Shown here: one piece after another, positions 1-64,000 of the stretch
Numbering within the stretch: position 1 is the stretch's first letter
Layout: each line of letters begins with the position of its first letter
Source: Qipengyuania oceanensis
GTDB taxonomy: Bacteria > Pseudomonadota > Alphaproteobacteria > Sphingomonadales > Sphingomonadaceae
Length of the DNA stretch: 64,000 bases
Reading direction: 5' to 3'
Assembly (NCBI RefSeq): GCF_009827535.1
Contig: NZ_WTYN01000001.1
Coordinates: forward strand, 1,364,001-1,428,000
Notes under the pieces: generated by a model
Told to the model about the DNA's origin: nothing
Seen by the model: the letters and a program-made list of their open reading frames with translations, nothing else
The model's database searches: none
Program-made: the position numbers and the translations under genes

Positions 1-513
1 ACCGTTCCGTCGAGCTACGACGCTCCGGATGAGGACGACTACGACGAGCCCTCGCAGTTCGATTACGAACCGCCGTTCCGTGCCCGGCGCAACCCCATCA
101 AGATATGGACCGCGGCCGCGGTGATCTTTGCGGCGCTCGCATTGGGGACCGGGGTGGCAGCGAGCTATTACGGGCTGCCCGAATGGATTCCCGTCCAGCG
201 ACCGGTGTTCGGGGTCGAACAGGAAGACCTGCAGCTCGACTTCCCGGCGGACCAGCAGGACCGTCGCACGCTCGAGAACGGCGCCGAGTATTTCGGGGCC
301 AGCGGCACGGTCACCAACGTCGGCAGCGAGACGCGAGACGTGCCGCCGATCCTGATCGTCCTTCGCGACGAGCGCGACCGGATCGTCTACAGCTGGGAAG
401 TCACGCCCTCCAAGCGCACGCTGGCTCCCGGAGAGAGCGTGCGCATCATCGAGGCCGTGACCGATATCCCGTCGGCAGCGGCGATCGCCGAAATCGGCTG
501 GAAGCCTTCCTGA
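1..513 (+). CDS. C-terminal part of a zinc-ribbon/DUF3426-type membrane protein (5' truncated by window)
   Basis: The reading frame is open from base 1, so the N-terminus lies outside the window. The visible 170 residues begin with an acidic, Tyr-rich linker, then a basic stop-transfer NPIKIW followed by one hydrophobic segment (about fragment residues 35-53). A periplasmic-type beta-rich domain follows, with SGTVTNVG, VPPILIVLRDE, VVYSW-like IVYSWEV and LAPGES motifs. That C-terminal pattern is typical of the MJ0042 finger-like/DUF3426 proteins of Sphingomonadales, whose N-terminus normally carries a CxxC zinc ribbon. The ribbon itself cannot be seen here. Function of the family is not established; a regulatory or envelope role is inference. 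Confidence 0.75.
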   Translation, partial: TVPSSYDAPDEDDYDEPSQFDYEPPFRARRNPIKIWTAAAVIFAALALGTGVAASYYGLPEWIPVQRPVFGVEQEDLQLDFPADQQDRRTLENGAEYFGASGTVTNVGSETRDVPPILIVLRDERDRIVYSWEVTPSKRTLAPGESVRIIEAVTDIPSAAAIAEIGWKPS

Positions 514-540
514 ACTGACGGGGCTGCAGGCTTTCGGGCC

Positions 541-792
541 TCAGGTAAATTCGACGAGCGTACCGCCCTGCGGCGGCTCGGTAAGGCGGACGGCCTGTGG
601 TCGCTTGCGCCGGATTTCCGCGACATCGGCGAAATGGACGATGGTCGGCGCGAGCACGCGCGCGGTGGCGGTCGCCTGCACGGCGATCGACGTACCGGCC
701 GATGCGGCCGATCGCCCGCCCGCATCCGCCGGCTGCGAGGCCGGGGCAGAAGTCGCCTGGGCGAGGATCAGCGCGATGACGCCGGTAATCAT
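541..792 (-). CDS. small secreted protein, unknown function
   Basis: An 83-residue ORF on the minus strand, convergent with the preceding membrane-protein gene (27 bp between stops). The N-terminus MITGVIALILAQATSAPAS looks like a short signal peptide or single hydrophobic segment with an Ala-rich cleavage region. The rest is Ala/Thr-rich followed by a basic patch (RRKRP), and no enzymatic motif is visible. It is kept because the signal-like start and the placement between two transcription units are plausible for a real small gene. I do not recognise a family. Confidence 0.5.
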   Translation of the reverse strand: MITGVIALILAQATSAPASQPADAGGRSAASAGTSIAVQATATARVLAPTIVHFADVAEIRRKRPQAVRLTEPPQGGTLVEFT

Positions 793-1022
793 CGGCCCTG
801 TTCACCACTTGGTAACCATGGCTGCAAGCAATTCGTTAACGACGTGCCAGACCGGGACAAATTGCCCGGCACCGGCGCTGGCCGAGCCGATACGAGCGGG
901 AATTTCGAGCTGGCAGGATCCATCGGCGCATGTCGCGCCAAAACGCTTGCGGACCTCTTGGCCTGTTGCTAGGGGCGCGCACCTACCGGCGAGGGGCCAG
1001 CCTTGGTCCATCGGTACGATGT

Positions 1023-1109
1023 GCGGTCGTGGCGGAACTGGTAGACGCGCAACGTTGAGGTCGTTGTGGCCGAAAGGCCGTGGAAGTTCGAGTCTTCTCG
1101 ACCGCACCA
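1023..1109 (+). tRNA. tRNA-Leu (anticodon GAG)
   Basis: An 87-nt class II tRNA can be folded by eye. The acceptor stem GCGGTCG (1023-1029) pairs with CGACCGC (1099-1105), followed by discriminator A and an encoded CCA (1107-1109). The anticodon stem CAACG/CGTTG flanks loop TTGAGGT, giving anticodon GAG, which reads Leu codons CUC and CUU. A long variable arm (GGCC GAAA GGCC) and a T-arm GAAG TTCGAGT CTTC complete the leucine pattern. Confidence 0.96.
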
Positions 1110-1219
1110 GTAATGCCTTGGGGCCCGGCCCCGAGCGTTTCCCCGACAACAGAAAACCTGCTCCAGGCTGGAGCAGCCTTGTGGTGGACTTCGCCCGGCC
1201 GCCCGCTAAGCAGCGAGCC

Positions 1220-1966
1220 ATGGGATCGCCCGAACCATTACCACCGCCACCGGCGCTCGCCGAGATCGCGCGCGAAGCCCCCGTGGCGCTGTTCCTCGAT
1301 TTCGACGGAACGCTGGTCGACATTGCCGACAGGCCCGAACTGATCGATGTTCCCGGCCATCTTGCCCGCAACCTGCTGCGGCTGGCCGATGCGCTGGCCG
1401 GCCGTCTCGCCGTCATCAGCGGGCGCTCGATCGCCGACCTGCAGCGATATCTGGGCGACGTGCCGCTCGCATTCGGCGGATCGCACGGGCTCGAGGCGCG
1501 GCTTGCCGACGGAACGTCCGCCGCGCACAGCACGACCGGGATCGACGCGAGCCTTGTTTCCGAACTGGAGAGCTTCGTCGCACGGCACGATGGCCTGCAG
1601 CTGGAGACCAAGAGCCTGGGCGCAGCGGTCCATTATCGCGCCGTGCCGCAATTGCAGGACGCGGTGCTCGAGCGGCTCACGGCCCTGTCGCGCCAACACG
1701 CCCTCGCCATCAAGCAGGGCAAGTGCGTGGTCGAACTGCTGCCCCCCGGCGCGTCAAAGGCAGCGGCAGTGGGCGCATTGATGGAACGCGAGCCTTTCGG
1801 CACGGGGATGCCGGTGTTCATCGGCGACGACGTGACCGACGAGGACGGTTTCCTTGAAGCAACCGCGCGGGGCGGCTTCGGAATCGCGGTCGGCGAGCGG
1901 GTTTCGAAAAATGCGCGCTACCGCCTTGCATCGCCCGACGCAGTCCGCGAATGGTGCAAGCTGTGA
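1220..1966 (+). CDS. otsB: trehalose-6-phosphate phosphatase
   Basis: Dephosphorylates trehalose 6-phosphate to trehalose in the cytoplasm. The 248-residue protein is a HAD-superfamily phosphatase: motif I LDFDGTLVD has the nucleophile pair Asp27/Asp29, motif II is VISGRS, and motif IV is GDDVTDED near residue 203, with a VELLPPGASK Lys-bearing motif before it. The frame is open far upstream through the tRNA gene, so the ATG at 1220 is chosen because it lies after the tRNA and just before the conserved core. It forms an operon with the GH15 gene (4-base GTGA overlap if that gene starts at 1963) and otsA. Confidence 0.93.
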   Translation: MGSPEPLPPPPALAEIAREAPVALFLDFDGTLVDIADRPELIDVPGHLARNLLRLADALAGRLAVISGRSIADLQRYLGDVPLAFGGSHGLEARLADGTSAAHSTTGIDASLVSELESFVARHDGLQLETKSLGAAVHYRAVPQLQDAVLERLTALSRQHALAIKQGKCVVELLPPGASKAAAVGALMEREPFGTGMPVFIGDDVTDEDGFLEATARGGFGIAVGERVSKNARYRLASPDAVREWCKL

Positions 1967-3765
1967 GCACCCACGACAGCAGCCTGGAGCTATGGCCCAT
2001 CGGCAATTGCCAGATGAGCGCCCTCGTCGACGAACGCGCTGGCATCGTCTGGGGGTGCATCCCCCGCGTCGATGGCGATCCGGTGTTCTGTTCCCTGCTC
2101 AACGGCGAAAAGCAGGACGAGGGCGTGTGGCGCTTCGAGCTCGAAGGCCAGGTGTCCTCGAGCCAGGAGTATATCCGCAACACGCCGAACCTCGTCACGA
2201 GGCTGACGGCGGAAGACGGCAGCGCCGTCGAGATCCTCGATTTCTGCCCGCGCTACGAGCGCTCGGGGAGGATGTATCGCCCCGTCGCCGTGGTCCGCAT
2301 CGTGCGCCCGATTGCCGGCAGTCCGCGTATTCGCGTGCGGCTCAAGCCGATGCGCGATTACGGTGCCGAGGTGGCAGGCCGGACCAACGGCACCAATCAC
2401 ATCCGTTATCTGGTCGGGCGCCAGGCACTGCGCCTGTCTACCGATGCGCCGGTCGGCTACATCCTGGAAGAACGCACGTTCCGGATCGAGGACGACACGC
2501 ATTTCTTCCTCGGGCCGGACGAGCCCTTCGTCGGCAATCTGCGCGAGGAGGTGCGCCGGATGGAGCAGCTGACCCGCAAGTACTGGCAGCATTGGGTCCG
2601 TGGCCTTGCCACTCCGCTCGAATGGCAGGACGAGGTCATCCGCTGCGCGATCACGCTCAAGCTTTGCCAGCATGAGGAAACTGGCGCGATCGTCGCCGCG
2701 CTGACGACCTCGATCCCCGAGGCACCCGGCAGCGAACGCAACTGGGATTACCGTTACTGCTGGATCCGCGATTCCTATTATACGGTCCAGGCGCTGAACC
2801 GGCTGGGCGCACTCGACGTGCTCGAGAAATACCTCGGTTACCTGCGCAACATCATCGACCAGGCCAAGGGCGGACATATCCAGCCGCTCTATTCGGTGAT
2901 GGGCGTCGCCGAACTGGAAGAAGGCTTCGCGGAAAATCTCGCCGGGTATCGCGGGATGGGGCCGGTGCGCGTCGGCAACGAGGCCTACAAGCAGATCCAG
3001 CACGATTGCTACGGCCAGATCGTGCTGCCTACCGTGCAGGGGTTTTTCGACAAGCGGCTGCTGCGGCTCGCCGATGAAACCGATTTCGCCAGCCTCGAAG
3101 AAGTCGGCGAGATGGCGTGGAACATGTACGACCAGCCCGATGCGGGATTGTGGGAATTCCGCACCCGGCAGGAAGTGCACACCTATTCCGCCGTGATGAG
3201 CTGGGCCGCCTGCGACCGGCTCGCCAATGTCGCTGGCTTTCTCGGCAAGACCGATCGCCAGCAGCTCTGGCAGGGGCGCGCGGATACCATCAAGCAGCGG
3301 GTGCTCGCCGATGCCTGGACCGGGAACGGCGGCGACGGGGGCCATTTCACCGCCAGTTTCGAGAGCGATTACCTCGACGCGAGCCTGCTCCAGCTCATCG
3401 AACTGCGCTTCATCGACCCGCAGGATCCCAAGTTCGTCTCAACCTTCGAACAGCTGGAAAAGGCGCTGCGGCGGGGCGAACACATGCTGCGCTACGCGGC
3501 GGAGGACGATTTCGGCAAGCCGGAAACCGCTTTCAACATCTGCACCTTCTGGCTGATCGAGGCGCTCGCGCTGTCGGATCGCAAGGATGAGGCGCGCCAC
3601 CTGTTCCAGGCGATGCTGCGCCACCGCACCAAATCCGGGCTGTTGAGCGAGGACCTCGATTTCGAATCCGGCGAACTGTGGGGTAACTTCCCCCAGACCT
3701 ACTCGCTGGTCGGGATAATCAATTGCGCAGGCCTGTTGTCGAAAAGCTGGAACACCGTCCGTTGA
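1963..3765 (+). CDS. glycoside hydrolase family 15 protein (possible trehalase or glucoamylase)
   Basis: About 600 residues with the GH15 layout: an N-terminal beta-sandwich domain beginning SLELWPIGNCQMSALVD, then an (alpha/alpha)6 barrel. Family landmarks are NWDYRYCWIRDS near residue 260 and LLSEDLDFESGELWGNFPQ near residue 560, the latter carrying the second catalytic Glu. GH15 members hydrolyse alpha-glucosidic bonds from the non-reducing end; some bacterial members are trehalases. Lying between otsB and otsA, it could recycle trehalose, but substrate is inference. An ATG at 1951 is also in frame; GTG at 1963 gives the GTGA overlap with otsB and starts nearer the conserved region. Confidence 0.88.
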   Translation: MSTHDSSLELWPIGNCQMSALVDERAGIVWGCIPRVDGDPVFCSLLNGEKQDEGVWRFELEGQVSSSQEYIRNTPNLVTRLTAEDGSAVEILDFCPRYERSGRMYRPVAVVRIVRPIAGSPRIRVRLKPMRDYGAEVAGRTNGTNHIRYLVGRQALRLSTDAPVGYILEERTFRIEDDTHFFLGPDEPFVGNLREEVRRMEQLTRKYWQHWVRGLATPLEWQDEVIRCAITLKLCQHEETGAIVAALTTSIPEAPGSERNWDYRYCWIRDSYYTVQALNRLGALDVLEKYLGYLRNIIDQAKGGHIQPLYSVMGVAELEEGFAENLAGYRGMGPVRVGNEAYKQIQHDCYGQIVLPTVQGFFDKRLLRLADETDFASLEEVGEMAWNMYDQPDAGLWEFRTRQEVHTYSAVMSWAACDRLANVAGFLGKTDRQQLWQGRADTIKQRVLADAWTGNGGDGGHFTASFESDYLDASLLQLIELRFIDPQDPKFVSTFEQLEKALRRGEHMLRYAAEDDFGKPETAFNICTFWLIEALALSDRKDEARHLFQAMLRHRTKSGLLSEDLDFESGELWGNFPQTYSLVGIINCAGLLSKSWNTVR

Positions 3766-3772
3766 CCCCTTC

Positions 3773-5152
3773 ATGAGCCGCCTTGTCGTCATCTCCAATC
3801 GCGTCGCCGTTCCCAAGGCGCGCGGAGCGGCGGGTGCGCAGGGCGGTCTGGCAGGGGCGCTGCTCGCCGCGCTCAAGCGGCACACGGGGCTGTGGGTCGG
3901 CTGGTCGGGAGAGGAACATGACGATCCCGCGCTCGAACCCGATGTCCAGACCGCCGACGGCGTCACCACCGCGACGATCGATCTCGCGCCTACGGACGTC
4001 GAGGAATACTATAACGGCTACGCCAATTCGACGCTCTGGCCGCTGTTCCATTATCGTATCGACCTGACCGAATACCGGCGCGAAACCGGCAAGGGCTACG
4101 AACGGGTCAACGAGATCTTCGCCGCCGCTGCCGCGCCCCTGATCGAGCCCGACGACATCGTCTGGGTCCACGATTATCACTTCATCCCGCTGGGCGAGCG
4201 GCTGCGCCGGCACGGTGTTGCCAACAAGCTCGGCTTCTTCCTGCACATTCCGTGGCCGCCGACCCGGCTGCTGGTCTCGCTGCCCTATCACGAGCGGCTG
4301 GTCCGCACGCTGCTTGAATACGACCTGATCGGCTTCCAGTGCGACGAGTGGCTGGAAAGCTTCCTGCACTACTGCCGCAAGGAACTGGGGGCAGAGGTCG
4401 ACGAGGCCAGCGGAAAGATCACGCTGGGCGAGCGTACGGTTACCGCCCGCGCCTATCCGATCGGGATCGACTACGAACATTTCATGGCCCAGGGCGAGAC
4501 CGGCGAGGCGCGCAATGCCCAGCAGCGCATGATCGCCAGCACCCGCCGCCGTACCGCGATGATCGGCGTCGACCGGCTGGACTATTCCAAGGGCCTGCCC
4601 GAGCGGCTCGACGGCCTCGCGCGATTCTTCGAACGCTATCCCGAGCGGGCACGCGAGCTGGTCTTCATCCAGATCGCCCCGCCCAGTCGCGAGGACATCA
4701 GTTCCTACCAGCAGATTCGCGAGGAACTTGAACGCAAGACCGGCCACATCAACGGCGCCTATTCGCAGATCGACATGGTCCCCATCCGTTACGTCAACCA
4801 GGGCCATTCGATGGCGGAACTGTTCGGCATCTACCGCGCGGCCAAGATCGGGCTGGTCACGCCCCTGCGCGACGGGATGAACCTGGTGGCCAAGGAATAT
4901 GTCGCCGCGCAGGACCCGGAGGATCCGGGCGTGCTGATACTGTCGCGCTTCGCCGGTGCGGCCCAGCAATTGCAGGACGCGGTACTGGTCAACCCGCACA
5001 GTCCCGACGACATCACCCACGCGATCCGCACCGCGCTCGACATGCCGCTGGACGAGCGCAAGGCGCGCTGGGAAAAACTCAACGCGGGCGTCCGGGACGA
5101 GAATATCGCGCAATGGACGAACGATTTCGTCGGTGACCTGACAATCGCCTGA
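3773..5152 (+). CDS. otsA: trehalose-6-phosphate synthase
   Basis: GT20 glycosyltransferase that makes trehalose 6-phosphate from an NDP-glucose and glucose 6-phosphate. The 459-residue length is normal. Visible motifs: N-terminal VVISNRV, GGLAGAL near residue 28 (donor-loop), WVHDYHFIPL, the acceptor-side FFLHIPWPP, RLDYSKGLPERL with its Arg/Lys ligands of the sugar nucleotide, and LRDGMNLVAKEYVA near the C-terminus. It starts 7 bp after the GH15 stop, completing an otsB-GH15-otsA operon. Trehalose made here probably serves as compatible solute or stress protectant; no regulator is adjacent. Confidence 0.95.
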   Translation: MSRLVVISNRVAVPKARGAAGAQGGLAGALLAALKRHTGLWVGWSGEEHDDPALEPDVQTADGVTTATIDLAPTDVEEYYNGYANSTLWPLFHYRIDLTEYRRETGKGYERVNEIFAAAAAPLIEPDDIVWVHDYHFIPLGERLRRHGVANKLGFFLHIPWPPTRLLVSLPYHERLVRTLLEYDLIGFQCDEWLESFLHYCRKELGAEVDEASGKITLGERTVTARAYPIGIDYEHFMAQGETGEARNAQQRMIASTRRRTAMIGVDRLDYSKGLPERLDGLARFFERYPERARELVFIQIAPPSREDISSYQQIREELERKTGHINGAYSQIDMVPIRYVNQGHSMAELFGIYRAAKIGLVTPLRDGMNLVAKEYVAAQDPEDPGVLILSRFAGAAQQLQDAVLVNPHSPDDITHAIRTALDMPLDERKARWEKLNAGVRDENIAQWTNDFVGDLTIA

Positions 5153-5238
5153 AATCACAGGTCATCTGCCGTTCGCGGCACTGCCCACTTGCGCTTGGCC
5201 AGCGGCTGTGGTGCATGAGCGCCAAGAGGGAGATACGC

Positions 5239-6477
5239 ATGCTTCGGTTCTGGTTCGGTACGGCCCTGTGGAAGCGCGTGCTCGTCGCAATGGTGCTGGG
5301 GGTCGCGGTCGGCCTGTTCGTCGGCGAGGGTATCGTCGCGATCAAGTGGATGGGCGACCTGTTCATCCGCGCGATCAAGATGCTGGTCGTGCCGCTGATC
5401 TTCTTCAGCCTCGTCAACGGCGTCGTCTCGATCGGCGATATCAACAAGCTCGGCCGGGTCGGCGGACGCGCGATGACCATGTTCATCAGCACCTCGATCA
5501 TCGCGGTGACGACCGGGATCACGCTGGGGCTGGTGTTCACACCGGGTCTCGGCCTCGATTTCACCATGCCTGCCGGGACCGATGTCCCTGCTCCGCCGGA
5601 CCAGACACTGGTCGAGATGATGATCTCGATGGTGCCGGACAATCCCATCGCCGCGATGGCGGAAGGGCAGATCCTGCAACTCATCATCTTCGCCCTGCTG
5701 TTCGGCATCGCGTTGCTGGTCAGCGGCGAGGAAGGAAAGCCGCTCGTCCGCGGCGTCGAGGCAGGTGCTTCGGTCATGCTCAAGCTCACCATGATCGTCA
5801 TGGAACTCACTCCATTCGGCGTATTCGCGCTGATGGCCTGGGTCGCCGGGACGTTCGGGTGGGAGGCCTTGCTGCCGCTCGCGAAGATCGTGGCGCTCAA
5901 TTACGCCGGCTGTTTCGTGATGATCCTGCTGGTCTATCCGGCGCTGGTCCGCTTCGTCGCCAAGCTCAACATCGTCGATTTCTACCGCGGCATCTTCGAT
6001 GCGCAGGCGGTCGCCTTCTCGACCGCTTCGTCGAACGCAACGATCCCCGTGACGCTACGCTGCACGCAGGACAATCTGGGCGTCTCCAAGAGCGTGTCGA
6101 GCTTCGTCGTCTCGCTCGGCGCGACCATCAACATGGACGGGACCGCGATGTATCTCGGCCTCGTCGCGATCTTCGGCGCGCAGCTGTTCGGCATCGATCT
6201 CAACTTCTTCAGCTATCTGATGATCGCGCTGACCGCGACGCTCGGCTCGATCGGCGTCGCGGGGGTACCGGGCGCCGGGCTGGTCATGCTCGGCCTCGTG
6301 CTGAGTTCCGTCGGCGTACCACTCGAAACCATCGCGTTCGTGGCCGGGATCAACCACATCATGGACATGATGCGGACCGCGACCAACGTCACCGGCGACA
6401 GCGCGATCACCGTCACCACGGCGAAACTGTCGAACGAGATCGACATCGCCGAATACGAGTCGGACATCGACGTCTGA
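5239..6477 (+). CDS. dicarboxylate/amino acid:cation symporter (DAACS family)
   Basis: An inner-membrane Na+/H+-coupled symporter of the GltP/DctA type, about 412 residues with about eight hydrophobic segments. Family signatures are the serine-rich reentrant loop FSTASSNATIPVTL, the NMDGTAMY motif that binds cation and substrate, and the C-terminal hairpin GVAGVPGAGLVML. The ATG at 5239 is preferred to the in-frame ATG at 5215 because GAGGGAG lies about 7 bases upstream of 5239. Exact substrate (glutamate, aspartate or C4-dicarboxylate) cannot be told from sequence. It stands alone between otsA and a CoA-transferase-family gene. Confidence 0.9.
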   Translation: MLRFWFGTALWKRVLVAMVLGVAVGLFVGEGIVAIKWMGDLFIRAIKMLVVPLIFFSLVNGVVSIGDINKLGRVGGRAMTMFISTSIIAVTTGITLGLVFTPGLGLDFTMPAGTDVPAPPDQTLVEMMISMVPDNPIAAMAEGQILQLIIFALLFGIALLVSGEEGKPLVRGVEAGASVMLKLTMIVMELTPFGVFALMAWVAGTFGWEALLPLAKIVALNYAGCFVMILLVYPALVRFVAKLNIVDFYRGIFDAQAVAFSTASSNATIPVTLRCTQDNLGVSKSVSSFVVSLGATINMDGTAMYLGLVAIFGAQLFGIDLNFFSYLMIALTATLGSIGVAGVPGAGLVMLGLVLSSVGVPLETIAFVAGINHIMDMMRTATNVTGDSAITVTTAKLSNEIDIAEYESDIDV

Positions 6478-6502
6478 CCAGATCACTTCCGGGAGAGAAT
6501 AC

Positions 6503-7588
6503 ATGTCCGAAACCGCTTCGAACGGTCCGCTGACCGGCCTCAAGGTCGTCGAATTCCAGGGCATCGGCCCGGGCCCGCACGTCGCGATGATGCTCGCCGA
6601 TATGGGCGCCGAAGTCGTCCGGATCGAGCGCGAGGGCCACCAGCCGATGAACACCGTGGTCGAGCGCGCGCGACATCGGGCGGCGGTCGACCTGAAGTCT
6701 GCTGACGGGCAGGCGTTCGTCAGGAAAGCGCTCGCCCACGCGGACGTGCTGATCGAAGGCTTCCGCCCCGGGGTGATGGAGCGCCTGGGCCTCGGCCCGG
6801 ACGAGACGCTCGCCGCCAATCCGCGCCTTGTCTACGCCCGCATGACCGGCTGGGGGCAGGACGGCCCGCTGGCGCAGGCTGCCGGACACGACCTCAACTA
6901 TATCGCGATCACCGGCGCGCTCGACGCGATCGGCACGAAGGGCGAACTGCCGATCCCGCCGCAGAACCTCGTCGGCGACTTCGGCGGTGGTTCGATGTAT
7001 TGCGCGATGGGCATTCTGGCGGCGCTGTTCGAACGGCAGACATCGGGCAAGGGACAGGTCGTGGATGCCGCGATCGTCGATGGCGTGACCAGCCTGATGA
7101 GCTTCTTCTACGGCCAGCCGCCTAGTGCCCTGCGCTCGACCGTGCGCGGCACCGGCCTGCTCGGCGGGGCGGCGCATTTCTACCGGTGCTACGAATGTGC
7201 CGACGGCAAGGAGATCAGCGTCGGCGCGATCGAACCGCAATTCTACGCCGAGCTGCTGCAGCGCGCCGATGCGCCCGAGGAATTGCGCCAGGGCCAGATG
7301 GATACCGGCAACTGGGACGATTACACGGACAAGCTCGCGGCGATGTTCAAGACCAGGACCCAGGCCGAATGGTGCGAACTGCTCGAAGGGACGGACGCCT
7401 GTTTCGCGCCGGTCGTGCCGCTCGATGCGGCAAAGGATCATCCGCACATGAAGGCGCGCAACGCCTATGTCGAACACGACGGCCGGATGCACACCGCTCC
7501 CGCGCCGCGTTTCGACCGGACGCCGAATACCATTCGATCGAGCACGCAGGACGGCGAGCAGGTCGTCGAAAGCTGGTCGCGCGGATAG
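6503..7588 (+). CDS. CaiB/BaiF family protein, alpha-methylacyl-CoA racemase-like
   Basis: Class III CoA-transferase fold, 361 residues, preceded by a good ribosome site (GGGAGAGA). The sequence is closest to alpha-methylacyl-CoA racemases: start LTGLKVVEFQGIGPGPH, MLADMGAEVVRIE, AGHDLNYIAITGAL with His129 and VGDFGGGSMYCAMGI with Asp159. The 30-residue spacing matches the His/Asp catalytic pair known from the mycobacterial racemase. The Asp of true CoA-transferases is therefore likely used as part of the racemase pair. Role: epimerising 2-methyl-branched acyl-CoAs before beta-oxidation (family knowledge). Substrate unknown. Confidence 0.88.
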   Translation: MSETASNGPLTGLKVVEFQGIGPGPHVAMMLADMGAEVVRIEREGHQPMNTVVERARHRAAVDLKSADGQAFVRKALAHADVLIEGFRPGVMERLGLGPDETLAANPRLVYARMTGWGQDGPLAQAAGHDLNYIAITGALDAIGTKGELPIPPQNLVGDFGGGSMYCAMGILAALFERQTSGKGQVVDAAIVDGVTSLMSFFYGQPPSALRSTVRGTGLLGGAAHFYRCYECADGKEISVGAIEPQFYAELLQRADAPEELRQGQMDTGNWDDYTDKLAAMFKTRTQAEWCELLEGTDACFAPVVPLDAAKDHPHMKARNAYVEHDGRMHTAPAPRFDRTPNTIRSSTQDGEQVVESWSRG

Positions 7589-7665
7589 CCTTCCTGACAC
7601 CGACCGCTTGACGGACGGGGCCGGTCGGTCGCAGATTGCCTTCCAGGGGACAGGGAGGGCAATCG

Positions 7666-9600
7666 ATGCGCGCATTTCAACGGTCGGTGTTGCTGGCTGC
7701 AGCCGTTCTGACGCTGGCTGCCTGCGGGACAGGCAGCGATGTCGACGAGGCCGCGCGCGGCAATGGCGAGAACACCATCGCGCTCTCGGAGTTTCCCGAT
7801 CGGCCCTATTGGGGCGACACGCATCTTCACACCGACAACTCGATCGACGCGTTCGGCTTCGGCGTACGACTGGGGCCGGAAGCCGCGCTGCAGTTCGCCA
7901 GCGGGCAGGAAGTGACCTCGAGCACCGGGGTTAAGGCAAAGCTCGACCGGCCGCTCGATTTCCTGGTCATCTCTGACCATTCCGACGGGCTCGGCACGAC
8001 CCGCCGGCTTTACGATGCGCCGCGCATCGCGGTGCTGGCGATGGGCGACGACACGGTGCTGCGCTGGTACGACATGATGCACGAAAGCCCCGAGCAATCG
8101 CAGCGGGCCATCGGCGAGCTGATCGCGGCGGCGGCGAACGACGACCTGCCGCCAGCGCTGCTTTCGAGCCCCGAAGAGCAGGCCGAGAACACCCGCAGCA
8201 TCTGGACCGCCCATCTCGATATGCTCGACCGCTACAACAAGCCGGGCCGTTTCACCGCGCTTGCCGGGTTCGAATACACGCTCATGCCGGACGGGAACAA
8301 TCTGCACCGCGTCGTGATGTTCCGCGACGGAAAGAATGCGACCGGGCAGGTCCTCCCCTATCCCGGACTCAATACCAAGGTCGAAGGGCTGTGGGACTAC
8401 ATGGACAGCTACGAGCAGGCGACCGGCGGGCAGGCACTTGCCATCCCGCACAATTCGAACCTGTCCAACGGGCTCATGTTCCAGCTGACGATGCCCGACG
8501 GCGGCGCGATGACTGCCGAGTATGCGCGGCGCCGGGCGGCGCGCGAGCCGGTGGTCGAGATCACGCAGATCAAGGGCGACAGCGAAACCCACCCGTTCCT
8601 TTCGCCGAATGACGAGTTCGCCGAATTCGGCGTCAAGGGCTGGGAACTGGGCAACCTGCCCCTAACCCGCAGGACGACCAACGACATGCTGGCGGGCAAT
8701 TACGTTCGCGAGGCGCTCAAGCGCGGCATCTCGCTGGAAGAGAAACTCGGCGTCAATCCGTACATGTTCGGCGTCGTGGGATCGACCGACAGCCACACCG
8801 CGCTCGCCACGGCGGACGAGGACAACTTCTTCGGCAAGCACACCGGCAACGAACCGGCGGTCAGGGACCGGGCGCTGCATGGTCAGAACCTGGGCACCAA
8901 TGTCGGCCGCTTCGGCTGGCATTACCTCGCAGGTGGCTATGCCGCCGCCTGGGCGCGCGGCAACACCCGGGCAGAAATCTTCGACGCGTTCAAGCGGCGC
9001 GAGGTCTATGCAACGACGGGACCGCGCATCGTGCTGCGGGTTTTCGCCGGTTACGATTTCACCGACAAGGACTGGGACGGCGACTGGGTCCGTTCCGGTT
9101 ATACCCGCGGGGTTCCGATGGGCGGCGTGCTGGCCGACGATGGCCGTGCGCCGACTTTCCTGATCTCGGCGCTGAAGGACCCGGAAGGCGCCAATCTCGA
9201 CCGGGTGCAGGTCGTCAAGGGCTGGGTCGATGCGAAAGGACAGCTGCAGGAACGCGTCTACGATGTCGCCTGGTCGGACCGAAAGGGCCGCCGCGCCGTC
9301 GACGGCAAGCTGGCCCCGGTCGGCGACACCGTCGATCGCAGGACCGCGACCTACGAGAACAGCATCGGCGCAGCGACGCTGAAAACGGCATGGACCGATC
9401 CCGACTACACCGTCGCTCAGAAAGCGTTCTACTACGTTCGCGTGCTCGAAATCCCGACCCCGCGCTGGACCCTGTTCGATGCCGTGCGCTTCGGCATCAA
9501 GCTGCCGCCCGAAGCGATGGCGGACGCGGTCGCGCAGGAACGCGCCTACAGCTCGCCGATCTGGGTCAAGCGCGTCGGCAGCGCAGCGGACGAAGCCTGA
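7666..9600 (+). CDS. DUF3604 family lipoprotein, PHP-like metallohydrolase
   Basis: A 644-residue exported protein with lipoprotein signal peptide (MRAFQRS...LAAC, Cys20). The ATG at 7666 follows GGGAGG at 7653-7658 and is preferred over the TTG at 7636. Metal-binding motifs resemble the PHP phosphoesterase fold: GDTHLHTDNS (His53, His55), VISDHSD (Asp104, His105), a middle IPHNSNLSNG and STDSH (Asp375, His377). DUF3604 proteins are related to CehA/McbA metallohydrolases, so a periplasmic phosphoesterase or ester hydrolase is plausible; no substrate is known. First gene of a three-gene unit with a parvulin-like protein and a HupE/UreJ-like protein. Confidence 0.85.
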   Translation: MRAFQRSVLLAAAVLTLAACGTGSDVDEAARGNGENTIALSEFPDRPYWGDTHLHTDNSIDAFGFGVRLGPEAALQFASGQEVTSSTGVKAKLDRPLDFLVISDHSDGLGTTRRLYDAPRIAVLAMGDDTVLRWYDMMHESPEQSQRAIGELIAAAANDDLPPALLSSPEEQAENTRSIWTAHLDMLDRYNKPGRFTALAGFEYTLMPDGNNLHRVVMFRDGKNATGQVLPYPGLNTKVEGLWDYMDSYEQATGGQALAIPHNSNLSNGLMFQLTMPDGGAMTAEYARRRAAREPVVEITQIKGDSETHPFLSPNDEFAEFGVKGWELGNLPLTRRTTNDMLAGNYVREALKRGISLEEKLGVNPYMFGVVGSTDSHTALATADEDNFFGKHTGNEPAVRDRALHGQNLGTNVGRFGWHYLAGGYAAAWARGNTRAEIFDAFKRREVYATTGPRIVLRVFAGYDFTDKDWDGDWVRSGYTRGVPMGGVLADDGRAPTFLISALKDPEGANLDRVQVVKGWVDAKGQLQERVYDVAWSDRKGRRAVDGKLAPVGDTVDRRTATYENSIGAATLKTAWTDPDYTVAQKAFYYVRVLEIPTPRWTLFDAVRFGIKLPPEAMADAVAQERAYSSPIWVKRVGSAADEA

Positions 9601-9609
9601 GCCCGCACC

Positions 9610-10419
9610 GTGCACCGACCGTCCTGGACGCGCGAGCCGCTGGTCCATTTCCTTTTCGGCGGGGCTCTCCTGTTCGCTTTCTTCGCCTGGCGGGGAGAGG
9701 AAGCCGATCCCGCCAGCCGGACCATCGCGGTTGGGCGCGCGGAGCAGGCGGCACTCGCTCAGCGCTTCGAAGCGACCATGCGTCGACCGCCGACCGATGC
9801 CGAACTCGACACGCTCGTCGATCAATATGTCCGCGAGGAAGTGCTGTATCGCGAAGCCCTCCGGCTCGGGCTCGACCGCGATGACGCAGTGGTCCGCCGC
9901 AGGCTGGCGCAGAAGATGGACGAGATAGCCGGTGCGCGCGCCGAGACCGCCCCGCTCGACGATGCCGTGCTGCGAAAATGGCTCGCAACGCATCCCGAAC
10001 GGTTCGCCAGCGATACCGCCTTCACCTTCGACCAGCTGTGGTTCGAAAACCGTGACGATGCCGACACGGCGCTCGCCAAATTGCGCGCCGGCGCGGACTG
10101 GGAAAAGCTCGGACAGACGATCGACCTGCCGCGTACGGTAGAGGCGCGGCCCGCCCGCGATGTCGCCAGTCGGTACGGAACCGAATTCCTCGCCGCGCTG
10201 CGCTCCGGCAAAGCCGATGGACGATGGTCGGGCCCGATCCGCTCGGGCTTCGGCTGGCACCTGGTCAGGCTGGAAGAGGCGGCAATCGGCGCGGTCCCTT
10301 CCTTCGAGGATCTCCGTGCGGACGTCGAGAACGACTGGCGATCCTCGACCATCTCGCAGCGGCGCGAGGATGCCTATCGCGTCCTGCGCGACGGATACAC
10401 GGTCACGGTGGCCGAGTGA
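9610..10419 (+). CDS. membrane-anchored parvulin-type peptidyl-prolyl isomerase
   Basis: A 269-residue protein starting at GTG 9610, nine bases after the DUF3604 stop. A hydrophobic anchor HFLFGGALLFAFFAW (about residues 13-27) precedes a helical SurA/PpiD-like N-domain (PTDAELDTLVDQYVREEVLY). A C-terminal parvulin-like domain ends with GPIRSGFGWHLVRLEE, matching the family's GPxxSxFGxHxV signature. The N-terminal parvulin strand (TFDQLWF) lacks the usual HILV-type active-site residues, so it may be a chaperone rather than an active isomerase. Probably acts in the periplasm on the products of its two neighbours (inference). Confidence 0.82.
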   Translation: MHRPSWTREPLVHFLFGGALLFAFFAWRGEEADPASRTIAVGRAEQAALAQRFEATMRRPPTDAELDTLVDQYVREEVLYREALRLGLDRDDAVVRRRLAQKMDEIAGARAETAPLDDAVLRKWLATHPERFASDTAFTFDQLWFENRDDADTALAKLRAGADWEKLGQTIDLPRTVEARPARDVASRYGTEFLAALRSGKADGRWSGPIRSGFGWHLVRLEEAAIGAVPSFEDLRADVENDWRSSTISQRREDAYRVLRDGYTVTVAE

Positions 10420-11387
10420 GAGTGCTTCTCGCGCTGCTCGTCTTGCTCGCGCTCGCACAGCCCGCCGCTGCGGACGAATTGCGCCCCTCCTCGATCGAGT
10501 TGAGCGAACAGGCACAAGGGCGCTGGCACCTCGGCTGGAAACGCAATCTCGGCCAACCATCCACCGGGCAGCCGGAGACGCCCGCCTACCCGCGGAACTG
10601 CCGACCGGTCGGCGAACCGGTCGAGCGGCGCGTTGCCGCGCTGAGCGTGGTCGGCAATCTCGAACTGCGGTGCAGCGGTTCGCTTGCGGGACAGCGGATC
10701 GGCTGGCCGGGCCTGGTCGGCGAGGATGCGCTCGTGCGGATCGTGCCGCTCGACGGCGGCGCGCAGACCCATCTGCTCACGCCGACCGCGCCGATGGCCG
10801 CGATCACCGGCGAGCCCGGCCGCTGGCAGGTCGCGCGCAGCTATTTCGAACTCGGCGTGATCCACATCCTCGAAGGGTGGGATCACCTGCTGTTCGTCAT
10901 CGCACTGGTGCTGCTGGTCGTGCGCGGATGGCAGGTAGTCAAGGCGGCAACCGCTTTCACCCTGGCCCACTCGCTGACGCTGACGGCAGTCACCTTCGGC
11001 TTCTTCGGTCTGCCGGCACGCCCGGTCGAAGCCGCGATCGCCCTCTCGATCGTGTTCCTCGCGGTCGAACTCGCCAGGGGTGACCGCACCAGCCTGACCC
11101 GCCGCTGGCCCTGGGCGGTTGCCTTCGCTTTCGGCCTCCTCCACGGCTTCGGTTTTGCCGGGGCGCTGCGCGACATCGGCCTGCCGCAGGGGGAGGTTCC
11201 GGCTGCGCTGGTCGCCTTCAATCTCGGGGTGGAAGCTGGCCAGGTGCTGGTCATCCTGGCGGTCATCGTCCTGCGGCTGACAACGCGCCGCCTGGTGCCC
11301 TGGGTCGAGGCACCGGCGCTTCGCACGGCGACCTATGCGATCGGCATCATCGCCAGCTTCTGGCTCATCGAGCGGCTGATCGCCTGA
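10416..11387 (+). CDS. HupE/UreJ family membrane protein
   Basis: Starts with GTG at 10416, overlapping the PPIase stop by 4 bases (GTGA). The 323-residue product has a cleavable signal peptide (VLLALLVLLALAQPAAA), a periplasmic domain of about 130 residues, then about six membrane segments. The membrane part holds HILEGWDHLLFVIALV, AHSLTLTAV and LLHGFGFAG. This is the HupE/UreJ_2 layout. HupE and UreJ relatives transport nickel or cobalt, but this long form is poorly characterised. Placed after a metal-dependent hydrolase-like lipoprotein, a metal-supply role is conceivable but unproven. Confidence 0.87.
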   Translation: MRVLLALLVLLALAQPAAADELRPSSIELSEQAQGRWHLGWKRNLGQPSTGQPETPAYPRNCRPVGEPVERRVAALSVVGNLELRCSGSLAGQRIGWPGLVGEDALVRIVPLDGGAQTHLLTPTAPMAAITGEPGRWQVARSYFELGVIHILEGWDHLLFVIALVLLVVRGWQVVKAATAFTLAHSLTLTAVTFGFFGLPARPVEAAIALSIVFLAVELARGDRTSLTRRWPWAVAFAFGLLHGFGFAGALRDIGLPQGEVPAALVAFNLGVEAGQVLVILAVIVLRLTTRRLVPWVEAPALRTATYAIGIIASFWLIERLIA

Positions 11388-11470
11388 TGATCGCGTCGAT
11401 TTTCGGCGTGTGATCAACTTGCCATTCACCCCTGTGCTCCTACATTGTCGGCAACGAAAGGAATCCGTCG

Positions 11471-13432
11471 ATGAGCGACCAGCACAACCCGCAGGATCCG
11501 GAAGGAAACGGGCCGAATCCCTGGGTGAAAAGCCTGATGATCTGGGGCGGGATCTTTCTCGCGCTCCTGGTCGTGGTCTCCGCTTTCGGTAACACCGGGC
11601 AGACTGCCGGTACCCAGATCGGCTATTCGGACTTCCGCGATCGCGTGGCCGAAGGGTCGGTCAAGGAAGTGCAGATCGCGCCCGACCGGATCACCGGCAC
11701 GCTCAAGAACGACGAGGCTTTCACCACCATTCCGGTCGGCAGCGATACGCAGCTGACAAAGCTGCTCGACGACAACGGCGTGGAATATTCGGGCCAGACG
11801 CCCGAAGAGCCCAACCTGCTGTTCTACATTCTCGTCCAGTCGCTCCCGTTCATCCTCATCCTCGGCATCGCCTTCTTCGCGCTGCGCCAGGTGCAAAAGG
11901 GCGGCGGCGGCGGCGCTATGGGCTTCGGCAAGTCCAAGGCCAAGCTGCTGACCGAGCGTCAGGGCAAGGTGACGTTCGACGATGTCGCCGGCATCGACGA
12001 AGCGCGCGAGGAGCTGGAGGAGATCGTCGAGTTCCTCAAGGACCCGCAGCGCTTCTCCAAGCTTGGCGGCCAGATTCCCAAGGGCGCGCTGCTGGTTGGC
12101 TCGCCGGGTACCGGCAAGACGCTGCTCGCCCGCGCGATCGCGGGTGAGGCAGGTGTGCCCTTCTTCACCATTTCGGGTTCCGACTTCGTCGAGATGTTCG
12201 TCGGCGTGGGTGCAAGCCGCGTGCGCGACATGTTCGAACAGGCGAAGAAGAATGCGCCCTGCATCGTCTTCATCGACGAAATCGACGCGGTCGGTCGCCA
12301 TCGCGGCCACGGCCTCGGCAATTCGAACGACGAGCGCGAGCAGACGCTCAACCAGCTGCTGGTCGAGATGGACGGGTTCGAGGCGAACGAAGGCATCATC
12401 ATCATCGCCGCGACCAACCGGCCCGACGTGCTCGACCCGGCGCTGCTGCGTCCCGGCCGCTTCGACCGCCAGGTGGTCGTACCCGTCCCAGACATCGACG
12501 GGCGCGAGAAGATCCTCGCGGTGCACATGAAGAAGGTGCCGCTGGCGCCCGATGTCAATCCGCGCACGATCGCGCGTGGCACACCCGGTTTCTCCGGCGC
12601 GGATCTCGCCAACCTCGTCAACGAGGCGGCGCTGCTCGCCGCCCGCCGCAAGAAGCGCCTCGTCGCCATGCAGGAGTTCGAGGACGCGAAGGACAAGGTC
12701 ATGATGGGCAGCGAACGCCGCTCTATGGTCATGACCGACGACGAGAAGAAGATGACCGCCTATCACGAGGCCGGCCACGCGCTGGTCAGTCTCAACGAGC
12801 CGGCATCGGACCCGATCCACAAGGCGACCATCATCCCGCGCGGACGTGCGCTGGGCATGGTGATGCGCCTGCCGGAGCGGGACAATTACTCGTACCACCG
12901 CGACAAGATGCATGCCGACCTCGCCGTCAGCATGGGTGGCCGCGTGGCGGAAGAAATCATCTTCGGTCATGACAAGGTGTCGAGCGGTGCCTCGTCGGAT
13001 ATCCAGTACGCGACCAAGCTGGCGCGCAACATGGTCACCAAGTGGGGCATGTCCGACAAGCTCGGTCCGCTCCAGTACGAGGAAAGCCAGGAAGGCTATC
13101 TCGGCATGGGCCAGACGGCGCGCACGATGGGATCGGCCGAGACCAACAAGCTGATCGATGCCGAAATCAGGGAATTGGTCGAAGGCGCGCACAAGCGCGC
13201 GACCGAAGTCCTGACCGAGAAGGAAGACCAGCTCCACCTTCTCGCCCAGGCCATGCTCGAGTACGAAACGCTGACCGGCGACGAGATCATCGAGCTGCTC
13301 GACAATGGCAAGATCGATCGCCCCGATCAGCCGCGTGGGCCGGTCAAGGTGCAGCCGATCGGCGGCAGCTCGGTCCCCAAGGCAGGCCGCAAGTACGGAA
13401 CCGACGGCGACGCGGCACCACAGGGCGCGTGA
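11471..13432 (+). CDS. ftsH: ATP-dependent zinc metalloprotease FtsH
   Basis: Membrane-bound AAA protease, 653 residues, the usual length. Two membrane segments (about residues 21-39 and 117-138) flank a periplasmic domain. Walker A is GSPGTGKT (210-217), Walker [11 protein letters not shown], the arginine finger region RPGRFDR, and the zinc site HEAGH at 432-436 with a downstream Asp in the peptidase domain. The start follows AAGGAA. FtsH degrades misfolded membrane proteins and short-lived cytoplasmic targets. The Ser in Walker A position 2 (GSPG rather than GPPG) is a mild variation. Confidence 0.97.
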
Positions 13433-13441
13433 TGCGTTGAC

Positions 13442-13460
13442 CCCTCGTCATCCACGAGGG
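13442..13460 (+). promoter_or_regulatory. hairpin covering the ribosome-binding site of the small lipoprotein gene
   Basis: CCCTCGT (13442-13448) and ACGAGGG (13454-13460) are perfect complements with a 5-nt loop. The right arm contains the GAGGG of the Shine-Dalgarno sequence that serves the ATG at 13470. The structure could restrict translation of the lipoprotein or act as a weak terminator after ftsH. No U-run follows, so translational control is the better guess. Confidence 0.4.
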
Positions 13461-13469
13461 AGTAATTCA

Positions 13470-13718
13470 ATGCGCATCATCGTTCCGACCGCCCTGGCCG
13501 CAGCCGTCCTGCTGTCCGCCTGTAGCGAACAAACGCAGGACAGCGCCGAAGTCATGGCGGAACGCGCGGCCGAAGATACCAAGGCCAATGCCGAGGTCGT
13601 CGAGAACGCCGTGCGCGAGCAGACCATCGAAGTCGCCGACACCGTCAGCGAACGGCTCAAGGAAGACGAGAAGGACGACCCGAACCAGGGCGACGGCCAG
13701 CTCGACGGGACCGACTGA
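13470..13718 (+). CDS. small predicted lipoprotein
   Basis: An 82-residue product starting at ATG 13470, nine bases after GAGGGAG. The lipobox is LSAC at residues 15-18. The mature chain is highly charged and mostly helical: EVMAERAAEDTKANAEVV then TVSERLKEDEKDD, ending in an acidic tail. No catalytic motif. Located 37 bp after ftsH, so it may be co-transcribed. Family not recognised; an envelope lipoprotein is all that can be said. Confidence 0.7.
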   Translation: MRIIVPTALAAAVLLSACSEQTQDSAEVMAERAAEDTKANAEVVENAVREQTIEVADTVSERLKEDEKDDPNQGDGQLDGTD

Positions 13719-13727
13719 CCCGCATTC

Positions 13728-13768
13728 CGGGGCCGGGATTTTCAACTGCGGTTCATCATCCGGCCCCG
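13728..13768. repeat. inverted repeat, possible transcription terminator
   Basis: CGGGGCCGG (13728-13736) and CCGGCCCCG (13760-13768) are perfect complements separated by 23 bases, directly after the lipoprotein stop. No U-tract follows, so it is at best a weak terminator or a stable RNA element between two small secreted-protein genes. Confidence 0.35.
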
Positions 13769-13806
13769 AGATACGTCATCGCATTTTGCAACTGGAGCAT
13801 TCCTGC

Positions 13807-14184
13807 ATGCGTTTCGTCCTGGCTGCCTGTCTTCTATCCATCGCCTCCGTCCCCGCGTTCGCCAGCCCGGCGGACGTCAATGCGGAGGAGTTCTACCGCG
13901 ATGCCATCGCCCTCCAGCAGAAGGGCATGGGGGCGATGTTCGACAAGCGGACCAAGCCGCGGATGGAGCAGATGAAGGCCGCTGGCATGGCTGCCAAGGC
14001 GCGCAACGACGCCGCGACCAAGCGGGGCAATCCGATCTATTGCGTCAGCGACGCGCAGCGCAAGAAGGGCATGGGCCCGCAGCAGGTCGTCGCCATGCTC
14101 GGCAAGGTCCCGCAGGCGCAGCGCCAGAAATCGACCCTTACCGATGCCTGGATGGCGGCGCTGGTGCGCGAATACCCCTGCTAG
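13807..14184 (+). CDS. small exported protein, Rap1a/Tai-like pattern, unknown function
   Basis: 125 residues from ATG 13807. The first 20 residues (RFVLAACLLSIASVPAFAS) form a signal peptide cleaved near AFA-S. The mature protein has a Lys/Met-rich helical half and a C-terminal module with two Cys residues (IYCVSD and the terminal EYPC). Between them lies PQQVVAMLGKVPQAQRQKSTL. The paired Cys with an intervening helix resembles the C-terminal layout of Rap1a/Tai-type periplasmic proteins, but the resemblance is loose. Convergent with the DUF3667 gene, 18 bp away. Confidence 0.65.
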   Translation: MRFVLAACLLSIASVPAFASPADVNAEEFYRDAIALQQKGMGAMFDKRTKPRMEQMKAAGMAAKARNDAATKRGNPIYCVSDAQRKKGMGPQQVVAMLGKVPQAQRQKSTLTDAWMAALVREYPC

Positions 14185-14202
14185 TCCGCCCCGGGGTTTG
14201 CG

Positions 14203-15270
14203 TCAGTAGGCGCCGAGCAACAGCAGCACCTGCAGGAACAGCAGCAGGATGACCCAGATGAACAGCGAAAGCACCATCAGCCGCCAGAAAGCGGAGAAGC
14301 GCGACAGGTCGTAACCGTAGCGTAGCTGCTTGTAGAGGTGGAACGGCGGGATGAAGACCATCGCCGTCATCGCCAGCCAGCCCAGCGACGGCAGCAGCGT
14401 GAACAGCGATAGCACCACGAACAACAGGGTCATGAAGCTGAGCGAATAGGTCACGAAAATCGCGTGATCGTAAGCCCTGAAACGCCGTTTCCAGGCGAAC
14501 AGCAGCCAGACGAAGGGTATCGACAGCGGTATCAGCAACCAGCTGAATTTATAGAAGTTGGCCTGCATCTTGTAGAGCATGAGGCCCGGGTTCGCGCGCC
14601 ATTTCTTGACCACGCCACGGTCGATCGCATCGATTCCTGTGAGATTGACTTCCTGATACACCCGCTTGCCATCGGCCGTCTGGAAAGAGAAATTCTCGCC
14701 CGTGTCGATCAGCTGGAGTGCGCGCTCGAGGCCCGCGATCCGCGTTTCGATCTCCTCGCGTCGCCCGGTCTCGACCTCGGCGGCGTCGAGTTCGGCTAGC
14801 TTTTCCTTCTCTTGCGCCAGTGCTGTCTCGGCCTGTACCCGTGCTGTGGCCGGCCCGTTGCCGAATTCGGTCGGCGCGGTCAGCCCGACCATCTGGAATA
14901 CCGCGAACATCAGGAAGACACCGAAGAGGAACAGAGCCATCGGCGATACGAAGCGCGCGCGCTGCCCTTCGATGTAGCGGCGCGTGAGCTGGCCCGGCTT
15001 GAACACCAGCATCGGGAGCGTGTGCCAGAACTTGCCTTCGAAATGCAGCGCCCCGTGCATCAGATCGTGCATGAAGCCGCCGATCGTCCGGTGAACATGG
15101 CCCTGCTGCCCGCAGGCCGAGCAATACGCCCCCGAAAGCGGCGCGCCGCAATTGAGGCAGTTTTCCGGCTGGTGCGGGTGCGGCGACTTGGCCCCGGAAT
15201 CGGGCTCGAACGCACGCGCGAACAGGCCCCCTTCCGCGGCGGTGCCCAGCCCGTCGAAAATATCGCTCAC
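14203..15270 (-). CDS. DUF3667 domain membrane protein with zinc ribbon
   Basis: 355 residues. The N-terminus has a CxxC...CxxC zinc ribbon (NCLNCGAPLSGAYCSACGQQ). The DUF3667 core follows: GGFMHDLMHGALHFEGKFWHTL, LVFKPGQLTRRYIEGQRARFVSPMALFLF, then a coiled-coil-like insert (ALAQEKEKLAELDAAEVE). Four C-terminal hydrophobic segments end at LLLFLQVLLLLGAY. DUF3667 proteins are integral membrane proteins of unknown function that are common in Bacteroidetes and Sphingomonads. Divergent from the DUF3072 gene. Confidence 0.87.
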   Translation of the reverse strand: MSDIFDGLGTAAEGGLFARAFEPDSGAKSPHPHQPENCLNCGAPLSGAYCSACGQQGHVHRTIGGFMHDLMHGALHFEGKFWHTLPMLVFKPGQLTRRYIEGQRARFVSPMALFLFGVFLMFAVFQMVGLTAPTEFGNGPATARVQAETALAQEKEKLAELDAAEVETGRREEIETRIAGLERALQLIDTGENFSFQTADGKRVYQEVNLTGIDAIDRGVVKKWRANPGLMLYKMQANFYKFSWLLIPLSIPFVWLLFAWKRRFRAYDHAIFVTYSLSFMTLLFVVLSLFTLLPSLGWLAMTAMVFIPPFHLYKQLRYGYDLSRFSAFWRLMVLSLFIWVILLLFLQVLLLLGAY

Positions 15271-15369
15271 GCGCGCCTCCCTGTCGCACGCTGCTTACCA
15301 AGCTTTCACGCACCGCGTCGAGCGGAACATTTGAAGAACATCGGCGTTGATTGTGCAAGGAGACAGATG

Positions 15370-15603
15370 ATGAGTGCACCCCGGCCTACCGAACATCCCA
15401 AGGCAGACCCCGTGTCGAACGCGCAGAAGGACCCCGAGAACTGGACCACCGGTGACGAGCGCATGACCGGCGCACAGGCGAGTTACCTGAAGACCTTGAG
15501 CGAGGAAGCGGGCGAGCCCGATCGCTACGATCCGGATCTGACCAAGGCCGAAGCATCGCAGCGGATCGACGCCTTGCAGGACGCAACCGGCCGCGGAACC
15601 TGA
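15370..15603 (+). CDS. DUF3072 family small protein
   Basis: 77 residues, acidic and hydrophilic. The core NAQKDPENWTTGDERMTGAQASYLKTL followed by a TKAEASQRIDALQ helix matches the DUF3072 pattern. Two adjacent ATGs exist (15367 and 15370); AAGGAGA sits at a better distance from the second. Function of the family is unknown; the small two-helix domain resembles short nucleic-acid or protein-interaction modules. Followed by a clear terminator hairpin. Confidence 0.8.
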   Translation: MSAPRPTEHPKADPVSNAQKDPENWTTGDERMTGAQASYLKTLSEEAGEPDRYDPDLTKAEASQRIDALQDATGRGT

Positions 15604-15616
15604 CCTCCCAAAACAA

Positions 15617-15643
15617 AAAGGCCGCCCCGATGGGACGGCCTTT
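15617..15643. terminator. bidirectional rho-independent terminator
   Basis: AAAGGCCGCCCC (15617-15628) pairs with GGGACGGCCTTT (15632-15643) with one G-T type mismatch and a 3-nt loop. T-rich sequence follows on the plus side and an A-rich stretch precedes it, so it can stop both the DUF3072 transcript and the convergent rpoZ transcript. Confidence 0.8.
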
Positions 15644-15666
15644 GTTGTCTTGGGATTGCGAACCGG

Positions 15667-16014
15667 TCAGCCCGGATCGTAATCGGAGCCGATCGAGGTC
15701 GAACGGGTCGGGGCAGCCGCAGTGATCCGCAGCGCTTCGGCCGACTGGCTGAGCGAGCCGACTTCATCGGCCTCGTCCTCGTCGTCAGGCAGGATCTTCT
15801 GCAGATTGGTCACGACCGCTTCGTGCAGGTCCTTGGGACGCATTGTCTGTTCGGCGATTTCGCGCAGGGCGACGACCGGGTTCTTGTCGCGATCGCGATC
15901 GACGGTCAGTTCCGCGCCGCCGGAAATCTCGCGTGCGCGCTGCGCCGAAAGCAGCACCAGGTCGAACCGGTTCGGAACCTTGTCGACGCAATCTTCAACT
16001 GTAACGCGCGCCAT
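15667..16014 (-). CDS. rpoZ: DNA-directed RNA polymerase omega subunit
   Basis: 115 residues from the ATG at 16014, which has GGAG eight bases upstream; the longer frame to 16059 lacks a ribosome site. The start [22 protein letters not shown] and VVALREIAE are hallmarks of RpoZ. It binds the beta' subunit and aids RNA polymerase assembly, and in proteobacteria forms part of ppGpp site 1. The acidic C-terminal tail is a common alphaproteobacterial extension. No spoT/relA neighbour is present here. Confidence 0.95.
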
Positions 16015-16124
16015 CGGGCACTCCGTAAATTCAAATAGGTTGTCTGGAAGGCTCGCCACCTAGGGTTTGCCCCTGCCAGAGTCAAGGAATTGCACCGGCA
16101 GGAAGGGCAGTCTAAGCGCGTCTG

Positions 16125-17315
16125 ATGACGAACGAGCCCGTAGCGCAGAGCACTTCGAGCGAAGTCGCCTATCACGATCCCGAACCTTTCGAGATGACCG
16201 CCCAGGGCCTCGACCTGCGTTTCGTGCCGGCAGGCCCGGACCGGCTCGACACCCTGGTCGGCCTCATCGACGGCGCGAACACGCGCGTGAGGCTGTGCTT
16301 CTACATCTTCGCCGACGATGCCTCGGGTATCCGCGTGCGCGACGCGCTTACTCGGGCAGCAAAGCGCGGGGTCGACGTCCACCTCATCATCGACGGCTTC
16401 GGGGCGGAAGCATCGAAGGAGTTCTTCAGGTCGCTGACGGACGCGGGCGGCAGCTTTCACGAATTCAGCGCCAAGTGGAGTCGGCGCTACCTCATCCGCA
16501 ACCATCAGAAGATCGTGTTGGTCGACGGCAAGACCGCGATGATCGGCGGCTTCAACGTCCAGGATGCCTATTTCGACACGCCCGATTGCAACGGCTGGCA
16601 CGATCTGGGCGTCGTTGTCCGGGGCGAAGCGGTCGACATGCTGGCGAAGTGGTACGACGAGCTCAACGACTGGGTGTGCCGGCCGAATGCGCAGTTTCGC
16701 GCGATCCGCCGCAAGGTCAGGGAATGGAACCCGGGAGAAGGCACCGTCCGGCTGCTGATCGGCGGCCCGACGCGCGGTCTGTCGAGCTGGGCGCGCTGCG
16801 TCGGCAAGGACCTGGCAGAAGGTGACCGGCTGGACATGGTGATGGCCTATTTCTCCCCGCCCAAGCGCCTCACGCGGCGGATCGGCAGGATGGCGAGCGG
16901 CGACAAGGCGCGGCTTGTGATGGCGGGCAAATCGGACAATGCCGCCACCATCGGGGCGACCCGCTCGCTCTATCGTTATCTCCTCAAGCGCGGCGCGGAC
17001 ATCCACGAATTCGCGCCATGCAAGCTGCACATGAAGCTGATCGTGATCGACGATGCGGTCTATATCGGCAGCGCGAATTTCGACATGCGCAGCCTCTACC
17101 TCAATCTCGAGCTGATGCTGCGGATCGAGGATGCAGCGCTCGCCGCCCGCATGCGCGAATTCATCGAACTGCACCTGCCAGCCTCGAAACACGTCACCGT
17201 CGAAAGTCACCGTGCACAGAACACGCTGTGGAACCGCATCCGCTGGAACCTGTCGTGGTTCCTGGTGTCGGTCGTCGACTACACGGTCAGTCGCCGGCTC
17301 AACCTGGGCCTCTAG
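16125..17315 (+). CDS. phospholipase D-family protein (cardiolipin synthase-like)
   Basis: 396 residues with two HKD half-sites of the phospholipase D superfamily. The first is RNHQKIVLVDGKTAMIGG (H-x-K-x4-D, near residues 126-133). The second is LHMKLIVIDDAVYIGSANFD (near residue 300). There is no N-terminal membrane hairpin as in ClsA, so it is closer to the ClsB/ClsC-like or cytosolic forms. Likely transfers phosphatidyl groups to make cardiolipin at the inner membrane; other PLD activities cannot be excluded. Divergent from rpoZ. Confidence 0.88.
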   Translation: MTNEPVAQSTSSEVAYHDPEPFEMTAQGLDLRFVPAGPDRLDTLVGLIDGANTRVRLCFYIFADDASGIRVRDALTRAAKRGVDVHLIIDGFGAEASKEFFRSLTDAGGSFHEFSAKWSRRYLIRNHQKIVLVDGKTAMIGGFNVQDAYFDTPDCNGWHDLGVVVRGEAVDMLAKWYDELNDWVCRPNAQFRAIRRKVREWNPGEGTVRLLIGGPTRGLSSWARCVGKDLAEGDRLDMVMAYFSPPKRLTRRIGRMASGDKARLVMAGKSDNAATIGATRSLYRYLLKRGADIHEFAPCKLHMKLIVIDDAVYIGSANFDMRSLYLNLELMLRIEDAALAARMREFIELHLPASKHVTVESHRAQNTLWNRIRWNLSWFLVSVVDYTVSRRLNLGL

Positions 17316-17333
17316 GCCGACCCGAGGCGCGCT

Positions 17334-17562
17334 TCAGCCGCCGAGCAGCCGGTCGAGCACGGACCGCTTGCGCGCATGAGGCGGCGTTTCGCCCGTCAGC
17401 TGGAAGAGGAAGTAGCCGAGCTGGACGGCCTGTTGCCGGTCGAGCAGCAGGAACAAGCGGAGCCTTGGTGACGCTTTCCACCGTCAGCGTGATCCTCTCG
17501 CCGAGGCTCTGGCCGGTCCACCCGACCAGCGCGCCATGATCATTACGCGCTTCGTGCTCCAT
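17334..17562 (-). pseudogene. small gene downstream of dnaB, apparently frameshifted
   Basis: The frame from ATG 17562 reads MEHEARNDHGALVGWTGQSL then GERITLTVESVTK, after which it becomes Pro/Arg/Ala-rich nonsense. Dropping one G of the GG at 17463-17464 gives a coherent continuation, LRLFLLLDRQQAVQLGYFLF then QLTGETPPHARK and RSVLDRLLGG, ending at TGA 17336-17334. The joined product would be about 75 residues, a beta strand followed by an amphipathic helix. It begins 32 bp after dnaB on the same strand. Either a real inactivating indel or a sequencing error. The family is not recognised. Confidence 0.55.
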
Positions 17563-17594
17563 CGCTCGGCTGCCCCCCTGTTGCTGCTGGCCCC

Positions 17595-19124
17595 TCAGTC
17601 GTAATCGTATCCGCCGCGCCGGTCGTCCTCGGCAAGATCGGAGAAGCGGGTGATCTTCGGTTCGAACCGCATCCGCACCTTGCCGGTCGCGCCGTGACGC
17701 TGCTTCGCCACGATCAGCTCGGCCAGGCCGTGAACCCGCTCCATTTCCGATGCCCAGGCGGCATGCGCCTCGTGCGCGGCGATATCGTCGTCGCTCGATG
17801 GCATCTTGGGTTCGCGCGACGCGACGTAATAGTCCTCGCGATAGATGAACCACACCATGTCGGCGTCCTGCTCGATCGAGCCCGATTCGCGCAGGTCCGA
17901 CAGCATCGGCCGCTTGTCCTCGCGCTGTTCGACCGCACGGCTGAGCTGCGAGAGCGCGATCACCGGCACCTCGAGTTCCTTGGCGAGCGTCTTCAAGCCG
18001 CGACTGATTTCCGAAATCTCGTTGACGCGGTTGTCCTGGCTGCGGCGAGAGCCCTGCATCAGCTGGAGGTAATCGAGCACGATCAGGCCGATGTCGTGCC
18101 GCCGCTTCAGGCGCCGCGCACGGGTCCGCAGCGCCGAGACGGACAGCGCGGGTGTATCGTCGATGTAAAGGGGCAGTTCCGCGAGCCGCTGGCTGGCGAA
18201 TGAAAGCTGCTGGAAATCGTCCCGGCTGATCTTGCCCATGCGCAGCGCCTCGGACGAAATACCCGCCTGTTCGGCGAGGATACGGGTGGCCAGCTGGTCG
18301 GCGCTCATTTCGAGACTGAACAGCGCGACGGCGGCCCCAACCGACTGCGAGGGATCGATCCCGTCGCGCTTGTCGCGCAGCAGCCGGTCCGCGCAGTTGA
18401 ACGCGATGTTCGTCGCAAGCGAGCTCTTGCCCATGCCCGGACGTCCGGCGAGGATGATGAGGTCGGAATCGTGCAAACCGCCGACCTTCTCGTTGATCGA
18501 GGTCAGTCCGGTGGTCTTGCCCGAAACATTGCCGCCCGAATTGATCGCCTTCTCGATCATGCCGAGCGCGGTGTGGGTCGCCGCACCGAAGCTCTCCGCC
18601 TGCGAATCGGTCGATGCGCCTTCCGCCACCCGGAACAGCTCGGCCTCGGCGTGTTCGATCTGTTCGAGCGGAGCGACGCTCTCGGACGTGTCGAGCGCCC
18701 CTTCGACCAGTCCGCGCCCGACGGTCACGAGCTCCCGCAGCAGCGCCAGGTCGTAGATCTGCTGCGCCAGTTCGCGCGGCGCGAGCAGGCCCTGTCCGTC
18801 GGCGGTCAGCCGCGCGAGATAGGTGATCCCGCCCAGCTCCTTAAGCCCCTCGTCGGCTTCGAAATAAGGCTTGAGCGTTACCGGCGTCACCACCGCGCCG
18901 CGCTCCAGCAGCGCAGCGATCCGCTCGTAGATGCGCTGGTGGAGCGGTTCGAAGAAATGTTCCGCCGCCAGCGGGACGGGCAATTCCTCTACCACGCGGT
19001 TGTCGATCAGCAACGCGCCGATGAACGCGGCCTCGGCCTCGATGTTGGCGGGCAGCGAACGCATGGCGGGCAGCGGGCTATTGCTCGCAGGTGCTTCGCG
19101 AAGGAGAAGATCGGACGATGCCAT
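17595..19124 (-). CDS. dnaB: replicative DNA helicase
   Basis: The hexameric helicase of the replication fork, 509 residues. The N-terminal domain starts at NIEAEAAFIGALLIDNRVVEE. The RecA-like domain has Walker A GRPGMGKSS, H1a FSLEMS, Walker B region LIVLDYLQLMQG and the RSQDNRVNEISEISRGLK, LSQLSRAVEQR and DLRESGSIEQDADMV blocks. The C-terminus LIVAKQRHGATG is typical. No intein is present although DnaB is a frequent intein site. Divergent from the UPF0262 gene. Confidence 0.97.
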   Translation of the reverse strand: MASSDLLLREAPASNSPLPAMRSLPANIEAEAAFIGALLIDNRVVEELPVPLAAEHFFEPLHQRIYERIAALLERGAVVTPVTLKPYFEADEGLKELGGITYLARLTADGQGLLAPRELAQQIYDLALLRELVTVGRGLVEGALDTSESVAPLEQIEHAEAELFRVAEGASTDSQAESFGAATHTALGMIEKAINSGGNVSGKTTGLTSINEKVGGLHDSDLIILAGRPGMGKSSLATNIAFNCADRLLRDKRDGIDPSQSVGAAVALFSLEMSADQLATRILAEQAGISSEALRMGKISRDDFQQLSFASQRLAELPLYIDDTPALSVSALRTRARRLKRRHDIGLIVLDYLQLMQGSRRSQDNRVNEISEISRGLKTLAKELEVPVIALSQLSRAVEQREDKRPMLSDLRESGSIEQDADMVWFIYREDYYVASREPKMPSSDDDIAAHEAHAAWASEMERVHGLAELIVAKQRHGATGKVRMRFEPKITRFSDLAEDDRRGGYDYD

Positions 19125-19261
19125 GCCCCTGCTTTGGTCGGGCTGCGACGGGCTGGCAAGGGTGATCGGTGGCCGATTTGCGTCAGCGCCTTGTGGATAT
19201 CGGGGATGGAGGGCGAAAGGCTTGCCCTAGACCCTTCGCATCTGCGAAAGCGCTTGCCCAC

Positions 19262-19756
19262 ATGAGCGGCTCTCCCGACACCTGGCGCATCGCCCACATC
19301 TCGCTCGACGACGAGACGATCCTGTGGCGCAATGCCGATGTCGAGCAGGAACGTCGCGTCGCGATCTACGACCTGATCGACGAGAACGTGTTCAAGCCGC
19401 TGCGCCCGGTGGAGAACGGCCATGGCGGGCCGTACAAACTGCACTTGTCGGTACAGGACGGCAGGCTCGCGCTCGCGATCCGCGACATGGCGGACGAACC
19501 GCTCGAGACGATCATTCTCGGCCTGGCACGCTTCCGCCGGCCGATCCGCGAATACTTCGCCATCTGCGACAGCTACTACCAGGCGATTCGCAAGGCGACC
19601 CCGGCCGAGATCGAGACGATCGATATGGCAAGGCGCGGGATTCACAACAATGCCGCCGAGCTTTTGCTCGAACGATTGGAGGGCAAGGTCGAAACCGACT
19701 TCCCGACCGCCAGACGGCTCTTCACTTTGATCTGCGTCCTGCATATCCGCGGCTGA
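19262..19756 (+). CDS. UPF0262 family protein
   Basis: 164 residues from ATG 19262. Matches the alphaproteobacterial UPF0262 family: RIAHISLDDETILWRNADVE, ERRVAIYDLIDENVFKP, LHLSVQDGRLALAIRD, ARFRRPIREYFAICDSYYQA and the end LFTLICVLHIRG. The function is unknown; it is cytosolic with no signal peptide. An in-frame ATG at 19169 is rejected because conservation begins after 19262. Confidence 0.92.
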   Translation: MSGSPDTWRIAHISLDDETILWRNADVEQERRVAIYDLIDENVFKPLRPVENGHGGPYKLHLSVQDGRLALAIRDMADEPLETIILGLARFRRPIREYFAICDSYYQAIRKATPAEIETIDMARRGIHNNAAELLLERLEGKVETDFPTARRLFTLICVLHIRG

Positions 19757-19776
19757 CTAAGAACCAAGGTCGCACC

Positions 19777-20529
19777 ATGGCAGCACGAAAGACATCATCG
19801 CGGCGTAGCGCAAGCCGCACGCGCGGCGCTTCGCAATCGCGGGCGCAGGCCAGGATGCGGCGATCGGTCGGCCTCGCGCTGCTGGTGGTGGTCGCGATCG
19901 CTGCCGGCTGGAGCTGGTGGCAGTTGCAGCACTGGACGCCGTCGCTGGACGACTACCCCGAGCAAGGCGTTGCAGTCGGCGGCGGCGAGGCGCCGGTCAA
20001 CCTGCCAGCGGCCAAGGCGCTGGGCGCGGGCTTTGCGTATATCACCGCGAGCATCGGTGAAAGCGGCCGCGATCCGGCATTCGCCCAGTCCTTCCGCGCG
20101 GCACGCGAGGCGGGCTTGCGACGCGGTGCCGTGCATGTCTTCGATCCTTGCGCGATGGCCGACCGGCAATCGTCGAACTATGTCACCATCGTGCCGCGCG
20201 ACGACGACCTTCTCCCGCCGGTGATCGCGCTCGAAAAGACTGCCGACGAATGCCTTGAACCGGTCGGCGAGGCCGCGGTCGAGAGCGAGCTGATGACCTT
20301 GATCAACCAGATCGAAGCCCATGCCGGCAAGCCCGCGATCCTGCGCGTCGGCCGCGCCTTCGAGGAGCGTTACGGCATCGCGAACAAGATCGAACGCAAC
20401 CTGTGGCTCACCCGCACGCGCCTGGAACCCGAATATGCCGGGCGGCCATGGCTGCTCTGGACCGCCAATGCGCGCTTGCGTAGCGAGGCATCGAGCGGAA
20501 CGGTCCGCTGGGTGGTGGTGAGACCATGA
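19777..20529 (+). CDS. GH25 lysozyme-fold protein, probably catalytically inactive
   Basis: 250 residues: a basic N-terminus, one membrane segment (about residues 31-47), then a GH25-like domain. Recognisable blocks are FAYITASIGESGRDPAFAQSF, AREAGLRRGAVHVFDPCA, NYVTIVPRDDDLLPPVIALE and AGRPWLLWTANARL. GH25 enzymes use a strand-1 Asp in GxDxS and a DxE motif. Here the first reads GVAVG (Ala66) and the second ALE (Ala151, Glu153 kept). So acid/base chemistry is likely lost and the protein may be a peptidoglycan-binding pseudoenzyme. Overlaps cdd by 4 bases. Confidence 0.75.
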   Translation: MAARKTSSRRSASRTRGASQSRAQARMRRSVGLALLVVVAIAAGWSWWQLQHWTPSLDDYPEQGVAVGGGEAPVNLPAAKALGAGFAYITASIGESGRDPAFAQSFRAAREAGLRRGAVHVFDPCAMADRQSSNYVTIVPRDDDLLPPVIALEKTADECLEPVGEAAVESELMTLINQIEAHAGKPAILRVGRAFEERYGIANKIERNLWLTRTRLEPEYAGRPWLLWTANARLRSEASSGTVRWVVVRP

Positions 20530-20939
20530 CGACGATTTCCGACGAAGCCCTGATCGCTGCCGCGCGCGATGCGGCGCAGCACAGCTATTCGCCCTATTCG
20601 CACTTCGCGGTCGGCGCCGCGCTCGGCTTTGCCGATGGCAGCGTGGTGACCGGAACCAATATCGAGAACGCGAGCTACGGCCTGGCGCTCTGCGCGGAGA
20701 CCGTCGCGGTGGGCAAGGCCATGGCCGACGGTGTGCGCGGCGGGCTGAAGACGGTCGCGGTGACGGGACCGGGCGCAGACCCGATCACGCCGTGCGGTCG
20801 CTGCCGCCAGGTGCTCAACGAGCTGGCACAGCTCGGCGGGACCGACCCGCGCGTGCTCTGCGTCGGCCCGAACGAAGTGCGCGAAACGCGCTTGTCCGCG
20901 CTGTTGCCAGACGCCTTCGGCCCCGCGAGCCTGGACTAG
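20526..20939 (+). CDS. cdd: cytidine deaminase
   Basis: Deaminates cytidine and deoxycytidine to uridine forms in pyrimidine salvage. 137 residues, the normal length of the homotetrameric type. Zinc ligands and catalytic Glu are in LCAETVA (Cys56, Glu58) and PCGRCRQ (Cys90, Cys93); substrate-binding TNIENASYG is present. The start ATG overlaps the stop of the GH25-like gene (ATGA), implying translational coupling. Convergent with putA only 4 bp away. Confidence 0.95.
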   Translation: MTTISDEALIAAARDAAQHSYSPYSHFAVGAALGFADGSVVTGTNIENASYGLALCAETVAVGKAMADGVRGGLKTVAVTGPGADPITPCGRCRQVLNELAQLGGTDPRVLCVGPNEVRETRLSALLPDAFGPASLD

Positions 20940-20943
20940 TAAC

Positions 20944-23900
20944 CTAGCCCGGTAGCGCCATCAGGCTGGCGTTCCCGCCCGCCGCGGTCGTGTCCGTCGA
21001 TCGGCTGACTTCGTGGACCAGCCAGTCGAGCCGCCATCCCGCCGGATCGTCGCCGCCTTGTGCGATCACGATCGGCCCGTCGATCTTGGCGAGCGCCTTG
21101 CGGCTTTCGATCAGCGCCTTGCCCGTACCCTCGAGCAGGGCGGCATCGACCCACTGCCCGACGTAGGGCTCGATCATGTCGCCGAGTTCGAACGGCAGTC
21201 CGGCGAGCGCATCCATCGGGCTGAGGATGTCGACCGCGACCCGGTTTCCGGTCGCCAGCGCGGCCGCCACCTGTCCATACAGCATCGCCGGAGTGCTCGC
21301 CCGCGCCAGCACTGTGCCGCGCGGCTCGCAATGATAGAGATCGGTTTCGCCGACCGGGCCGGGCAGCGACTGGCCGGGACCGAGCGGAGAATGCTCGCCG
21401 TACATGCGCGCGGTTGCAGCCGCTTCCGCATGGCCGTTCGCTTCCAGCCATTCGACGAACTGGCGCGACATCTCGGGCATTCCGGGCACGCGGCGCACCG
21501 TGTCCTCGCCGCTCACCAACCGCCCGAGGTAGAGCGGACCGCCGGCCTTGGGACCGGTGCCGGAGAGGCCGCAACCACCGAAAGGCTGCACGCCGACGAC
21601 CGCGCCGATCATGTTTCGATTGACGTAGATGTTGCCGACCTCGATCCGGTCGGCGCAGCGCGCGACGAAATCGTCGATCCGCGAGTGAACGCCGAAGGTC
21701 AGGCCATAGCCGAGCGCGTTGATCGATTCGATCAGCGCGTCGAGGCCGCCGCGTTTCCAGCGCACCACGTGCAGCACCGGACCGAAGACCTCGCGCCCCA
21801 GTTGCCCGATATGATCGAGTTCGATCACCGTCGGCGCGACGTATGTGCCGTGCGCTGCCTTTTCTGCAAGCGCGCCACGCTCCACCCGGCAACCGGCTGC
21901 TTCCATGTTGGCGATGTGCGCCTCGATGGTCTCGCGCGCCTCGGTGGAGATGACCGGCCCGACATCGCAGCACAGCCGGGTCGACGGGCCAATGTCGAGT
22001 TCGGCGAGCGCGCCGCGCAGCATCTCCATGGTCGTGTCGTAGACATCGTCCTGCAGGCACAGCAATCGCAGCGCCGAACACCGCTGTCCCGCGCTGTCGA
22101 AGGCGGAAGCGACGACGTCGCGCACGACCTGTTCGGTCAGCGCCGATGAATCGACCACCATCGCGTTCTGCCCGCCGGTTTCGGCGATCAGCGGGATCGG
22201 CCGGCCATCGGGCGAGACGCGCTTCGACAATTCGGCCTGGATGAGCTGTGCGACTTCGGTCGAGCCGGTGAAGACGACGCCCTGCACCCTTTCGTCCGCG
22301 ACCAGTGCCGCGCCGACATCGCCCGCGCCGGTGACCAGGATCAGCGCATCGTCGGGAACGCCCGCCTCGTGCAGCAGGCGCACTGCCTCGGCAGCGATGA
22401 GCGGCGTTTCCTCTGCCGGCTTGGCAAGGACGGTGTTGCCCGCGACCAGCGCGGCGCTCGCCTGGCCGATGAAGATCGCCAGCGGGAAATTCCACGGGCT
22501 GATCGCGGCCACCGGGCCGACGGGGGCGTGACCATCGGTCAGCACCTCGCGCGCCTGCACCGCGTAATAGCGCAGGAAATCGACCGCCTCGCGTACTTCG
22601 CCCACTGCATTGGCGGCGGTCTTGCCCGCCTCGCGCATGGCGAGCGCCATGAGCGCGGGCGTCTCGGCCTCGATCAGGTCTGCGGCGCGTTCGAGCACCG
22701 CGGCGCGTTCCTCGACCGACGTGTCCTTCCAGCCGCATGCCGAGGCCCGGGCAACCGCGTCGGATACCTGATCCACGGTGAAGTTCGCGCATTGGCCGAC
22801 GATGTCGCGGGTGTCCGACGGGTTGACGATCGGCTGCCGTTCGCCATCCGGGCCCGCGGTCCAGCCATCACCCGTATGCCGGGCGAAGACCTCGCCCAGC
22901 CGACCCAATTCGCTTTCGTCCCACAGGGCCATGCCGCTCGAATTCTCGCGGCCGGGATAGAGCGCCTTGGGCAATGCGATCTGCGGGTTGTGCGAGCCGG
23001 GCTCGTCCTCCGCCATCACCTGCGCCACGGGGTCCTCGACCAGCTCCTCGGCGGGAATGTTCTCGTCGTGGATGCGATGCACGAAGGACGAGTTCGCCCC
23101 GTTTTCGAGCAGGCGGCGGACGAGGTAGGCGAGCAGCGTCTCGTGGCTGCCGACCGGCGCGTAAATGCGGCAGGGCCGGTCGAGCCGGTTGCCGCCGACG
23201 ACCTGGTCGTAGAGCGGTTCGCCCATGCCGTGGAGGCACTGGAACTCCCAGTCGCCGATCTCGAATTCCGGTCCGGCGAGTTCGTAGATCGTCGCCAGGG
23301 TCTGGGCATTGTGGGTGGCGAACTGCGGGAAGACATCGGCACGTGCCTCGAGCAGCTTTCGCGCGCACGCCAGATAGCACACGTCGGTATGCGCCTTGCG
23401 CGTGAAAACCGGGAAGTCCGGCCAGCATTCCACCTGCGCGCGCTTGATCTCGGTATCCCAGTATGCGCCCTTGACCAGCCGGACCATGATCCGGCGACCC
23501 GTCTCGCGCGCCAGTGCGATCACGTGATCGATCACATGGGGGCAGCGCCTGGAATAGGCCTGCACCACGAAGCCGAGCCCCTGCCAGTCGGCGAGCGTCG
23601 CATCATGCGCCAGCGCATCGAGGATATCGAGCGAGAGGTCGAGCCGGTCGGCCTCCTCGGCATCGATGTTGAAGCCGATGTCGTAACCTTTCGCGAGCCG
23701 GGCCAGTTCGGCCACGCGCGGCAACAGTTCGGCATGCACGCGCGCGATCTGCGAACGTTCGTAGCGCGGGTGGAGGGCCGACAGCTTGATCGAGATGCCG
23801 GGTGCGCGATAGACGCCGCGCCCCGCGGCCTTCTTCCCGATGGCGTGGATCGCGCGCTCGTAATCTGCATGGTAGCGGTTGGCGTCGTCCATCGTGCGCG

Positions 23901-24540
23901 CCGCTTCTCCGAGCATGTCGAAGCTGTAGGAATAGCCCTTCGCCTCCATCCGCTCGCCGCGCTTGAGCGCCTCGTCGATCGTGCGCCCGGTAACGAACTG
24001 CTGCCCCATCATGCGCATCGCGACGGTCACGCTTTCGCGGATGACGGGTTCGCCGGCGCGGGCAATGAGGCGGGTCAGGGCCGCGCCGAGCCCGCGTTCG
24101 CTCACCGGTGCGATCAGTCTGCCGCTGACGACCAGGCCCCAGGTCGCGGCATTGACGAACAGCGAGCGGTCCTTGCCGAGATGCGAGCGCCAGTGACCCG
24201 GCGCGATCTTGTCGCGGATCAGCGCCTCGCGGGTTTCCTCGTCCGGGATGCGCAGCAGCGCTTCGGCAAGGCACATGAGCGCCACGCCTTCCTGGTTGGA
24301 GAGGCCGAATTCCTGGACCAGTTCGGCAATTCCGCCGGCATCGTCATGATCGCGCAGGCCCTTGACCAGGTGCTCTGCGGTGTTGCGGATTTCCTCCGCC
24401 GTTTCGGCTGGCACGCGCGCCAGTTCCAGCAGCGGTGCGAGCGCCTCCGGTTCCGGCCGGAAGGTCGCGGCGGTGATCGCCTTGCGGGATGGCGAGTGGG
24501 CGAGTGGTGCGGCCTGGAAGCCGGAGAACGTCTGGGTAAT
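20944..24540 (-). CDS. putA: bifunctional proline dehydrogenase / L-glutamate-gamma-semialdehyde dehydrogenase, with apparent ATT start
   Basis: Oxidises proline to glutamate in two steps at the membrane. The PRODH barrel has YSFDMLGEAARTMDDANRYH, GISIKLSALHPRYERS, DAEEADRLDLSLD and RLVKGAYWDTEIK. The ALDH domain has GPVAAISPWNFPLAIF, the catalytic Cys in SAGQRCSALR and FGGCGLSGTGPKAGGP, then a C-terminal domain. The frame continues in-family upstream of the first GTG (24414): ITQTFSGFQAAPLAHS then RKAITAATFRPEPEAL. There is no ATG, GTG or TTG there. The ATT at 24540 sits where an ATG is expected, six bases after GAGG, which overlaps the ald stop. From ATT it is 1198 residues; from GTG 24414, 1156. 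Confidence 0.9.
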   Translation of the reverse strand: MTQTFSGFQAAPLAHSPSRKAITAATFRPEPEALAPLLELARVPAETAEEIRNTAEHLVKGLRDHDDAGGIAELVQEFGLSNQEGVALMCLAEALLRIPDEETREALIRDKIAPGHWRSHLGKDRSLFVNAATWGLVVSGRLIAPVSERGLGAALTRLIARAGEPVIRESVTVAMRMMGQQFVTGRTIDEALKRGERMEAKGYSYSFDMLGEAARTMDDANRYHADYERAIHAIGKKAAGRGVYRAPGISIKLSALHPRYERSQIARVHAELLPRVAELARLAKGYDIGFNIDAEEADRLDLSLDILDALAHDATLADWQGLGFVVQAYSRRCPHVIDHVIALARETGRRIMVRLVKGAYWDTEIKRAQVECWPDFPVFTRKAHTDVCYLACARKLLEARADVFPQFATHNAQTLATIYELAGPEFEIGDWEFQCLHGMGEPLYDQVVGGNRLDRPCRIYAPVGSHETLLAYLVRRLLENGANSSFVHRIHDENIPAEELVEDPVAQVMAEDEPGSHNPQIALPKALYPGRENSSGMALWDESELGRLGEVFARHTGDGWTAGPDGERQPIVNPSDTRDIVGQCANFTVDQVSDAVARASACGWKDTSVEERAAVLERAADLIEAETPALMALAMREAGKTAANAVGEVREAVDFLRYYAVQAREVLTDGHAPVGPVAAISPWNFPLAIFIGQASAALVAGNTVLAKPAEETPLIAAEAVRLLHEAGVPDDALILVTGAGDVGAALVADERVQGVVFTGSTEVAQLIQAELSKRVSPDGRPIPLIAETGGQNAMVVDSSALTEQVVRDVVASAFDSAGQRCSALRLLCLQDDVYDTTMEMLRGALAELDIGPSTRLCCDVGPVISTEARETIEAHIANMEAAGCRVERGALAEKAAHGTYVAPTVIELDHIGQLGREVFGPVLHVVRWKRGGLDALIESINALGYGLTFGVHSRIDDFVARCADRIEVGNIYVNRNMIGAVVGVQPFGGCGLSGTGPKAGGPLYLGRLVSGEDTVRRVPGMPEMSRQFVEWLEANGHAEAAATARMYGEHSPLGPGQSLPGPVGETDLYHCEPRGTVLARASTPAMLYGQVAAALATGNRVAVDILSPMDALAGLPFELGDMIEPYVGQWVDAALLEGTGKALIESRKALAKIDGPIVIAQGGDDPAGWRLDWLVHEVSRSTDTTAAGGNASLMALPG

Positions 24541-24548
24541 GGAAAGCC

Positions 24549-25664
24549 TCAGGAAATTGCTTGGGAAACGGGGAGGTGATCGTAGCCGAGCTCGTCGGCG
24601 ACGGCTTCGTAGGTGACCCTGCCGGCGTGCACATTCAACCCCGCGGCCAGATGCTCGTTGCGGCGCATCGCTTCCTTCCAGCCGAGTTCGGCGATCCGCA
24701 AGGCGTGCGGAAGCGTGACGTTGTTGAGCGCATAGGTGCTGGTGCGCGCGACCGCGCCCGGCATGTTGGCAACGCAGTAATGCACGACATCATCGACGAC
24801 ATAGGTCGGATCGGCATGGGTGGTCGGCTTGCTCGTTTCGAAGCAGCCGCCCTGGTCGATCGCCACATCGACCAGTACCGCGCCCGGCTTCATGCACTTG
24901 AGCATCTCGCGGGTAACCAGCTTCGGCGCTGCCGCGCCCGGAATCAGCACCGCGCCGATGACCAGTTCGGCCTCGCACAGCATCTGTTCGATGTTCGCGC
25001 GGTTGGAAAAGCGCGTCTTGGCCCGGCTCTCGAAATGGATCCCGAGCTTCTCCAGCACCTCGGGATCGCGGTCGAGAATGGTGACGTCCGCCCCGAGGCC
25101 AACCGCCATCTGCGCCGCGTTGAACCCGACGACGCCCCCGCCGATCACCATGACGCGGCCCGGCAGCACGCCCGGAACCCCGCCGAGCAGGACCCCGCGC
25201 CCGCCATGCGCCTTCTCCAGCGCGGTGGCACCCGCCTGGATGCTCATGCGGCCGGCGACCTGGCTCATCGGCTTGAGCAGCGGCAGCTGGCCGTTCGGCC
25301 CGGTCACCGTTTCATAGGCGATCGCGGTCACGCCCGATTCGACCAGTTCCCTGGTCTGTTCCGGGTCGGGAGCGAGATGGAGATAGGTATAGAGAATCTG
25401 GCCTTCGCGGAGCATCGCACGCTCGACCGCCTGCGGTTCCTTGACCTTCACGATCATCTCGCAATTGTCGAACACGGTCTTCGCATCCGGCTGGATCACC
25501 GCGCCGCAGGTCTGGTAGTCCATGTCGGTCGCGCCGATGCCTTCGCCCGCGCCGGTCTCGATCCACACCTCGTGGCCGCTGACCACCAGTTCGCGCACGC
25601 TTTCCGGGGTCAGCCCGACGCGGTATTCGTGGTTCTTGATTTCCTTCGGACAGCCGACGCGCAT
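24549..25664 (-). CDS. ald: alanine dehydrogenase
   Basis: NAD-dependent reversible deamination of alanine to pyruvate and ammonia. 371 residues from ATG 25664, preceded by CAGGAG; the upstream in-frame ATG at 25730 has no ribosome site. Start [19 protein letters not shown], the substrate-site KVKEPQ, the Rossmann [24 protein letters not shown] and the C-terminal [13 protein letters not shown] are classic. It precedes putA by 8 bp, so alanine and proline catabolism appear to be one unit. Divergent from edd across about 250 bp. Confidence 0.95.
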
Positions 25665-25915
25665 GCGTGATCTCCTGAACGCCCGTTCCGCCTGATCGAC
25701 GGCCGAGGGCAAAGCGGGTTCCTCCGCCACCGGGATGCTCCGGCGGCTCAGGCCGCCTCATAATGGTTGTTACCGGCGTGCGCAATTTTATTACGTATAG
25801 CCCAGGGGACTATCCGGCGGCCAAAGTTTTCGAGGGTCCGTCCAAGGAGCGGCAGCTTGCGCACGGACCCATGTTTGCGCATGACGCATGCTGACTGCCT
25901 CCCCAGTTCCGAAAG

Positions 25916-27757
25916 ATGCCAGTGACCGACCAGAACGTGCCGCTCAACGAAACGCTCGTCCGCGTGACCGACCGGATCATCGAGAAATCCAGGTCCGGCC
26001 GGCGCGGCTATCTCGACCTGATCGAAGCCGCGCGCGATCGGGGGGTCAACCGGCCCAAGTTGAGCTGCGGCAACCTTGCCCACGGTTTTGCCGCCAGCGG
26101 CGAGGACAAGCCCGCGATCCGCAGCGGAGAGGCGATGAACATCGGCATCGTCACCGCCTACAACGACATGCTTTCCGCCCATCAGCCCTACGGCCGTTAT
26201 CCGGAGCATATAAAGGTCTGGGCGCGCGAGGCCGGGGCCACGGCGCAGGTCGCGGGCGGTGTTCCCGCCATGTGCGACGGGGTGACGCAGGGCCAGGATT
26301 CGATGGAGCTGTCGCTGTTCAGCCGCGATGTCATCGCGATGGGTGCGGCGGTCGGGCTGAGCCACGGCATGTTCGAAGGCGCGCTGCTGCTCGGCATCTG
26401 CGACAAGATCGTCCCCGGCCTGCTGATCGGCACGCTGCGTTTCGGCCATCTGCCGACGATCCTCGTGCCGGCCGGTCCGATGCCTTCGGGCCTGGCCAAC
26501 AAGGAGAAGATCCGCATCCGCCAGCTCTACGCCGAAGGCAAGGTGGGCGAAGACGAACTGCTAGAGGCCGAAAGTGCGAGCTATCACGGTGCGGGCACCT
26601 GCACCTTCTACGGCACGGCCAATTCGAACCAGATGATGATGGAGATTATGGGGCTGCACATGCCCGGATCCAGCTTCGTCAATCCGGGCCAGAAGATGCG
26701 GCAGGAACTGACCCGTGCGGCGACCCACCAGGTCACCAAACTCGGCTGGCGGGGGGAGGATTATCGCCCGCTCGGCCATTGCGTCGACGAAAAGGCGATC
26801 GTCAACGCGGTCGTCGGTCTGCTCGCGACCGGCGGATCGACGAACCACGTCATCCACCTGCCGGCCATCGCGCGGGCGGCGGGCATATTGCTCGACTGGG
26901 ACGACATGGACGAACTGTCGCGCGCGGTCCCGCTCATCTCCAGCGTCTATCCCAACGGGTCAGGAGACGTGAACCATTTCCACGCGGCGGGCGGCATGCC
27001 CTACGTCATCCGCGAATTGCTCGGCGCCGGCCTCGCCCATGCCGACATCAGGACCGTGTACGGCCAGTCGCTGTGGGAAGGTGCGCAGGAACCGGTGATG
27101 GATGGCGACACGCTCGCCTGGACAGCCGCGCCCGAACAAAGCCGCGACGATTCGATGCTGAGGCCGGTGAGCGCGCCGTTCCAGAAGGACGGCGGGCTAA
27201 AGCTGCTCGCCGGCAATCTCGGGCGTGGCACGATAAAGCGCAGCGCGGTCGACCCCTCGCGCTGGACGATCGAGGCGCCGTGCCGCGTCTTTTCCGACCA
27301 GAACCAGGTCAGCGAGGCGTTCAAGAAGGGCGAGCTCGACCGCGACGTGGTCGTCGTCGTCCGTTTCCAGGGCCCGGCGGCCAACGGCATGCCCGAACTG
27401 CACAAGCTGTCCTCGCCACTGGGCGTCCTGCAGGACCGCGGCTACAAGGTCGCCTTCGTGACCGACGGGCGGATGTCGGGCGCGAGCGGCAAAGTACCCG
27501 CCGCGATCCACATCTCCCCCGAAGCCTATCACGGCGGCCCGCTCGCCAAGCTGCGCGATGGCGATATCGTGCGGGTCTGCGCGGCGGACGGCACGTTGCA
27601 AGCGCTGGTCGATGACGATGTCTGGGCCGGGCGCGAGAACGTCTCCGCACCTCCTGCCGACATGGGCACCGGCCGCGAATTGTTCGCGATGATGCGCCAT
27701 CATGCCGACGAAGCGGAAAAGGGCGGCAGCGCGATGCTGGCGGAAGCCGGGCTGTGA
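25916..27757 (+). CDS. edd: phosphogluconate dehydratase
   Basis: First committed step of the Entner-Doudoroff pathway, 6-phosphogluconate to KDPG. 613 residues of the IlvD/Edd family with [4Fe-4S] ligand regions: [36 protein letters not shown] and [33 protein letters not shown] is also typical. Overlaps glk by 4 bases (GTGA). Neither zwf nor pgl lies upstream, unlike the full cluster in many Sphingomonads. Confidence 0.96.
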
Positions 27758-28743
27758 GCGGGGCCGGGAGCACGCGGCGCGAGATCGTCGTAGCCGATGT
27801 CGGCGGCACGCATGCGCGTTTCGCCATCGCCGAGATCGCCGGCGGCAAATGCCTGTCGCTGGGCGAGACGACCAAGCTGGAGACTGCCGATCACGCGAGC
27901 TTCCAGACGGCCTGGGAAGCATTCGGCAGCAGGCTCGGCCGCGAACTGCCGCGTGAGGCGGGCATCGCGATCGCAGCCCCGATTGCCGGCGACACGATCA
28001 AGATGACCAACAATCCGTGGATCATCCGGCCCCGGCTGATCGCGGAGAAGCTCGGCCTCGATGCCCATGTGCTGCTCAATGATTTCGCCGCGGTCGCGCA
28101 TGCGGTCGACGGAGTGGGCGAAGAGCACCTGCTGCACGTGACCGGTCCGGACAAGCCGCTGCCTGAAGAGGGCATCATTTCGATTCTCGGCCCGGGCACC
28201 GGCCTCGGCGTTGCAGCCCTGCTGCGCGAGAACGGCCGCTCGCACGTGATCCCGACCGAGGGCGGCCATGCCGACTACGCCCCGCTGGACAGCGTAGAGG
28301 ACCGCTTGCTCGCCGCCCTGCGCGACAAACACAACCGCGTCTCGGTCGAGCGCGTCGTAGCCGGTCCCGGATTCCGTACGATCCTGGAGGTGCTCGCGGT
28401 GCTCGAAGGCCGCCCCGTTCCCAAGGGCAGCGACCCCGAACTGTGGACGCTGGCCCTTTCGGGCAAGGACAGCCTCGCCAATGCCGCGCTCGACCGGTTC
28501 TGCCTGTGCCTGGGGGCGGTGGCAGGCGACGTCGCGCTAACCCATGGCCCCGGTCCGGTGGTGATCGCCGGCGGGCTCGGCTATCGCCTGCGCGAATACT
28601 TGCCGCAATCCGGCTTTGCCGAACGCTTCGTCTCCAAGGGCCGCTACCGCGAGCTGATGAGCGCGCAGCCGGTCAAGCTGATCACCCATCCCGAACCCGG
28701 CCTGTTCGGCGCCGCGGCTGCCTTCGCCAAAGCCAATTCCTGA
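27754..28743 (+). CDS. glk: glucokinase
   Basis: Phosphorylates glucose to feed the Entner-Doudoroff pathway. 329 residues, GTG start at 27754 overlapping the edd stop. The ATP site [28 protein letters not shown] with the catalytic Asp, [13 protein letters not shown] and [11 protein letters not shown] are typical of the proteobacterial Glk family. Co-transcribed with edd and eda. No sugar transporter is adjacent. Confidence 0.94.
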
Positions 28744-28757
28744 AAGTCACCAGCCAG

Positions 28758-29384
28758 ATGAAACCCATCGAAACCATCATGCGCACGGCGCCCGTCATCC
28801 CGGTTCTCGTAATCGAGGAGATCGACCATGCCGTGCCGATCGCCGAGGCACTGGTTGCAGGCGGCCTGCGCGTTCTCGAGGTGACCTTGCGCACCACCTG
28901 CGGGCTCGAGGCGATCGCTGCGATGAAGCAGGTAGACGGCGCGATCGTCGGGGCCGGCACCGTGACCAATCCGGAACAGCTGCACCGGGCAGTCGAAGCG
29001 GGAAGCGAATTCATCGTTTCGCCCGGCCTCACGACCGATCTCGGCCAAGCGGCGATCCAGTCCGGAGTGCCGTTCCTGCCCGGCGTCGCGACGGCCGGAG
29101 ACATCATGCGCGGGATGGATCTGGGGCTGGAGCATTTCAAGTTCTTTCCCGCCGAAACCAGCGGCGGACTGCCTGCGCTGAAGGCGCTCAGCGGGCCCTT
29201 CGGTGGACTGAAGTTCTGCCCAACCGGCGGCATCCGGCAGGAAACCGCGCCGGACTGGCTGGCCTTCGACCCGGTGCTGTGCGTCGGCGGCAGCTGGCTG
29301 GTCGGCCAGAAGGATTTCGCGAGCGGCAAGATCGACGGCGAAGCGATCACCGCCCGTGCCCGCGACGCGGCAGCGATCGCATGA
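28758..29384 (+). CDS. eda: 2-keto-3-deoxy-6-phosphogluconate aldolase
   Basis: Cleaves KDPG to pyruvate and glyceraldehyde 3-phosphate. 208 residues, starting 14 bp after glk. Class I aldolase residues are visible: Glu41 in LEVTLRT and the Schiff-base Lys128 in HFKFFPAE. Substrate-binding VGAGTV, SPGL and CPTGGI are all present. Completes edd-glk-eda. Confidence 0.96.
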   Translation: MKPIETIMRTAPVIPVLVIEEIDHAVPIAEALVAGGLRVLEVTLRTTCGLEAIAAMKQVDGAIVGAGTVTNPEQLHRAVEAGSEFIVSPGLTTDLGQAAIQSGVPFLPGVATAGDIMRGMDLGLEHFKFFPAETSGGLPALKALSGPFGGLKFCPTGGIRQETAPDWLAFDPVLCVGGSWLVGQKDFASGKIDGEAITARARDAAAIA

Positions 29385-29444
29385 ACGATTGAAGCGGCGG
29401 CTTTCGCAAGCTAGCCGCAAGACACTTCGAGGAGAGAGAGAACA

Positions 29445-30422
29445 ATGGCTTTCAAGACGCGCATCACCGAAGAATTCGGCATCGAGACCCCTATCCTGAT
29501 GGGAGGCATGACCGGCGTCGGTTACGGCGAACTCGTCGCCGCGGTCGCCAATGCGGGCGCACTGGGTTTCATCACCGCCCACATGTTCGAAAGCGGCGCG
29601 GCGCTGAAGGAAGAGATCGCCAAGACCAAGGAACTGACCGACAAGCCCTTTGGCGTGAACCTGACCCTGCTGCCGTCGATCAACCCCATCCCCTATGACG
29701 AATACCGCGAGGCGATCATCGAAAGCGGTCTCAAGATCGTCGAGACCGCCGGCCGTGCACCGACCGACCATCTGCCCGCCTTCAAGGAAGCGGGCGTCAA
29801 GGTGATCCACAAGTGTACCAGCGTGCGCCACTCGGTCAGCGCGGTGAAAAAGGGCGTCGACATGATCAGCATCGACGGCTTCGAATGCGCCGGCCACCCC
29901 GGCGAGGACGACGTCGGCCTGATCGTGCTGCTGCCGGCTACGGTCGATGCGCTGCCCGACACGCCGATCATCGCCAGCGGCGGCATGGCGGATGGACGCA
30001 GCCTGGTCGCAGCGCTCGCGCTGGGCGCGGATGCGGTCAACATGGGGACCCGCTTCTGCGCCACGCAGGAAGCGGCGATCCACCCCAAGGTCAAGCAGCA
30101 GATCGTCGACAATACCGAACTCGACACGGTGCTGGTCGGGCGCAATCTGCGCAACACCGCGCGGGTCGCGCGCAACAAGGTTTCCGAGGAAGTGTTCGCG
30201 ATCCAGCGCGACCCCGACACCACTTTCGACGACGTGAAACACCTGATGGCAGGCGCCCGCGCACGGACCGCGGTCTATGGCGAGGGCGACCTCGATGCTG
30301 GCATCTGGTCGGCTGGCCAGAGCCAGGCGCTGGTCCACGACATCCCGACCTGCAAGCAGCTCGTCGACAACATCATGGCTCAGGCCGAGCGGGTTCGCAG
30401 CCGCGTGGACGCTCTCGGCTGA
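29445..30422 (+). CDS. nitronate monooxygenase family flavoprotein
   Basis: 325 residues, with a strong ribosome site GAGGAGAGAG. An FMN-binding TIM barrel of the 2-nitropropane dioxygenase/NMO class: TPILMGGMTGVGYGELVAAV, NAGALGFITAH, FECAGHPGEDDVG with the His often aligned to the catalytic base, and IIASGGMADGRSLVAALALG. Such enzymes detoxify propionate 3-nitronate or act as enoyl reductase-like flavoproteins; which applies here cannot be told. Followed by an FMN reductase gene 1 bp away, a sensible partner. Confidence 0.88.
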   Translation: MAFKTRITEEFGIETPILMGGMTGVGYGELVAAVANAGALGFITAHMFESGAALKEEIAKTKELTDKPFGVNLTLLPSINPIPYDEYREAIIESGLKIVETAGRAPTDHLPAFKEAGVKVIHKCTSVRHSVSAVKKGVDMISIDGFECAGHPGEDDVGLIVLLPATVDALPDTPIIASGGMADGRSLVAALALGADAVNMGTRFCATQEAAIHPKVKQQIVDNTELDTVLVGRNLRNTARVARNKVSEEVFAIQRDPDTTFDDVKHLMAGARARTAVYGEGDLDAGIWSAGQSQALVHDIPTCKQLVDNIMAQAERVRSRVDALG

Positions 30423-30423
30423 C

Positions 30424-30978
30424 ATGGGACTGGTGGTCGGCATTGGCGGGACTACGCGGGCGGGCAGCGCGACCGAGCTTGCGCTGCGCCTCGCCTGCGA
30501 AACAGCCGCCAATGCCGGCGACGAGGTACGGGTATTCGATGGCGAGTATCTCGCCCATCTGCCGTTCTATCGCGGGCCGGGCTGGAGCAGGCAAAGCGCG
30601 TCGGACATGGTCGAAGCGATCCGCCTGGCGGACGGGCTGATCATCGCGTCGCCCGGCTACCACGGCACTATCTCCGGCGTGCTCAAGAACGCGCTCGACT
30701 ACATCGAGGAGCTGGCGGGCGACGAGCGGGTCTATCTGCATGACCGGCCGGTCGGACTGATCGTGACCGCCCACGGCCACCAAGCCGCATCGAGCGCGAT
30801 GATCACCCTGCGCACGATCGTGCATTCGCTGCGCGGCTGGCCGACCCCGTTCGGCGCGGCGCTCAAGATCGAGCCCGGGACGTTCGATGCCCAAGGCAAT
30901 TGCACCGATCCGGACGTGCGCGACCAGCTGGCGATCGTCGGCAGCCAGGTCCGCGCGATCTTCCGGCACGAGGACTAG
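30424..30978 (+). CDS. NADPH-dependent FMN reductase family protein
   Basis: 184 residues, flavodoxin-like. VVGIGGTTRAGSATELAL is the phosphate-binding loop, and ASPGYHGTISGVLKNALDY is the family motif that positions FMN. Start ATG 30424 lies directly after the stop of the nitronate monooxygenase-like gene, suggesting translational coupling and a reductase/oxygenase pair. Convergent with the acyl-CoA dehydrogenase gene (17 bp gap). Confidence 0.88.
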   Translation: MGLVVGIGGTTRAGSATELALRLACETAANAGDEVRVFDGEYLAHLPFYRGPGWSRQSASDMVEAIRLADGLIIASPGYHGTISGVLKNALDYIEELAGDERVYLHDRPVGLIVTAHGHQAASSAMITLRTIVHSLRGWPTPFGAALKIEPGTFDAQGNCTDPDVRDQLAIVGSQVRAIFRHED

Positions 30979-30995
30979 GGGCCAGGGATCAGACG

Positions 30996-31994
30996 TTAGG
31001 GATCGGTCCGGGCGACGAGGTCGGACCAGAGACGATCCGCCCCGGCAGCGACGATGGTTCGCCCGAGCCGCTCCGACCAGTAAGCTTCGCCGCCGAACTC
31101 GGACCGCCATGCGAGCATCCGCCGGGTCAGGTGATGCAGCGCATATTCCCTGGTGAAGCCGATCGCGCCATGCACCTGGTGAGCGAGCGCAGCGCCGGTC
31201 GAAGCCGCCATGCCGGCACGCGTTTTGGCCGCGGCGGTCTCGAAGCTCGCATCATCGCGATCGAGCGAACGGGCAAGCTCGAAGGCCGCGCAATCGGCGG
31301 CAGCCGATTCCATCGCCATCTGCGCCAGCGACTGCTGCACCGCCTGGAACTTCGCGAGCGGGCGGCCGAACTGCTGCCGTTCGGAGACGTAATTCGCCGA
31401 GATCGCGAGCGCCTTGCCCAGCGCACCGGCAATCTGCATCGCCCGGATCGCCGCGCCGAGAGCTAGCGGACCGCCATCGACGCGCACCGCACGCGCATTC
31501 TGAAGCGCAAGCGTGTCGCGCGGCTCGCCGGAAAGGCCGGTCCGTTCTGTGATCTGCGCATCGCTCGTGTCGATCGCCACGGCACCGCCTTCTTCGCCCG
31601 CGATGACGAAACCGGCGTGACGGCCCCATGGGACAGCGCTCAGCGTGCCGGACCATGTATCGCCGGACAGTTCGCCATCAGATGACGGGGCAAGCGTTCC
31701 AACGCCTTCGAATTCGAGGCCTGCAACAAGGCGGGATGCCACAGCGCTTTCGAGCACCGGCAAGGCCAGCGCATGTTCGCCCGCCAGCCGCGCGACGACC
31801 AGCAGATCGCTCCAGCTGCCGCCGAAGCCGCCCTCGTCCTCCGAAAGCAATAGGCCGGAAAAGCCCAGCTCAGCCATGCGGGGCCAGTCCCGGTCGAATT
31901 CTGCCTGCCAGCCAATGCCGGCAAAGACGCCTGCGGCCATGTCGGCGAGCATCGTCTGGCGTTCGGTGTCCATATCGGTCATCGTTTCGTTCAT
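30996..31994 (-). CDS. acyl-CoA dehydrogenase family protein (smaller partner)
   Basis: 332 residues from ATG 31994, 8 bp downstream of the neighbouring dehydrogenase stop. Recognised by GFSGLLLSEDEGGFGGSWSD, VSERQQFGRPLAKFQAVQQS and HQVHGAIGFTREYALHHLTRR. It is short and lacks part of the middle beta domain consensus. It is paired with a second dehydrogenase, the arrangement of heteromeric FadE-type enzymes used on steroid-like or branched acyl-CoAs. Likely FAD-dependent alpha,beta-desaturation; substrate unknown. Confidence 0.87.
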   Translation of the reverse strand: MNETMTDMDTERQTMLADMAAGVFAGIGWQAEFDRDWPRMAELGFSGLLLSEDEGGFGGSWSDLLVVARLAGEHALALPVLESAVASRLVAGLEFEGVGTLAPSSDGELSGDTWSGTLSAVPWGRHAGFVIAGEEGGAVAIDTSDAQITERTGLSGEPRDTLALQNARAVRVDGGPLALGAAIRAMQIAGALGKALAISANYVSERQQFGRPLAKFQAVQQSLAQMAMESAAADCAAFELARSLDRDDASFETAAAKTRAGMAASTGAALAHQVHGAIGFTREYALHHLTRRMLAWRSEFGGEAYWSERLGRTIVAAGADRLWSDLVARTDP

Positions 31995-32002
31995 GGCTCC
32001 GC

Positions 32003-33142
32003 TCACCTGAGGCCCAAGCCGCGCGCGACGATCCCGCGCACGATCTCGCGGGTGCCGCCCCGCAGCGAGAAGCTGGGCGCGACTTGCATCGAATAGGCGA
32101 CCAGCAGCTCGAGCGCGTCGTCCGCGGACAGGTCCAGTTCGATCGCCTGCGCGATCGCCTGCGGGATCGCCTGTTCGAAGGAATTGCCGAGATCCTTGAC
32201 CATTACCGCCTCGAGCGCCGGGTCTTCGCCCCCCGCCAGTCGCGCCGCCACCGCCATCGACATCTGCCGCAGCGCGGACAGTTCGCTGACCAGCCGCCCG
32301 ACGAGCCGAAGCTGGCCCGCATCCGCACCGCCTTCCAGCCGCCGGACGAATTCCGTCAACAGGATCTGGCTGGTGAGATAGCGTTCCGGTCCGGACCGTT
32401 CGAGCGACAGCTCCGCGGTAGCCTGCTTCCACCCTTCCCCCTCGGTGCCGACCAGCGCATCGGCGGGCAGCCGGACATCGTCGAACCAGACTTCGTTGAA
32501 ATCGTGGCTGCCGGTCAGGTCGATGATCGGCTTGACCGTCACGCCGGGCGTGTCGAGCGGGATGAGGAACTGGCTGAGGCCGGCCTGCCGTTCGCTCCCG
32601 GCTTCGGAACGGAACAACCCGATCATGATGTGCGAGATATGCGCGCCAGTGGTCCACACCTTCTGGCCGTTCAGAACCCATCGGTCGCCGTCGCGCCGGG
32701 CGTTCGACCGGACGGACGCAAGGTCGGACCCCGCACCCGGTTCCGACAGGCCGATGCAGGCATAGACCTCGCCCGCGGCGATACCGGGGACCCAGCGGCG
32801 GCGCTGTTCCTCGGTGCCGTAGCGCAGCAGCAGCGGCGCGGTTTGCCGATCGGCGATCCAGTGCGCCCCGACCGGCGCAGCGGCGGCCAGCAATTCCTCG
32901 AGCACGACATAGCGTTCGAGCGCACTCATCTCGTGCCCGCCATATTCCTTCGACCAGCCCATGCCGAGCAGGCCTGCCTGCCCCAGCGCGCAACTGAATT
33001 CGGGATCGGGCGTGACCCAGCAATTGGCCCGGCGCGCCGGTTCGAAGCGGTGTTCGTGCTCCGCGACGAGCGCGCGGACTTTTTCACGAAGCGCCGGTGC
33101 GCTGTCCGGCATGGCATAGGGCTTGATGGTGAAGGTCTGCAT
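32003..33142 (-). CDS. acyl-CoA dehydrogenase family protein (larger partner)
   Basis: 379 residues. ATG 33142 is preferred over 33160 because GAGAGGGG lies just upstream. Standard blocks: ACIGLSEPGAGSDLASVRSN, RWVLNGQKVWTTGAHIS, GSHDFNEVWFDDVRLPADAL and the C-terminal LRGGTREIVRGIVARGLG that lines the FAD dimer site. It lies 8 bp upstream of the smaller dehydrogenase gene and probably forms a heteromer with it. No CoA ligase lies next to this pair. Confidence 0.92.
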   Translation of the reverse strand: MQTFTIKPYAMPDSAPALREKVRALVAEHEHRFEPARRANCWVTPDPEFSCALGQAGLLGMGWSKEYGGHEMSALERYVVLEELLAAAAPVGAHWIADRQTAPLLLRYGTEEQRRRWVPGIAAGEVYACIGLSEPGAGSDLASVRSNARRDGDRWVLNGQKVWTTGAHISHIMIGLFRSEAGSERQAGLSQFLIPLDTPGVTVKPIIDLTGSHDFNEVWFDDVRLPADALVGTEGEGWKQATAELSLERSGPERYLTSQILLTEFVRRLEGGADAGQLRLVGRLVSELSALRQMSMAVAARLAGGEDPALEAVMVKDLGNSFEQAIPQAIAQAIELDLSADDALELLVAYSMQVAPSFSLRGGTREIVRGIVARGLGLR

Positions 33143-33203
33143 CGCCCCTCTCGCTAGCACGCCTTAGCGCGCCTCGCGAGGTGGTACATTCGCTAGCGCC
33201 GCC

Positions 33204-34784
33204 TCACCGTCCGGCGAGCACTTCGCGCGCGCAATTGTGTCCGGGAGCCCCCGTCACGCCGCCGCCGGGGTGAGTGCCCGCGCCGCACATCCACAGCCCA
33301 TCGACCGGCCCGCGGTAGGCCGCATGGCCGAGCACGGGGCGCGCCGAATACAGCTGGTCGAGGCTCATGTGCCCGTGAAAGATGTCGCCGCCAGCCAGGC
33401 CGAATTTCGTCTCGAGCCCCTTCGGGCTGAGCACCTGGCGCCCGAGGATCGAGGCACGGAAGCCCGGCGCTTGCGCCTCGACCGTGTCGAGGATCGCGTC
33501 AACGGCCGCGTCCTGGTGGTCGTCCCAGTCCGCTCCCTCGGGCAATTCGGGCGCGAACTGCTGGCAGAACAGGCTCGCGACGTGCTGGCCGGTAGGCGCG
33601 AGGCTTTCGTCCACCGTGCTCGGAATCAGCATCTCGACGATCGGCTTCCGCGACCAGCCGTGAAGCTTCGCATCGATGAAGGCGCGGTCCATGTAATCGA
33701 GCGACGGGGCGATGACGATGCCGGCGCGGTGATGCTCGCCTTCCCCGGGCAGGCAGGTGAAACTTGGCAACTGCGAGAGCGCGACGTTCATGCGGAAGGT
33801 ACCGCCGCCTGCCTTGAAGCCGCGCATCGCCCGGCGAAAATCCTCCGGCTGGTGGCTTGCATCGAGCATCCGCCCATAAAGCAGCTTCGGCCCGACATTG
33901 GCGATCACCCGTCTTGCCGCGATCTCCTCGCCGCTCTCCAGCCGGACGCCCGCGACCGTGTTGCCGTCGACCAGCACTTCGTCGACCGGGCTTTCGAGGC
34001 TGATCTCGACCCCTGTTTCGCGACAGGCTTCGGCCATCAATCGCGTGATCGTGCCCATGCCGCCGACGACGTGGCCCCATGCGCCCTGCTTGCCGTTCAC
34101 TTCGCCGAAGACATGATGCAGCAGCACGTAGGCGCTGCCCGGCGTATCGGGCGAGGCATAGTTGCCCACCACCGCGTCGAAGCCGAAGGCCGCCTTGACC
34201 GGCTCGCTTTCGAACCACTGGTCGAGGAAGCTGCGCGCCGATCCGGCGAACAGCGCCATGACGTCGCGCTTGGTCGCAAGGTCCAGCCGCGAGAGGCCCC
34301 AGCCCTGCGCCGCGCCGGCTAGCAGGGTGCGGACACCTTCGCCCATGTTGGGCGGGGTCTTCAGTGCGAGGTCGCGCAGCACCTGCGCCACGCGCTCCAG
34401 CGCCTCGTAGTAGCGGGGCAGCGCGGCCGCATCCTTGGCCGAGAACCTGGCGAACTCTGCTTGCGTGCGCTCGAGCCCGCCGCCGACCTTGAGATAGCTT
34501 GTATCCGACAACGGCAGGAAATTGGCGATCGGTCGCTCGATCACGCGATAGCCGCGCTCTGCCAGCCGCATGTCGGCGATCACCTTGGGCTGCAGCAGGC
34601 TGACGGTGTAGCTGGCGACCGAATTGCGGAACCCGGGATGAAACTCCTCGGTCACTGCCGCGCCACCGACCACATCGCGCCGTTCGAGCATGCGGACCTT
34701 CAGCCCCGCTCTGGCGAGATACCATGTGCAGACGAGGCCGTTGTGCCCCGCCCCGATAACCACCGCGTCGTATTGCGCCGTCAT
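33204..34784 (-). CDS. PYROXD2/CrtI-like FAD-dependent oxidoreductase
   Basis: 526 residues from ATG 34784; the open frame runs on upstream through the LysR gene but the true start is at the FAD motif. N-terminal Rossmann site AVVIGAGHNGLVCTWYLARA, then MLERRDVVGGAAVTEEFHPG. C-terminal FAD block DGLWMCGAGTHPGGGVTGAP. This is the phytoene desaturase/PYROXD2 group; the substrate of bacterial members outside carotenoid clusters is unknown, and no crt gene is nearby. Its ATG overlaps the stop of the LysR gene (ATGA). Confidence 0.9.
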   Translation of the reverse strand: MTAQYDAVVIGAGHNGLVCTWYLARAGLKVRMLERRDVVGGAAVTEEFHPGFRNSVASYTVSLLQPKVIADMRLAERGYRVIERPIANFLPLSDTSYLKVGGGLERTQAEFARFSAKDAAALPRYYEALERVAQVLRDLALKTPPNMGEGVRTLLAGAAQGWGLSRLDLATKRDVMALFAGSARSFLDQWFESEPVKAAFGFDAVVGNYASPDTPGSAYVLLHHVFGEVNGKQGAWGHVVGGMGTITRLMAEACRETGVEISLESPVDEVLVDGNTVAGVRLESGEEIAARRVIANVGPKLLYGRMLDASHQPEDFRRAMRGFKAGGGTFRMNVALSQLPSFTCLPGEGEHHRAGIVIAPSLDYMDRAFIDAKLHGWSRKPIVEMLIPSTVDESLAPTGQHVASLFCQQFAPELPEGADWDDHQDAAVDAILDTVEAQAPGFRASILGRQVLSPKGLETKFGLAGGDIFHGHMSLDQLYSARPVLGHAAYRGPVDGLWMCGAGTHPGGGVTGAPGHNCAREVLAGR

Positions 34785-35647
34785 GCGCCTCTCTCCAGTG
34801 CAGAAACCACGTGTTGCGCCAGCCGGTGAGCCGTCTCCGAAAGCCCTGGCGCCTCGATGAGCGCGATCTCGGTATCGTAAAGCGGCGGCAGGTCCTCGTT
34901 CCCCGCGATCGCCGTCAGGTGCGCGGGCACCATTTCGCGCGGCAGCACGGCGATGCCAAGGCCCTCGGTGACCGCGAGCAGACTGCCGGCAAGGCTGGTC
35001 GAGGTATAGGCGACCCGCCATGGGCGCCCCATCGCCTCGAGCGCGTCGATCGCGCGCTTGCGATAGACGCAAGGGTCCGGGGAAACGACCAGCGGCACCG
35101 ACCCGGCATCGGGGACCGCCTGCTCGTCCCGTGCGACCCAGACGAGCGGCTCGCGCCAGACCCGCATTCCTTCCAGCGGCGCTGCCGGTTCGCGCTTGAC
35201 CAGCACGAAGTCGAATGCTCCGTCGTGAAACTTGTCGAGCAGGTTGAGCGTGAGGTCGCAGTTTACCTCCAGCTCGACGAGCGGATGGGCCGCCGTGAAC
35301 GCGGACAGGACCGCGGGAAGATGCGCGGTGGCGAAATCCTCCGGCACGCCCAAGCGCACGCGGCCGGTGATTTCCGGTTCGAGGATGCGTGCAATGGTCG
35401 CGTCGTTCAATCGCAGGAGCTGGCGGGCGGGACCGAGGAGTTGCTTGCCGTCCTCCGTCAATTCCAGCGAGCGGGGCGTCCGGTCGAAAACCTTGCGCCC
35501 CAGCACGTCCTCGAGCCGCTTGATCTGCAGGCTGACGGCCGACTGTGTCCGGCCGAGCCGCTCCCCCGCCCCGGTAAAGCTGCCGATCTCCGCGATCGTC
35601 ACGAAACTCCGGAGCAGGTCGAGGTCGAGATTTCGCAGCGCCGACAT
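34781..35647 (-). CDS. LysR family transcriptional regulator
   Basis: 288 residues. The N-terminal winged helix (LDLDLLRSFVTIAEIGSFTG then RLGRTQSAVSLQIKRLE) and C-terminal periplasmic-binding-like effector domain (GRVRLGVPEDFATAHLP onward) are typical. It is transcribed divergently from dabB-dabA with a LysR-type palindrome in the shared 110-bp region, so it likely controls that operon and itself. The effector may be a carbon-status metabolite, as for CbbR-type relatives (inference). Confidence 0.93.
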   Translation of the reverse strand: MSALRNLDLDLLRSFVTIAEIGSFTGAGERLGRTQSAVSLQIKRLEDVLGRKVFDRTPRSLELTEDGKQLLGPARQLLRLNDATIARILEPEITGRVRLGVPEDFATAHLPAVLSAFTAAHPLVELEVNCDLTLNLLDKFHDGAFDFVLVKREPAAPLEGMRVWREPLVWVARDEQAVPDAGSVPLVVSPDPCVYRKRAIDALEAMGRPWRVAYTSTSLAGSLLAVTEGLGIAVLPREMVPAHLTAIAGNEDLPPLYDTEIALIEAPGLSETAHRLAQHVVSALERGA

Positions 35648-35666
35648 TCGAACCGAAATAGCGCAG

Positions 35667-35685
35667 CCATTTCATTTGTAAATGG
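35667..35685. promoter_or_regulatory. candidate LysR operator (T-N11-A palindrome)
   Basis: CCATTT and AAATGG form an inverted repeat spaced by 7 bases. The core ATTT-N7-AAAT fits the T-N11-A rule for LysR-type regulators. It lies 20-38 bp upstream of the LysR start and about 75-90 bp upstream of dabB, the usual place for a recognition site shared by divergent genes. Confidence 0.5.
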
Positions 35686-35757
35686 ATGATATTTGAACAA
35701 CTCGTTTCTCTTATAACCAGCAGATAGCCAGATCGCCGCTTCGAAAGGACATTCGAA

Positions 35758-37143
35758 GTGACCGCAGCACGATCAGAAAACAGCATTCTCGCATCCTGGC
35801 GCGTCGTCCCGGCATTGCTCTGGGCGCTTCTCGTCATGCTGCCGATAGCCGCGCTTGCCTTGGCGGGAACCGCGCAGGCTCTCCCCGGCATGGCGGTGGC
35901 GATTGCCGCCCTGACGCTCTTCGTGGGCGCGCTGGTGGCCAGCTTCTCTGCCCGCTACATGCGCAGCGACAGCGCCCGGACGAGCTATTTCCTGACACTG
36001 GCTGCGCTCGTCCTCGCGGTGCTGGTGTTCGTCATGAGCGCGAACGCGATCCTCTTTGCGATCGCGTGGGTCGCCAGTGGCCTTTTGCTCTCGCGCTTGA
36101 TCGGACATGCCGACGGCCTTGCCGAAGCCCGCGCCGCATCGCGCCGCAGCCGGGCGACCTTTCTGATCGGCGATGCGGCTGTTCTCCTGGCGGTCGGCAT
36201 CCTGTGCTGGGCAGCCGGGTCCTTATCGCTGGGCAAGGCGATCGCTGCGAGCGGCGGGTTGTCCATGCCCCTGGCTGCACTGGCCGCGCTGCTGCTGCTG
36301 GCAGGGGCGGCGGCACGCTGCGCCTTACCGCCGTTTTCCGGCTGGCTGCTGTCGTCGATGACGGCGCCGACGCCGGTGAGTGCGCTGATGCATGCAGGGC
36401 TGGTCAACGCGGGCGGCTTCCTGCTGCTGCGCTTCGCTCCGGTTCTCGAGGCGGCGCCCGGCGTGCGCTATGCAGCGATTGCGCTCGGCCTCGGCGCTGC
36501 GGTGTGGGGCATCGGCATCATGGCGGTCCGGCCCGATATCAAGCGGTCGCTCGCCGGTTCGACCATCTCGCAGATGGGCTTCATGATCATGACCTGCGGC
36601 CTCGGTGCCTATGCGGCGGCGCTGTGGCACCTCATCGCCCACGGCTTGTTCAAGGCCTGGCTGTTCCTGAATGCCGGGTCGGCAATCGGCATGCGCAGGG
36701 CCGGTCCCGCCGCGCTCGATCCGCGGATGGTCGCCATGGTGTCCGTGGTTGCCCTCGGCGGCGGGACGCTGCTGGTCCTCGCAGGCTCCGCCACGGCCGA
36801 ACTCGTTCCGCTTCTCCTTGCCAGCGCGACGGCTGCCGCAACCTTCGGCGCGATCGTACTGGGCAAGATGCACTGGCGCTCGCGAGTGATGCTCGGCGCA
36901 GCGCTCGCCGTCCTGGTCGGCGTCCATGTCGCCGGCTTTGCGCTTGCCCGCGCGATCGTCGAGCCGCCTGCCACGCCCCTGCTGTCGCCCCTCGCGACAC
37001 TCGCCCTGCTGGCCCTGTTCCTTGCCTGCTGGGTCGCCCAGACCGTCCGGCTGGCGCAGCAACGCCCGATCCCGCCTGCGCTCTACGTCCGCCTGCTCAA
37101 CGCCGGTCAACTGCCTTCCATCCAAGCCGGAGAACGCCCGTGA
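35758..37143 (+). CDS. dabB: inorganic carbon transporter subunit DabB (NuoL-like)
   Basis: 461 residues from GTG 35758, which follows GAAAGGA. A polytopic membrane protein related to the proton-pumping NuoL/MrpA antiporter subunits: SSMTAPTPVSALMHAGLVNAG is the family's half-channel signature, and WHLIAHGLFKAWLFLNAGS the second. It has about 12 hydrophobic segments, fewer than NuoL. No other complex I gene is nearby; linkage to dabA shows it is the cation-coupling subunit of a DAB complex. Overlaps dabA by 4 bases. Confidence 0.92.
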   Translation: MTAARSENSILASWRVVPALLWALLVMLPIAALALAGTAQALPGMAVAIAALTLFVGALVASFSARYMRSDSARTSYFLTLAALVLAVLVFVMSANAILFAIAWVASGLLLSRLIGHADGLAEARAASRRSRATFLIGDAAVLLAVGILCWAAGSLSLGKAIAASGGLSMPLAALAALLLLAGAAARCALPPFSGWLLSSMTAPTPVSALMHAGLVNAGGFLLLRFAPVLEAAPGVRYAAIALGLGAAVWGIGIMAVRPDIKRSLAGSTISQMGFMIMTCGLGAYAAALWHLIAHGLFKAWLFLNAGSAIGMRRAGPAALDPRMVAMVSVVALGGGTLLVLAGSATAELVPLLLASATAAATFGAIVLGKMHWRSRVMLGAALAVLVGVHVAGFALARAIVEPPATPLLSPLATLALLALFLACWVAQTVRLAQQRPIPPALYVRLLNAGQLPSIQAGERP

Positions 37144-39674
37144 ACATGTACTCGCCGCTCGCGACGTCCCAGACGATGCTGACCCGCGCCGAAGTGGCCA
37201 GCCTGGTCGCGCTCGCCGCCCGCACCGTGCCGCCGCTGTGGCCACTTGATAGCGCGATCGCGGTCAACCCGCTGGCCGGTTTCGAGGATCGCCCCTTCGC
37301 CGACGCGGTCACGCAGGCGGCCCGGACTTTCGGCGCGCGCGAGAGCCTTCCCCTCGCAGCCTGGCGGCAGGTGTATGCGCAGGGGCGGATCGGCGAGCGC
37401 GAGCTGCGCGATGCGGCAATGCGGCAGCTGGGCGGCTGCTATGAAGCGATGGCCAATATCGCTCCGGGCGTGATGGCGATCGACCTGCTGATGGCGCGAC
37501 TCGTGCAGATCGAGCCCGCTTGCACGGAAACCCGGGCTAGCGGCCTTGCTCCCGATGCCGCCTTCATCGCGAAATGGTGCGCGGCCTATTTCAATAGCAA
37601 TATCGCCGCCACGCCGATCCCCTATCGCGAGCTCGGCCTCTACCGCTGCGTTCTCGCTCTCGCGGCCCACGATCCGCAATTCCGCGATCTGGCTGGCGAG
37701 AGAGGTACGCAGCTGTTGCTGGCAGTTCCGCGCGACCCGTTCGAGGCGATAGCCGAAGGTCTTGCCGAGCGCGGCAGCGACGAAGACGCGCTCGACCACC
37801 TCGGTGCGCTGGTGGCGCGCCTGCCCGGCTGGGCAGGACACATACGCTGGCGCTGCGAGCATGCCGATAGCGACCGTGTCGCCGGAGCGCCTGCCGCAAT
37901 GGCCGACCTGCTCGCCTTGTGGGTCCTGCTCGAGCGCGCCGATGCGCTGTCCTCCCCGCCCGGGCGCGTGACGCAAGGTCCGGCGCCCGAGGCGCTCGCA
38001 AGGCATTTCGGGCTCGATACCGCTGCGCTCGATGCCGCGCGCACGGAGCGCCTGGCCGCGATCGCCGCTCTCGACGACGATGCCCTCGGCGCGATCTTCA
38101 TGGCGGCTGCGGAATCGACATATGCCAACACGCTTCTCCTGCGGCTGGAGGCATCGGCTCGCACGAGCGCGAGCGACGCCCGACCGGCGGCGCAGCTGGT
38201 CATGTGCATCGACGTCCGCTCCGAACCCTTCCGGCGCAGGCTCGAGCGGACCGGGGACTACGAGACCTTCGGTTACGCCGGCTTCTTCGGCCTGCCGATG
38301 GCTCTTCAGCCGTTCGGCGAACAAGGTCGCAAGCGCCTCCTTCCGGTCCTTCTGTCGCCCCGGCACGACCTCGTCGAAGCCCCGGCGGGCGGCGATGAAG
38401 CCGCTGCCGGCGCGCGGCGGATCGCCGCAGATGGCGAGCGCGACGAGCGCGCTAACGACCTGTTCGCTACCGCGAAACTGGGGGCGGCCTCCGCCTTTGC
38501 GACAGCCGAGGCGACCGGGCCGGTCGCGGCGCTGTCGATGTTAGCGCGCACGCTCGCGCCGACAGTCTCCGCCCGCGCCGCAGCCAGGCGGGCCAGGCGC
38601 CGGGCAGAAACGCTCGCACCCGTGCTCGATCCCTGTGCCGACGAGACCACCGGTGGCTTCCGGCTGGCCGATAAGATCGGCTATGCCGCCGCCCTCTTCC
38701 AGCTCACCGGGATGAAAGCGCGCACGGCGCGGCTGGTGGTGCTGGCCGGTCATGGCGGCAGCGCGGTCAACAACCCCTATGCCTCGGCGCTCGATTGCGG
38801 AGCATGCGGCGGGCATGCAGGCGGCTCGAACGCCCGGGTTCTGGCGGCCATGCTCAACGATCCGGCGGTGCGCGAGGGCCTGGCCGCACGCGGGCTCGAA
38901 GTGCCGGCCGACAGCCACTTCATCGCCGCCCAGCACGATACCACCACCGACCGGGTGGAGATCTTCGACCGGTGCCGCGTACCCGACACCCACCGCGAGG
39001 AGCTGGCCGCGCTGGAACGCGACATGGCAGCCGCCGCGGCAACCAACCGGGCCTGGCGCGCGCAACTGCTGTCGCGCGCTCCGGGCGACCTGTTCGCCGG
39101 GTCCGTCCACTGGGGCGAAGTCCGCCCGGAATGGGGGCTGGCCGGCAACGCCGCATTCCTGGTCGGGCCGCGGCAGTGGAGCGCCGACATCGATCTCGAA
39201 GGCCGCGCCTTCCTGCACAGTTACGACTGGACGGCGGACCCCTCGGGCGAGGCGCTGACGACGATCCTGACCGCACCGATGGTGGTCGCGCAATGGATCA
39301 ACTGCCAGTACCTGTTCTCGACCGTCGACAACGAGCGGTACGGTTCGGGCGACAAGGTCACGCACAACGTGATCGGCGGGATCGGCGTGGTCCAGGGCAA
39401 TGGCGGCGACCTGAAAGTCGGCCTGCCGCGCCAGTCGCTGTTCGATGACGAGGGCGCGCCATTCCACGTGCCGCAGCGGTTGCTGACCGTGGTGCTCGCG
39501 CCGCTCGATCGCGTGAAAACCGTCGTCGAGCAGAACGACATCCTCGCCCGGCTGTTCGGCAACGGCTGGGTCCAGCTGGTCGTCGTCGATCCCGAGACCG
39601 GCAAGGCGCTGCGCTGGCGCGAGAACGGCGCCGCATCGCCCGAAGGCACATCCATCACATCCCTTATCTGCTGA
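37140..39674 (+). CDS. dabA: inorganic carbon transporter subunit DabA (DUF2309)
   Basis: 844 residues from GTG 37140 (an ATG at 37146 is also possible). DabA is a beta-carbonic-anhydrase-like peripheral subunit that converts CO2 to bicarbonate vectorially. The four zinc-site residues are recognisable: Cys356 and Asp358 in VMCIDVRSEPFRR, His538 in LAGHGGSAVNNPYASALDCG, and Cys553 in the same block. The His-Cys spacing of 15 matches the characterised DabA. N-terminal VNPLAGFEDRPF and HNVIGGIGVVQGNGGDLKVG near the C-terminus are family blocks. Confidence 0.94.
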   Translation: MNMYSPLATSQTMLTRAEVASLVALAARTVPPLWPLDSAIAVNPLAGFEDRPFADAVTQAARTFGARESLPLAAWRQVYAQGRIGERELRDAAMRQLGGCYEAMANIAPGVMAIDLLMARLVQIEPACTETRASGLAPDAAFIAKWCAAYFNSNIAATPIPYRELGLYRCVLALAAHDPQFRDLAGERGTQLLLAVPRDPFEAIAEGLAERGSDEDALDHLGALVARLPGWAGHIRWRCEHADSDRVAGAPAAMADLLALWVLLERADALSSPPGRVTQGPAPEALARHFGLDTAALDAARTERLAAIAALDDDALGAIFMAAAESTYANTLLLRLEASARTSASDARPAAQLVMCIDVRSEPFRRRLERTGDYETFGYAGFFGLPMALQPFGEQGRKRLLPVLLSPRHDLVEAPAGGDEAAAGARRIAADGERDERANDLFATAKLGAASAFATAEATGPVAALSMLARTLAPTVSARAAARRARRRAETLAPVLDPCADETTGGFRLADKIGYAAALFQLTGMKARTARLVVLAGHGGSAVNNPYASALDCGACGGHAGGSNARVLAAMLNDPAVREGLAARGLEVPADSHFIAAQHDTTTDRVEIFDRCRVPDTHREELAALERDMAAAAATNRAWRAQLLSRAPGDLFAGSVHWGEVRPEWGLAGNAAFLVGPRQWSADIDLEGRAFLHSYDWTADPSGEALTTILTAPMVVAQWINCQYLFSTVDNERYGSGDKVTHNVIGGIGVVQGNGGDLKVGLPRQSLFDDEGAPFHVPQRLLTVVLAPLDRVKTVVEQNDILARLFGNGWVQLVVVDPETGKALRWRENGAASPEGTSITSLIC

Positions 39675-39691
39675 ACCGGAGTTTCGCAGCC

Positions 39692-40042
39692 ATGACTATG
39701 CACGACCTCACCCTTCACCGCCTGCGCAAGATCGAGATCGTCGTCCGCGCAGAGGACCACCAGCTTGTCGAGGACCTGCTACAGGCCTCCGGCATCGGTG
39801 GCTGGACCATGATCCGCGACGTCGCCGGCCTCGGCCACAGCGGGTTTCACCAGGGCAAGACGATCTTCAACGACCAGACCGGCCTGGTGATGTACGTCGG
39901 TGTCGCCGAACCTAAGGTGATCGCCGACGTCGCGCGCGGGCTCGGTCGACTGTTCGAGACGCGCGCGGGAGTGACTTTCCTGTCGGATGTCGAGGTGCTG
40001 CGCTCGGACTACTTCGCCGCGCAGGAATCGGCGGCGCGCTGA
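39692..40042 (+). CDS. PII-like regulatory protein linked to dabBA
   Basis: 116 residues, 17 bp after dabA. A ferredoxin-like PII fold is suggested by LRKIEIVVRAEDHQLVEDLLQ, the glycine-containing T-loop region AGLGHSGFHQGKTIF and VAEPKVIADVARGLGRLF. The canonical T-loop Tyr and the C-terminal PII motif are absent, so it is not GlnB/GlnK. PII-like proteins accompany bicarbonate transporters elsewhere (SbtB with SbtA; CPII in carboxysome loci). A nucleotide- or bicarbonate-sensing gate on DabAB is a fair inference. Confidence 0.82.
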   Translation: MTMHDLTLHRLRKIEIVVRAEDHQLVEDLLQASGIGGWTMIRDVAGLGHSGFHQGKTIFNDQTGLVMYVGVAEPKVIADVARGLGRLFETRAGVTFLSDVEVLRSDYFAAQESAAR

Positions 40043-40081
40043 AACTCTTCCCGGGTCTTCGGTGTCGGCCCGGTGCTGCGC

Positions 40082-41443
40082 CTAGAACAGGCGGTGCGGG
40101 TCGGTCACCACGAGCGCGCTGTCGTCGCGGGCAAGGGCCAGCAGGGTCAGTCGCCCCTCGCGGGCGCGGGCGATCGCGAGGCTGGACGGCGCGCTGATCG
40201 TCACCAACATCGGGATCCCGGCGCGCACTGTCTTCTCCACCAGTTCCTGGCTGCAACGCGCGGATAGCAGGACGAAGCCCCTGTCGCGCCCGATGCCCTG
40301 CCGGCCAAGCGCACCGATCAGCTTGTCGAGCGCATTGTGTCGCCCGACATCCTCGCGCAGCAGCAGTATTTCGCCATGGTTCGAGCAGAATGCGGCGGCA
40401 TGTGCAGCGCCCGTCGCCTGCCCGAGGTGCTGGTGATCGCGCATCTGCGACAATGCGCGGTGGATGGCTTGCGGCCCGGCGGCGGGCCTGGCAGCGACCG
40501 GCGCGAGGGGGGCCAGCGCGGCCGCGACCGAATCTATCCCGCAAATTCCGCAACTGCTTTCCGAGACCCGGGTCCGCGCCCGCTCCAGCAGCCGCGGCAT
40601 GCTCGCTTGCGGCAGGTTCGCACGGGCCACCCATCCGCCGTCGGCCCGGTGCAGATGCACCTCGCCGATCTCGGTGGTGTCGGCGAGGCCTTCGGACAGC
40701 GCGAACCCGGCGACGAAATCCTCGAGATCGGTCGGCGTGGCCATCATCACCGCATAGCCGATGCCGTTCAATTCGATCGCGACCGGGATCTCGACCGGCA
40801 CGGCTCTGGCGACTTCCTGCGCGCTGCCCGTCGCGAAATCCAGCTCGCGGAGGGCATGGAGCTGCGCGCCCTCGCCCAGCAACGCTCCATCTTCCAGCGC
40901 GGCCAGCATCTGCGGCGTGTTGAGATTGACCGGCGGCTGCCCGAAAAACTCGACCCGTCGGGCCCGGCACGCCTCGACCCATGACAGGACCGAGCGGTTG
41001 CCGGAAAGCAGATGCCGTTCGAGATCGTGGGCCAGTTCGGCGGGCCAGATGCCGAAGAGCCAGTGACCGGCCAGAATGGCCGGACCGGGAAAGCCGAGCA
41101 GTTCTGCCAAGCCATGCGGCACGGGATGCGCATCGACCGGGGCGCTCAGCACCGCGTGTTGGCCGGTCTCCTGCGCGCGAAACAGCGCCGCGCACAGACC
41201 GCCAAGCGGGCCGAGGTCCGGCCCCGGCCTGTCCGCGAGGACCGGCGTTCCGGTTTCGGCGAGAGCGCCTGCGCCCGCCCCGCCACACACCACCACCGCT
41301 TCGCATTCCGCCCGAAGGCTCGCGACGGAGTGGCTCAGGAGCGTTCGTCCCTCCCACAGGGCGGCGCGCTTGTCCGAACCGAAACGCTCGCTGCGCCCGC
41401 CCGCCAGCACCGCGCCGAGAATTCGCCGGTCGTCCGGCCTCAT
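40082..41443 (-). CDS. MobA-FdhD fusion: molybdenum cofactor guanylyltransferase and FDH sulfurtransferase
   Basis: 453 residues with two domains. Residues 1 to about 185 are MobA-like: VLAGGRSERFGSDK nucleotide loop, GPLGGLCAAL and NLNTPQML at the end. Residues about 200-453 are FdhD: ELNGIGYAVMMATP, DFVAGFALSEGL, the sulfurtransferase pair SCGICGID (Cys298, Cys301), CSNHGEILLLREDVGRHNAL and the C-terminal LVTISAPSSLA. It would attach GMP to molybdopterin and deliver sulfur to the Mo site. Divergent from the FdhF/YdeP-type enzyme it probably matures. Confidence 0.9.
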   Translation of the reverse strand: MRPDDRRILGAVLAGGRSERFGSDKRAALWEGRTLLSHSVASLRAECEAVVVCGGAGAGALAETGTPVLADRPGPDLGPLGGLCAALFRAQETGQHAVLSAPVDAHPVPHGLAELLGFPGPAILAGHWLFGIWPAELAHDLERHLLSGNRSVLSWVEACRARRVEFFGQPPVNLNTPQMLAALEDGALLGEGAQLHALRELDFATGSAQEVARAVPVEIPVAIELNGIGYAVMMATPTDLEDFVAGFALSEGLADTTEIGEVHLHRADGGWVARANLPQASMPRLLERARTRVSESSCGICGIDSVAAALAPLAPVAARPAAGPQAIHRALSQMRDHQHLGQATGAAHAAAFCSNHGEILLLREDVGRHNALDKLIGALGRQGIGRDRGFVLLSARCSQELVEKTVRAGIPMLVTISAPSSLAIARAREGRLTLLALARDDSALVVTDPHRLF

Positions 41444-41642
41444 GACGTCATCCTTTTCGATGCCCGGCTCCTATCGCCTGCACCGCTTCGCGCAACCGCG
41501 CTGCACATGCAATATATGGATCCGCTGGCTTCGCGGCACGTTGCCATGCAGGGTGATGAGCGGCATTGCCCCCGTGTCGGTCGGCCTGCGCGCGAATTGA
41601 CCGCACGCGGCAGATGCCGAGCGAAAGTTCCTTCAGGAGTGC

Positions 41643-43961
41643 ATGGTGACCGACGAGAGCAGCAAAAACGCCGACGACCTTCCGCACTCGCCCGGTCCGG
41701 CCGGGGGCTGGGGCTCCATGAAGGGCATGGCCAGGGTCGTCGTGCAATCGAACGCCTCGCCCGGCGCGCTCGACAGCCTGCGCCGCCTCAACAAGCCCAA
41801 GGGCGTGATGTGCATGTCCTGCGCCTGGCCCAAGCCCGCCAACTACTCCGCATTCGAATTCTGCGAGAACGGCGCGAAGGCGACGCTGTGGGAACTGACA
41901 CGGGATCGCTGCACCCCCGACTTCTTCGCGGAGGAGGGCCACACCGTTAGCGAACTGCGCGACTGGTCGGATCACGAGCTCGAGAAGGCGGGCCGTCTCA
42001 CCCATCCGATGAAATACGATGCAGCCTCGGATCGCTATCTCCCGATCGACTGGGACGATGCCTTTGCGGGGATCGGCGCCACCTTGCGCGACCTGCCGCG
42101 CGATGACGTGGTGTTCTACGCGTCGGGCCACGCCGGTCTGGAGGCAAGCTATCTCTATGCCCTGCTCGCCCGCGTCTATGGCAACAACAACCTGCCCCAG
42201 AGCAGCAACATGTGTCACGAGACGACCTCGGTCGGCCTGACGAAGGTGATCGGCTCGCCCGTCGGTACGGTCACGTTCGACGACCTTGCCCAAACCGACT
42301 GCTACTTCTACTTCGGCCAGAACCCCGGCACGAACAGTCCGCGCTTCCTGCACAATCTCAAGGACCTTAAGGACCGCGGCGGCAAGATCGTCACCTTCAA
42401 CCCCGTCATCGAGCAAGGGCTCGTCTCCTTCGTCGATCCGCAGAACCCTCTGGCCATGCTGACGGGCAAGGAAACGATCATTTCCGACCAGTATCACCAG
42501 GTGCAGTCGGGCGGTGACGTCGCCGCGATCCTCGGCCTGTGCAAGGTCGTGGTCGAAGCCGACGACGCGGCGAAAGCCGCAGGCGGGTCCGAGGTCATCG
42601 ACCATGCCTTCATCGAACAGCACACGACGGGGTTCGACGATTTCATTGCGTGCTGCCGCGATACCGACTGGGTCGACATCGAGAGGGCCAGCGGCCTGAC
42701 CGAGGTGGCGCTGCGCGAGGCGGCGCAGGTCTATATCGAGGCCGACAAGACCATCGGCGTGTATGGGATGGGCTTTACCCAACACACCCACGGTGCGCTC
42801 AACATCGCCATGCTCGTCAACCTGCTGCTGCTCAAGGGCAACATCGGCCGCCCCGGTACCGGCTGCTGCCCGGTGCGTGGCCATTCCAACGTGCAGGGCC
42901 AGCGGACGGTCGGCATCGCGGAAAAAGCGCACCTGGTCCCGCTCGACAAGCTGAAGGCGCTTTTCGACTTCGACCCGCCGACCAAGGACGGGATGCACGT
43001 CGTCGACGCGGTGCAGGGCCTGATAGCCGGCACGGTGCGCGGCTTCATCTCGCTCGGCGGCAATCTCGTGCGTGCCGTGCCGGACCAGAAACGGATGGAG
43101 GAAGGCTGGGCCGCCCAGGACCTCGTCGTGATGGTGTCGACCAAGCTCAATCGCAGCCATCTCCATCCCGGCAAGGACGCCTATATCTTGCCATGCCTCG
43201 GCCGCTCCGAAGTGGACGAGCAGGCAACCGGCAACCAGGCGGTGACCAGCGAAGACAGCTTCTCCATGATCAACGGGTCGATCGGTCACCGGCCGCCCGC
43301 GTCGGACCACCTCAAGAGCGAACTGGCGATCGTCACCGGCATCGCCATGGCCACGCTCGATCCCAATCCGAAGCTGAAATGGGACGAATGGACGGGAGAT
43401 TACGCGCTGGTGCGCGAACTGATCGAGGCGACCTATCCACACGATTTCCGCGACTTCAACAAGCGCATGTTCGAGGCCGGCGGATTCTGGCGCGGCAATC
43501 CCGCGCGCGAGCGTATCTGGAAGACCGACAGCGGCAAGGCGGTCATCACCACCCCGCCGCAACTGACTTCGCTCGGCTTCGCCGACAAACCGGGGCGCTA
43601 CCGGCTCCTCACGATGCGATCGAACGACCAGTTCAACACCACCGTCTACGGCTATTCCGACCGTTTCCGCGGAATCGAGGGGACGCGCGACGTGGTCCTG
43701 ATGAACCCCGACGACATCGCGGAAGCGGGCCTGGAAGACGGCGATACGGTGCGGCTGGTCACCGATTACGACGGCGACGATGTCGAGCGGCAGCTGGGCG
43801 GGCTGACGTTGGTGGCCTACAAGCTGCCGCGCGGCACGATCGCGGGCTATTACCCCGAATGCAACGTGCTTGTGCCGATCACCCACCACGACGAGTTGTC
43901 GAAAACGCCCGCGTCGAAGTCCGTGCCGGTCCGCGTCGAGCGGGCTGTCGAGACCGGGTGA
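41643..43961 (+). CDS. FdhF/YdeP family molybdopterin oxidoreductase
   Basis: 772 residues, start ATG 41643 after CAGGAG. The N-terminal Cys cluster CMSCAW plus Cys74 could bind an Fe-S centre. NMCHETTSVGL has Cys191 at the position of the selenocysteine/Cys ligand of formate dehydrogenase H. The bis-MGD-binding blocks are FYFGQNPGTNSPRF, LLLLKGNIGRPGTGCCPVRG and SNDQFNTTVYGYSDRFRG. No signal peptide is seen, so it is cytoplasmic. YdeP-like enzymes are linked to acid resistance and uncertain substrates; formate oxidation is not certain. No electron-transfer subunit is adjacent. Confidence 0.92.
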   Translation: MVTDESSKNADDLPHSPGPAGGWGSMKGMARVVVQSNASPGALDSLRRLNKPKGVMCMSCAWPKPANYSAFEFCENGAKATLWELTRDRCTPDFFAEEGHTVSELRDWSDHELEKAGRLTHPMKYDAASDRYLPIDWDDAFAGIGATLRDLPRDDVVFYASGHAGLEASYLYALLARVYGNNNLPQSSNMCHETTSVGLTKVIGSPVGTVTFDDLAQTDCYFYFGQNPGTNSPRFLHNLKDLKDRGGKIVTFNPVIEQGLVSFVDPQNPLAMLTGKETIISDQYHQVQSGGDVAAILGLCKVVVEADDAAKAAGGSEVIDHAFIEQHTTGFDDFIACCRDTDWVDIERASGLTEVALREAAQVYIEADKTIGVYGMGFTQHTHGALNIAMLVNLLLLKGNIGRPGTGCCPVRGHSNVQGQRTVGIAEKAHLVPLDKLKALFDFDPPTKDGMHVVDAVQGLIAGTVRGFISLGGNLVRAVPDQKRMEEGWAAQDLVVMVSTKLNRSHLHPGKDAYILPCLGRSEVDEQATGNQAVTSEDSFSMINGSIGHRPPASDHLKSELAIVTGIAMATLDPNPKLKWDEWTGDYALVRELIEATYPHDFRDFNKRMFEAGGFWRGNPARERIWKTDSGKAVITTPPQLTSLGFADKPGRYRLLTMRSNDQFNTTVYGYSDRFRGIEGTRDVVLMNPDDIAEAGLEDGDTVRLVTDYDGDDVERQLGGLTLVAYKLPRGTIAGYYPECNVLVPITHHDELSKTPASKSVPVRVERAVETG

Positions 43962-43992
43962 CGTTCCCGCCCGTGCGTGGTAGCTGCTCGCG

Positions 43993-44262
43993 ATGCAGTT
44001 CGACGATCTCCTCTACCGCTATTTCGGCACTCGCTCGCTCGACGATCTCGACGGCGCGGCGCAGCTCGCCGGGGTGGAAAAGATGCAGGTCGATTTCGGC
44101 CTGTCGCGCGATCGGGACCAGCGGTTCGCGCTCTGGTCGGTGCTCTACCTGCTGGGCGCCGCTCCCGATCTCGATGTCGCCTTCCCCGATGCGGGGGACC
44201 GCGATGCTGCCCGCAATTTCATGGACCTGATGGCCCGCGCCGACGACGAGCCGGAAAGCTGA
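43993..44262 (+). CDS. small conserved-type protein upstream of roxA, unknown function
   Basis: 89 residues from ATG 43993, 31 bp after the oxidoreductase gene. Acidic, helical sequence: FDDLLYRYFGTRSLDDLDGA, LSRDRDQRFALWSVLYLLG and ARNFMDLMARADDEPES. No signal peptide or metal motif. Its stop overlaps the roxA start (TGATG), implying coupled translation and a possible partnership with RoxA. I do not recognise a named family. Confidence 0.72.
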   Translation: MQFDDLLYRYFGTRSLDDLDGAAQLAGVEKMQVDFGLSRDRDQRFALWSVLYLLGAAPDLDVAFPDAGDRDAARNFMDLMARADDEPES

Positions 44263-45410
44263 TGCCTGCGCTACGCGCGTTCGACGCCGAGGGGTTCCTG
44301 CGTGACACGTGGCAGAAGCGTCCGCTGCTGATCCGCAACGCCTGGCGCGACTGGTCCAATCCGCTCGAGCCGGACGAACTGGCAGGTCTTGCCTGCGAAG
44401 CGGAGATCCAGTCCCGCCTCGTCCGGCAGCCCAAGCCCGGTCGATGGGACCTCGAGCACGGACCATTTGCGCCCGAACGCTTCGCCGCGCTGGGCGATTG
44501 CCCGTGGACGCTGCTGGTCCAGTCGGTCGACCACCACGTGCCGGAAGTCGCCGCACTGATCGAGCCGTTCCGCTTCATTCCAGACTGGCGCATCGACGAC
44601 GTCATGGTGAGCTACGCCACGGACGGTGGCGGCGTTGGGCCGCACTTCGACCAATACGACGTATTCCTCGTCCAGGGCCTGGGCCGCCGGCGCTGGCGCG
44701 TAGGCCGGCGCTGCGACAATACCGCCCGCCTGCTGCCGCATGACGGCTTGCGCCTGCTCGCCGAGTTCGAACAGGTCGACGAATGGGTGCTCGAGCCCGG
44801 CGACATCCTCTACGTGCCGCCCGGCTTCGCGCATGACGGGGTGGCAGTGGGCGAGGACTGCATGACCTACTCGATCGGCTTTCGCGCACCCTCGCGCGGC
44901 GACCTCGTCTCGGCCTTCGCCGACCACGTGCTCGATCGGCTGGGCGAGGACGACCGCTATACCGATCCCGATCTCGCTCCACCTGAGAATCCCGGCGAGA
45001 TCTCCGCCGATGCTCTGGCGCGGCTCCATGACATGGTCACCGGAGCGCTGGCGGACCGCGAAGCCTTCGCCACGTGGTTCGGCGCATACGTGACCGAACC
45101 GCGCGACGAGCGGCTCGATTGGGCACCTGAAGACGAGGTGACGGCAGAAGACTTGCCGTCCGGCCCCGTCAGCCTCGAACGCAATCCCGCGAGCCGGTTC
45201 TCCTTCATCCGCCAAGGCGAGGATGCGGTCGCGCTGTTCGTCGACGGACGGACCTATAGGTGCAGTGGGCCGGCGGCCGATGCCGCCCGGAAAATCTGTG
45301 CGGACACGCAGCTGGAACTGGCCGCGGAAACGATCGACGATCCTGCAGTGGCGGAACTCATCGTCGATCTGGTCAATCGCGGGTGCCTCGCCGTGAGCGA
45401 GCCCGGCTGA
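44262..45410 (+). CDS. roxA: cupin/JmjC ribosomal oxygenase, RoxA-like (uL16 3-hydroxylase)
   Basis: 382 residues. A 2-oxoglutarate/Fe(II) oxygenase of the YcfD/RoxA group, which hydroxylates an Arg of ribosomal protein uL16. Iron ligands: His128 and Asp130 in GPHFDQYDVFLVQG and His191 in VPPGFAHDGVA, at nearly the spacing of E. coli RoxA. Substrate-domain start FLRDTWQKRPLLIRNAW is family-typical, as is the C-terminal winged-helix region. Translationally coupled to the 89-residue upstream gene. Confidence 0.88.
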   Translation: MPALRAFDAEGFLRDTWQKRPLLIRNAWRDWSNPLEPDELAGLACEAEIQSRLVRQPKPGRWDLEHGPFAPERFAALGDCPWTLLVQSVDHHVPEVAALIEPFRFIPDWRIDDVMVSYATDGGGVGPHFDQYDVFLVQGLGRRRWRVGRRCDNTARLLPHDGLRLLAEFEQVDEWVLEPGDILYVPPGFAHDGVAVGEDCMTYSIGFRAPSRGDLVSAFADHVLDRLGEDDRYTDPDLAPPENPGEISADALARLHDMVTGALADREAFATWFGAYVTEPRDERLDWAPEDEVTAEDLPSGPVSLERNPASRFSFIRQGEDAVALFVDGRTYRCSGPAADAARKICADTQLELAAETIDDPAVAELIVDLVNRGCLAVSEPG

Positions 45411-45420
45411 TCCGCCGCGA

Positions 45421-45963
45421 TCAGGCGCGTCGCCACTCGCCCGGCATCAAACCGTCGAGCGTCCATTCTCCGACCGACCAGCGGACCAGTCGCAGCGTCG
45501 GGTGACCGACGGCCGCGGTCATGCGGCGAACCTGCCGGTTGCGTCCTTCGGTGATCGTCAGTCGCAGCCAGCTGTCCGGCACGGTCTTGCGAACCCGGAT
45601 CGGCGGATCACGCGGCCAGAGCGCCGGGTCGTCGATGAGTTCGGACTGGGCAGGACGCGTCATGCCGTCCTTCAGCCGAACGCCGCGCCTCAGGGCCTCC
45701 AGCGCCTCGTCGCCGGGCTCTCCCTCGACCTGTGCCAGATAGGTCTTGGCCAGCTTGAACCGCGGGTCGGCGATGCGCGCCTGCGTGCGGCCATCGTCGG
45801 TGAGGATCATCAATCCTTCGCTGTCGAAATCGAGCCGCCCTGCCGGATAGAATCCCGGCGCATCGATGTATGCTGCCAGCGTCGGGCGCGGCGTGCCCTG
45901 CCGCTCGTCGGTGAACTGCGAAAGCACGCCGTACGGCTTGTTGAACAGGATGATCCCGCTCAC
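45421..45963 (-). CDS. pseudouridine synthase (RsuA/RluE family)
   Basis: 180 residues from GTG 45963, which overlaps the stop of the ABC-F gene (GTGA). The catalytic block [17 protein letters not shown] has Asp45; [11 protein letters not shown] and [23 protein letters not shown] complete the RsuA/RluE pattern. There is no N-terminal S4 domain, which fits RluE (23S rRNA U2457) better than RsuA or RluB. An ATG at 46002 is also in frame but lies inside the upstream gene. Convergent with roxA, 10 bp apart. Confidence 0.9.
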
Positions 45964-47807
45964 GCGCCGATCTTTTCCAGGCTTTCCTGCGCGTCCAGCC
46001 ATTGCAGTTCCGCTTCCTCGAGTTCCGAAGCGACGCCAGCCCGTTCACGCATCAGATCTGCCGGCGACCGGCCGGGCGCGCCATCGGGATCAGCGAGCGC
46101 GCGGTCGAGCACCGCTAGCCTGTCCTGCAGCCGGGCCATCGCCTTTTCCGAAGCGGTGACGCTGCTGCGGGCAAGGCGCACGGCCTCGCGATCCCTGGCA
46201 GACGCGCGCTTGTCCTTCTTCGGCTTCGCCCCACCTTCCTTCGGCTGGTTCCGGCCGAGAACGAAGTCGATGTAGTCCTCGATACTGCCGGCATATTCCA
46301 CGGCGGTACCCCCATCGACCAGGACCAGCCTGTCGGCGGTCAGTTCCACCATGTGCCGGTCGTGGCTGATCAGGATGACCGCACCGTCGAAGTCGTTGAG
46401 CGCCTGGACCAGTGCCTCGCGCGCATCGACATCGAGGTGGTTCGTCGGCTCGTCGAGGATTAGCAGGTGCGGCGCGTCGCGCGTGATCAGCGCCAGCGCG
46501 AGCCGCGCCCGCTCACCGCCCGAAAGCGTACCGATGCGCGATGTGGCGCGGTGACCGGAAAATCCGAACCGGCCCAGCTGCGCGCGCACCGCGCCCGGCG
46601 TTGCTCCCTCCATCGCGCGCGTCATATGGTCGAGCGGCGTCCCGTCGGAAGACAGCTCTTCCACCTGGTACTGCGTGAAGTAACCGACCCGCATCCGGCC
46701 CGATGCCTGCATCGCGCCGTCCATCGGCGCCAGTTGGGCGGCGAGCAACCGCGCCAGCGTGGTCTTGCCGTTACCGTTGCGGCCCAGCAACGCGATTCGG
46801 TCGGCGGGGTCGATCCGCAGGTTGAGCCGCTGGAGAATCGGCGTCTCGCCGTAACCGACAGCTGCCAGGTCGAGGGTGATCAGCGGCGGGCGCATCTCCT
46901 CGGGCGGCGGGAAGTCGAAGCTCAGGCTCGGGTCTTCCATGAGCGCGGCAATCGGCTGCATCCGGGCGAGCATTTTCGCGCGCGACTGGGCCTGCTTGGC
47001 GGTGGAGGCGCGGGCGCTGTTGCGCGCGATGTAGTCCTCGAGCCGGGCGCGCTGGGCATCCTGCGCCGCCTTTGCCGCTGCAAGCTGCGCGGCGCGTTCG
47101 GCGCGCTGTTTCTCGAATGCGTCGTAACCGCCGGGATAGAGCGTCAGCTTGCCGTCCTGCAGGTGCAGGATCGCGGTGACCACGTTGTTGAGCAGGTCGC
47201 GTTCGTGACTGATCACCACCAGAGTGCCCTGGCAGGCCTTCAGGAAACTCTCCAGCCACAGGGTCGCTTCGAGATCGAGGTGGTTCGACGGTTCGTCGAG
47301 CAGCAGGATCTCGGGGTTCGAAAGCAACAGGGCACCCAGCGCAACGCGCATCTTCCAGCCGCCGGAAAAGGTGTCGAGCGGCTGGGCCTGCATGTCCTCG
47401 TCGAACCCGAGGCCGGTCAGGATGATCGCGGCACGCGACGGCGCTGCATAGGCATCGATGGCCAGCAGCCGGTCGTGGACATCGCCCAGCCGGTCCATGT
47501 CGGTGCAGGTTTCCGCTTCCGCGAGCAGGCTCGCGCGCTCCTCGTCGCCCGCCAGCACCGCCTCGAACGGCGTGCTCGACCCGCTCGGCGCTTCTTGCGC
47601 GATGTAGCCCACGCGCGCGCGGCGCGGCATTTCGATCGAGCCGTTGTCGGGCTCAAGCTCGCCGATCAGCGCCTTCATCAGGGTCGACTTTCCTGCCCCG
47701 TTGCGGCCGATCAGCCCGATGCGCGCGCCCGGGGGGATAGCCGCGGAGGCATCCTGCAGGATCGGCCGGCCGCCGAGGCGCACTGTAAGATTGTCGATCG
47801 TGATCAT
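45960..47807 (-). CDS. ABC-F family ATPase
   Basis: 615 residues from ATG 47807 (the longer frame to 47846 adds a weak leader). Tandem ABC domains: Walker [10 protein letters not shown] (about residues 34-42) and GRNGNGKTT, signatures [11 protein letters not shown] and [11 protein letters not shown], Walker [13 protein letters not shown] and [13 protein letters not shown] helical linker joins them and a basic coiled coil forms the C-terminus. No membrane segment. Closest to YheS/Uup-type translation factors that act on the ribosome; a resistance role is not indicated. Confidence 0.92.
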
Positions 47808-48253
47808 TGCGGCGCGGCCCCTAGCAGGCAGTGGCTTCGATCCCAACTTGTTAACGAGGGTACCATTCTAGCGATGCGTGCCGCGGGTCAGGTCGGGCGG
47901 ATCGATCCGCGATCGCGCGCGGACGGTCAGCCGAGACTGGTCGGAATTATCCGATTGCGTGCAGCTGTTTTTGCTTAATCGCGATGCTCCACGAAGAAGC
48001 TACTGGTGCCAGAAGAGGCATCACATTCGAACTTCTTTTCCGTTTAATTTCTGATGTTTAGATATTTCGGTCAAGCTGAAAAGCCCGCAAAAGGCCCGCA
48101 AAATCCCTCTAATGTATTGGTTCGATGCCTTTTTTAGGACTCGGAATTTCAATTTCAAACTTGACCGCGGAGTAGGTCGTTATCCGCTTTGCGCTCCAAT
48201 CTCCGCTATTCTACGGGCTGCGCGCTCTGCCCGGAAGCAGTCATCCGTTCGGT
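47808..48253. other. 446-bp intergenic region, AT-richer, no gene recognised
   Basis: No convincing coding frame. From about 47960 the composition becomes clearly AT-richer than the preceding 48 kb. A tRNA-3'-end-like fragment sits at 48004-48035, and GGCCCGCAAAA-type short direct repeats (AAAGCCCGCAAAA, AAGGCCCGCAAAA) occur at about 48079-48106. It looks like the junction between core and accessory DNA. Confidence 0.5.
48004..48035 (-). repeat. degenerate tRNA 3'-end-like fragment (possible attachment-site remnant)
   Basis: Read on the minus strand, GCCTCTTCTGGCACCA (48019-48004) looks like the acceptor 3' end with CCA of a leucine-type tRNA. It is preceded by AAGTTCGAAT, a T-loop-like sequence, but with extra bases so that no T-stem forms. 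No upstream tRNA body is present. Such fragments are typical of integration into a tRNA 3' end. Confidence 0.3.
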
Positions 48254-49204
48254 TTACTTTAAATCATCGATATTCGTTCCAGCTTCTCTTCTTTTTGGCC
48301 GATAGTCTGGGAGGGGAGGATTTGATGTAATTCCCTCAACCTGAATATCTTCGATTTTTTCACTGAGAGGAGCAAGTTCGCGACTAAGCTCGCGAAGGTC
48401 CGTTTCACCTTCAACCAAAGAATCTTCGACCGCCGGAATGCCACTCCTTATCTGGGAAAGTTTGTTTTCAGCGTTCTGCACCCCCTCCCTGAATTGGCGA
48501 AGGCGTCGTTGCGCGATAGCAGAAGCGCTCCGCCCTGAGATCCGCCGATCTGCATCTCGAAGATTATTTCCCCATCCACCAACCCTTTGCCCTAAGTCTA
48601 ACAATCTTCCTTTTGTTGAGGCCAATCGTTCGTCCCAACCTTCGGCGTCCGATGCGAGTGCGGCCGTCGTGACTCGAAGCCGGACAAGATCGGAGGTGAT
48701 CACCCGTTGCTTTTCTGGCTCCAGTCCTTCGTTCAGAGCGCGAATGCTATTTGCCACGGTCTCTACAGTGGCGGTCGCATCCCTCCCCAATAGTCCGGTT
48801 TCGTCCGCGGCGGGAATGATCTTTTTTCCTGACTTGTCGGTGTAAATGCCCTGACGACCCCGTCGGCCCTCGAGCACGAGCGCAGCCTCTCCAGTTATCA
48901 GATCCGTGCTGATTGTCGCTTCAAGGCCGTGGACTTTCGCCGCAGAAGGATCGAGAGTCAGAACAACGACCACGTTTTCCGGTTCATTTTCCGCCAGACG
49001 GACCGATGTTACCTGTCCCACAGGGACTCCCGATAGTGTTACAGTCGATCCCGACTGAAGGCCTTCCACGGAGCGATCAAACTTGATCTGATATGTTTCC
49101 TGATTTGGTCTGGGATCGATTAGCCACATCGCGAAAGCGATGGTCGTAAGCATCAGAATGCCAACGATCCACGCCACTAGGGAGAAGTTTGCGTTAGTTT
49201 CCAT
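48254..49204 (-). CDS. MCE/MlaD-domain protein, orphan
   Basis: 316 residues. One N-terminal membrane anchor (about residues 9-28), then an MCE domain: YQIKFDRSVEGLQSGSTVTL, GVPVGQVTSVRLAEN, ISTDLITGEAALVLEG. A long helical, partly coiled-coil tail (about residues 145-290) follows. MlaD-type proteins are the periplasmic substrate-binding subunits of phospholipid ABC transporters and are normally encoded with mlaE and mlaF, absent here. Composition is AT-richer than the first 48 kb. Its start lies inside the tail of the truncated MarR frame. Confidence 0.82.
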   Translation of the reverse strand: METNANFSLVAWIVGILMLTTIAFAMWLIDPRPNQETYQIKFDRSVEGLQSGSTVTLSGVPVGQVTSVRLAENEPENVVVVLTLDPSAAKVHGLEATISTDLITGEAALVLEGRRGRQGIYTDKSGKKIIPAADETGLLGRDATATVETVANSIRALNEGLEPEKQRVITSDLVRLRVTTAALASDAEGWDERLASTKGRLLDLGQRVGGWGNNLRDADRRISGRSASAIAQRRLRQFREGVQNAENKLSQIRSGIPAVEDSLVEGETDLRELSRELAPLSEKIEDIQVEGITSNPPLPDYRPKRREAGTNIDDLK

Positions 49205-49722
49205 CTAGCACGCCGCCAGCGGTTTGTTCGTCCGGCAGAGGGCCGGTGCAATGAAAGTTCGCGTCCCGCATGCTCCATTCGGTTGTCCGCTATAGAACAT
49301 GACCGAGGTTCGTCCCCTGGCGCAATCGCCACGAGCGGGGCATCCGGGCGCGTCGAATGTGTTTTGGTTTGAGATCGGCCTAGTCCCAACACGGGCGTGA
49401 TGCCGCCCCGCCCGTGGCGACCGAATATTGCTATGACTTGCGCAAGCCGCGTCCGGTCACTCAAGCGCGAAGGCGTCATGTCTTCCAGGCCGCTGCTGGA
49501 GGATGTGATTTCAAGTCTCCTGGCGATGTCCGTCTGGTTCAGGGCAGGAGCTCTGATGAGCTGCGCCAACACACGCCACTGCGTAGGATTGAGGCTCAGC
49601 GGCTGTGCTCGGTCATCGAATGCCTTGCGCGCGGCGCGGCTGATCTGGTCCATCATGAAGATCGCTCGATCATCGTGGGTGATGACATTGTCGAGTGCGA
49701 GAGTGCCCTCATCTTCTGGCAT
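49177..49722 (-). CDS. MarR-family regulator, C-terminal half lost
   Basis: A 181-codon frame. Residues about 20-75 match a MarR winged-helix start: IFMMDQISRAARKAFDDRAQ, SLNPTQWRVLAQLIRAP and LNQTDIARRLEIT. After SSSS at about residue 78 the expected wing (a DRLE...ADRR-type block) and dimer helix are missing. The remaining ~100 codons look noncoding (Arg/Ser/Pro-rich) and overlap the MCE gene start. It is divergent from the emrA-like gene, the usual position of an EmrR/MarR repressor, so pump repression may be lost. A partial DNA-binding protein cannot be excluded. Confidence 0.65.
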   Translation of the reverse strand: MPEDEGTLALDNVITHDDRAIFMMDQISRAARKAFDDRAQPLSLNPTQWRVLAQLIRAPALNQTDIARRLEITSSSSGLEDMTPSRLSDRTRLAQVIAIFGRHGRGGITPVLGLGRSQTKTHSTRPDAPLVAIAPGDEPRSCSIADNRMEHAGRELSLHRPSAGRTNRWRRARWKLTQTSP

Positions 49723-49830
49723 GAGACATTCCTATCGATCGGAGAAAAATAGTAAAGGACTTTCGCATTTTGTTTTGGCCGCTATATCGCTCGCGCAGCG
49801 GCTCAAACGATGGCGAGGAGCGAAATAATC

Positions 49831-50958
49831 ATGGCGGACGAGACAGCAGGGGCTAGCGATGAAGGCGCACGTCCGACGGGGTTGTCCAGTCCGCGGGTCC
49901 GGCTGGGTCTGCTGATCGCCGGCATTCTGGTCCTGCTCGCCGGGAGCTACTGGTATTACAATCATCAGACGTACGGCAGATTCCAGCAGTCCACCGACAA
50001 CGCTTATATTGCCGCCGACAGCGTCATCATCTCCCCCAAAATTGCGGGCTACGTCGAGCGCGTATTAGTGACGGAGAATCAAACGGTCGCGTCGGGCGAT
50101 GCACTTGTCCAGCTGGACGTGCGAGATTATCGTGCCCAAACGAACCAGGTCGAAGCCCAGATCGCCGCGTCGCTCGCCGGAGCAGATACGGTACGCGCCC
50201 AGCAACAAGAGCAGGACGCGGCAATTGCCCAGGCCCGTGCACAGCTCGCAGCAGCATCTGCACAGGCTGGTCTCGCTGCTGAGCAGGTTGTCCGGTACCG
50301 CCCCCTTGCCGCTTCGGGAGCGGAGCCGCGCGAGAGGCTCGATCAGCTGGAGGCCCAGGCCAGAGAAGCGCAGGCTCAAGTCGCGGCAGCGCGCGCCGCG
50401 CTCACGGCGGCACAGCGCCGACAGAACACGCTTAGCGAGCAGATAGACCAGGCCAATTCGCAAGCCAACGCCGCTCGTGCGCAACTCGAGGCCGCCCGTC
50501 TGAACCTGTCATCGACCACGCTCCAGGCCAGTATTTCCGGGCGGGTGGGTGACCTCACGGTCCGACCTGGACAATTTGTCCAGCCTGGCCAACGCCTTAT
50601 GAGCCTCGTACCGACCGACCGCCTCTACGTGACAGCAAATTTCAAGGAAACGCAGCTCGGACTTGTCCGCCCGGGGCAACCCGTCACCTTGGAAATCGAC
50701 GCGCTGCCGGACCTCGAGCTATCAGGAAGAGTGCAGAGCATCGCGCCGGGTACCGGGGCAGAATTCTCGATCCTACCTCCGCAAAACGCGACGGGTAATT
50801 TCACCAAGATCGTTCAGCGCGTCCCAGTGCGCATATCCATTCAGGCTTCGCCCGAGATCCTGCGTCTGCTGGTGCCGGGCATGTCTGTTGTCGCGAGTGT
50901 CGATACGCGCGCCGCTAGAGACCAACTCGATTCGATCCGCAACGCGGCCGGAGACTGA
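49831..50958 (+). CDS. HlyD/EmrA family efflux adaptor
   Basis: 375 residues from ATG 49831, which has GAGGAG about 10 bases upstream; the in-frame ATG at 49810 lies before that site. One membrane anchor (LGLLIAGILVLLAGSYWYY), a lipoyl half-motif DNAYIAADSVIISPKIAGYV, a long Ala/Gln-rich coiled coil (about residues 90-220) and the second lipoyl/beta-barrel part ASISGRVGDLTVRPGQFVQPGQ. This is the periplasmic adaptor of an EmrAB-TolC-type pump. Gap to the MFS gene is 3 bp. Confidence 0.92.
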   Translation: MADETAGASDEGARPTGLSSPRVRLGLLIAGILVLLAGSYWYYNHQTYGRFQQSTDNAYIAADSVIISPKIAGYVERVLVTENQTVASGDALVQLDVRDYRAQTNQVEAQIAASLAGADTVRAQQQEQDAAIAQARAQLAAASAQAGLAAEQVVRYRPLAASGAEPRERLDQLEAQAREAQAQVAAARAALTAAQRRQNTLSEQIDQANSQANAARAQLEAARLNLSSTTLQASISGRVGDLTVRPGQFVQPGQRLMSLVPTDRLYVTANFKETQLGLVRPGQPVTLEIDALPDLELSGRVQSIAPGTGAEFSILPPQNATGNFTKIVQRVPVRISIQASPEILRLLVPGMSVVASVDTRAARDQLDSIRNAAGD

Positions 50959-50961
50959 CCG

Positions 50962-52515
50962 ATGGCAGGCGCCGCTGCAGCGGTTTCGCCGCCGGTCGAA
51001 AAGGCCGATGCTACGGCCTGGATCGCCGTAGCCGCCGGTGCGCTGGGGGCGATGCTGGCAACGCTTGACATCTCGATCGTCAATTCGGCGCTGCCGACGA
51101 TCCAGGGGGAAATCGGCGCGACCGGAACCGAAGGCACCTGGATCGCGACAGCCTTCCTTGTTGCCGAGATCATCATCATCCCTCTGAGCGCGTGGCTGGA
51201 AAGACTGCTCGGCCTTCGCACGCTGCTCATCGTCGCGGTTTCTGCCTTCACGGCCTTTTCGGTGTTGTGCGGCATTGCCACCGATCTGACGACGATGATC
51301 ATCGGTCGCACCGGTCAAGGGTTCATGGGCGGCGCGCTTATTCCAACCGCCATGACCATCGTCGCAAAGCGACTGCCTCCATCGCAACAGCCGATTGGCA
51401 TGGCGCTCTTCGGAATGACCGTGGTTCTTGGGCCGGTAATGGGCCCGTTGGTGGGGGGCTGGCTTACCGAGAACCTGAGCTGGCACTACGCCTTCTTCGT
51501 CAACGTGCCCGTCTGCGCGTTGCTCCTTGCTTTACTATTCATCGGGCTACCCCATGAAAAGCCCGACTGGGTTTACCTGCGCGAGGCTGATTGGGCGGGA
51601 ATAGCTGGTATGATCCTTGGGTTGGGTGGGCTGACCATCGTTCTGGAAGAAGGCCACCGTGAGGAGTGGTTCGATTCCACGCTGATTGTCCAGCTCACAC
51701 TGATGACGGTCGTGGGTTTTGCACTTCTGACCTACGGACAGCTTTACGCGCGCAAACCCGTGCTCAAATTGCGCCTGATGCTCAGCAGGCAGTTTGCCAG
51801 CGTCGTGGTGATGGCACTGGCGCTTGGCATGGTCATGTATGGCTCGACCTACGTGATCCCGCAATTTCTCGCGATAATTTCCGATTATAATGCCTTGCAG
51901 ACCGGACTTGTGATCTTCTGGATGGGCGTTCCGGCTTTCCTGTTGATGCCCGTTCTCCCGTTCATGATCCGCAGGATTCACATCCGCATTGCGGTCGGCG
52001 CGGGCATGTTCATCATGGCGCTAAGCTGTTTCGTCAGCATAAATCTGACAGCGGAATCGGGAGGTGGAGTGTTCACCGAAAGCCAGTTCCTGCGTGGCAT
52101 CGGCATGATCCTCACGATGATGTTCCTCAACCAGGCGACGGTAGCTTCGGTTGCCAAGGAGGATGCCGGCGATGCTTCCGGGATCTTCAACGCGGCGCGA
52201 AACCTCGGGGGCTCGTTCGCGCTCGCGGGGCTTGCCTCGTTCCAGGATCAGCGCCTGTGGCATCATAGTCGACGCATGGAAGAAACCCTCAACGCCAACA
52301 GCCCCCGGCTACAGGAATACCTGGACGGCATGACGGCGTCGCTGGGCAGCCCACAGGCCGCGCTGGAGATGCTTTCCGGCATCATTCAGCGCGATGCGTT
52401 CGTGATGACCTACAACGATGTCTTTTTCGCCATGGGCGCGATTACCCTGGTCACGGTGCCGCTGGTACTGTTCCTCAAGCCTCTCCCGAAGAACTTATCC
52501 CTTTCGATGCACTGA
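50962..52515 (+). CDS. DHA2-family MFS efflux transporter (EmrB/QacA type)
   Basis: 517 residues with about 14 hydrophobic segments. MFS motifs: LDISIVNSALPTIQGEIGAT (motif D1), WLERLLGLRTLL (motif A region), GRTGQGFMGGALIPTAMTIV and GPVMGPLVGGWLTENLSWHYAFFVNVPVC (motif C/extended). Drug/proton antiporter coupled to the upstream EmrA-like adaptor and downstream outer-membrane factor. Substrates unknown; hydrophobic toxins are usual for EmrB. Confidence 0.94.
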   Translation: MAGAAAAVSPPVEKADATAWIAVAAGALGAMLATLDISIVNSALPTIQGEIGATGTEGTWIATAFLVAEIIIIPLSAWLERLLGLRTLLIVAVSAFTAFSVLCGIATDLTTMIIGRTGQGFMGGALIPTAMTIVAKRLPPSQQPIGMALFGMTVVLGPVMGPLVGGWLTENLSWHYAFFVNVPVCALLLALLFIGLPHEKPDWVYLREADWAGIAGMILGLGGLTIVLEEGHREEWFDSTLIVQLTLMTVVGFALLTYGQLYARKPVLKLRLMLSRQFASVVVMALALGMVMYGSTYVIPQFLAIISDYNALQTGLVIFWMGVPAFLLMPVLPFMIRRIHIRIAVGAGMFIMALSCFVSINLTAESGGGVFTESQFLRGIGMILTMMFLNQATVASVAKEDAGDASGIFNAARNLGGSFALAGLASFQDQRLWHHSRRMEETLNANSPRLQEYLDGMTASLGSPQAALEMLSGIIQRDAFVMTYNDVFFAMGAITLVTVPLVLFLKPLPKNLSLSMH

Positions 52516-52522
52516 GAACTCT

Positions 52523-54040
52523 ATGCGCAAGACCCTAACCCTCCTCGCTCCCATGGCGCTCCTCGCGGGTTGCATGTCCGGTCCCGACTATGCCGGTCCC
52601 CCGCAACTTGCGACCGCCGCAGGCAATGCGTTCGTACGCGCCGGCCCCGAAATCGATCCGTTTGCGCCGATTGCCGGCGACTGGTGGACGCTGCTCGGCG
52701 ATCCGGTTCTCAATGAACTGGAGGCGCGCGCGCTGGTCGGCAATCCGGGCGTGGCCGCGGCGCGCGCTCGCATCGAACAGGCAAGGGCTTCTGTCCGCCA
52801 GGAGCGCGCCAACCGGCTACCCGCCGTGGCTGCGCAGGCGACTGCGGTCCAGGCGAATATCCCAGGGCTAGATATCGGCAGCGGCCCGCCCCCGGGATCG
52901 CCCGGCGCTCCTGCAGACACCGAAGAGCAGGACAGCCTCAGCGTCTACAACGTCGGGCTCAATGCAAACTGGGAGATCGATTTCGCTGGGGGGCAGGCAC
53001 GGCGTGTCGAGGCCATTAACGCTCAGGCTGCGGCCTCGGTGGCGAACGCCGAGGATGCGAAAGTCCAGCTCGCCGCCGAAATCGCGCGGGCGTATGTGAG
53101 CCTGCGAGAAGCGCAAGGGCGGCTCGAGCTTGTCCAGCGAGAGCGCGACTTGCAGCAGCAAATTCTCGAATTGACCTATCAGCGCTATACACAGGGCGCT
53201 CTCGCGCTGTTCCCGGTCGGTAACGCGAACGCCGAGCTCGAACTGCTCAAGTCGCAGATCGCGGAAGCTCAAGCGGACATCGATGTATTCAAAGACACGC
53301 TCGCGGTGCTGACGGGCGAAGCGCCCGGCGCACTCGACGGGCTCCTGGCGGCTCCGGCCGAAATTCCGCTTCCCCCCGAACGGGTCGCGGTGGGCGATCC
53401 CGCAGCGCTAATAGCGCGGCGGCCGGATGTTCGAGCCGCCGAACGCATGCTGGCCGCGGCGAATGCGCGCATTGGCGTGGCAGAGGCTGCTCGCTTCCCC
53501 AAGATTTCCTTCATGGGGATTCTCGGTTTGGGCGGATCGGAGCCCGACGACATCCTGGACCCGGGCAACTTATCGGCAATCGCTTTGCCGCGGCTGCAGT
53601 GGAACCTGCTTGATTTCGGCCGCACGGCAGCATCGATCGATCAGGCCGAGAGTGCGCGCGACGAGGCCGAAGCGCGCTATCTTGAAGTGGTCCTGGGCGC
53701 ACTACGCGACGCCGAACAATCGCTTGCTCGGTTCGGGCAACAAAGAGCCAACGTAGCCGCGCTGGCGCAGATCAGTCGGCAGGCCGACACGGCTGCGGAG
53801 CTTAACGAGCAACGCCGCGCCGCGGGGGTAATCTCGCAAGGCGAACTCGACACTTCGATCCGCAAGGGCGAACAGGCCAGAGCAAATCTCGATCGGGCGA
53901 TCGCCGCCATGACAAATGGCTGGATCGCGATCCAGAAGTCGCTTGGGTTGGGATGGGTCGAATTGTCTCGCGACAATCGCACGTCGGTTGAGCCAGCTCC
54001 GGTCGATCGAAAATCAGTTATGAAACCTGAACAGAGTTAG
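52523..54040 (+). CDS. outer-membrane efflux lipoprotein (NodT/TolC type)
   Basis: 505 residues from ATG 52523, 7 bp after the MFS gene. Lipobox LLAGC at about residue 15. Two repeated outer-membrane-efflux halves: VAAARARIEQARASVRQERA, NVGLNANWEIDFAGGQARRV, RPDVRAAERMLAAANARIGV and the matching second half LQWNLLDFGRTAASIDQAES. It forms the trimeric channel completing a three-part pump encoded by one operon. Confidence 0.93.
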   Translation: MRKTLTLLAPMALLAGCMSGPDYAGPPQLATAAGNAFVRAGPEIDPFAPIAGDWWTLLGDPVLNELEARALVGNPGVAAARARIEQARASVRQERANRLPAVAAQATAVQANIPGLDIGSGPPPGSPGAPADTEEQDSLSVYNVGLNANWEIDFAGGQARRVEAINAQAAASVANAEDAKVQLAAEIARAYVSLREAQGRLELVQRERDLQQQILELTYQRYTQGALALFPVGNANAELELLKSQIAEAQADIDVFKDTLAVLTGEAPGALDGLLAAPAEIPLPPERVAVGDPAALIARRPDVRAAERMLAAANARIGVAEAARFPKISFMGILGLGGSEPDDILDPGNLSAIALPRLQWNLLDFGRTAASIDQAESARDEAEARYLEVVLGALRDAEQSLARFGQQRANVAALAQISRQADTAAELNEQRRAAGVISQGELDTSIRKGEQARANLDRAIAAMTNGWIAIQKSLGLGWVELSRDNRTSVEPAPVDRKSVMKPEQS

Positions 54041-54480
54041 GATAAGTTTTCTCAGAAGTCTGCCCCGCAGCCCCTTCCAACTTTTCCTAGCGCGTCAGCA
54101 CCTCGTGCACTGCGACCCAATCTTGGATCATAGGGGTCAGCATGTTTCCGCCTTTCGCAGAGTGCGTTTGCCAGTATCACCATCGGATATCCCGATTGCA
54201 CTATTCGGTGACTCTTCATTGTCGTTTCTATGTAAGGCCTTAAGCTTTCCGCGAGCATCTCGTAGCGACATCAACGAGCGATCGTACAGGCATTTCGAGT
54301 GCAGCTCGCATTTGGCCGGTTCGATGACCGCCTCGTCGGTAGGCTTACGAGGCGGTCATCGAGCATTACGCCGCTCTGGAAAAGCTATAAAGTCATGGGT
54401 CGAAATACGAACTAGCTGGCACTGTCCGTTCGGGTCGTTGGGAGGACCACCGATCTCCCCGCCAACACGATCTGGACCTG
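54041..54480. other. 440-bp intergenic region without a recognised gene
   Basis: Lies between the convergent efflux operon and TonB receptor gene. A 128-codon frame (54105-54491, plus) is Ser/Arg-rich with no motif and runs into the receptor gene, so it is not called. The notable element is a perfect 16-bp inverted repeat at 54321-54362. Confidence 0.5.
54321..54362. repeat. perfect 16-bp inverted repeat
   Basis: TCGATGACCGCCTCGT (54321-54336) and its exact complement ACGAGGCGGTCATCGA (54347-54362) flank a 10-bp loop. No T-run lies on either side. It can form a very stable hairpin between two convergent operons: a transcription barrier, a protein-binding palindrome or a remnant of a mobile element end. 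Confidence 0.6.
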
Positions 54481-57417
54481 TTAGAAACTGAACCCCAAAG
54501 CAACACCATATCTACGAGGATCCAAAGTGTAGATATTGGTAAAATTCCCCGAGGATGCGTCGGTCAAGTACAATCCTGTCACCGAGCTGCTGTCGAAAAT
54601 GTTCTGAACAAATCCGCGCACGAACCAACGCTCATCCGCACTGTTCAACTGCACGATCGCGTTGGCTTGCACGAATGGCTCGATCCGGTTGACCCTGCCG
54701 TTAAAGATATTGCCGTATTGCTCACCAGTCAGCGCTACGTCCACGCGAGGGACCAGAGTCATGCCATTGTCGAAAGTGGCGGTGTACTGCACACCCATCG
54801 AAACCTTCATTTCGGGGGCCTGCGGCAACTTGTTCCCTTTTATGTTGACCTCTACGCCAGGGCTTAATACCGCAAGGCCGCTGCCCGCCGGAACGGCTCC
54901 GGCCAAGACATCGCAAATGCTGAATGCGCCGCTTGACGCAAGATTGCCGTCATTAGGAAATTCTTCGGGACCACGAAGACCCAGAGCTGCGTTCACTCCG
55001 GCGACGAATGCGTCGGCCACGCCGGGGGCTGGCCCGGTTACGGCACAATTAGCACCGTTGCTGATATCCTTGATGATGACGGCATCAGGATCGCCGCCAC
55101 CCGGGTCGCGCGGATTGGAGAAGAACTGGTCGCCGGCAACTTCCGCGTTGAGATAACTGAACGTCAAGTTGACAAGCCAATCGGGATCGGGCCGGATAAC
55201 GGACTCTAGTTCCACACCCCAGATATCGGCATCGATAGTATCATTAACTGAGGTACGGGCGACGATGCGGCTAAGCTGCAACCCGCTATACTTATAGTAG
55301 AATGCAGTAGCGTTTAATTGCAGTGCGCCATTCGCAAAGGTATTTTTCGATCCGATTTCAAATGCGTCGATGGTTTCTGATCCGAAGCTTTCAGCCACAT
55401 CGAAAACGGGCGAAAGGGGCGGGTTGATACCCCCGGATTTATAGCCCCTAGCATAAGATGCGTAAATCGAATTGTCAGGCGTAACTTCGTAGTCGAGCAC
55501 CGCACGCCCGGTTATTTCATCGAAACCTACTTCTCTAAATTGCGTGAGCTGCTCACCTGGCGTACCAGGATCGGCATCAAAAAGACCAGAGGGACCGGTT
55601 AAGGGAGTGATCGGGCTGTCGAACGGCTCCCCGTCATTCGCGTAAGGATTGAGGAAGCTAATCAAGGTCGTGCGCGCAGTCACGTCTTTCTTGTCGTCGT
55701 TATACCGCAAACCTCCGGTGAAGGTCAGACGCTCGGTCAGGTCGACGTAGATCTCCCCGAACACACCGAAGCTCTCAAGATTAGCCTCGAGAGAATTGTT
55801 GCGGTACATGGATGTTGCGAAGTAGGATGGCGGTGCACCGCCTGCCAAAGTACCAAACGATCCCAGAATGGCACTGGCGTAGTCAAGCGCGAATGAGTTT
55901 ACATAGTAACTGTTGTCGGTAGTCTTGGACTTTGCATAGATCCCTCCGAGCAGGAAATTGAATGCTCCGTCGAAATCACTGGAAAGGAGTATTTCGCCGC
56001 TCCAGGATTCGCGTTGCTCTGAAGACCTGTCGAAGGATAGCGGCGTTTCGCCGCACAATACATTACCTTCGAACGCGCCCCTGTTCCCATCATCGTTATC
56101 GGAGGTGCACAATACGCCCCCTGGGCCATTGGGGATGAGAGCCTCCACAATCGGGGTAAAATACGCCGACGAACCTGGCACGAACGCCGGTGCAGGTGCG
56201 GGGAGGCCGGTAGGCAAACCGTTGGCCGCGAAGCCGGACAACACGTTCAAGGCCGTAGCAAAGCCGGTACGATCCTGAATGCCCAGAAAGTAGTCCTGCC
56301 GGGAATCGACTTCGGTGTCCTGATAAAGACCGGTTGCAGTCAGTGTCATAGCTCCGATGCGCTGCTCGAGACGGGCCTGTAGCTGCACTTCATCGGCAAA
56401 ATAGAATGGAGTATACGCCGTGTTTACCGTGCGCACATCGTCGGGCTTATCGAATCCTGCAAATGCATCGGGGCCGTACAGGCTTCCCAATCCCAGTACT
56501 GAGGGAATTCCCTGAATAGCGAAGAACTCTTGCGAACTGAGCGTTGCGCCGACTGTGGAATTGGCATTGGTGATGTCAAAGTCGCGGCGGTTGTTCAGAC
56601 AACCCAGCACGCCGAGCGGGTCACGCTGGCAGGCCTGCTTTTGATTACGTAAACGGGTGTCATCTTCCCTGAAATAATATGCCATGAAGTCGAGAGTGGT
56701 ATCGGCACCGGGTTCAAAACGAAGAGAACCACGAACAGCGTACATGTCTCGGTCGTCGACATCCGAATTGTCGAAAAGGTTTGTGGTGTAACCGTCGCGA
56801 TTCAGAAAGAATCCGGCTACCCGAACGCCGATAGAATCGCCGATCGGGACATTGACCATCCCTTCGGCCTTGATGCTGTTGTAATTCCCATATTCGAACT
56901 CTCCGGCCGCGCCGAAAGAACCGAGGTCAGGCTTGGCTGTCACAAGGTTGACAACACCCGAGGTAGCGTTGCGGCCGAAGAGGGTGCCCTGCGGCCCCCG
57001 TAGGACCTCAATTCGCTCAAGGTCAAAATATTCTGTTTCGAACAGCCGGGTACCAAAAAGAGGGGAACCATTGATATGGATAGCCGTCGCTGCGTCACAC
57101 GTCACACCAACACAAAGATCGCCGATACCACGGATGGTGAAGGACGACCCGGTGAAGTTGCCCTTCGAGAATGAGACGTTCGGGAGGGTCAATTGAAGGT
57201 CAGCAGCGTTTTCGATCTGCTGGCTTTCGAGAGCCGTAGCATCGAAGGCACTGACCGCGATCGGCACCTCTTGCAGACTTTGAGATTGGCGTTGGGCCGT
57301 CACGATGATTACGGATCCTTGGGGTTCCGCCTCATCAGTTGTGGAATCCTGCGCTAAAGCCATCTGCGGCCAAGCCAAGATGGCCGAAGTGGCGAGCACC
57401 ATCGCTCTCAGTGTCAT
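54481..57417 (-). CDS. TonB-dependent receptor
   Basis: 978 residues. Signal peptide to about residue 22 (AILAWPQMALAQ), TonB-box-like VIIVTAQRQSQSLQEVPIAV, plug domain with FTIRGIGD and IEVLRGPQGTLFGRNATSG then a 22-strand barrel ending in the outer-membrane signature Phe (GVALGFSF). Long loops include several Cys pairs. This plug type is the sphingomonad group that imports hydrophobic or plant/steroid-like compounds rather than classical siderophores (inference). It is co-directional with the catabolic operon upstream and may import its substrate. Confidence 0.92.
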   Translation of the reverse strand: MTLRAMVLATSAILAWPQMALAQDSTTDEAEPQGSVIIVTAQRQSQSLQEVPIAVSAFDATALESQQIENAADLQLTLPNVSFSKGNFTGSSFTIRGIGDLCVGVTCDAATAIHINGSPLFGTRLFETEYFDLERIEVLRGPQGTLFGRNATSGVVNLVTAKPDLGSFGAAGEFEYGNYNSIKAEGMVNVPIGDSIGVRVAGFFLNRDGYTTNLFDNSDVDDRDMYAVRGSLRFEPGADTTLDFMAYYFREDDTRLRNQKQACQRDPLGVLGCLNNRRDFDITNANSTVGATLSSQEFFAIQGIPSVLGLGSLYGPDAFAGFDKPDDVRTVNTAYTPFYFADEVQLQARLEQRIGAMTLTATGLYQDTEVDSRQDYFLGIQDRTGFATALNVLSGFAANGLPTGLPAPAPAFVPGSSAYFTPIVEALIPNGPGGVLCTSDNDDGNRGAFEGNVLCGETPLSFDRSSEQRESWSGEILLSSDFDGAFNFLLGGIYAKSKTTDNSYYVNSFALDYASAILGSFGTLAGGAPPSYFATSMYRNNSLEANLESFGVFGEIYVDLTERLTFTGGLRYNDDKKDVTARTTLISFLNPYANDGEPFDSPITPLTGPSGLFDADPGTPGEQLTQFREVGFDEITGRAVLDYEVTPDNSIYASYARGYKSGGINPPLSPVFDVAESFGSETIDAFEIGSKNTFANGALQLNATAFYYKYSGLQLSRIVARTSVNDTIDADIWGVELESVIRPDPDWLVNLTFSYLNAEVAGDQFFSNPRDPGGGDPDAVIIKDISNGANCAVTGPAPGVADAFVAGVNAALGLRGPEEFPNDGNLASSGAFSICDVLAGAVPAGSGLAVLSPGVEVNIKGNKLPQAPEMKVSMGVQYTATFDNGMTLVPRVDVALTGEQYGNIFNGRVNRIEPFVQANAIVQLNSADERWFVRGFVQNIFDSSSVTGLYLTDASSGNFTNIYTLDPRRYGVALGFSF

Positions 57418-57836
57418 ATAGCATCCCTTCCCATCTCTTCAGTGCGACGATAATTGGCTCCGCCGCTTACTGCAAAATGGGGCGACCTCGAGGGTCGCCC
57501 CTTAGTCTGTGGAGAGGAGAGGGAGAGAAATAGCCCAATCCCCGTCCATGGGCATATACATCCGCGTGATATTAGTAAAGCGCCTTATCTTTTGACCCCA
57601 TGGGCCACGATCCAGATCGCACGCGGAGTGAACGTTTGCTAAAGATCAGCAATGGTTGGCGTGCTAAGCGAGTTGCTCCCGATAAAGCTTTTGCCCCAGC
57701 TGGCATCGAGACCAACGAAGCGTTCGCCGTGCCGACGGCGACAATAGTTCGGATATAGTACAAGATGAATATGGACGCCCTTTGCCCCCATCTCGCTGGC
57801 CTCTGACCAGGAACCAGCCTCTTAGTATGGGGGATC
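57418..57836. other. 419-bp intergenic region with TonB receptor promoter side
   Basis: Lies between the hydrolase stop and the receptor start, both on the minus strand. It holds a strong hairpin at 57479-57501. A 52-codon frame (57600-57758, plus) begins MGHDPDRTRSERLLKISNGW but has no recognisable family and both strands are open, so it is not called as a gene. Confidence 0.45.
57479..57501 (-). terminator. strong hairpin, possible terminator of the catabolic operon
   Basis: GGGGCGACC (57479-57487) and GGTCGCCCC (57493-57501) pair perfectly around a 5-nt loop. On the minus strand the stem is followed by ATTTTG, a short U-run. It lies after the hydrolase gene and 62 bp before the receptor start, so it could end the operon or attenuate the receptor. 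Confidence 0.5.
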
Positions 57837-58808
57837 TCAGAGGCTCCAAAAGGCCAGTACCGCCCGTAGCGCAGCGACGAACGCGAGCGGCTGATCCAGC
57901 ATGAGATGATGGCGTGCATCGGGCACTGCAACAATTGGTATCTTTCCCCCTCCCAGTTCCCGGATATAGCGGGCGGAATCGCGATCAAAGAGCTGACTTT
58001 TCTCGCCGTACACAATCGCTTTGCGCCCGGGCGCATCGACCAGCCTCTGGCCTACTGTCAGCCATTCGTCGGGCTTGTTGCTGCGCCGGAACACTTCGGA
58101 AGAAAACTTCCATGTCCACTCCTCGCCATCGCGGCGGAGAGAGTGATAGGCCATGTAATCCATCAGGAACGGCTCACCAACTGCCTGCGGCGGCGACAGG
58201 ATATACCTCTCGCGCGCCGCTTCGTAGGTGGGGTAGCGTCGCACCGGTTTGTCAGGATTACCCGACCCGGGGCTCGATCTGCCCATGGTCCAGTATTTCT
58301 CCAGCTTTTCGGGCCGCATCACCATGAGATCGCAGACAATAACGCCGGCGAAGGCATCCGGCGATTGGGAAACGGCGGTCAGCGCTGCACCCGAGCCGAA
58401 ACTATGGGCGATGATCGTCGGTCTGCTTCCATCTGCAAACAAATCGAGCGCTTCGCTGATCTCGACAAATTCCTTTCCCCGCGCAGCTATATCGGCCACG
58501 CCGCGCATCTCGCTATCGCCCATACCGGCAAGATCGAACGCCACCACGTCGTAGTCTTCGGCAAGGTACGGTGCGATGAAGGCAAAGCAGCGGGCATGGG
58601 CGAGAAAACCGTGAGTCATGAGCAATTTGGGCCGGTCACGCCTGCCCCAGCGAAGATAATGCACCCGCGCGCCACCAACCTCTACGAAGCCTTCCTCACG
58701 GGGCACGCTCAGCGCCCAGGCGAACCATTCGGGTATATCCGCCCCGTCGCCGGCCCATACGGGATCAATATCTGTTGACCCGTCGTGGATTGGTTTCATT
58801 TCATTCAT
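57837..58808 (-). CDS. alpha/beta hydrolase
   Basis: 323 residues from ATG 58808, which overlaps the monooxygenase stop (ATGA); a longer frame to 58961 lies inside that gene. The fold is shown by LLMTHGFLAHARCF (oxyanion HG), AFDLAGMGDSE, the nucleophile elbow AHSFGSGAAL, and DARHHLMLDQP with the catalytic His. Likely esterase, lactonase or C-C hydrolase. Next to a Baeyer-Villiger-type enzyme, hydrolysis of the ester or lactone product is the natural guess. Confidence 0.9.
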   Translation of the reverse strand: MNEMKPIHDGSTDIDPVWAGDGADIPEWFAWALSVPREEGFVEVGGARVHYLRWGRRDRPKLLMTHGFLAHARCFAFIAPYLAEDYDVVAFDLAGMGDSEMRGVADIAARGKEFVEISEALDLFADGSRPTIIAHSFGSGAALTAVSQSPDAFAGVIVCDLMVMRPEKLEKYWTMGRSSPGSGNPDKPVRRYPTYEAARERYILSPPQAVGEPFLMDYMAYHSLRRDGEEWTWKFSSEVFRRSNKPDEWLTVGQRLVDAPGRKAIVYGEKSQLFDRDSARYIRELGGGKIPIVAVPDARHHLMLDQPLAFVAALRAVLAFWSL

Positions 58809-60442
58809 TTCGGCGCAGTCTCCATACCGGATAGTGTATTCCTGATAAAACCACGATAATCGTGCCGTGCGACATCGTGGCATAGATCGGCGTAACCAGA
58901 TACGCTGGAGAAATTGATCAGTTGTCGGGGTTTGCCGGGAATATTGGCTCTCATGTACCACGATTCAGCCTTGGGGAAGAGCGTCATCGACCCTACTTGG
59001 GCGACCATATCGGTCCAGCTTCGCTCGGCCAGCGCATCGGCTTCGAAAAGGCCGATCCTGTTATTGCGCAGCCAGATCAGGAAATCGCAGATCCAGTCAC
59101 CCTGGATTTCGGCGCTTGTCGGACCGTTGGAAAAGCCTGAAGGGCTGAGCGGGCCGTAGGCGAACAGCATGTTCGGAAATTGGGCGACGGCCATGCCCAG
59201 ATAGGCTTTGATCTCACTCTTCCATGCTTCTGCCAGCGCCAGCCGACCGCGGCCGGTGATGTTCATGTCGATGAGCCCGCCACGACCGGCATCGAAGCCG
59301 GTCGCGAAGACAATGAGATCGCACGGGATCATGCCAGTGGCTGTTTCTATCCCGGCCTCGGTGACGCGAGTGATCGCGGTGTCGTTCAGATCGACCAGCG
59401 TCACATTGTCTTGTGCGAAGATCTCGTAATAATTCTGTTCGAGCGATGGTCGCTTGGTCCCGAAGGGATGTGGCGGCTCATCGGGAGCGAGCTTCTCGGC
59501 AATGGTCGGGTCGCAGATCCGCTCGCGCACCTTGTCACGCCAGAACTCGTAGGCGTGGCGATTGGCGTCCTCGTTCGTCAGTATGTCAGCGAAATTATGA
59601 TACCAGAAGCGCAACCCTCCTCGCTGCCACAAATCCTCGAAATGCGTAGTCCGCTCTTCCTCGGTCACAGCCAGGGCCGAAATGTCCAGCGATTGGCATT
59701 CGAAACCGCCACTTGTCGTAAGCCTTTTCTGGAAGACAGCGGGATATTCGGATTTTTCGCGAAGCTGACGATCAGCGTCCAGTTTTTCCTGCCGCATGGG
59801 AAGGGCGAGAATCGGGGTTCGCTGAAAAAGCGTCAGCTGCTCCGCGCAGCTTGCCGCCTCCTGCGCCACCTGTACGCCGCTGGCACCCGTGCCGATCAGG
59901 GCGATCCGGCGGCCGGAAAGGTCGATGCCTTCCTGCGGCCAGCGGGCGGTATGGCACCATTCGCCTTCGAAATCGCTAAGGCCCGGGATATCGGGAATGT
60001 AGGGTTTCGAGGCGAACCCCAGGGCCGGCAAGAGGAAACGCGCGCTTACTTTTCCGCCATCGTCGAGCTTCAATCGCCAGCAGGCGGTGTCTTCATCGAA
60101 CGGCGCGCTTTCGACCCGTGTTTTCATTCTCATTGCCGGCCAGAGGTCGAGCGTATCGCAGACGTGGAGGAAATAGGCGCGCAGTTCTTCCCAGCCTGGA
60201 AATCGTTCGCTCCACGTCCAGCTTTTCCATACTTCCGCAATGGAAAATTCGTAAAGTGGAACCTGGGAATCGACCCGTGCTCCCGGATAGCGGTTCCAGT
60301 ACCAGATTCCGCCCGGCTGCTCCGCTGCGTCTACCAGCAGAACATCGAACCCCGCCTGACGCAGCTTGTAAAGCAGGTATATTCCGCTGAACCCGGCCCC
60401 GACGATTACGACATCATAGTCAGGAAGGGGCGAATGGCTCAC
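58805..60442 (-). CDS. flavin-containing Baeyer-Villiger-type monooxygenase
   Basis: 545 residues. FAD Rossmann motif VVIVGAGFSG (residues 11-20), GGIWYWNRYPGARVDS, the Baeyer-Villiger fingerprint F158-x-G-x3-H164-x3-W168-P169 (FEGEWCHTARWP), the NADPH motif IGTGASGVQ (183-191) and FATGFDAGRGG. Inserts oxygen next to a ketone to give an ester or lactone, using NADPH and O2 in the cytoplasm. Overlaps both neighbours by 4 bases, so it is tightly coupled to the ligase and hydrolase. Confidence 0.94.
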   Translation of the reverse strand: MSHSPLPDYDVVIVGAGFSGIYLLYKLRQAGFDVLLVDAAEQPGGIWYWNRYPGARVDSQVPLYEFSIAEVWKSWTWSERFPGWEELRAYFLHVCDTLDLWPAMRMKTRVESAPFDEDTACWRLKLDDGGKVSARFLLPALGFASKPYIPDIPGLSDFEGEWCHTARWPQEGIDLSGRRIALIGTGASGVQVAQEAASCAEQLTLFQRTPILALPMRQEKLDADRQLREKSEYPAVFQKRLTTSGGFECQSLDISALAVTEEERTTHFEDLWQRGGLRFWYHNFADILTNEDANRHAYEFWRDKVRERICDPTIAEKLAPDEPPHPFGTKRPSLEQNYYEIFAQDNVTLVDLNDTAITRVTEAGIETATGMIPCDLIVFATGFDAGRGGLIDMNITGRGRLALAEAWKSEIKAYLGMAVAQFPNMLFAYGPLSPSGFSNGPTSAEIQGDWICDFLIWLRNNRIGLFEADALAERSWTDMVAQVGSMTLFPKAESWYMRANIPGKPRQLINFSSVSGYADLCHDVARHDYRGFIRNTLSGMETAPK

Positions 60443-62049
60443 GAGGCCCCGGCACCCGCTTTCGCGATGTCTTTAGCCGTAGTATAATCCGCCTTGCCGT
60501 TTGACGCGCGCAAGGCGGTTTGCGTTGGGCAAATCGCCTTGGGCGTTTTGTAACCTGCCAGTTGCTGGCGCACGTGATCCTTGATCGCTTGCGCGTCGAA
60601 GTCCGCATCCTGGGTCAAATGCACCACAGCGGTCACCGCTTCGCCCCATTTTTCGTCAGGCACCCCGACGACAAGCGCGTCGGCAATGGCGGGATGGGTT
60701 TTGAGCACTTCCTCCACCTCCTCGGGGTAAACCTTTTCACCTGCGGTGTTGATGCAGACGCTGCCGCGGCCCAGCAAGGTCAGGCTTCCATCGGATTCCA
60801 CCCGGCACCAGTCGCCCGGGATGGAGTAACGCACGCCATCGATCGTCCTGAAAGTCTTGGCCGACTTTTCCGGGTCCTTGTAGTATCCTGTGGGGATTGC
60901 GCCCTTGCGGGCAATAAAGCCGGGCACGCCGCTCCCCGCCTCGACCTTCCGGTCGTTCTCGTCGAATACGTCGCAAAATTCCCCGATCCCGAATTTCGCG
61001 GTGTTGGTGCCGCCCTGTGCGGTCGTCACCGACAAGCCGTAGCCCAGCCCTTCCGAAGCGCCAAAACTGTCCATGAGGATGACCTGGGGGATATGTTTGC
61101 ACAGGCCCGCCTTTACCTGTTTACTCCACATGACGCCGGACGAGATGATCGAAATCAGGCTGCTCGTGTCCCAGCGCTTCGGGTGGGCGTCCAGCGCCTG
61201 CAGCATGGGTTTGGCAAAAGCGTCACCGACAATGGCGATGCTCTGCACCTTGTGCTGGTCCACCGCATCCCACAATTCTTCCGCGTCGAAGGATGGATCG
61301 GACAGCGTGACGATGGCCCCGCCCGACATGAGCGTGCCGATAGCAGTAATGAACCCGGTTCCATGCATCAGCGGGCACGCCGGCAAAGTGATGCGCGCAA
61401 GCTCGCCCTGCTTCACCAGGGCCACCATTTCCTCCATGGTCTGGGGAACCGGACCCAGCAGCTTTTGCGCGTCGAGCTGAGCCTTGCGCATATCATCGTG
61501 TCGCCACATCACGCCCTTGGGCATGCCGGTGGTACCGCCTGTATATATGAACAGCAGGTCATCGGGGGAACGCTCGATATCGAGAGGCGCGCCGTTACCT
61601 TCTACAAGTTTTTCGTAAGGAAGCGCGAAGGAAGCGATCTGCGAAGCATCGCCGATTTCTACAAATGTATGAACCTTGGTCAACCGTTCCTTCAGTTCAA
61701 GAATGCAGTCGCGGAACTCGGAACTGTAAACAATTACCTCGCTATCGGAATCGTCGAAGATGTAGAAAACCTCCTCGGGACGGTAACGATAATTGATGTT
61801 CACGTGCGTGAGGCGGCCCTTGAAGCACGCGGCCATCAATTCCCCGTATTCGGGACGGTTGCGCATGTAGAAGGCTATCTTCGCCCCGTCGCCTGCACCT
61901 TGCGCGCGCAGATTGCGCGCCAAATTGTTCGAACGCTTCGACATTTCGGGCCAGGTAATGATCCGGTCGCCGTGAATCAGCGCCGGAGCATCTTCCGGGA
62001 CCGCAGGCTCGATTGCATCAAGGATGTCGCCAAGGTTCCAGTCGATCAC
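60439..62049 (-). CDS. acyl-CoA synthetase (AMP-forming)
   Basis: 536 residues of the ANL superfamily. P-loop IYTGGTTGMPKGVMWRHDD, A5-type DSFGASEGLGYG, A7 GDWCRVESDGSLTLLGRG, CINTAGEKVYPEEVEEVL, and a C-terminal ASNGKADY carrying the likely catalytic Lys. It activates a carboxylic acid to its CoA thioester. Together with two acyl-CoA dehydrogenases it would start side-chain or ring-cleavage-acid beta-oxidation. Confidence 0.93.
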   Translation of the reverse strand: MIDWNLGDILDAIEPAVPEDAPALIHGDRIITWPEMSKRSNNLARNLRAQGAGDGAKIAFYMRNRPEYGELMAACFKGRLTHVNINYRYRPEEVFYIFDDSDSEVIVYSSEFRDCILELKERLTKVHTFVEIGDASQIASFALPYEKLVEGNGAPLDIERSPDDLLFIYTGGTTGMPKGVMWRHDDMRKAQLDAQKLLGPVPQTMEEMVALVKQGELARITLPACPLMHGTGFITAIGTLMSGGAIVTLSDPSFDAEELWDAVDQHKVQSIAIVGDAFAKPMLQALDAHPKRWDTSSLISIISSGVMWSKQVKAGLCKHIPQVILMDSFGASEGLGYGLSVTTAQGGTNTAKFGIGEFCDVFDENDRKVEAGSGVPGFIARKGAIPTGYYKDPEKSAKTFRTIDGVRYSIPGDWCRVESDGSLTLLGRGSVCINTAGEKVYPEEVEEVLKTHPAIADALVVGVPDEKWGEAVTAVVHLTQDADFDAQAIKDHVRQQLAGYKTPKAICPTQTALRASNGKADYTTAKDIAKAGAGAS

Positions 62050-62112
62050 GTATTAATTCCTCTCTCCTTGGTGGCCACGATTTTGTCGGTAGCGTGCGCC
62101 TAATTCATCGTC

Positions 62113-63204
62113 TCATGCGACCTGCGTCCACCCCTGCAAGGCCGCTGCTTCGGCCCGGACCGCTTCGGGACCTCCCAGAACCTGGCGGTCGAAACCGATT
62201 CGCTTGAACCAGAAATGCAGACCTAGGAGATCGGTAAAACCCATCCCCCCATGCACCTCGGTTGAGGTTCGGGCGACAAAACGGTGGACTTCGCCCGTAT
62301 GTGATTTGGCATGGCATGCCACCAGCGAAGCCTCGTCGGGCGTCGCATCGAACGCATGGGCGGCATACCAGACCAGCGAACGGGATGGTTCATGGCGGGC
62401 AGCCATTTCCGCGCACATATGCTTGACCGCCTGGAAGCTGCCGATCACTCGTCCGAACTGTTCGCGCTGCCCGGCATAGTCGACCGCTTTTTCGATCATA
62501 GCCTGGCCCGCACCGAGGCTATCGGCGGCCAGGAGCACCCGGCCGGCGTCCCGCAGGCGCCTGACTGTGGCCCCACCATCGTCCGCGAGAGCCTCGCCCG
62601 CTACGCCAGAAAACCGCAGCTCCCCTACGCTCCGGGTGCGGTCGATCGTTTTGAGAGCAACCTTCTCCAGACCCGCAGCATCGCCAGCTACGAAGTGCAT
62701 ACGACCGGCGGTATCGGCTACCAGAAACGCGTCGGCTTCCAGGAAGTCGAGCGCGAACAAAGCCGTTCCGTCGAGCTTTGCGCCGTCGAAGTCCACGCCT
62801 GCCCGGTCCCGGATCTCCACCGTTTCCGCGATCGCGACGGCGATTTGCGCCTCGCCCTTCGCTATCCTCGGCAGCCAGTGCGCCTTCAACTCCTCGCTAC
62901 CGCCCTGTGCCAGCGCAAGGGGTGCCAGTACATGGGCACCGATAAAAGGCACCGGCGCGACGGCATAGCCGAGCTGCTCGGCCACAACGGCGGCATCGAG
63001 CATTGTCATCCCGAGCCCGTCATGTTGCTCGGGAACCATCATTCCCCAAATGCCGATTTCGCCCAGCGCCGAACGCACGTTGTCGCTGAAGGGAACCGAG
63101 CCCTCCGCGCATTCGCGCACATGATCGAGCGGACAAGTATCAGCAAGAGTGCGGCTGATCGCGTCGCAGAGCATCTCCTGGTCTTGCGAAAGTCCGAAAT
63201 CCAT
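62113..63204 (-). CDS. acyl-CoA dehydrogenase family protein (catabolic operon, second subunit)
   Basis: 363 residues. Blocks: MDFGLSQDQEMLCDAISRTL at the start, EIGIWGMMVPEQHDGLGM, YAGQREQFGRVIGSFQAVKH and STEVHGGMGFTDLLGLHFWF. Its ATG overlaps the stop of the upstream dehydrogenase by one base (TGATG). The pair has the layout of heteromeric FadE-type dehydrogenases known from steroid side-chain degradation. Substrate unknown. Confidence 0.92.
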   Translation of the reverse strand: MDFGLSQDQEMLCDAISRTLADTCPLDHVRECAEGSVPFSDNVRSALGEIGIWGMMVPEQHDGLGMTMLDAAVVAEQLGYAVAPVPFIGAHVLAPLALAQGGSEELKAHWLPRIAKGEAQIAVAIAETVEIRDRAGVDFDGAKLDGTALFALDFLEADAFLVADTAGRMHFVAGDAAGLEKVALKTIDRTRSVGELRFSGVAGEALADDGGATVRRLRDAGRVLLAADSLGAGQAMIEKAVDYAGQREQFGRVIGSFQAVKHMCAEMAARHEPSRSLVWYAAHAFDATPDEASLVACHAKSHTGEVHRFVARTSTEVHGGMGFTDLLGLHFWFKRIGFDRQVLGGPEAVRAEAAALQGWTQVA

Positions 63205-64000
63205 CAGGCGGCTCCCTTATTCTGCCCGCTTGCAACGGCCGTCGCCTGTTCGGCCGCGGGAGGCGTTGCGAACTTGGGTTCGCGCGGCATTTCCAGCCCG
63301 CGTTCGGCGATGATGTTCTTCTGGATCTGGGCGGTGCCTCCACCGATGATCAGACCAAGCTGGAACATGTAGTTCCACTGCCAGGCACCGTCTTCGCGCT
63401 CGCGCTCGCTTCCGTGATAAAGTATGCCCATCTCGCCCATTGCGTCGATCGCGAGCGCGGAAATCTGATGGGCGAGCTCACAGCTCTGCAGCTTCACGAC
63501 AAGTTTCGCCATGCCGCCGGCATCCCCCCTAAGGCTGTTCGACAGGATGCGCATGCCGTTGAATTTCATCGCCGCGACTTCGGCTTGCAATGCAACCAGC
63601 CGGTCACGCAGAACGGCGTTGTCCATTGCGCAACCCTGGCCGATGCGTTCTTTTTGCATCAGCCTGACCAGCGCCTGGAGCCGGTTTTCCAGTGCATCGG
63701 GGTCGCCCAGCATGCCACGTTCATGGCCCAGTGTGGCATTGGCCACGTACCACCCCTGCCCGCGCTGCCCGACGATCTGGTCCAGGGGAACCCGCACGTC
63801 GGTAAAGAACGTTTCATTGAACTCGGCATGACCGGTCATGGTCTTGAGTGGTCGGACCTCGATCCCTGGTGTGTCCATCGAGAAGATCAAGTAGGAGATG
63901 CCGCCGTGCTTGGGCGCGTCCGGTTCGGTCCGAACAAGGCAAAAGATCATGTCCGCCTGCTTGGCCGTGCTGGTCCAGATCTTCTGTCCGTTGATGACAA
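63204..64000 (-). CDS. acyl-CoA dehydrogenase family protein, N-terminus beyond the window
   Basis: The frame is open to the right edge: bases 64000 down to 63951 read VINGQKIWTSTAKQAD, directly before MIFCLVRTE, so the first ~130 residues are outside. Visible blocks: GHAEFNETFFTDVRVPLDQI, NATLGHERGML and GGTAQIQKNIIAERGLEMPR (C-terminal FAD/dimer segment). It is the larger member of the pair with the next gene and the first gene of the operon that can be seen. Confidence 0.93.
   Translation of the reverse strand, partial: VINGQKIWTSTAKQADMIFCLVRTEPDAPKHGGISYLIFSMDTPGIEVRPLKTMTGHAEFNETFFTDVRVPLDQIVGQRGQGWYVANATLGHERGMLGDPDALENRLQALVRLMQKERIGQGCAMDNAVLRDRLVALQAEVAAMKFNGMRILSNSLRGDAGGMAKLVVKLQSCELAHQISALAIDAMGEMGILYHGSEREREDGAWQWNYMFQLGLIIGGGTAQIQKNIIAERGLEMPREPKFATPPAAEQATAVASGQNKGAA

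Follow-up and report, generated by a model that had tools for sequence, protein, structure and literature searches.

Does a DUF3604 enzyme exported by Qipengyuania oceanensis have helper proteins of its own? In the window, the whole 64,000-nucleotide stretch of DNA analysed here, the gene for this enzyme (D) is followed by genes for a PpiC-like protein (P) and a HupE/UreJ_2 protein (H) (Table 1). To our knowledge, there are few systems for which it is known how exported enzymes acquire their correct metal beyond the cytoplasm. No description of a D-P-H unit was found in the literature searched, in which DUF3604 is named in a table and no function is described for it.

Table 1. Positions in the window of the three genes and of the promoter element upstream of them
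Feature	Position	Strand	Basis
-35-like hexamer (CTTGAC) in the conserved promoter that directly precedes D	7607..7612	+	
D, DUF3604 lipoprotein, predicted PHP-fold metallohydrolase with C-terminal beta-sandwich	7666..9600	+	Pfam and predicted model
P, membrane-anchored PpiC/Rotamase_2 protein, GTG start, membrane-segment motif EPLxHF	9610..10419	+	
H, HupE/UreJ_2 protein with periplasmic domain, GTG start	10416..11387	+	

Arrangement and inheritance of the three genes

The initial annotation had read the genes as a functional unit from a 9 bp gap followed by a 4-base overlap. Coordinates and reading frames agree with that layout: 9 bases lie between the end of D (644 aa) and the GTG of P (269 aa), and the 3' end of P and the GTG start of H (323 aa) share 4 bases (GTGA). 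In our own gene calls, in which starts are approximate, exactly this overlap was found in 71 of 109 adjacent P-H pairs, and the D-P distance was at most 30 bases in 83 of 99 cases. In 62 of the 75 related loci scanned, the CTTGAC hexamer lies no more than 130 bases before D, and in many of 25 aligned rows, compared by eye, a GCGCACA-like element follows after about 17-18 bases. No Rfam family matched window positions 1-20000 at the gathering threshold. Boxes for Zur, Fur, PhoB, NikR, CueR, Irr/Mur, CRP and LexA, searched as consensus strings in 124 regions upstream of D, were none of them clearly above 10 shuffles.

D, P and H are inherited together, and the arrangement is conserved well beyond close relatives. 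Among the best 80 of 237 loci retrieved with D as the query, which come mostly from the window's family and were counted by tblastn (L031-L110), 74 hold the full triad in order, four leave the contig just after D, and in two (L109, L110) D has neither P nor H beside it. Among 398 proteobacterial genomes, every one of the 24 that encode a full-length D also encodes a PF13795 protein, compared with 96 of 398 overall above the cut-off. The H of one dedicated subfamily is present in all 24, within 5 kb of D in 22. At the gene level, 28 of 36 full-length D genes (E below 1e-190; partial or weak matches in G122, G162, G031, G243 and G130 left out) have H within 5 kb; one pair, L139 (G147), was counted by adjacency only. 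Conversely, an H of the D-associated type is known from 26 genomes: the same 24, G162, in which a remnant of D is left, and G348, which lacks D (Fisher 2e-36 for the co-occurrence, a value not corrected for shared ancestry). Six genomes contain more D genes than P-H pairs (3:1 in G321 and G174, 3:2 in G127, 2:1 in G262, G075 and G220) and none of the 24 contains fewer, an excess that is expected if P-H serves D. The pair stands apart from D in G301 and G262 and is convergent to it in G067 and G321. In G348 the pair occurs in a genome that lacks D, and no D adjoins the related P-H pairs of L162, L163 and L302, which fall outside the D-type branch.

Phylogenetic analysis of H was consistent with a dedicated subfamily. 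In a tree of 64 H, 43 triad rows and 4 P-H rows form one branch against the other 17 (SH-aLRT 93). A tree of 128 H, computed by a quick method, separated 52 triad-type rows from 3 other P-H rows and from 73 H that have no P (SH-aLRT 99). This larger tree draws in addition on 60 more H from the 398 genomes and on 13 from a second class, with Erythrobacteraceae-type triad rows thinned to a few and long H cut to the last 360-430 residues. Among the 60 further H, which comprise 60 loci without the G014 and G287 matches, the partial G107:C89 and hits under about 30 bits, only L290 (G348) was of the D-associated type.

In the second class, 35 genomes had a match and 31 regions from 22 of them were fetched (one of the others, G234, had entered the first sample as L127). 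The triad occurs in 13 of these regions, and its H belongs to the same subfamily also where D is divergent; 17 regions contain D but neither P nor H, many of them on short contigs. No PF13795 match was found in G441 and G598, and D lacks an adjacent P-H in G663, G755 and G701; G598, G701 and G755 are 71-72% complete. D was also found on 78 plasmid records, chiefly of rhizobia. The 10 plasmid loci viewed comprise seven with the triad, which includes Sinorhizobium plasmids (L112, L117), and three with D alone.

Properties of the encoded proteins

D matched PF12228 (DUF3604) over profile positions 3-590 of 591 (E 1.2e-237, 790.5 bits), passing the curated cut-off, and it has a signal peptide with the lipobox LAAC. 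Its model (mean pLDDT 79, residues 378-423 unreliable) resembled the PHP structure 3e38 (Z 16.8, rmsd 3.6, 232 aligned), followed by 2anu (Z 16.7), 7rty (13.1) and RNase AM (9.3). The PHP match comes from a VIA-align re-examination of Foldseek candidates, and no PHP structure was among the 50 matches listed by Foldseek. The candidate ligands H53, H55, D104, H105, E203, H214, H262, H309, D375 and H377, assigned by motif and not from coordinates, are each kept by 49 or more of the 53 diverse members compared. D shares with the PHP metallohydrolases (3e38, 2anu; CehA/McbA family) the PHP fold and the HxH, DH, E, H, DxH pattern, and it also has a C-terminal beta-domain like that of 3e38. It differs from them in that it is exported, forms its own family (PF12228) and lies below the Pfam PHP profile (no match to PF02811 at E up to 0.1). 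PDB sequence searches returned no convincing relative of D or H. A protein of G243 has weak matches to two profiles, DUF3604 (about 39 bits summed against a cut-off of 20.4) and CehA_McbA (60.8 bits, short of the cut-off of 80). Profile-profile comparison of DUF3604 with CehA/McbA was weak, with few or wrong CehA rows and no PHP rows, so that the kinship of D with PHP proteins rests on structure and on the G243 protein. The PHP fold of the model and the near invariance of the ligands support the full set of PHP-like metal ligands that had been proposed for exported D. The lipoprotein designation fits most D of the window's family and does not extend to D at large. D is an exported enzyme that probably uses metals, and it appears to be a PHP-type metallohydrolase that is lipid-anchored in the window's family.

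P matched Rotamase_2 (E 3e-13, 51 bits, cut-off 27). Parvulin isomerases have two active-site His. The second of these (H217) is His in 46 of 46 members of P, whereas at the position of the first the window protein and 35 of 46 members have Gln. The membrane-anchored foldase of the initial annotation was correct as to a PpiC-like protein with an N-terminal membrane segment, but its isomerase activity is uncertain because the first parvulin His is Gln. A comparable case is NifM, which, according to the available text of PMC12691677, is a PpiC protein that serves the maturation of one metalloprotein, NifH, which depends on it. The client there is the nitrogenase iron protein. We know of no HupE partner of NifM-NifH.

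H matched PF13795 (HupE_UreJ_2; E 2e-45, 154.4 bits, cut-off 24.5) and consists of a signal peptide, a periplasmic beta-domain (about residues 20-133) and seven predicted membrane helices. In the membrane domain, H150, D156, H157, H185, E218, H243 and E273 are kept in 47 of 47 members. Classical HupE/UreJ nickel permeases have the motifs HX5DH and FHGxAHGxE. Like these permeases (PF04955), for example R. leguminosarum HupE, H has the membrane core, a weak PF04955 match (35.6 bits) and HX5DH, as HILEGWDH. It differs from them in its extra periplasmic domain and in the absence of FHGxAHGxE, where the window reads LHGFGFAGA; the motif is present in extra short HupE-like proteins beside the triad in L114, L129 and L147. 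The predicted mature N-terminus, DELRP (cleavage site by eye), has Asp in place of a copper/nickel-binding His. This His is found in most H outside the window's clade, within which Asp replaces it. Hence H is a HupE/UreJ relative with its own periplasmic domain, as had been claimed, but one in which the N-terminal His and FHGxAHGxE are absent.

The periplasmic domain, which contains two His in the window's clade, resembled in predicted structure ZrgA (Z 10.4), PA4063 (Z 9.4) and Ang-1 (9gce; Z 7.4, rmsd 3.2, 107 aligned; the tool rates Z below 8 as uncertain). ZrgA and PA4063, which the available source text describes as periplasmic zinc-binding proteins of zinc acquisition, share the fold of this domain, but in the window protein it lacks their His-rich loops and is fused to a HupE domain. 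The anglerases Ang-1 and Ang-2, as described in the available text of PMC12537917, likewise combine a secreted N-terminal domain with a HupE_UreJ_2 membrane domain in one protein; the N-terminal domain of the window's H is shorter (about 115 versus about 175 residues) and starts with Asp where theirs has a 100%-conserved His1. The same text names DUF4198, indigoidine A-like and PfkB proteins as anglerase neighbours, and not DUF3604 or PpiC, and its section 8, as available, assigns no client enzyme.

A tie between the Asp1 state of H and lipid-anchored D was considered and rejected, with only 3-4 independent pairs and with His1 beside a D lipobox in L319 and L331. The 41 rows tabulated, which leave out L157_Hx (AYAHNV, His), comprised 17 Asp1/lipobox, 17 His1/no lipobox, 4 His1/lipobox and 3 Asp1/no lipobox.

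Possible role of the P-H pair

Because the three genes tend to stay together across proteobacteria, our results suggest that P and H exist to make D work. We infer that the P-H pair acts on D and that H delivers metal to it. P and H would form a translationally coupled accessory pair dedicated to D, in which P, anchored in the inner membrane, would assist the folding of exported D. The periplasmic domain and membrane core of H may hold or move a transition metal, with which the multi-metal site of D would be filled. We give about an even chance to the reading that P-H is dedicated to D, as a periplasmic module for its folding and for the handling of metal. Neither of the two outcomes that would have spoken against the initial annotation occurred: the trio is not confined to close relatives, and HupE proteins are linked to metals by genetics and biochemistry in the available texts of PMC12537917 and PMC5557971. 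Observations that run counter to a dedicated module are the D genes without nearby P-H in L109 and L110, the D-only loci of the second class and of plasmids, the second-class genomes without a PF13795 match or without P-H next to D, and the P-H pairs without D (G348) or without D beside them (L162, L163, L302), together with the His-to-Asp replacement and the only two His of the periplasmic domain in the window's clade and the lack of enrichment of any tested metal-regulator site. More doubtful is a specific version, a three-part periplasmic system whose parvulin-like foldase serves this one client and works jointly with a HupE-type membrane protein to fold a secreted PHP hydrolase and load it with metal; here the N-terminal His-to-Asp swap in the metal-binding domain would have changed the system's metal preference in the window's lineage.

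The unit could instead serve metal acquisition, with D hydrolysing an extracellular or periplasmic ligand, H capturing and importing the freed metal, and P folding the exported parts. Metal capture and uptake is the role proposed for anglerases in the available text of PMC12537917, the resemblance of the H domain to ZrgA and PA4063 points the same way, and so do the short HupE-like proteins beside some triads and the ExbB/ExbD/TonB genes that precede the triad in Ruegeria L113. The last are found, however, at only 1 of 10 annotated plasmid loci, and we regard this role as unlikely in view of the D paralogues that outnumber P-H, the Zur, Fur and NikR sites that do not exceed shuffles, and the loss of His1 in the window's clade. 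Quite unlikely, too, is that D is a nutrient-scavenging phosphoesterase or similar, aided in folding or membrane passage by a P-H pair in which H has no metal role. The PHP fold of D, the missing FHGxAHGxE and the sulfatase-like genes near five loci (one also with a formylglycine-generating enzyme gene) would suit such a hydrolase, but H keeps HX5DH and further His/Glu residues in all 47 members compared, and the wider HupE family is metal-linked in the available texts cited above. An ancestral operon held together by horizontal transfer, with no joint mechanism, might explain the plasmid-borne D genes and triads; the persistence of the partners where they are unlinked (G301, G262) or rearranged, and the involvement of only one H subfamily, make this very improbable.

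If P and H are indeed dedicated to D, such a fixed partnership between an enzyme and its helpers would make both the function of DUF3604 and the client of HupE/UreJ-2 proteins testable.

Conservation and setting of the three genes

The initial annotation had placed three adjacent genes of the window correctly, as open frames were found at its coordinates: a DUF3604 (PF12228) lipoprotein gene (D), a PpiC/Rotamase_2 gene (P) and a HupE/UreJ_2 (PF13795) gene with a periplasmic domain (H).

Features of the D-P-H region in the window
Feature	Position	Strand	Remarks
D: DUF3604	7666-9600	+	Pfam, profile covered end to end
P: Rotamase_2	9610-10419	+	Pfam
H: HupE_UreJ_2	10416-11387	+	Pfam
CTTGAC hexamer	7607-7612	+	immediately 5' of D
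653-aa protein	starts at 11471		3' of the triad

D and P are spaced by 9 bases, and the GTG of H is overlapped by the stop of P. A scan of 75 related loci found the CTTGAC hexamer at most 130 bases 5' of D in 62, and by eye a GCGCACA-like element is frequent about 17–18 bases beyond it (25 loci). Since these elements are kept, the D-P-H triad probably has its own transcript start. The 653-aa protein is presumably FtsH.

With D as the query, 237 loci were found. Of the best 80, 74 have D-P-H in order, four lie on contigs that end just past D, and two (L109, L110) have D without P-H. Among 398 genomes sampled from the phylum we found 36 full-length D genes in 24 genomes. H lies at most 5 kb from 28 of the 36, and one or more such pairs occur in 22 of the 24 genomes; a PF13795 protein is encoded in all 24 D genomes, versus 96 of the 398 overall. 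Gene order varies, with H ahead of D in G274, G070 and G320, and so does strand: in G067 and G321, P-H and D are convergent. Ten of the 78 plasmid records having D were checked, from Rhizobium, Sinorhizobium, Ensifer, Ruegeria, Rhodobacter, Salipiger and an unclassified Rhodobacteraceae strain. The full triad is on seven, P and H preceding D in two of these, and the other three carry D without P-H.

In another class of this phylum, that of G234 and taken to be Gammaproteobacteria, 35 of 369 genomes gave a D match (G234 and G031 being common to the first sample). D, P and H occur together in 13 of the 31 regions fetched from 22 of these 35 genomes, representing 12 genomes and including divergent D with just 293–490 bits against the D profile (L323, L325, L331, L333). 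L326 has D and P, and the remaining 17 have D alone within the stretch, many on short contigs. PF13795 is present in 20 of the 22 genomes and absent from G441 and G598.

In G031, a 333-aa frame (L155 7896-8897) begins like a DUF3604 lipoprotein and continues, in frame, as the latter half of a HupE_UreJ_2 protein. It probably arose by deletion across a former D-P-H unit and is a trace of that order. Sulfatase-like genes lie at most five genes from the triad in L113, L138, L140, L142 and L144. Three of them were recognised by Pfam, the one in L113 from its annotation and the one in L144 solely by similarity; L142 also has a formylglycine-generating enzyme gene. In Rhizobium indicum (L111 13945-16520), genes for a metallo-beta-lactamase-fold protein and for a GTPase of the CobW type come after the triad. 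Near D, L129 (12401-13441) and L134 (10135-11121) encode proteins of 346 and 328 aa that look secreted and have Cys residues early in the chain; neither has a Pfam match at E 0.001, and by eye the two look alike.

Predicted properties of D and P

The AlphaFold model of D (mean pLDDT 79, pTM 0.85; unreliable at residues 378–423) matches PHP structures clearly better than the other folds compared: 3e38, whose title describes a two-domain PHP-like protein, at Z 16.8, 2anu at 16.7, PsfC at 13.1 and RNase AM at 9.3. Across 53 diverse members, the usual ligand pattern of PHP proteins is almost invariant. By a simple pattern and with approximate starts, a lipobox was detected in 58 of 77 D of the window's locus group versus 11 of 45 elsewhere. 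A 642-aa protein of G243 (C2:1148451-1149509, L156) may be a bridge between the DUF3604 and CehA/McbA metallohydrolase families, as it has weak matches to both profiles.

P has one N-terminal membrane segment with EPLxHF, followed by a further stretch and then a domain resembling PpiC. Of the two parvulin His, the second is kept in 46 of 46 members, while Gln replaces the first in the window's P and in 35 of the 46, making chaperone-like action as likely as isomerase activity.

A dedicated type of H

The model of H (mean pLDDT 88.8) shows seven membrane helices and a beta-domain in the periplasm. This domain is closest to the periplasmic zinc proteins ZrgA (Z 10.4) and PA4063 (Z 9.4); next, at a score in the uncertain range below 8, comes the domain of Ang-1 (9gce, Z 7.4), a published HupE/UreJ-2 protein. 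Ang-1 binds Cu and Ni, its N-terminal His holding Cu (PMC12537917). Most sampled H outside the window's clade have His as the first residue after the inferred signal peptide (His1), whereas Asp1 occurs in that clade and in L122, L127, L138, L144, L154 and L290, and perhaps in L275, outside the triad type. About five His1/Asp1 changes were counted on a first tree of 64 H. Because of this His-to-Asp change, the published Ang-1 site is not simply transferable to H of the window.

In the membrane core, HX5DH and further His and Glu are kept in 47 of 47 triad-type H. The FHGxAHGxE of classical HupE is not kept in this core but is present in short HupE proteins adjoining L114, L129 and L147, where one or two short HupE/UreJ-like proteins lie next to the triad or D cluster (L129 13438-14594, L147 8262-9469, L114 16036-16635); L129 and L147 have two, of which the second is strongly diverged. 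Short H of another branch adjoin putative CzcBC-like efflux genes. In Sphingobium sp. ba1, nickel induced no gene more strongly than one of HupE/UreJ type in an efflux cluster (PMC5557971).

A branch of the 64-H tree (SH-aLRT 93) sets all 43 triad H and four P-H pairs apart from 15 H without P and from L162 and L163, two P-H pairs of other contexts. The four pairs are those of G321, with three D convergent nearby, of G301 and G262, with D elsewhere in the genome, and of G162, with a D remnant. A quick 128-row tree, adding 60 further H of the 398 genomes and 13 second-class H, separated 52 triad-type rows from 73 H without P and three other P-H rows (SH-aLRT 99), with the placement of some long rows less sure. 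Only one of the 60, from G348, a genome with no D match, falls with the triad type. By sequence, triad H thus appears as one dedicated type. The triad H of L085, a contig labelled Halieaceae, nests among Erythrobacteraceae rows yet has His1, indicating transfer or mis-binning.

A proposed accessory pair for an exported protein

In the likeliest reading, to which we give about even chances, P and H would together be an accessory pair of the inner membrane by which exported D is folded and metallated, with metal transfer from H to D as a proposal. The main rival, that D-P-H is a metal-acquisition system, we regard as rather unlikely; metal capture for a HupE/UreJ-2 permease has been proposed (PMC12537917). 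In our own count, D genes outnumber P-H pairs in six genomes and are fewer in none of the 24 D genomes, and we therefore read P-H as serving D, not the converse.

The literature searched gave, among the matches listed and with most subscription journals outside its scope, no description of the D-P-H unit; DUF3604 appeared only as a table entry, and PF12228 was not mentioned. Each of D, P and H is of a known kind; what is new is that they go together so constantly, and that H has an Asp1 form. In L162 (7426-13892), a distant P-H pair that lacks D comes after genes for a TonB-dependent receptor, for a PepSY_TM protein and for cytochrome c; pairs of the P-H type may therefore also serve other clients.
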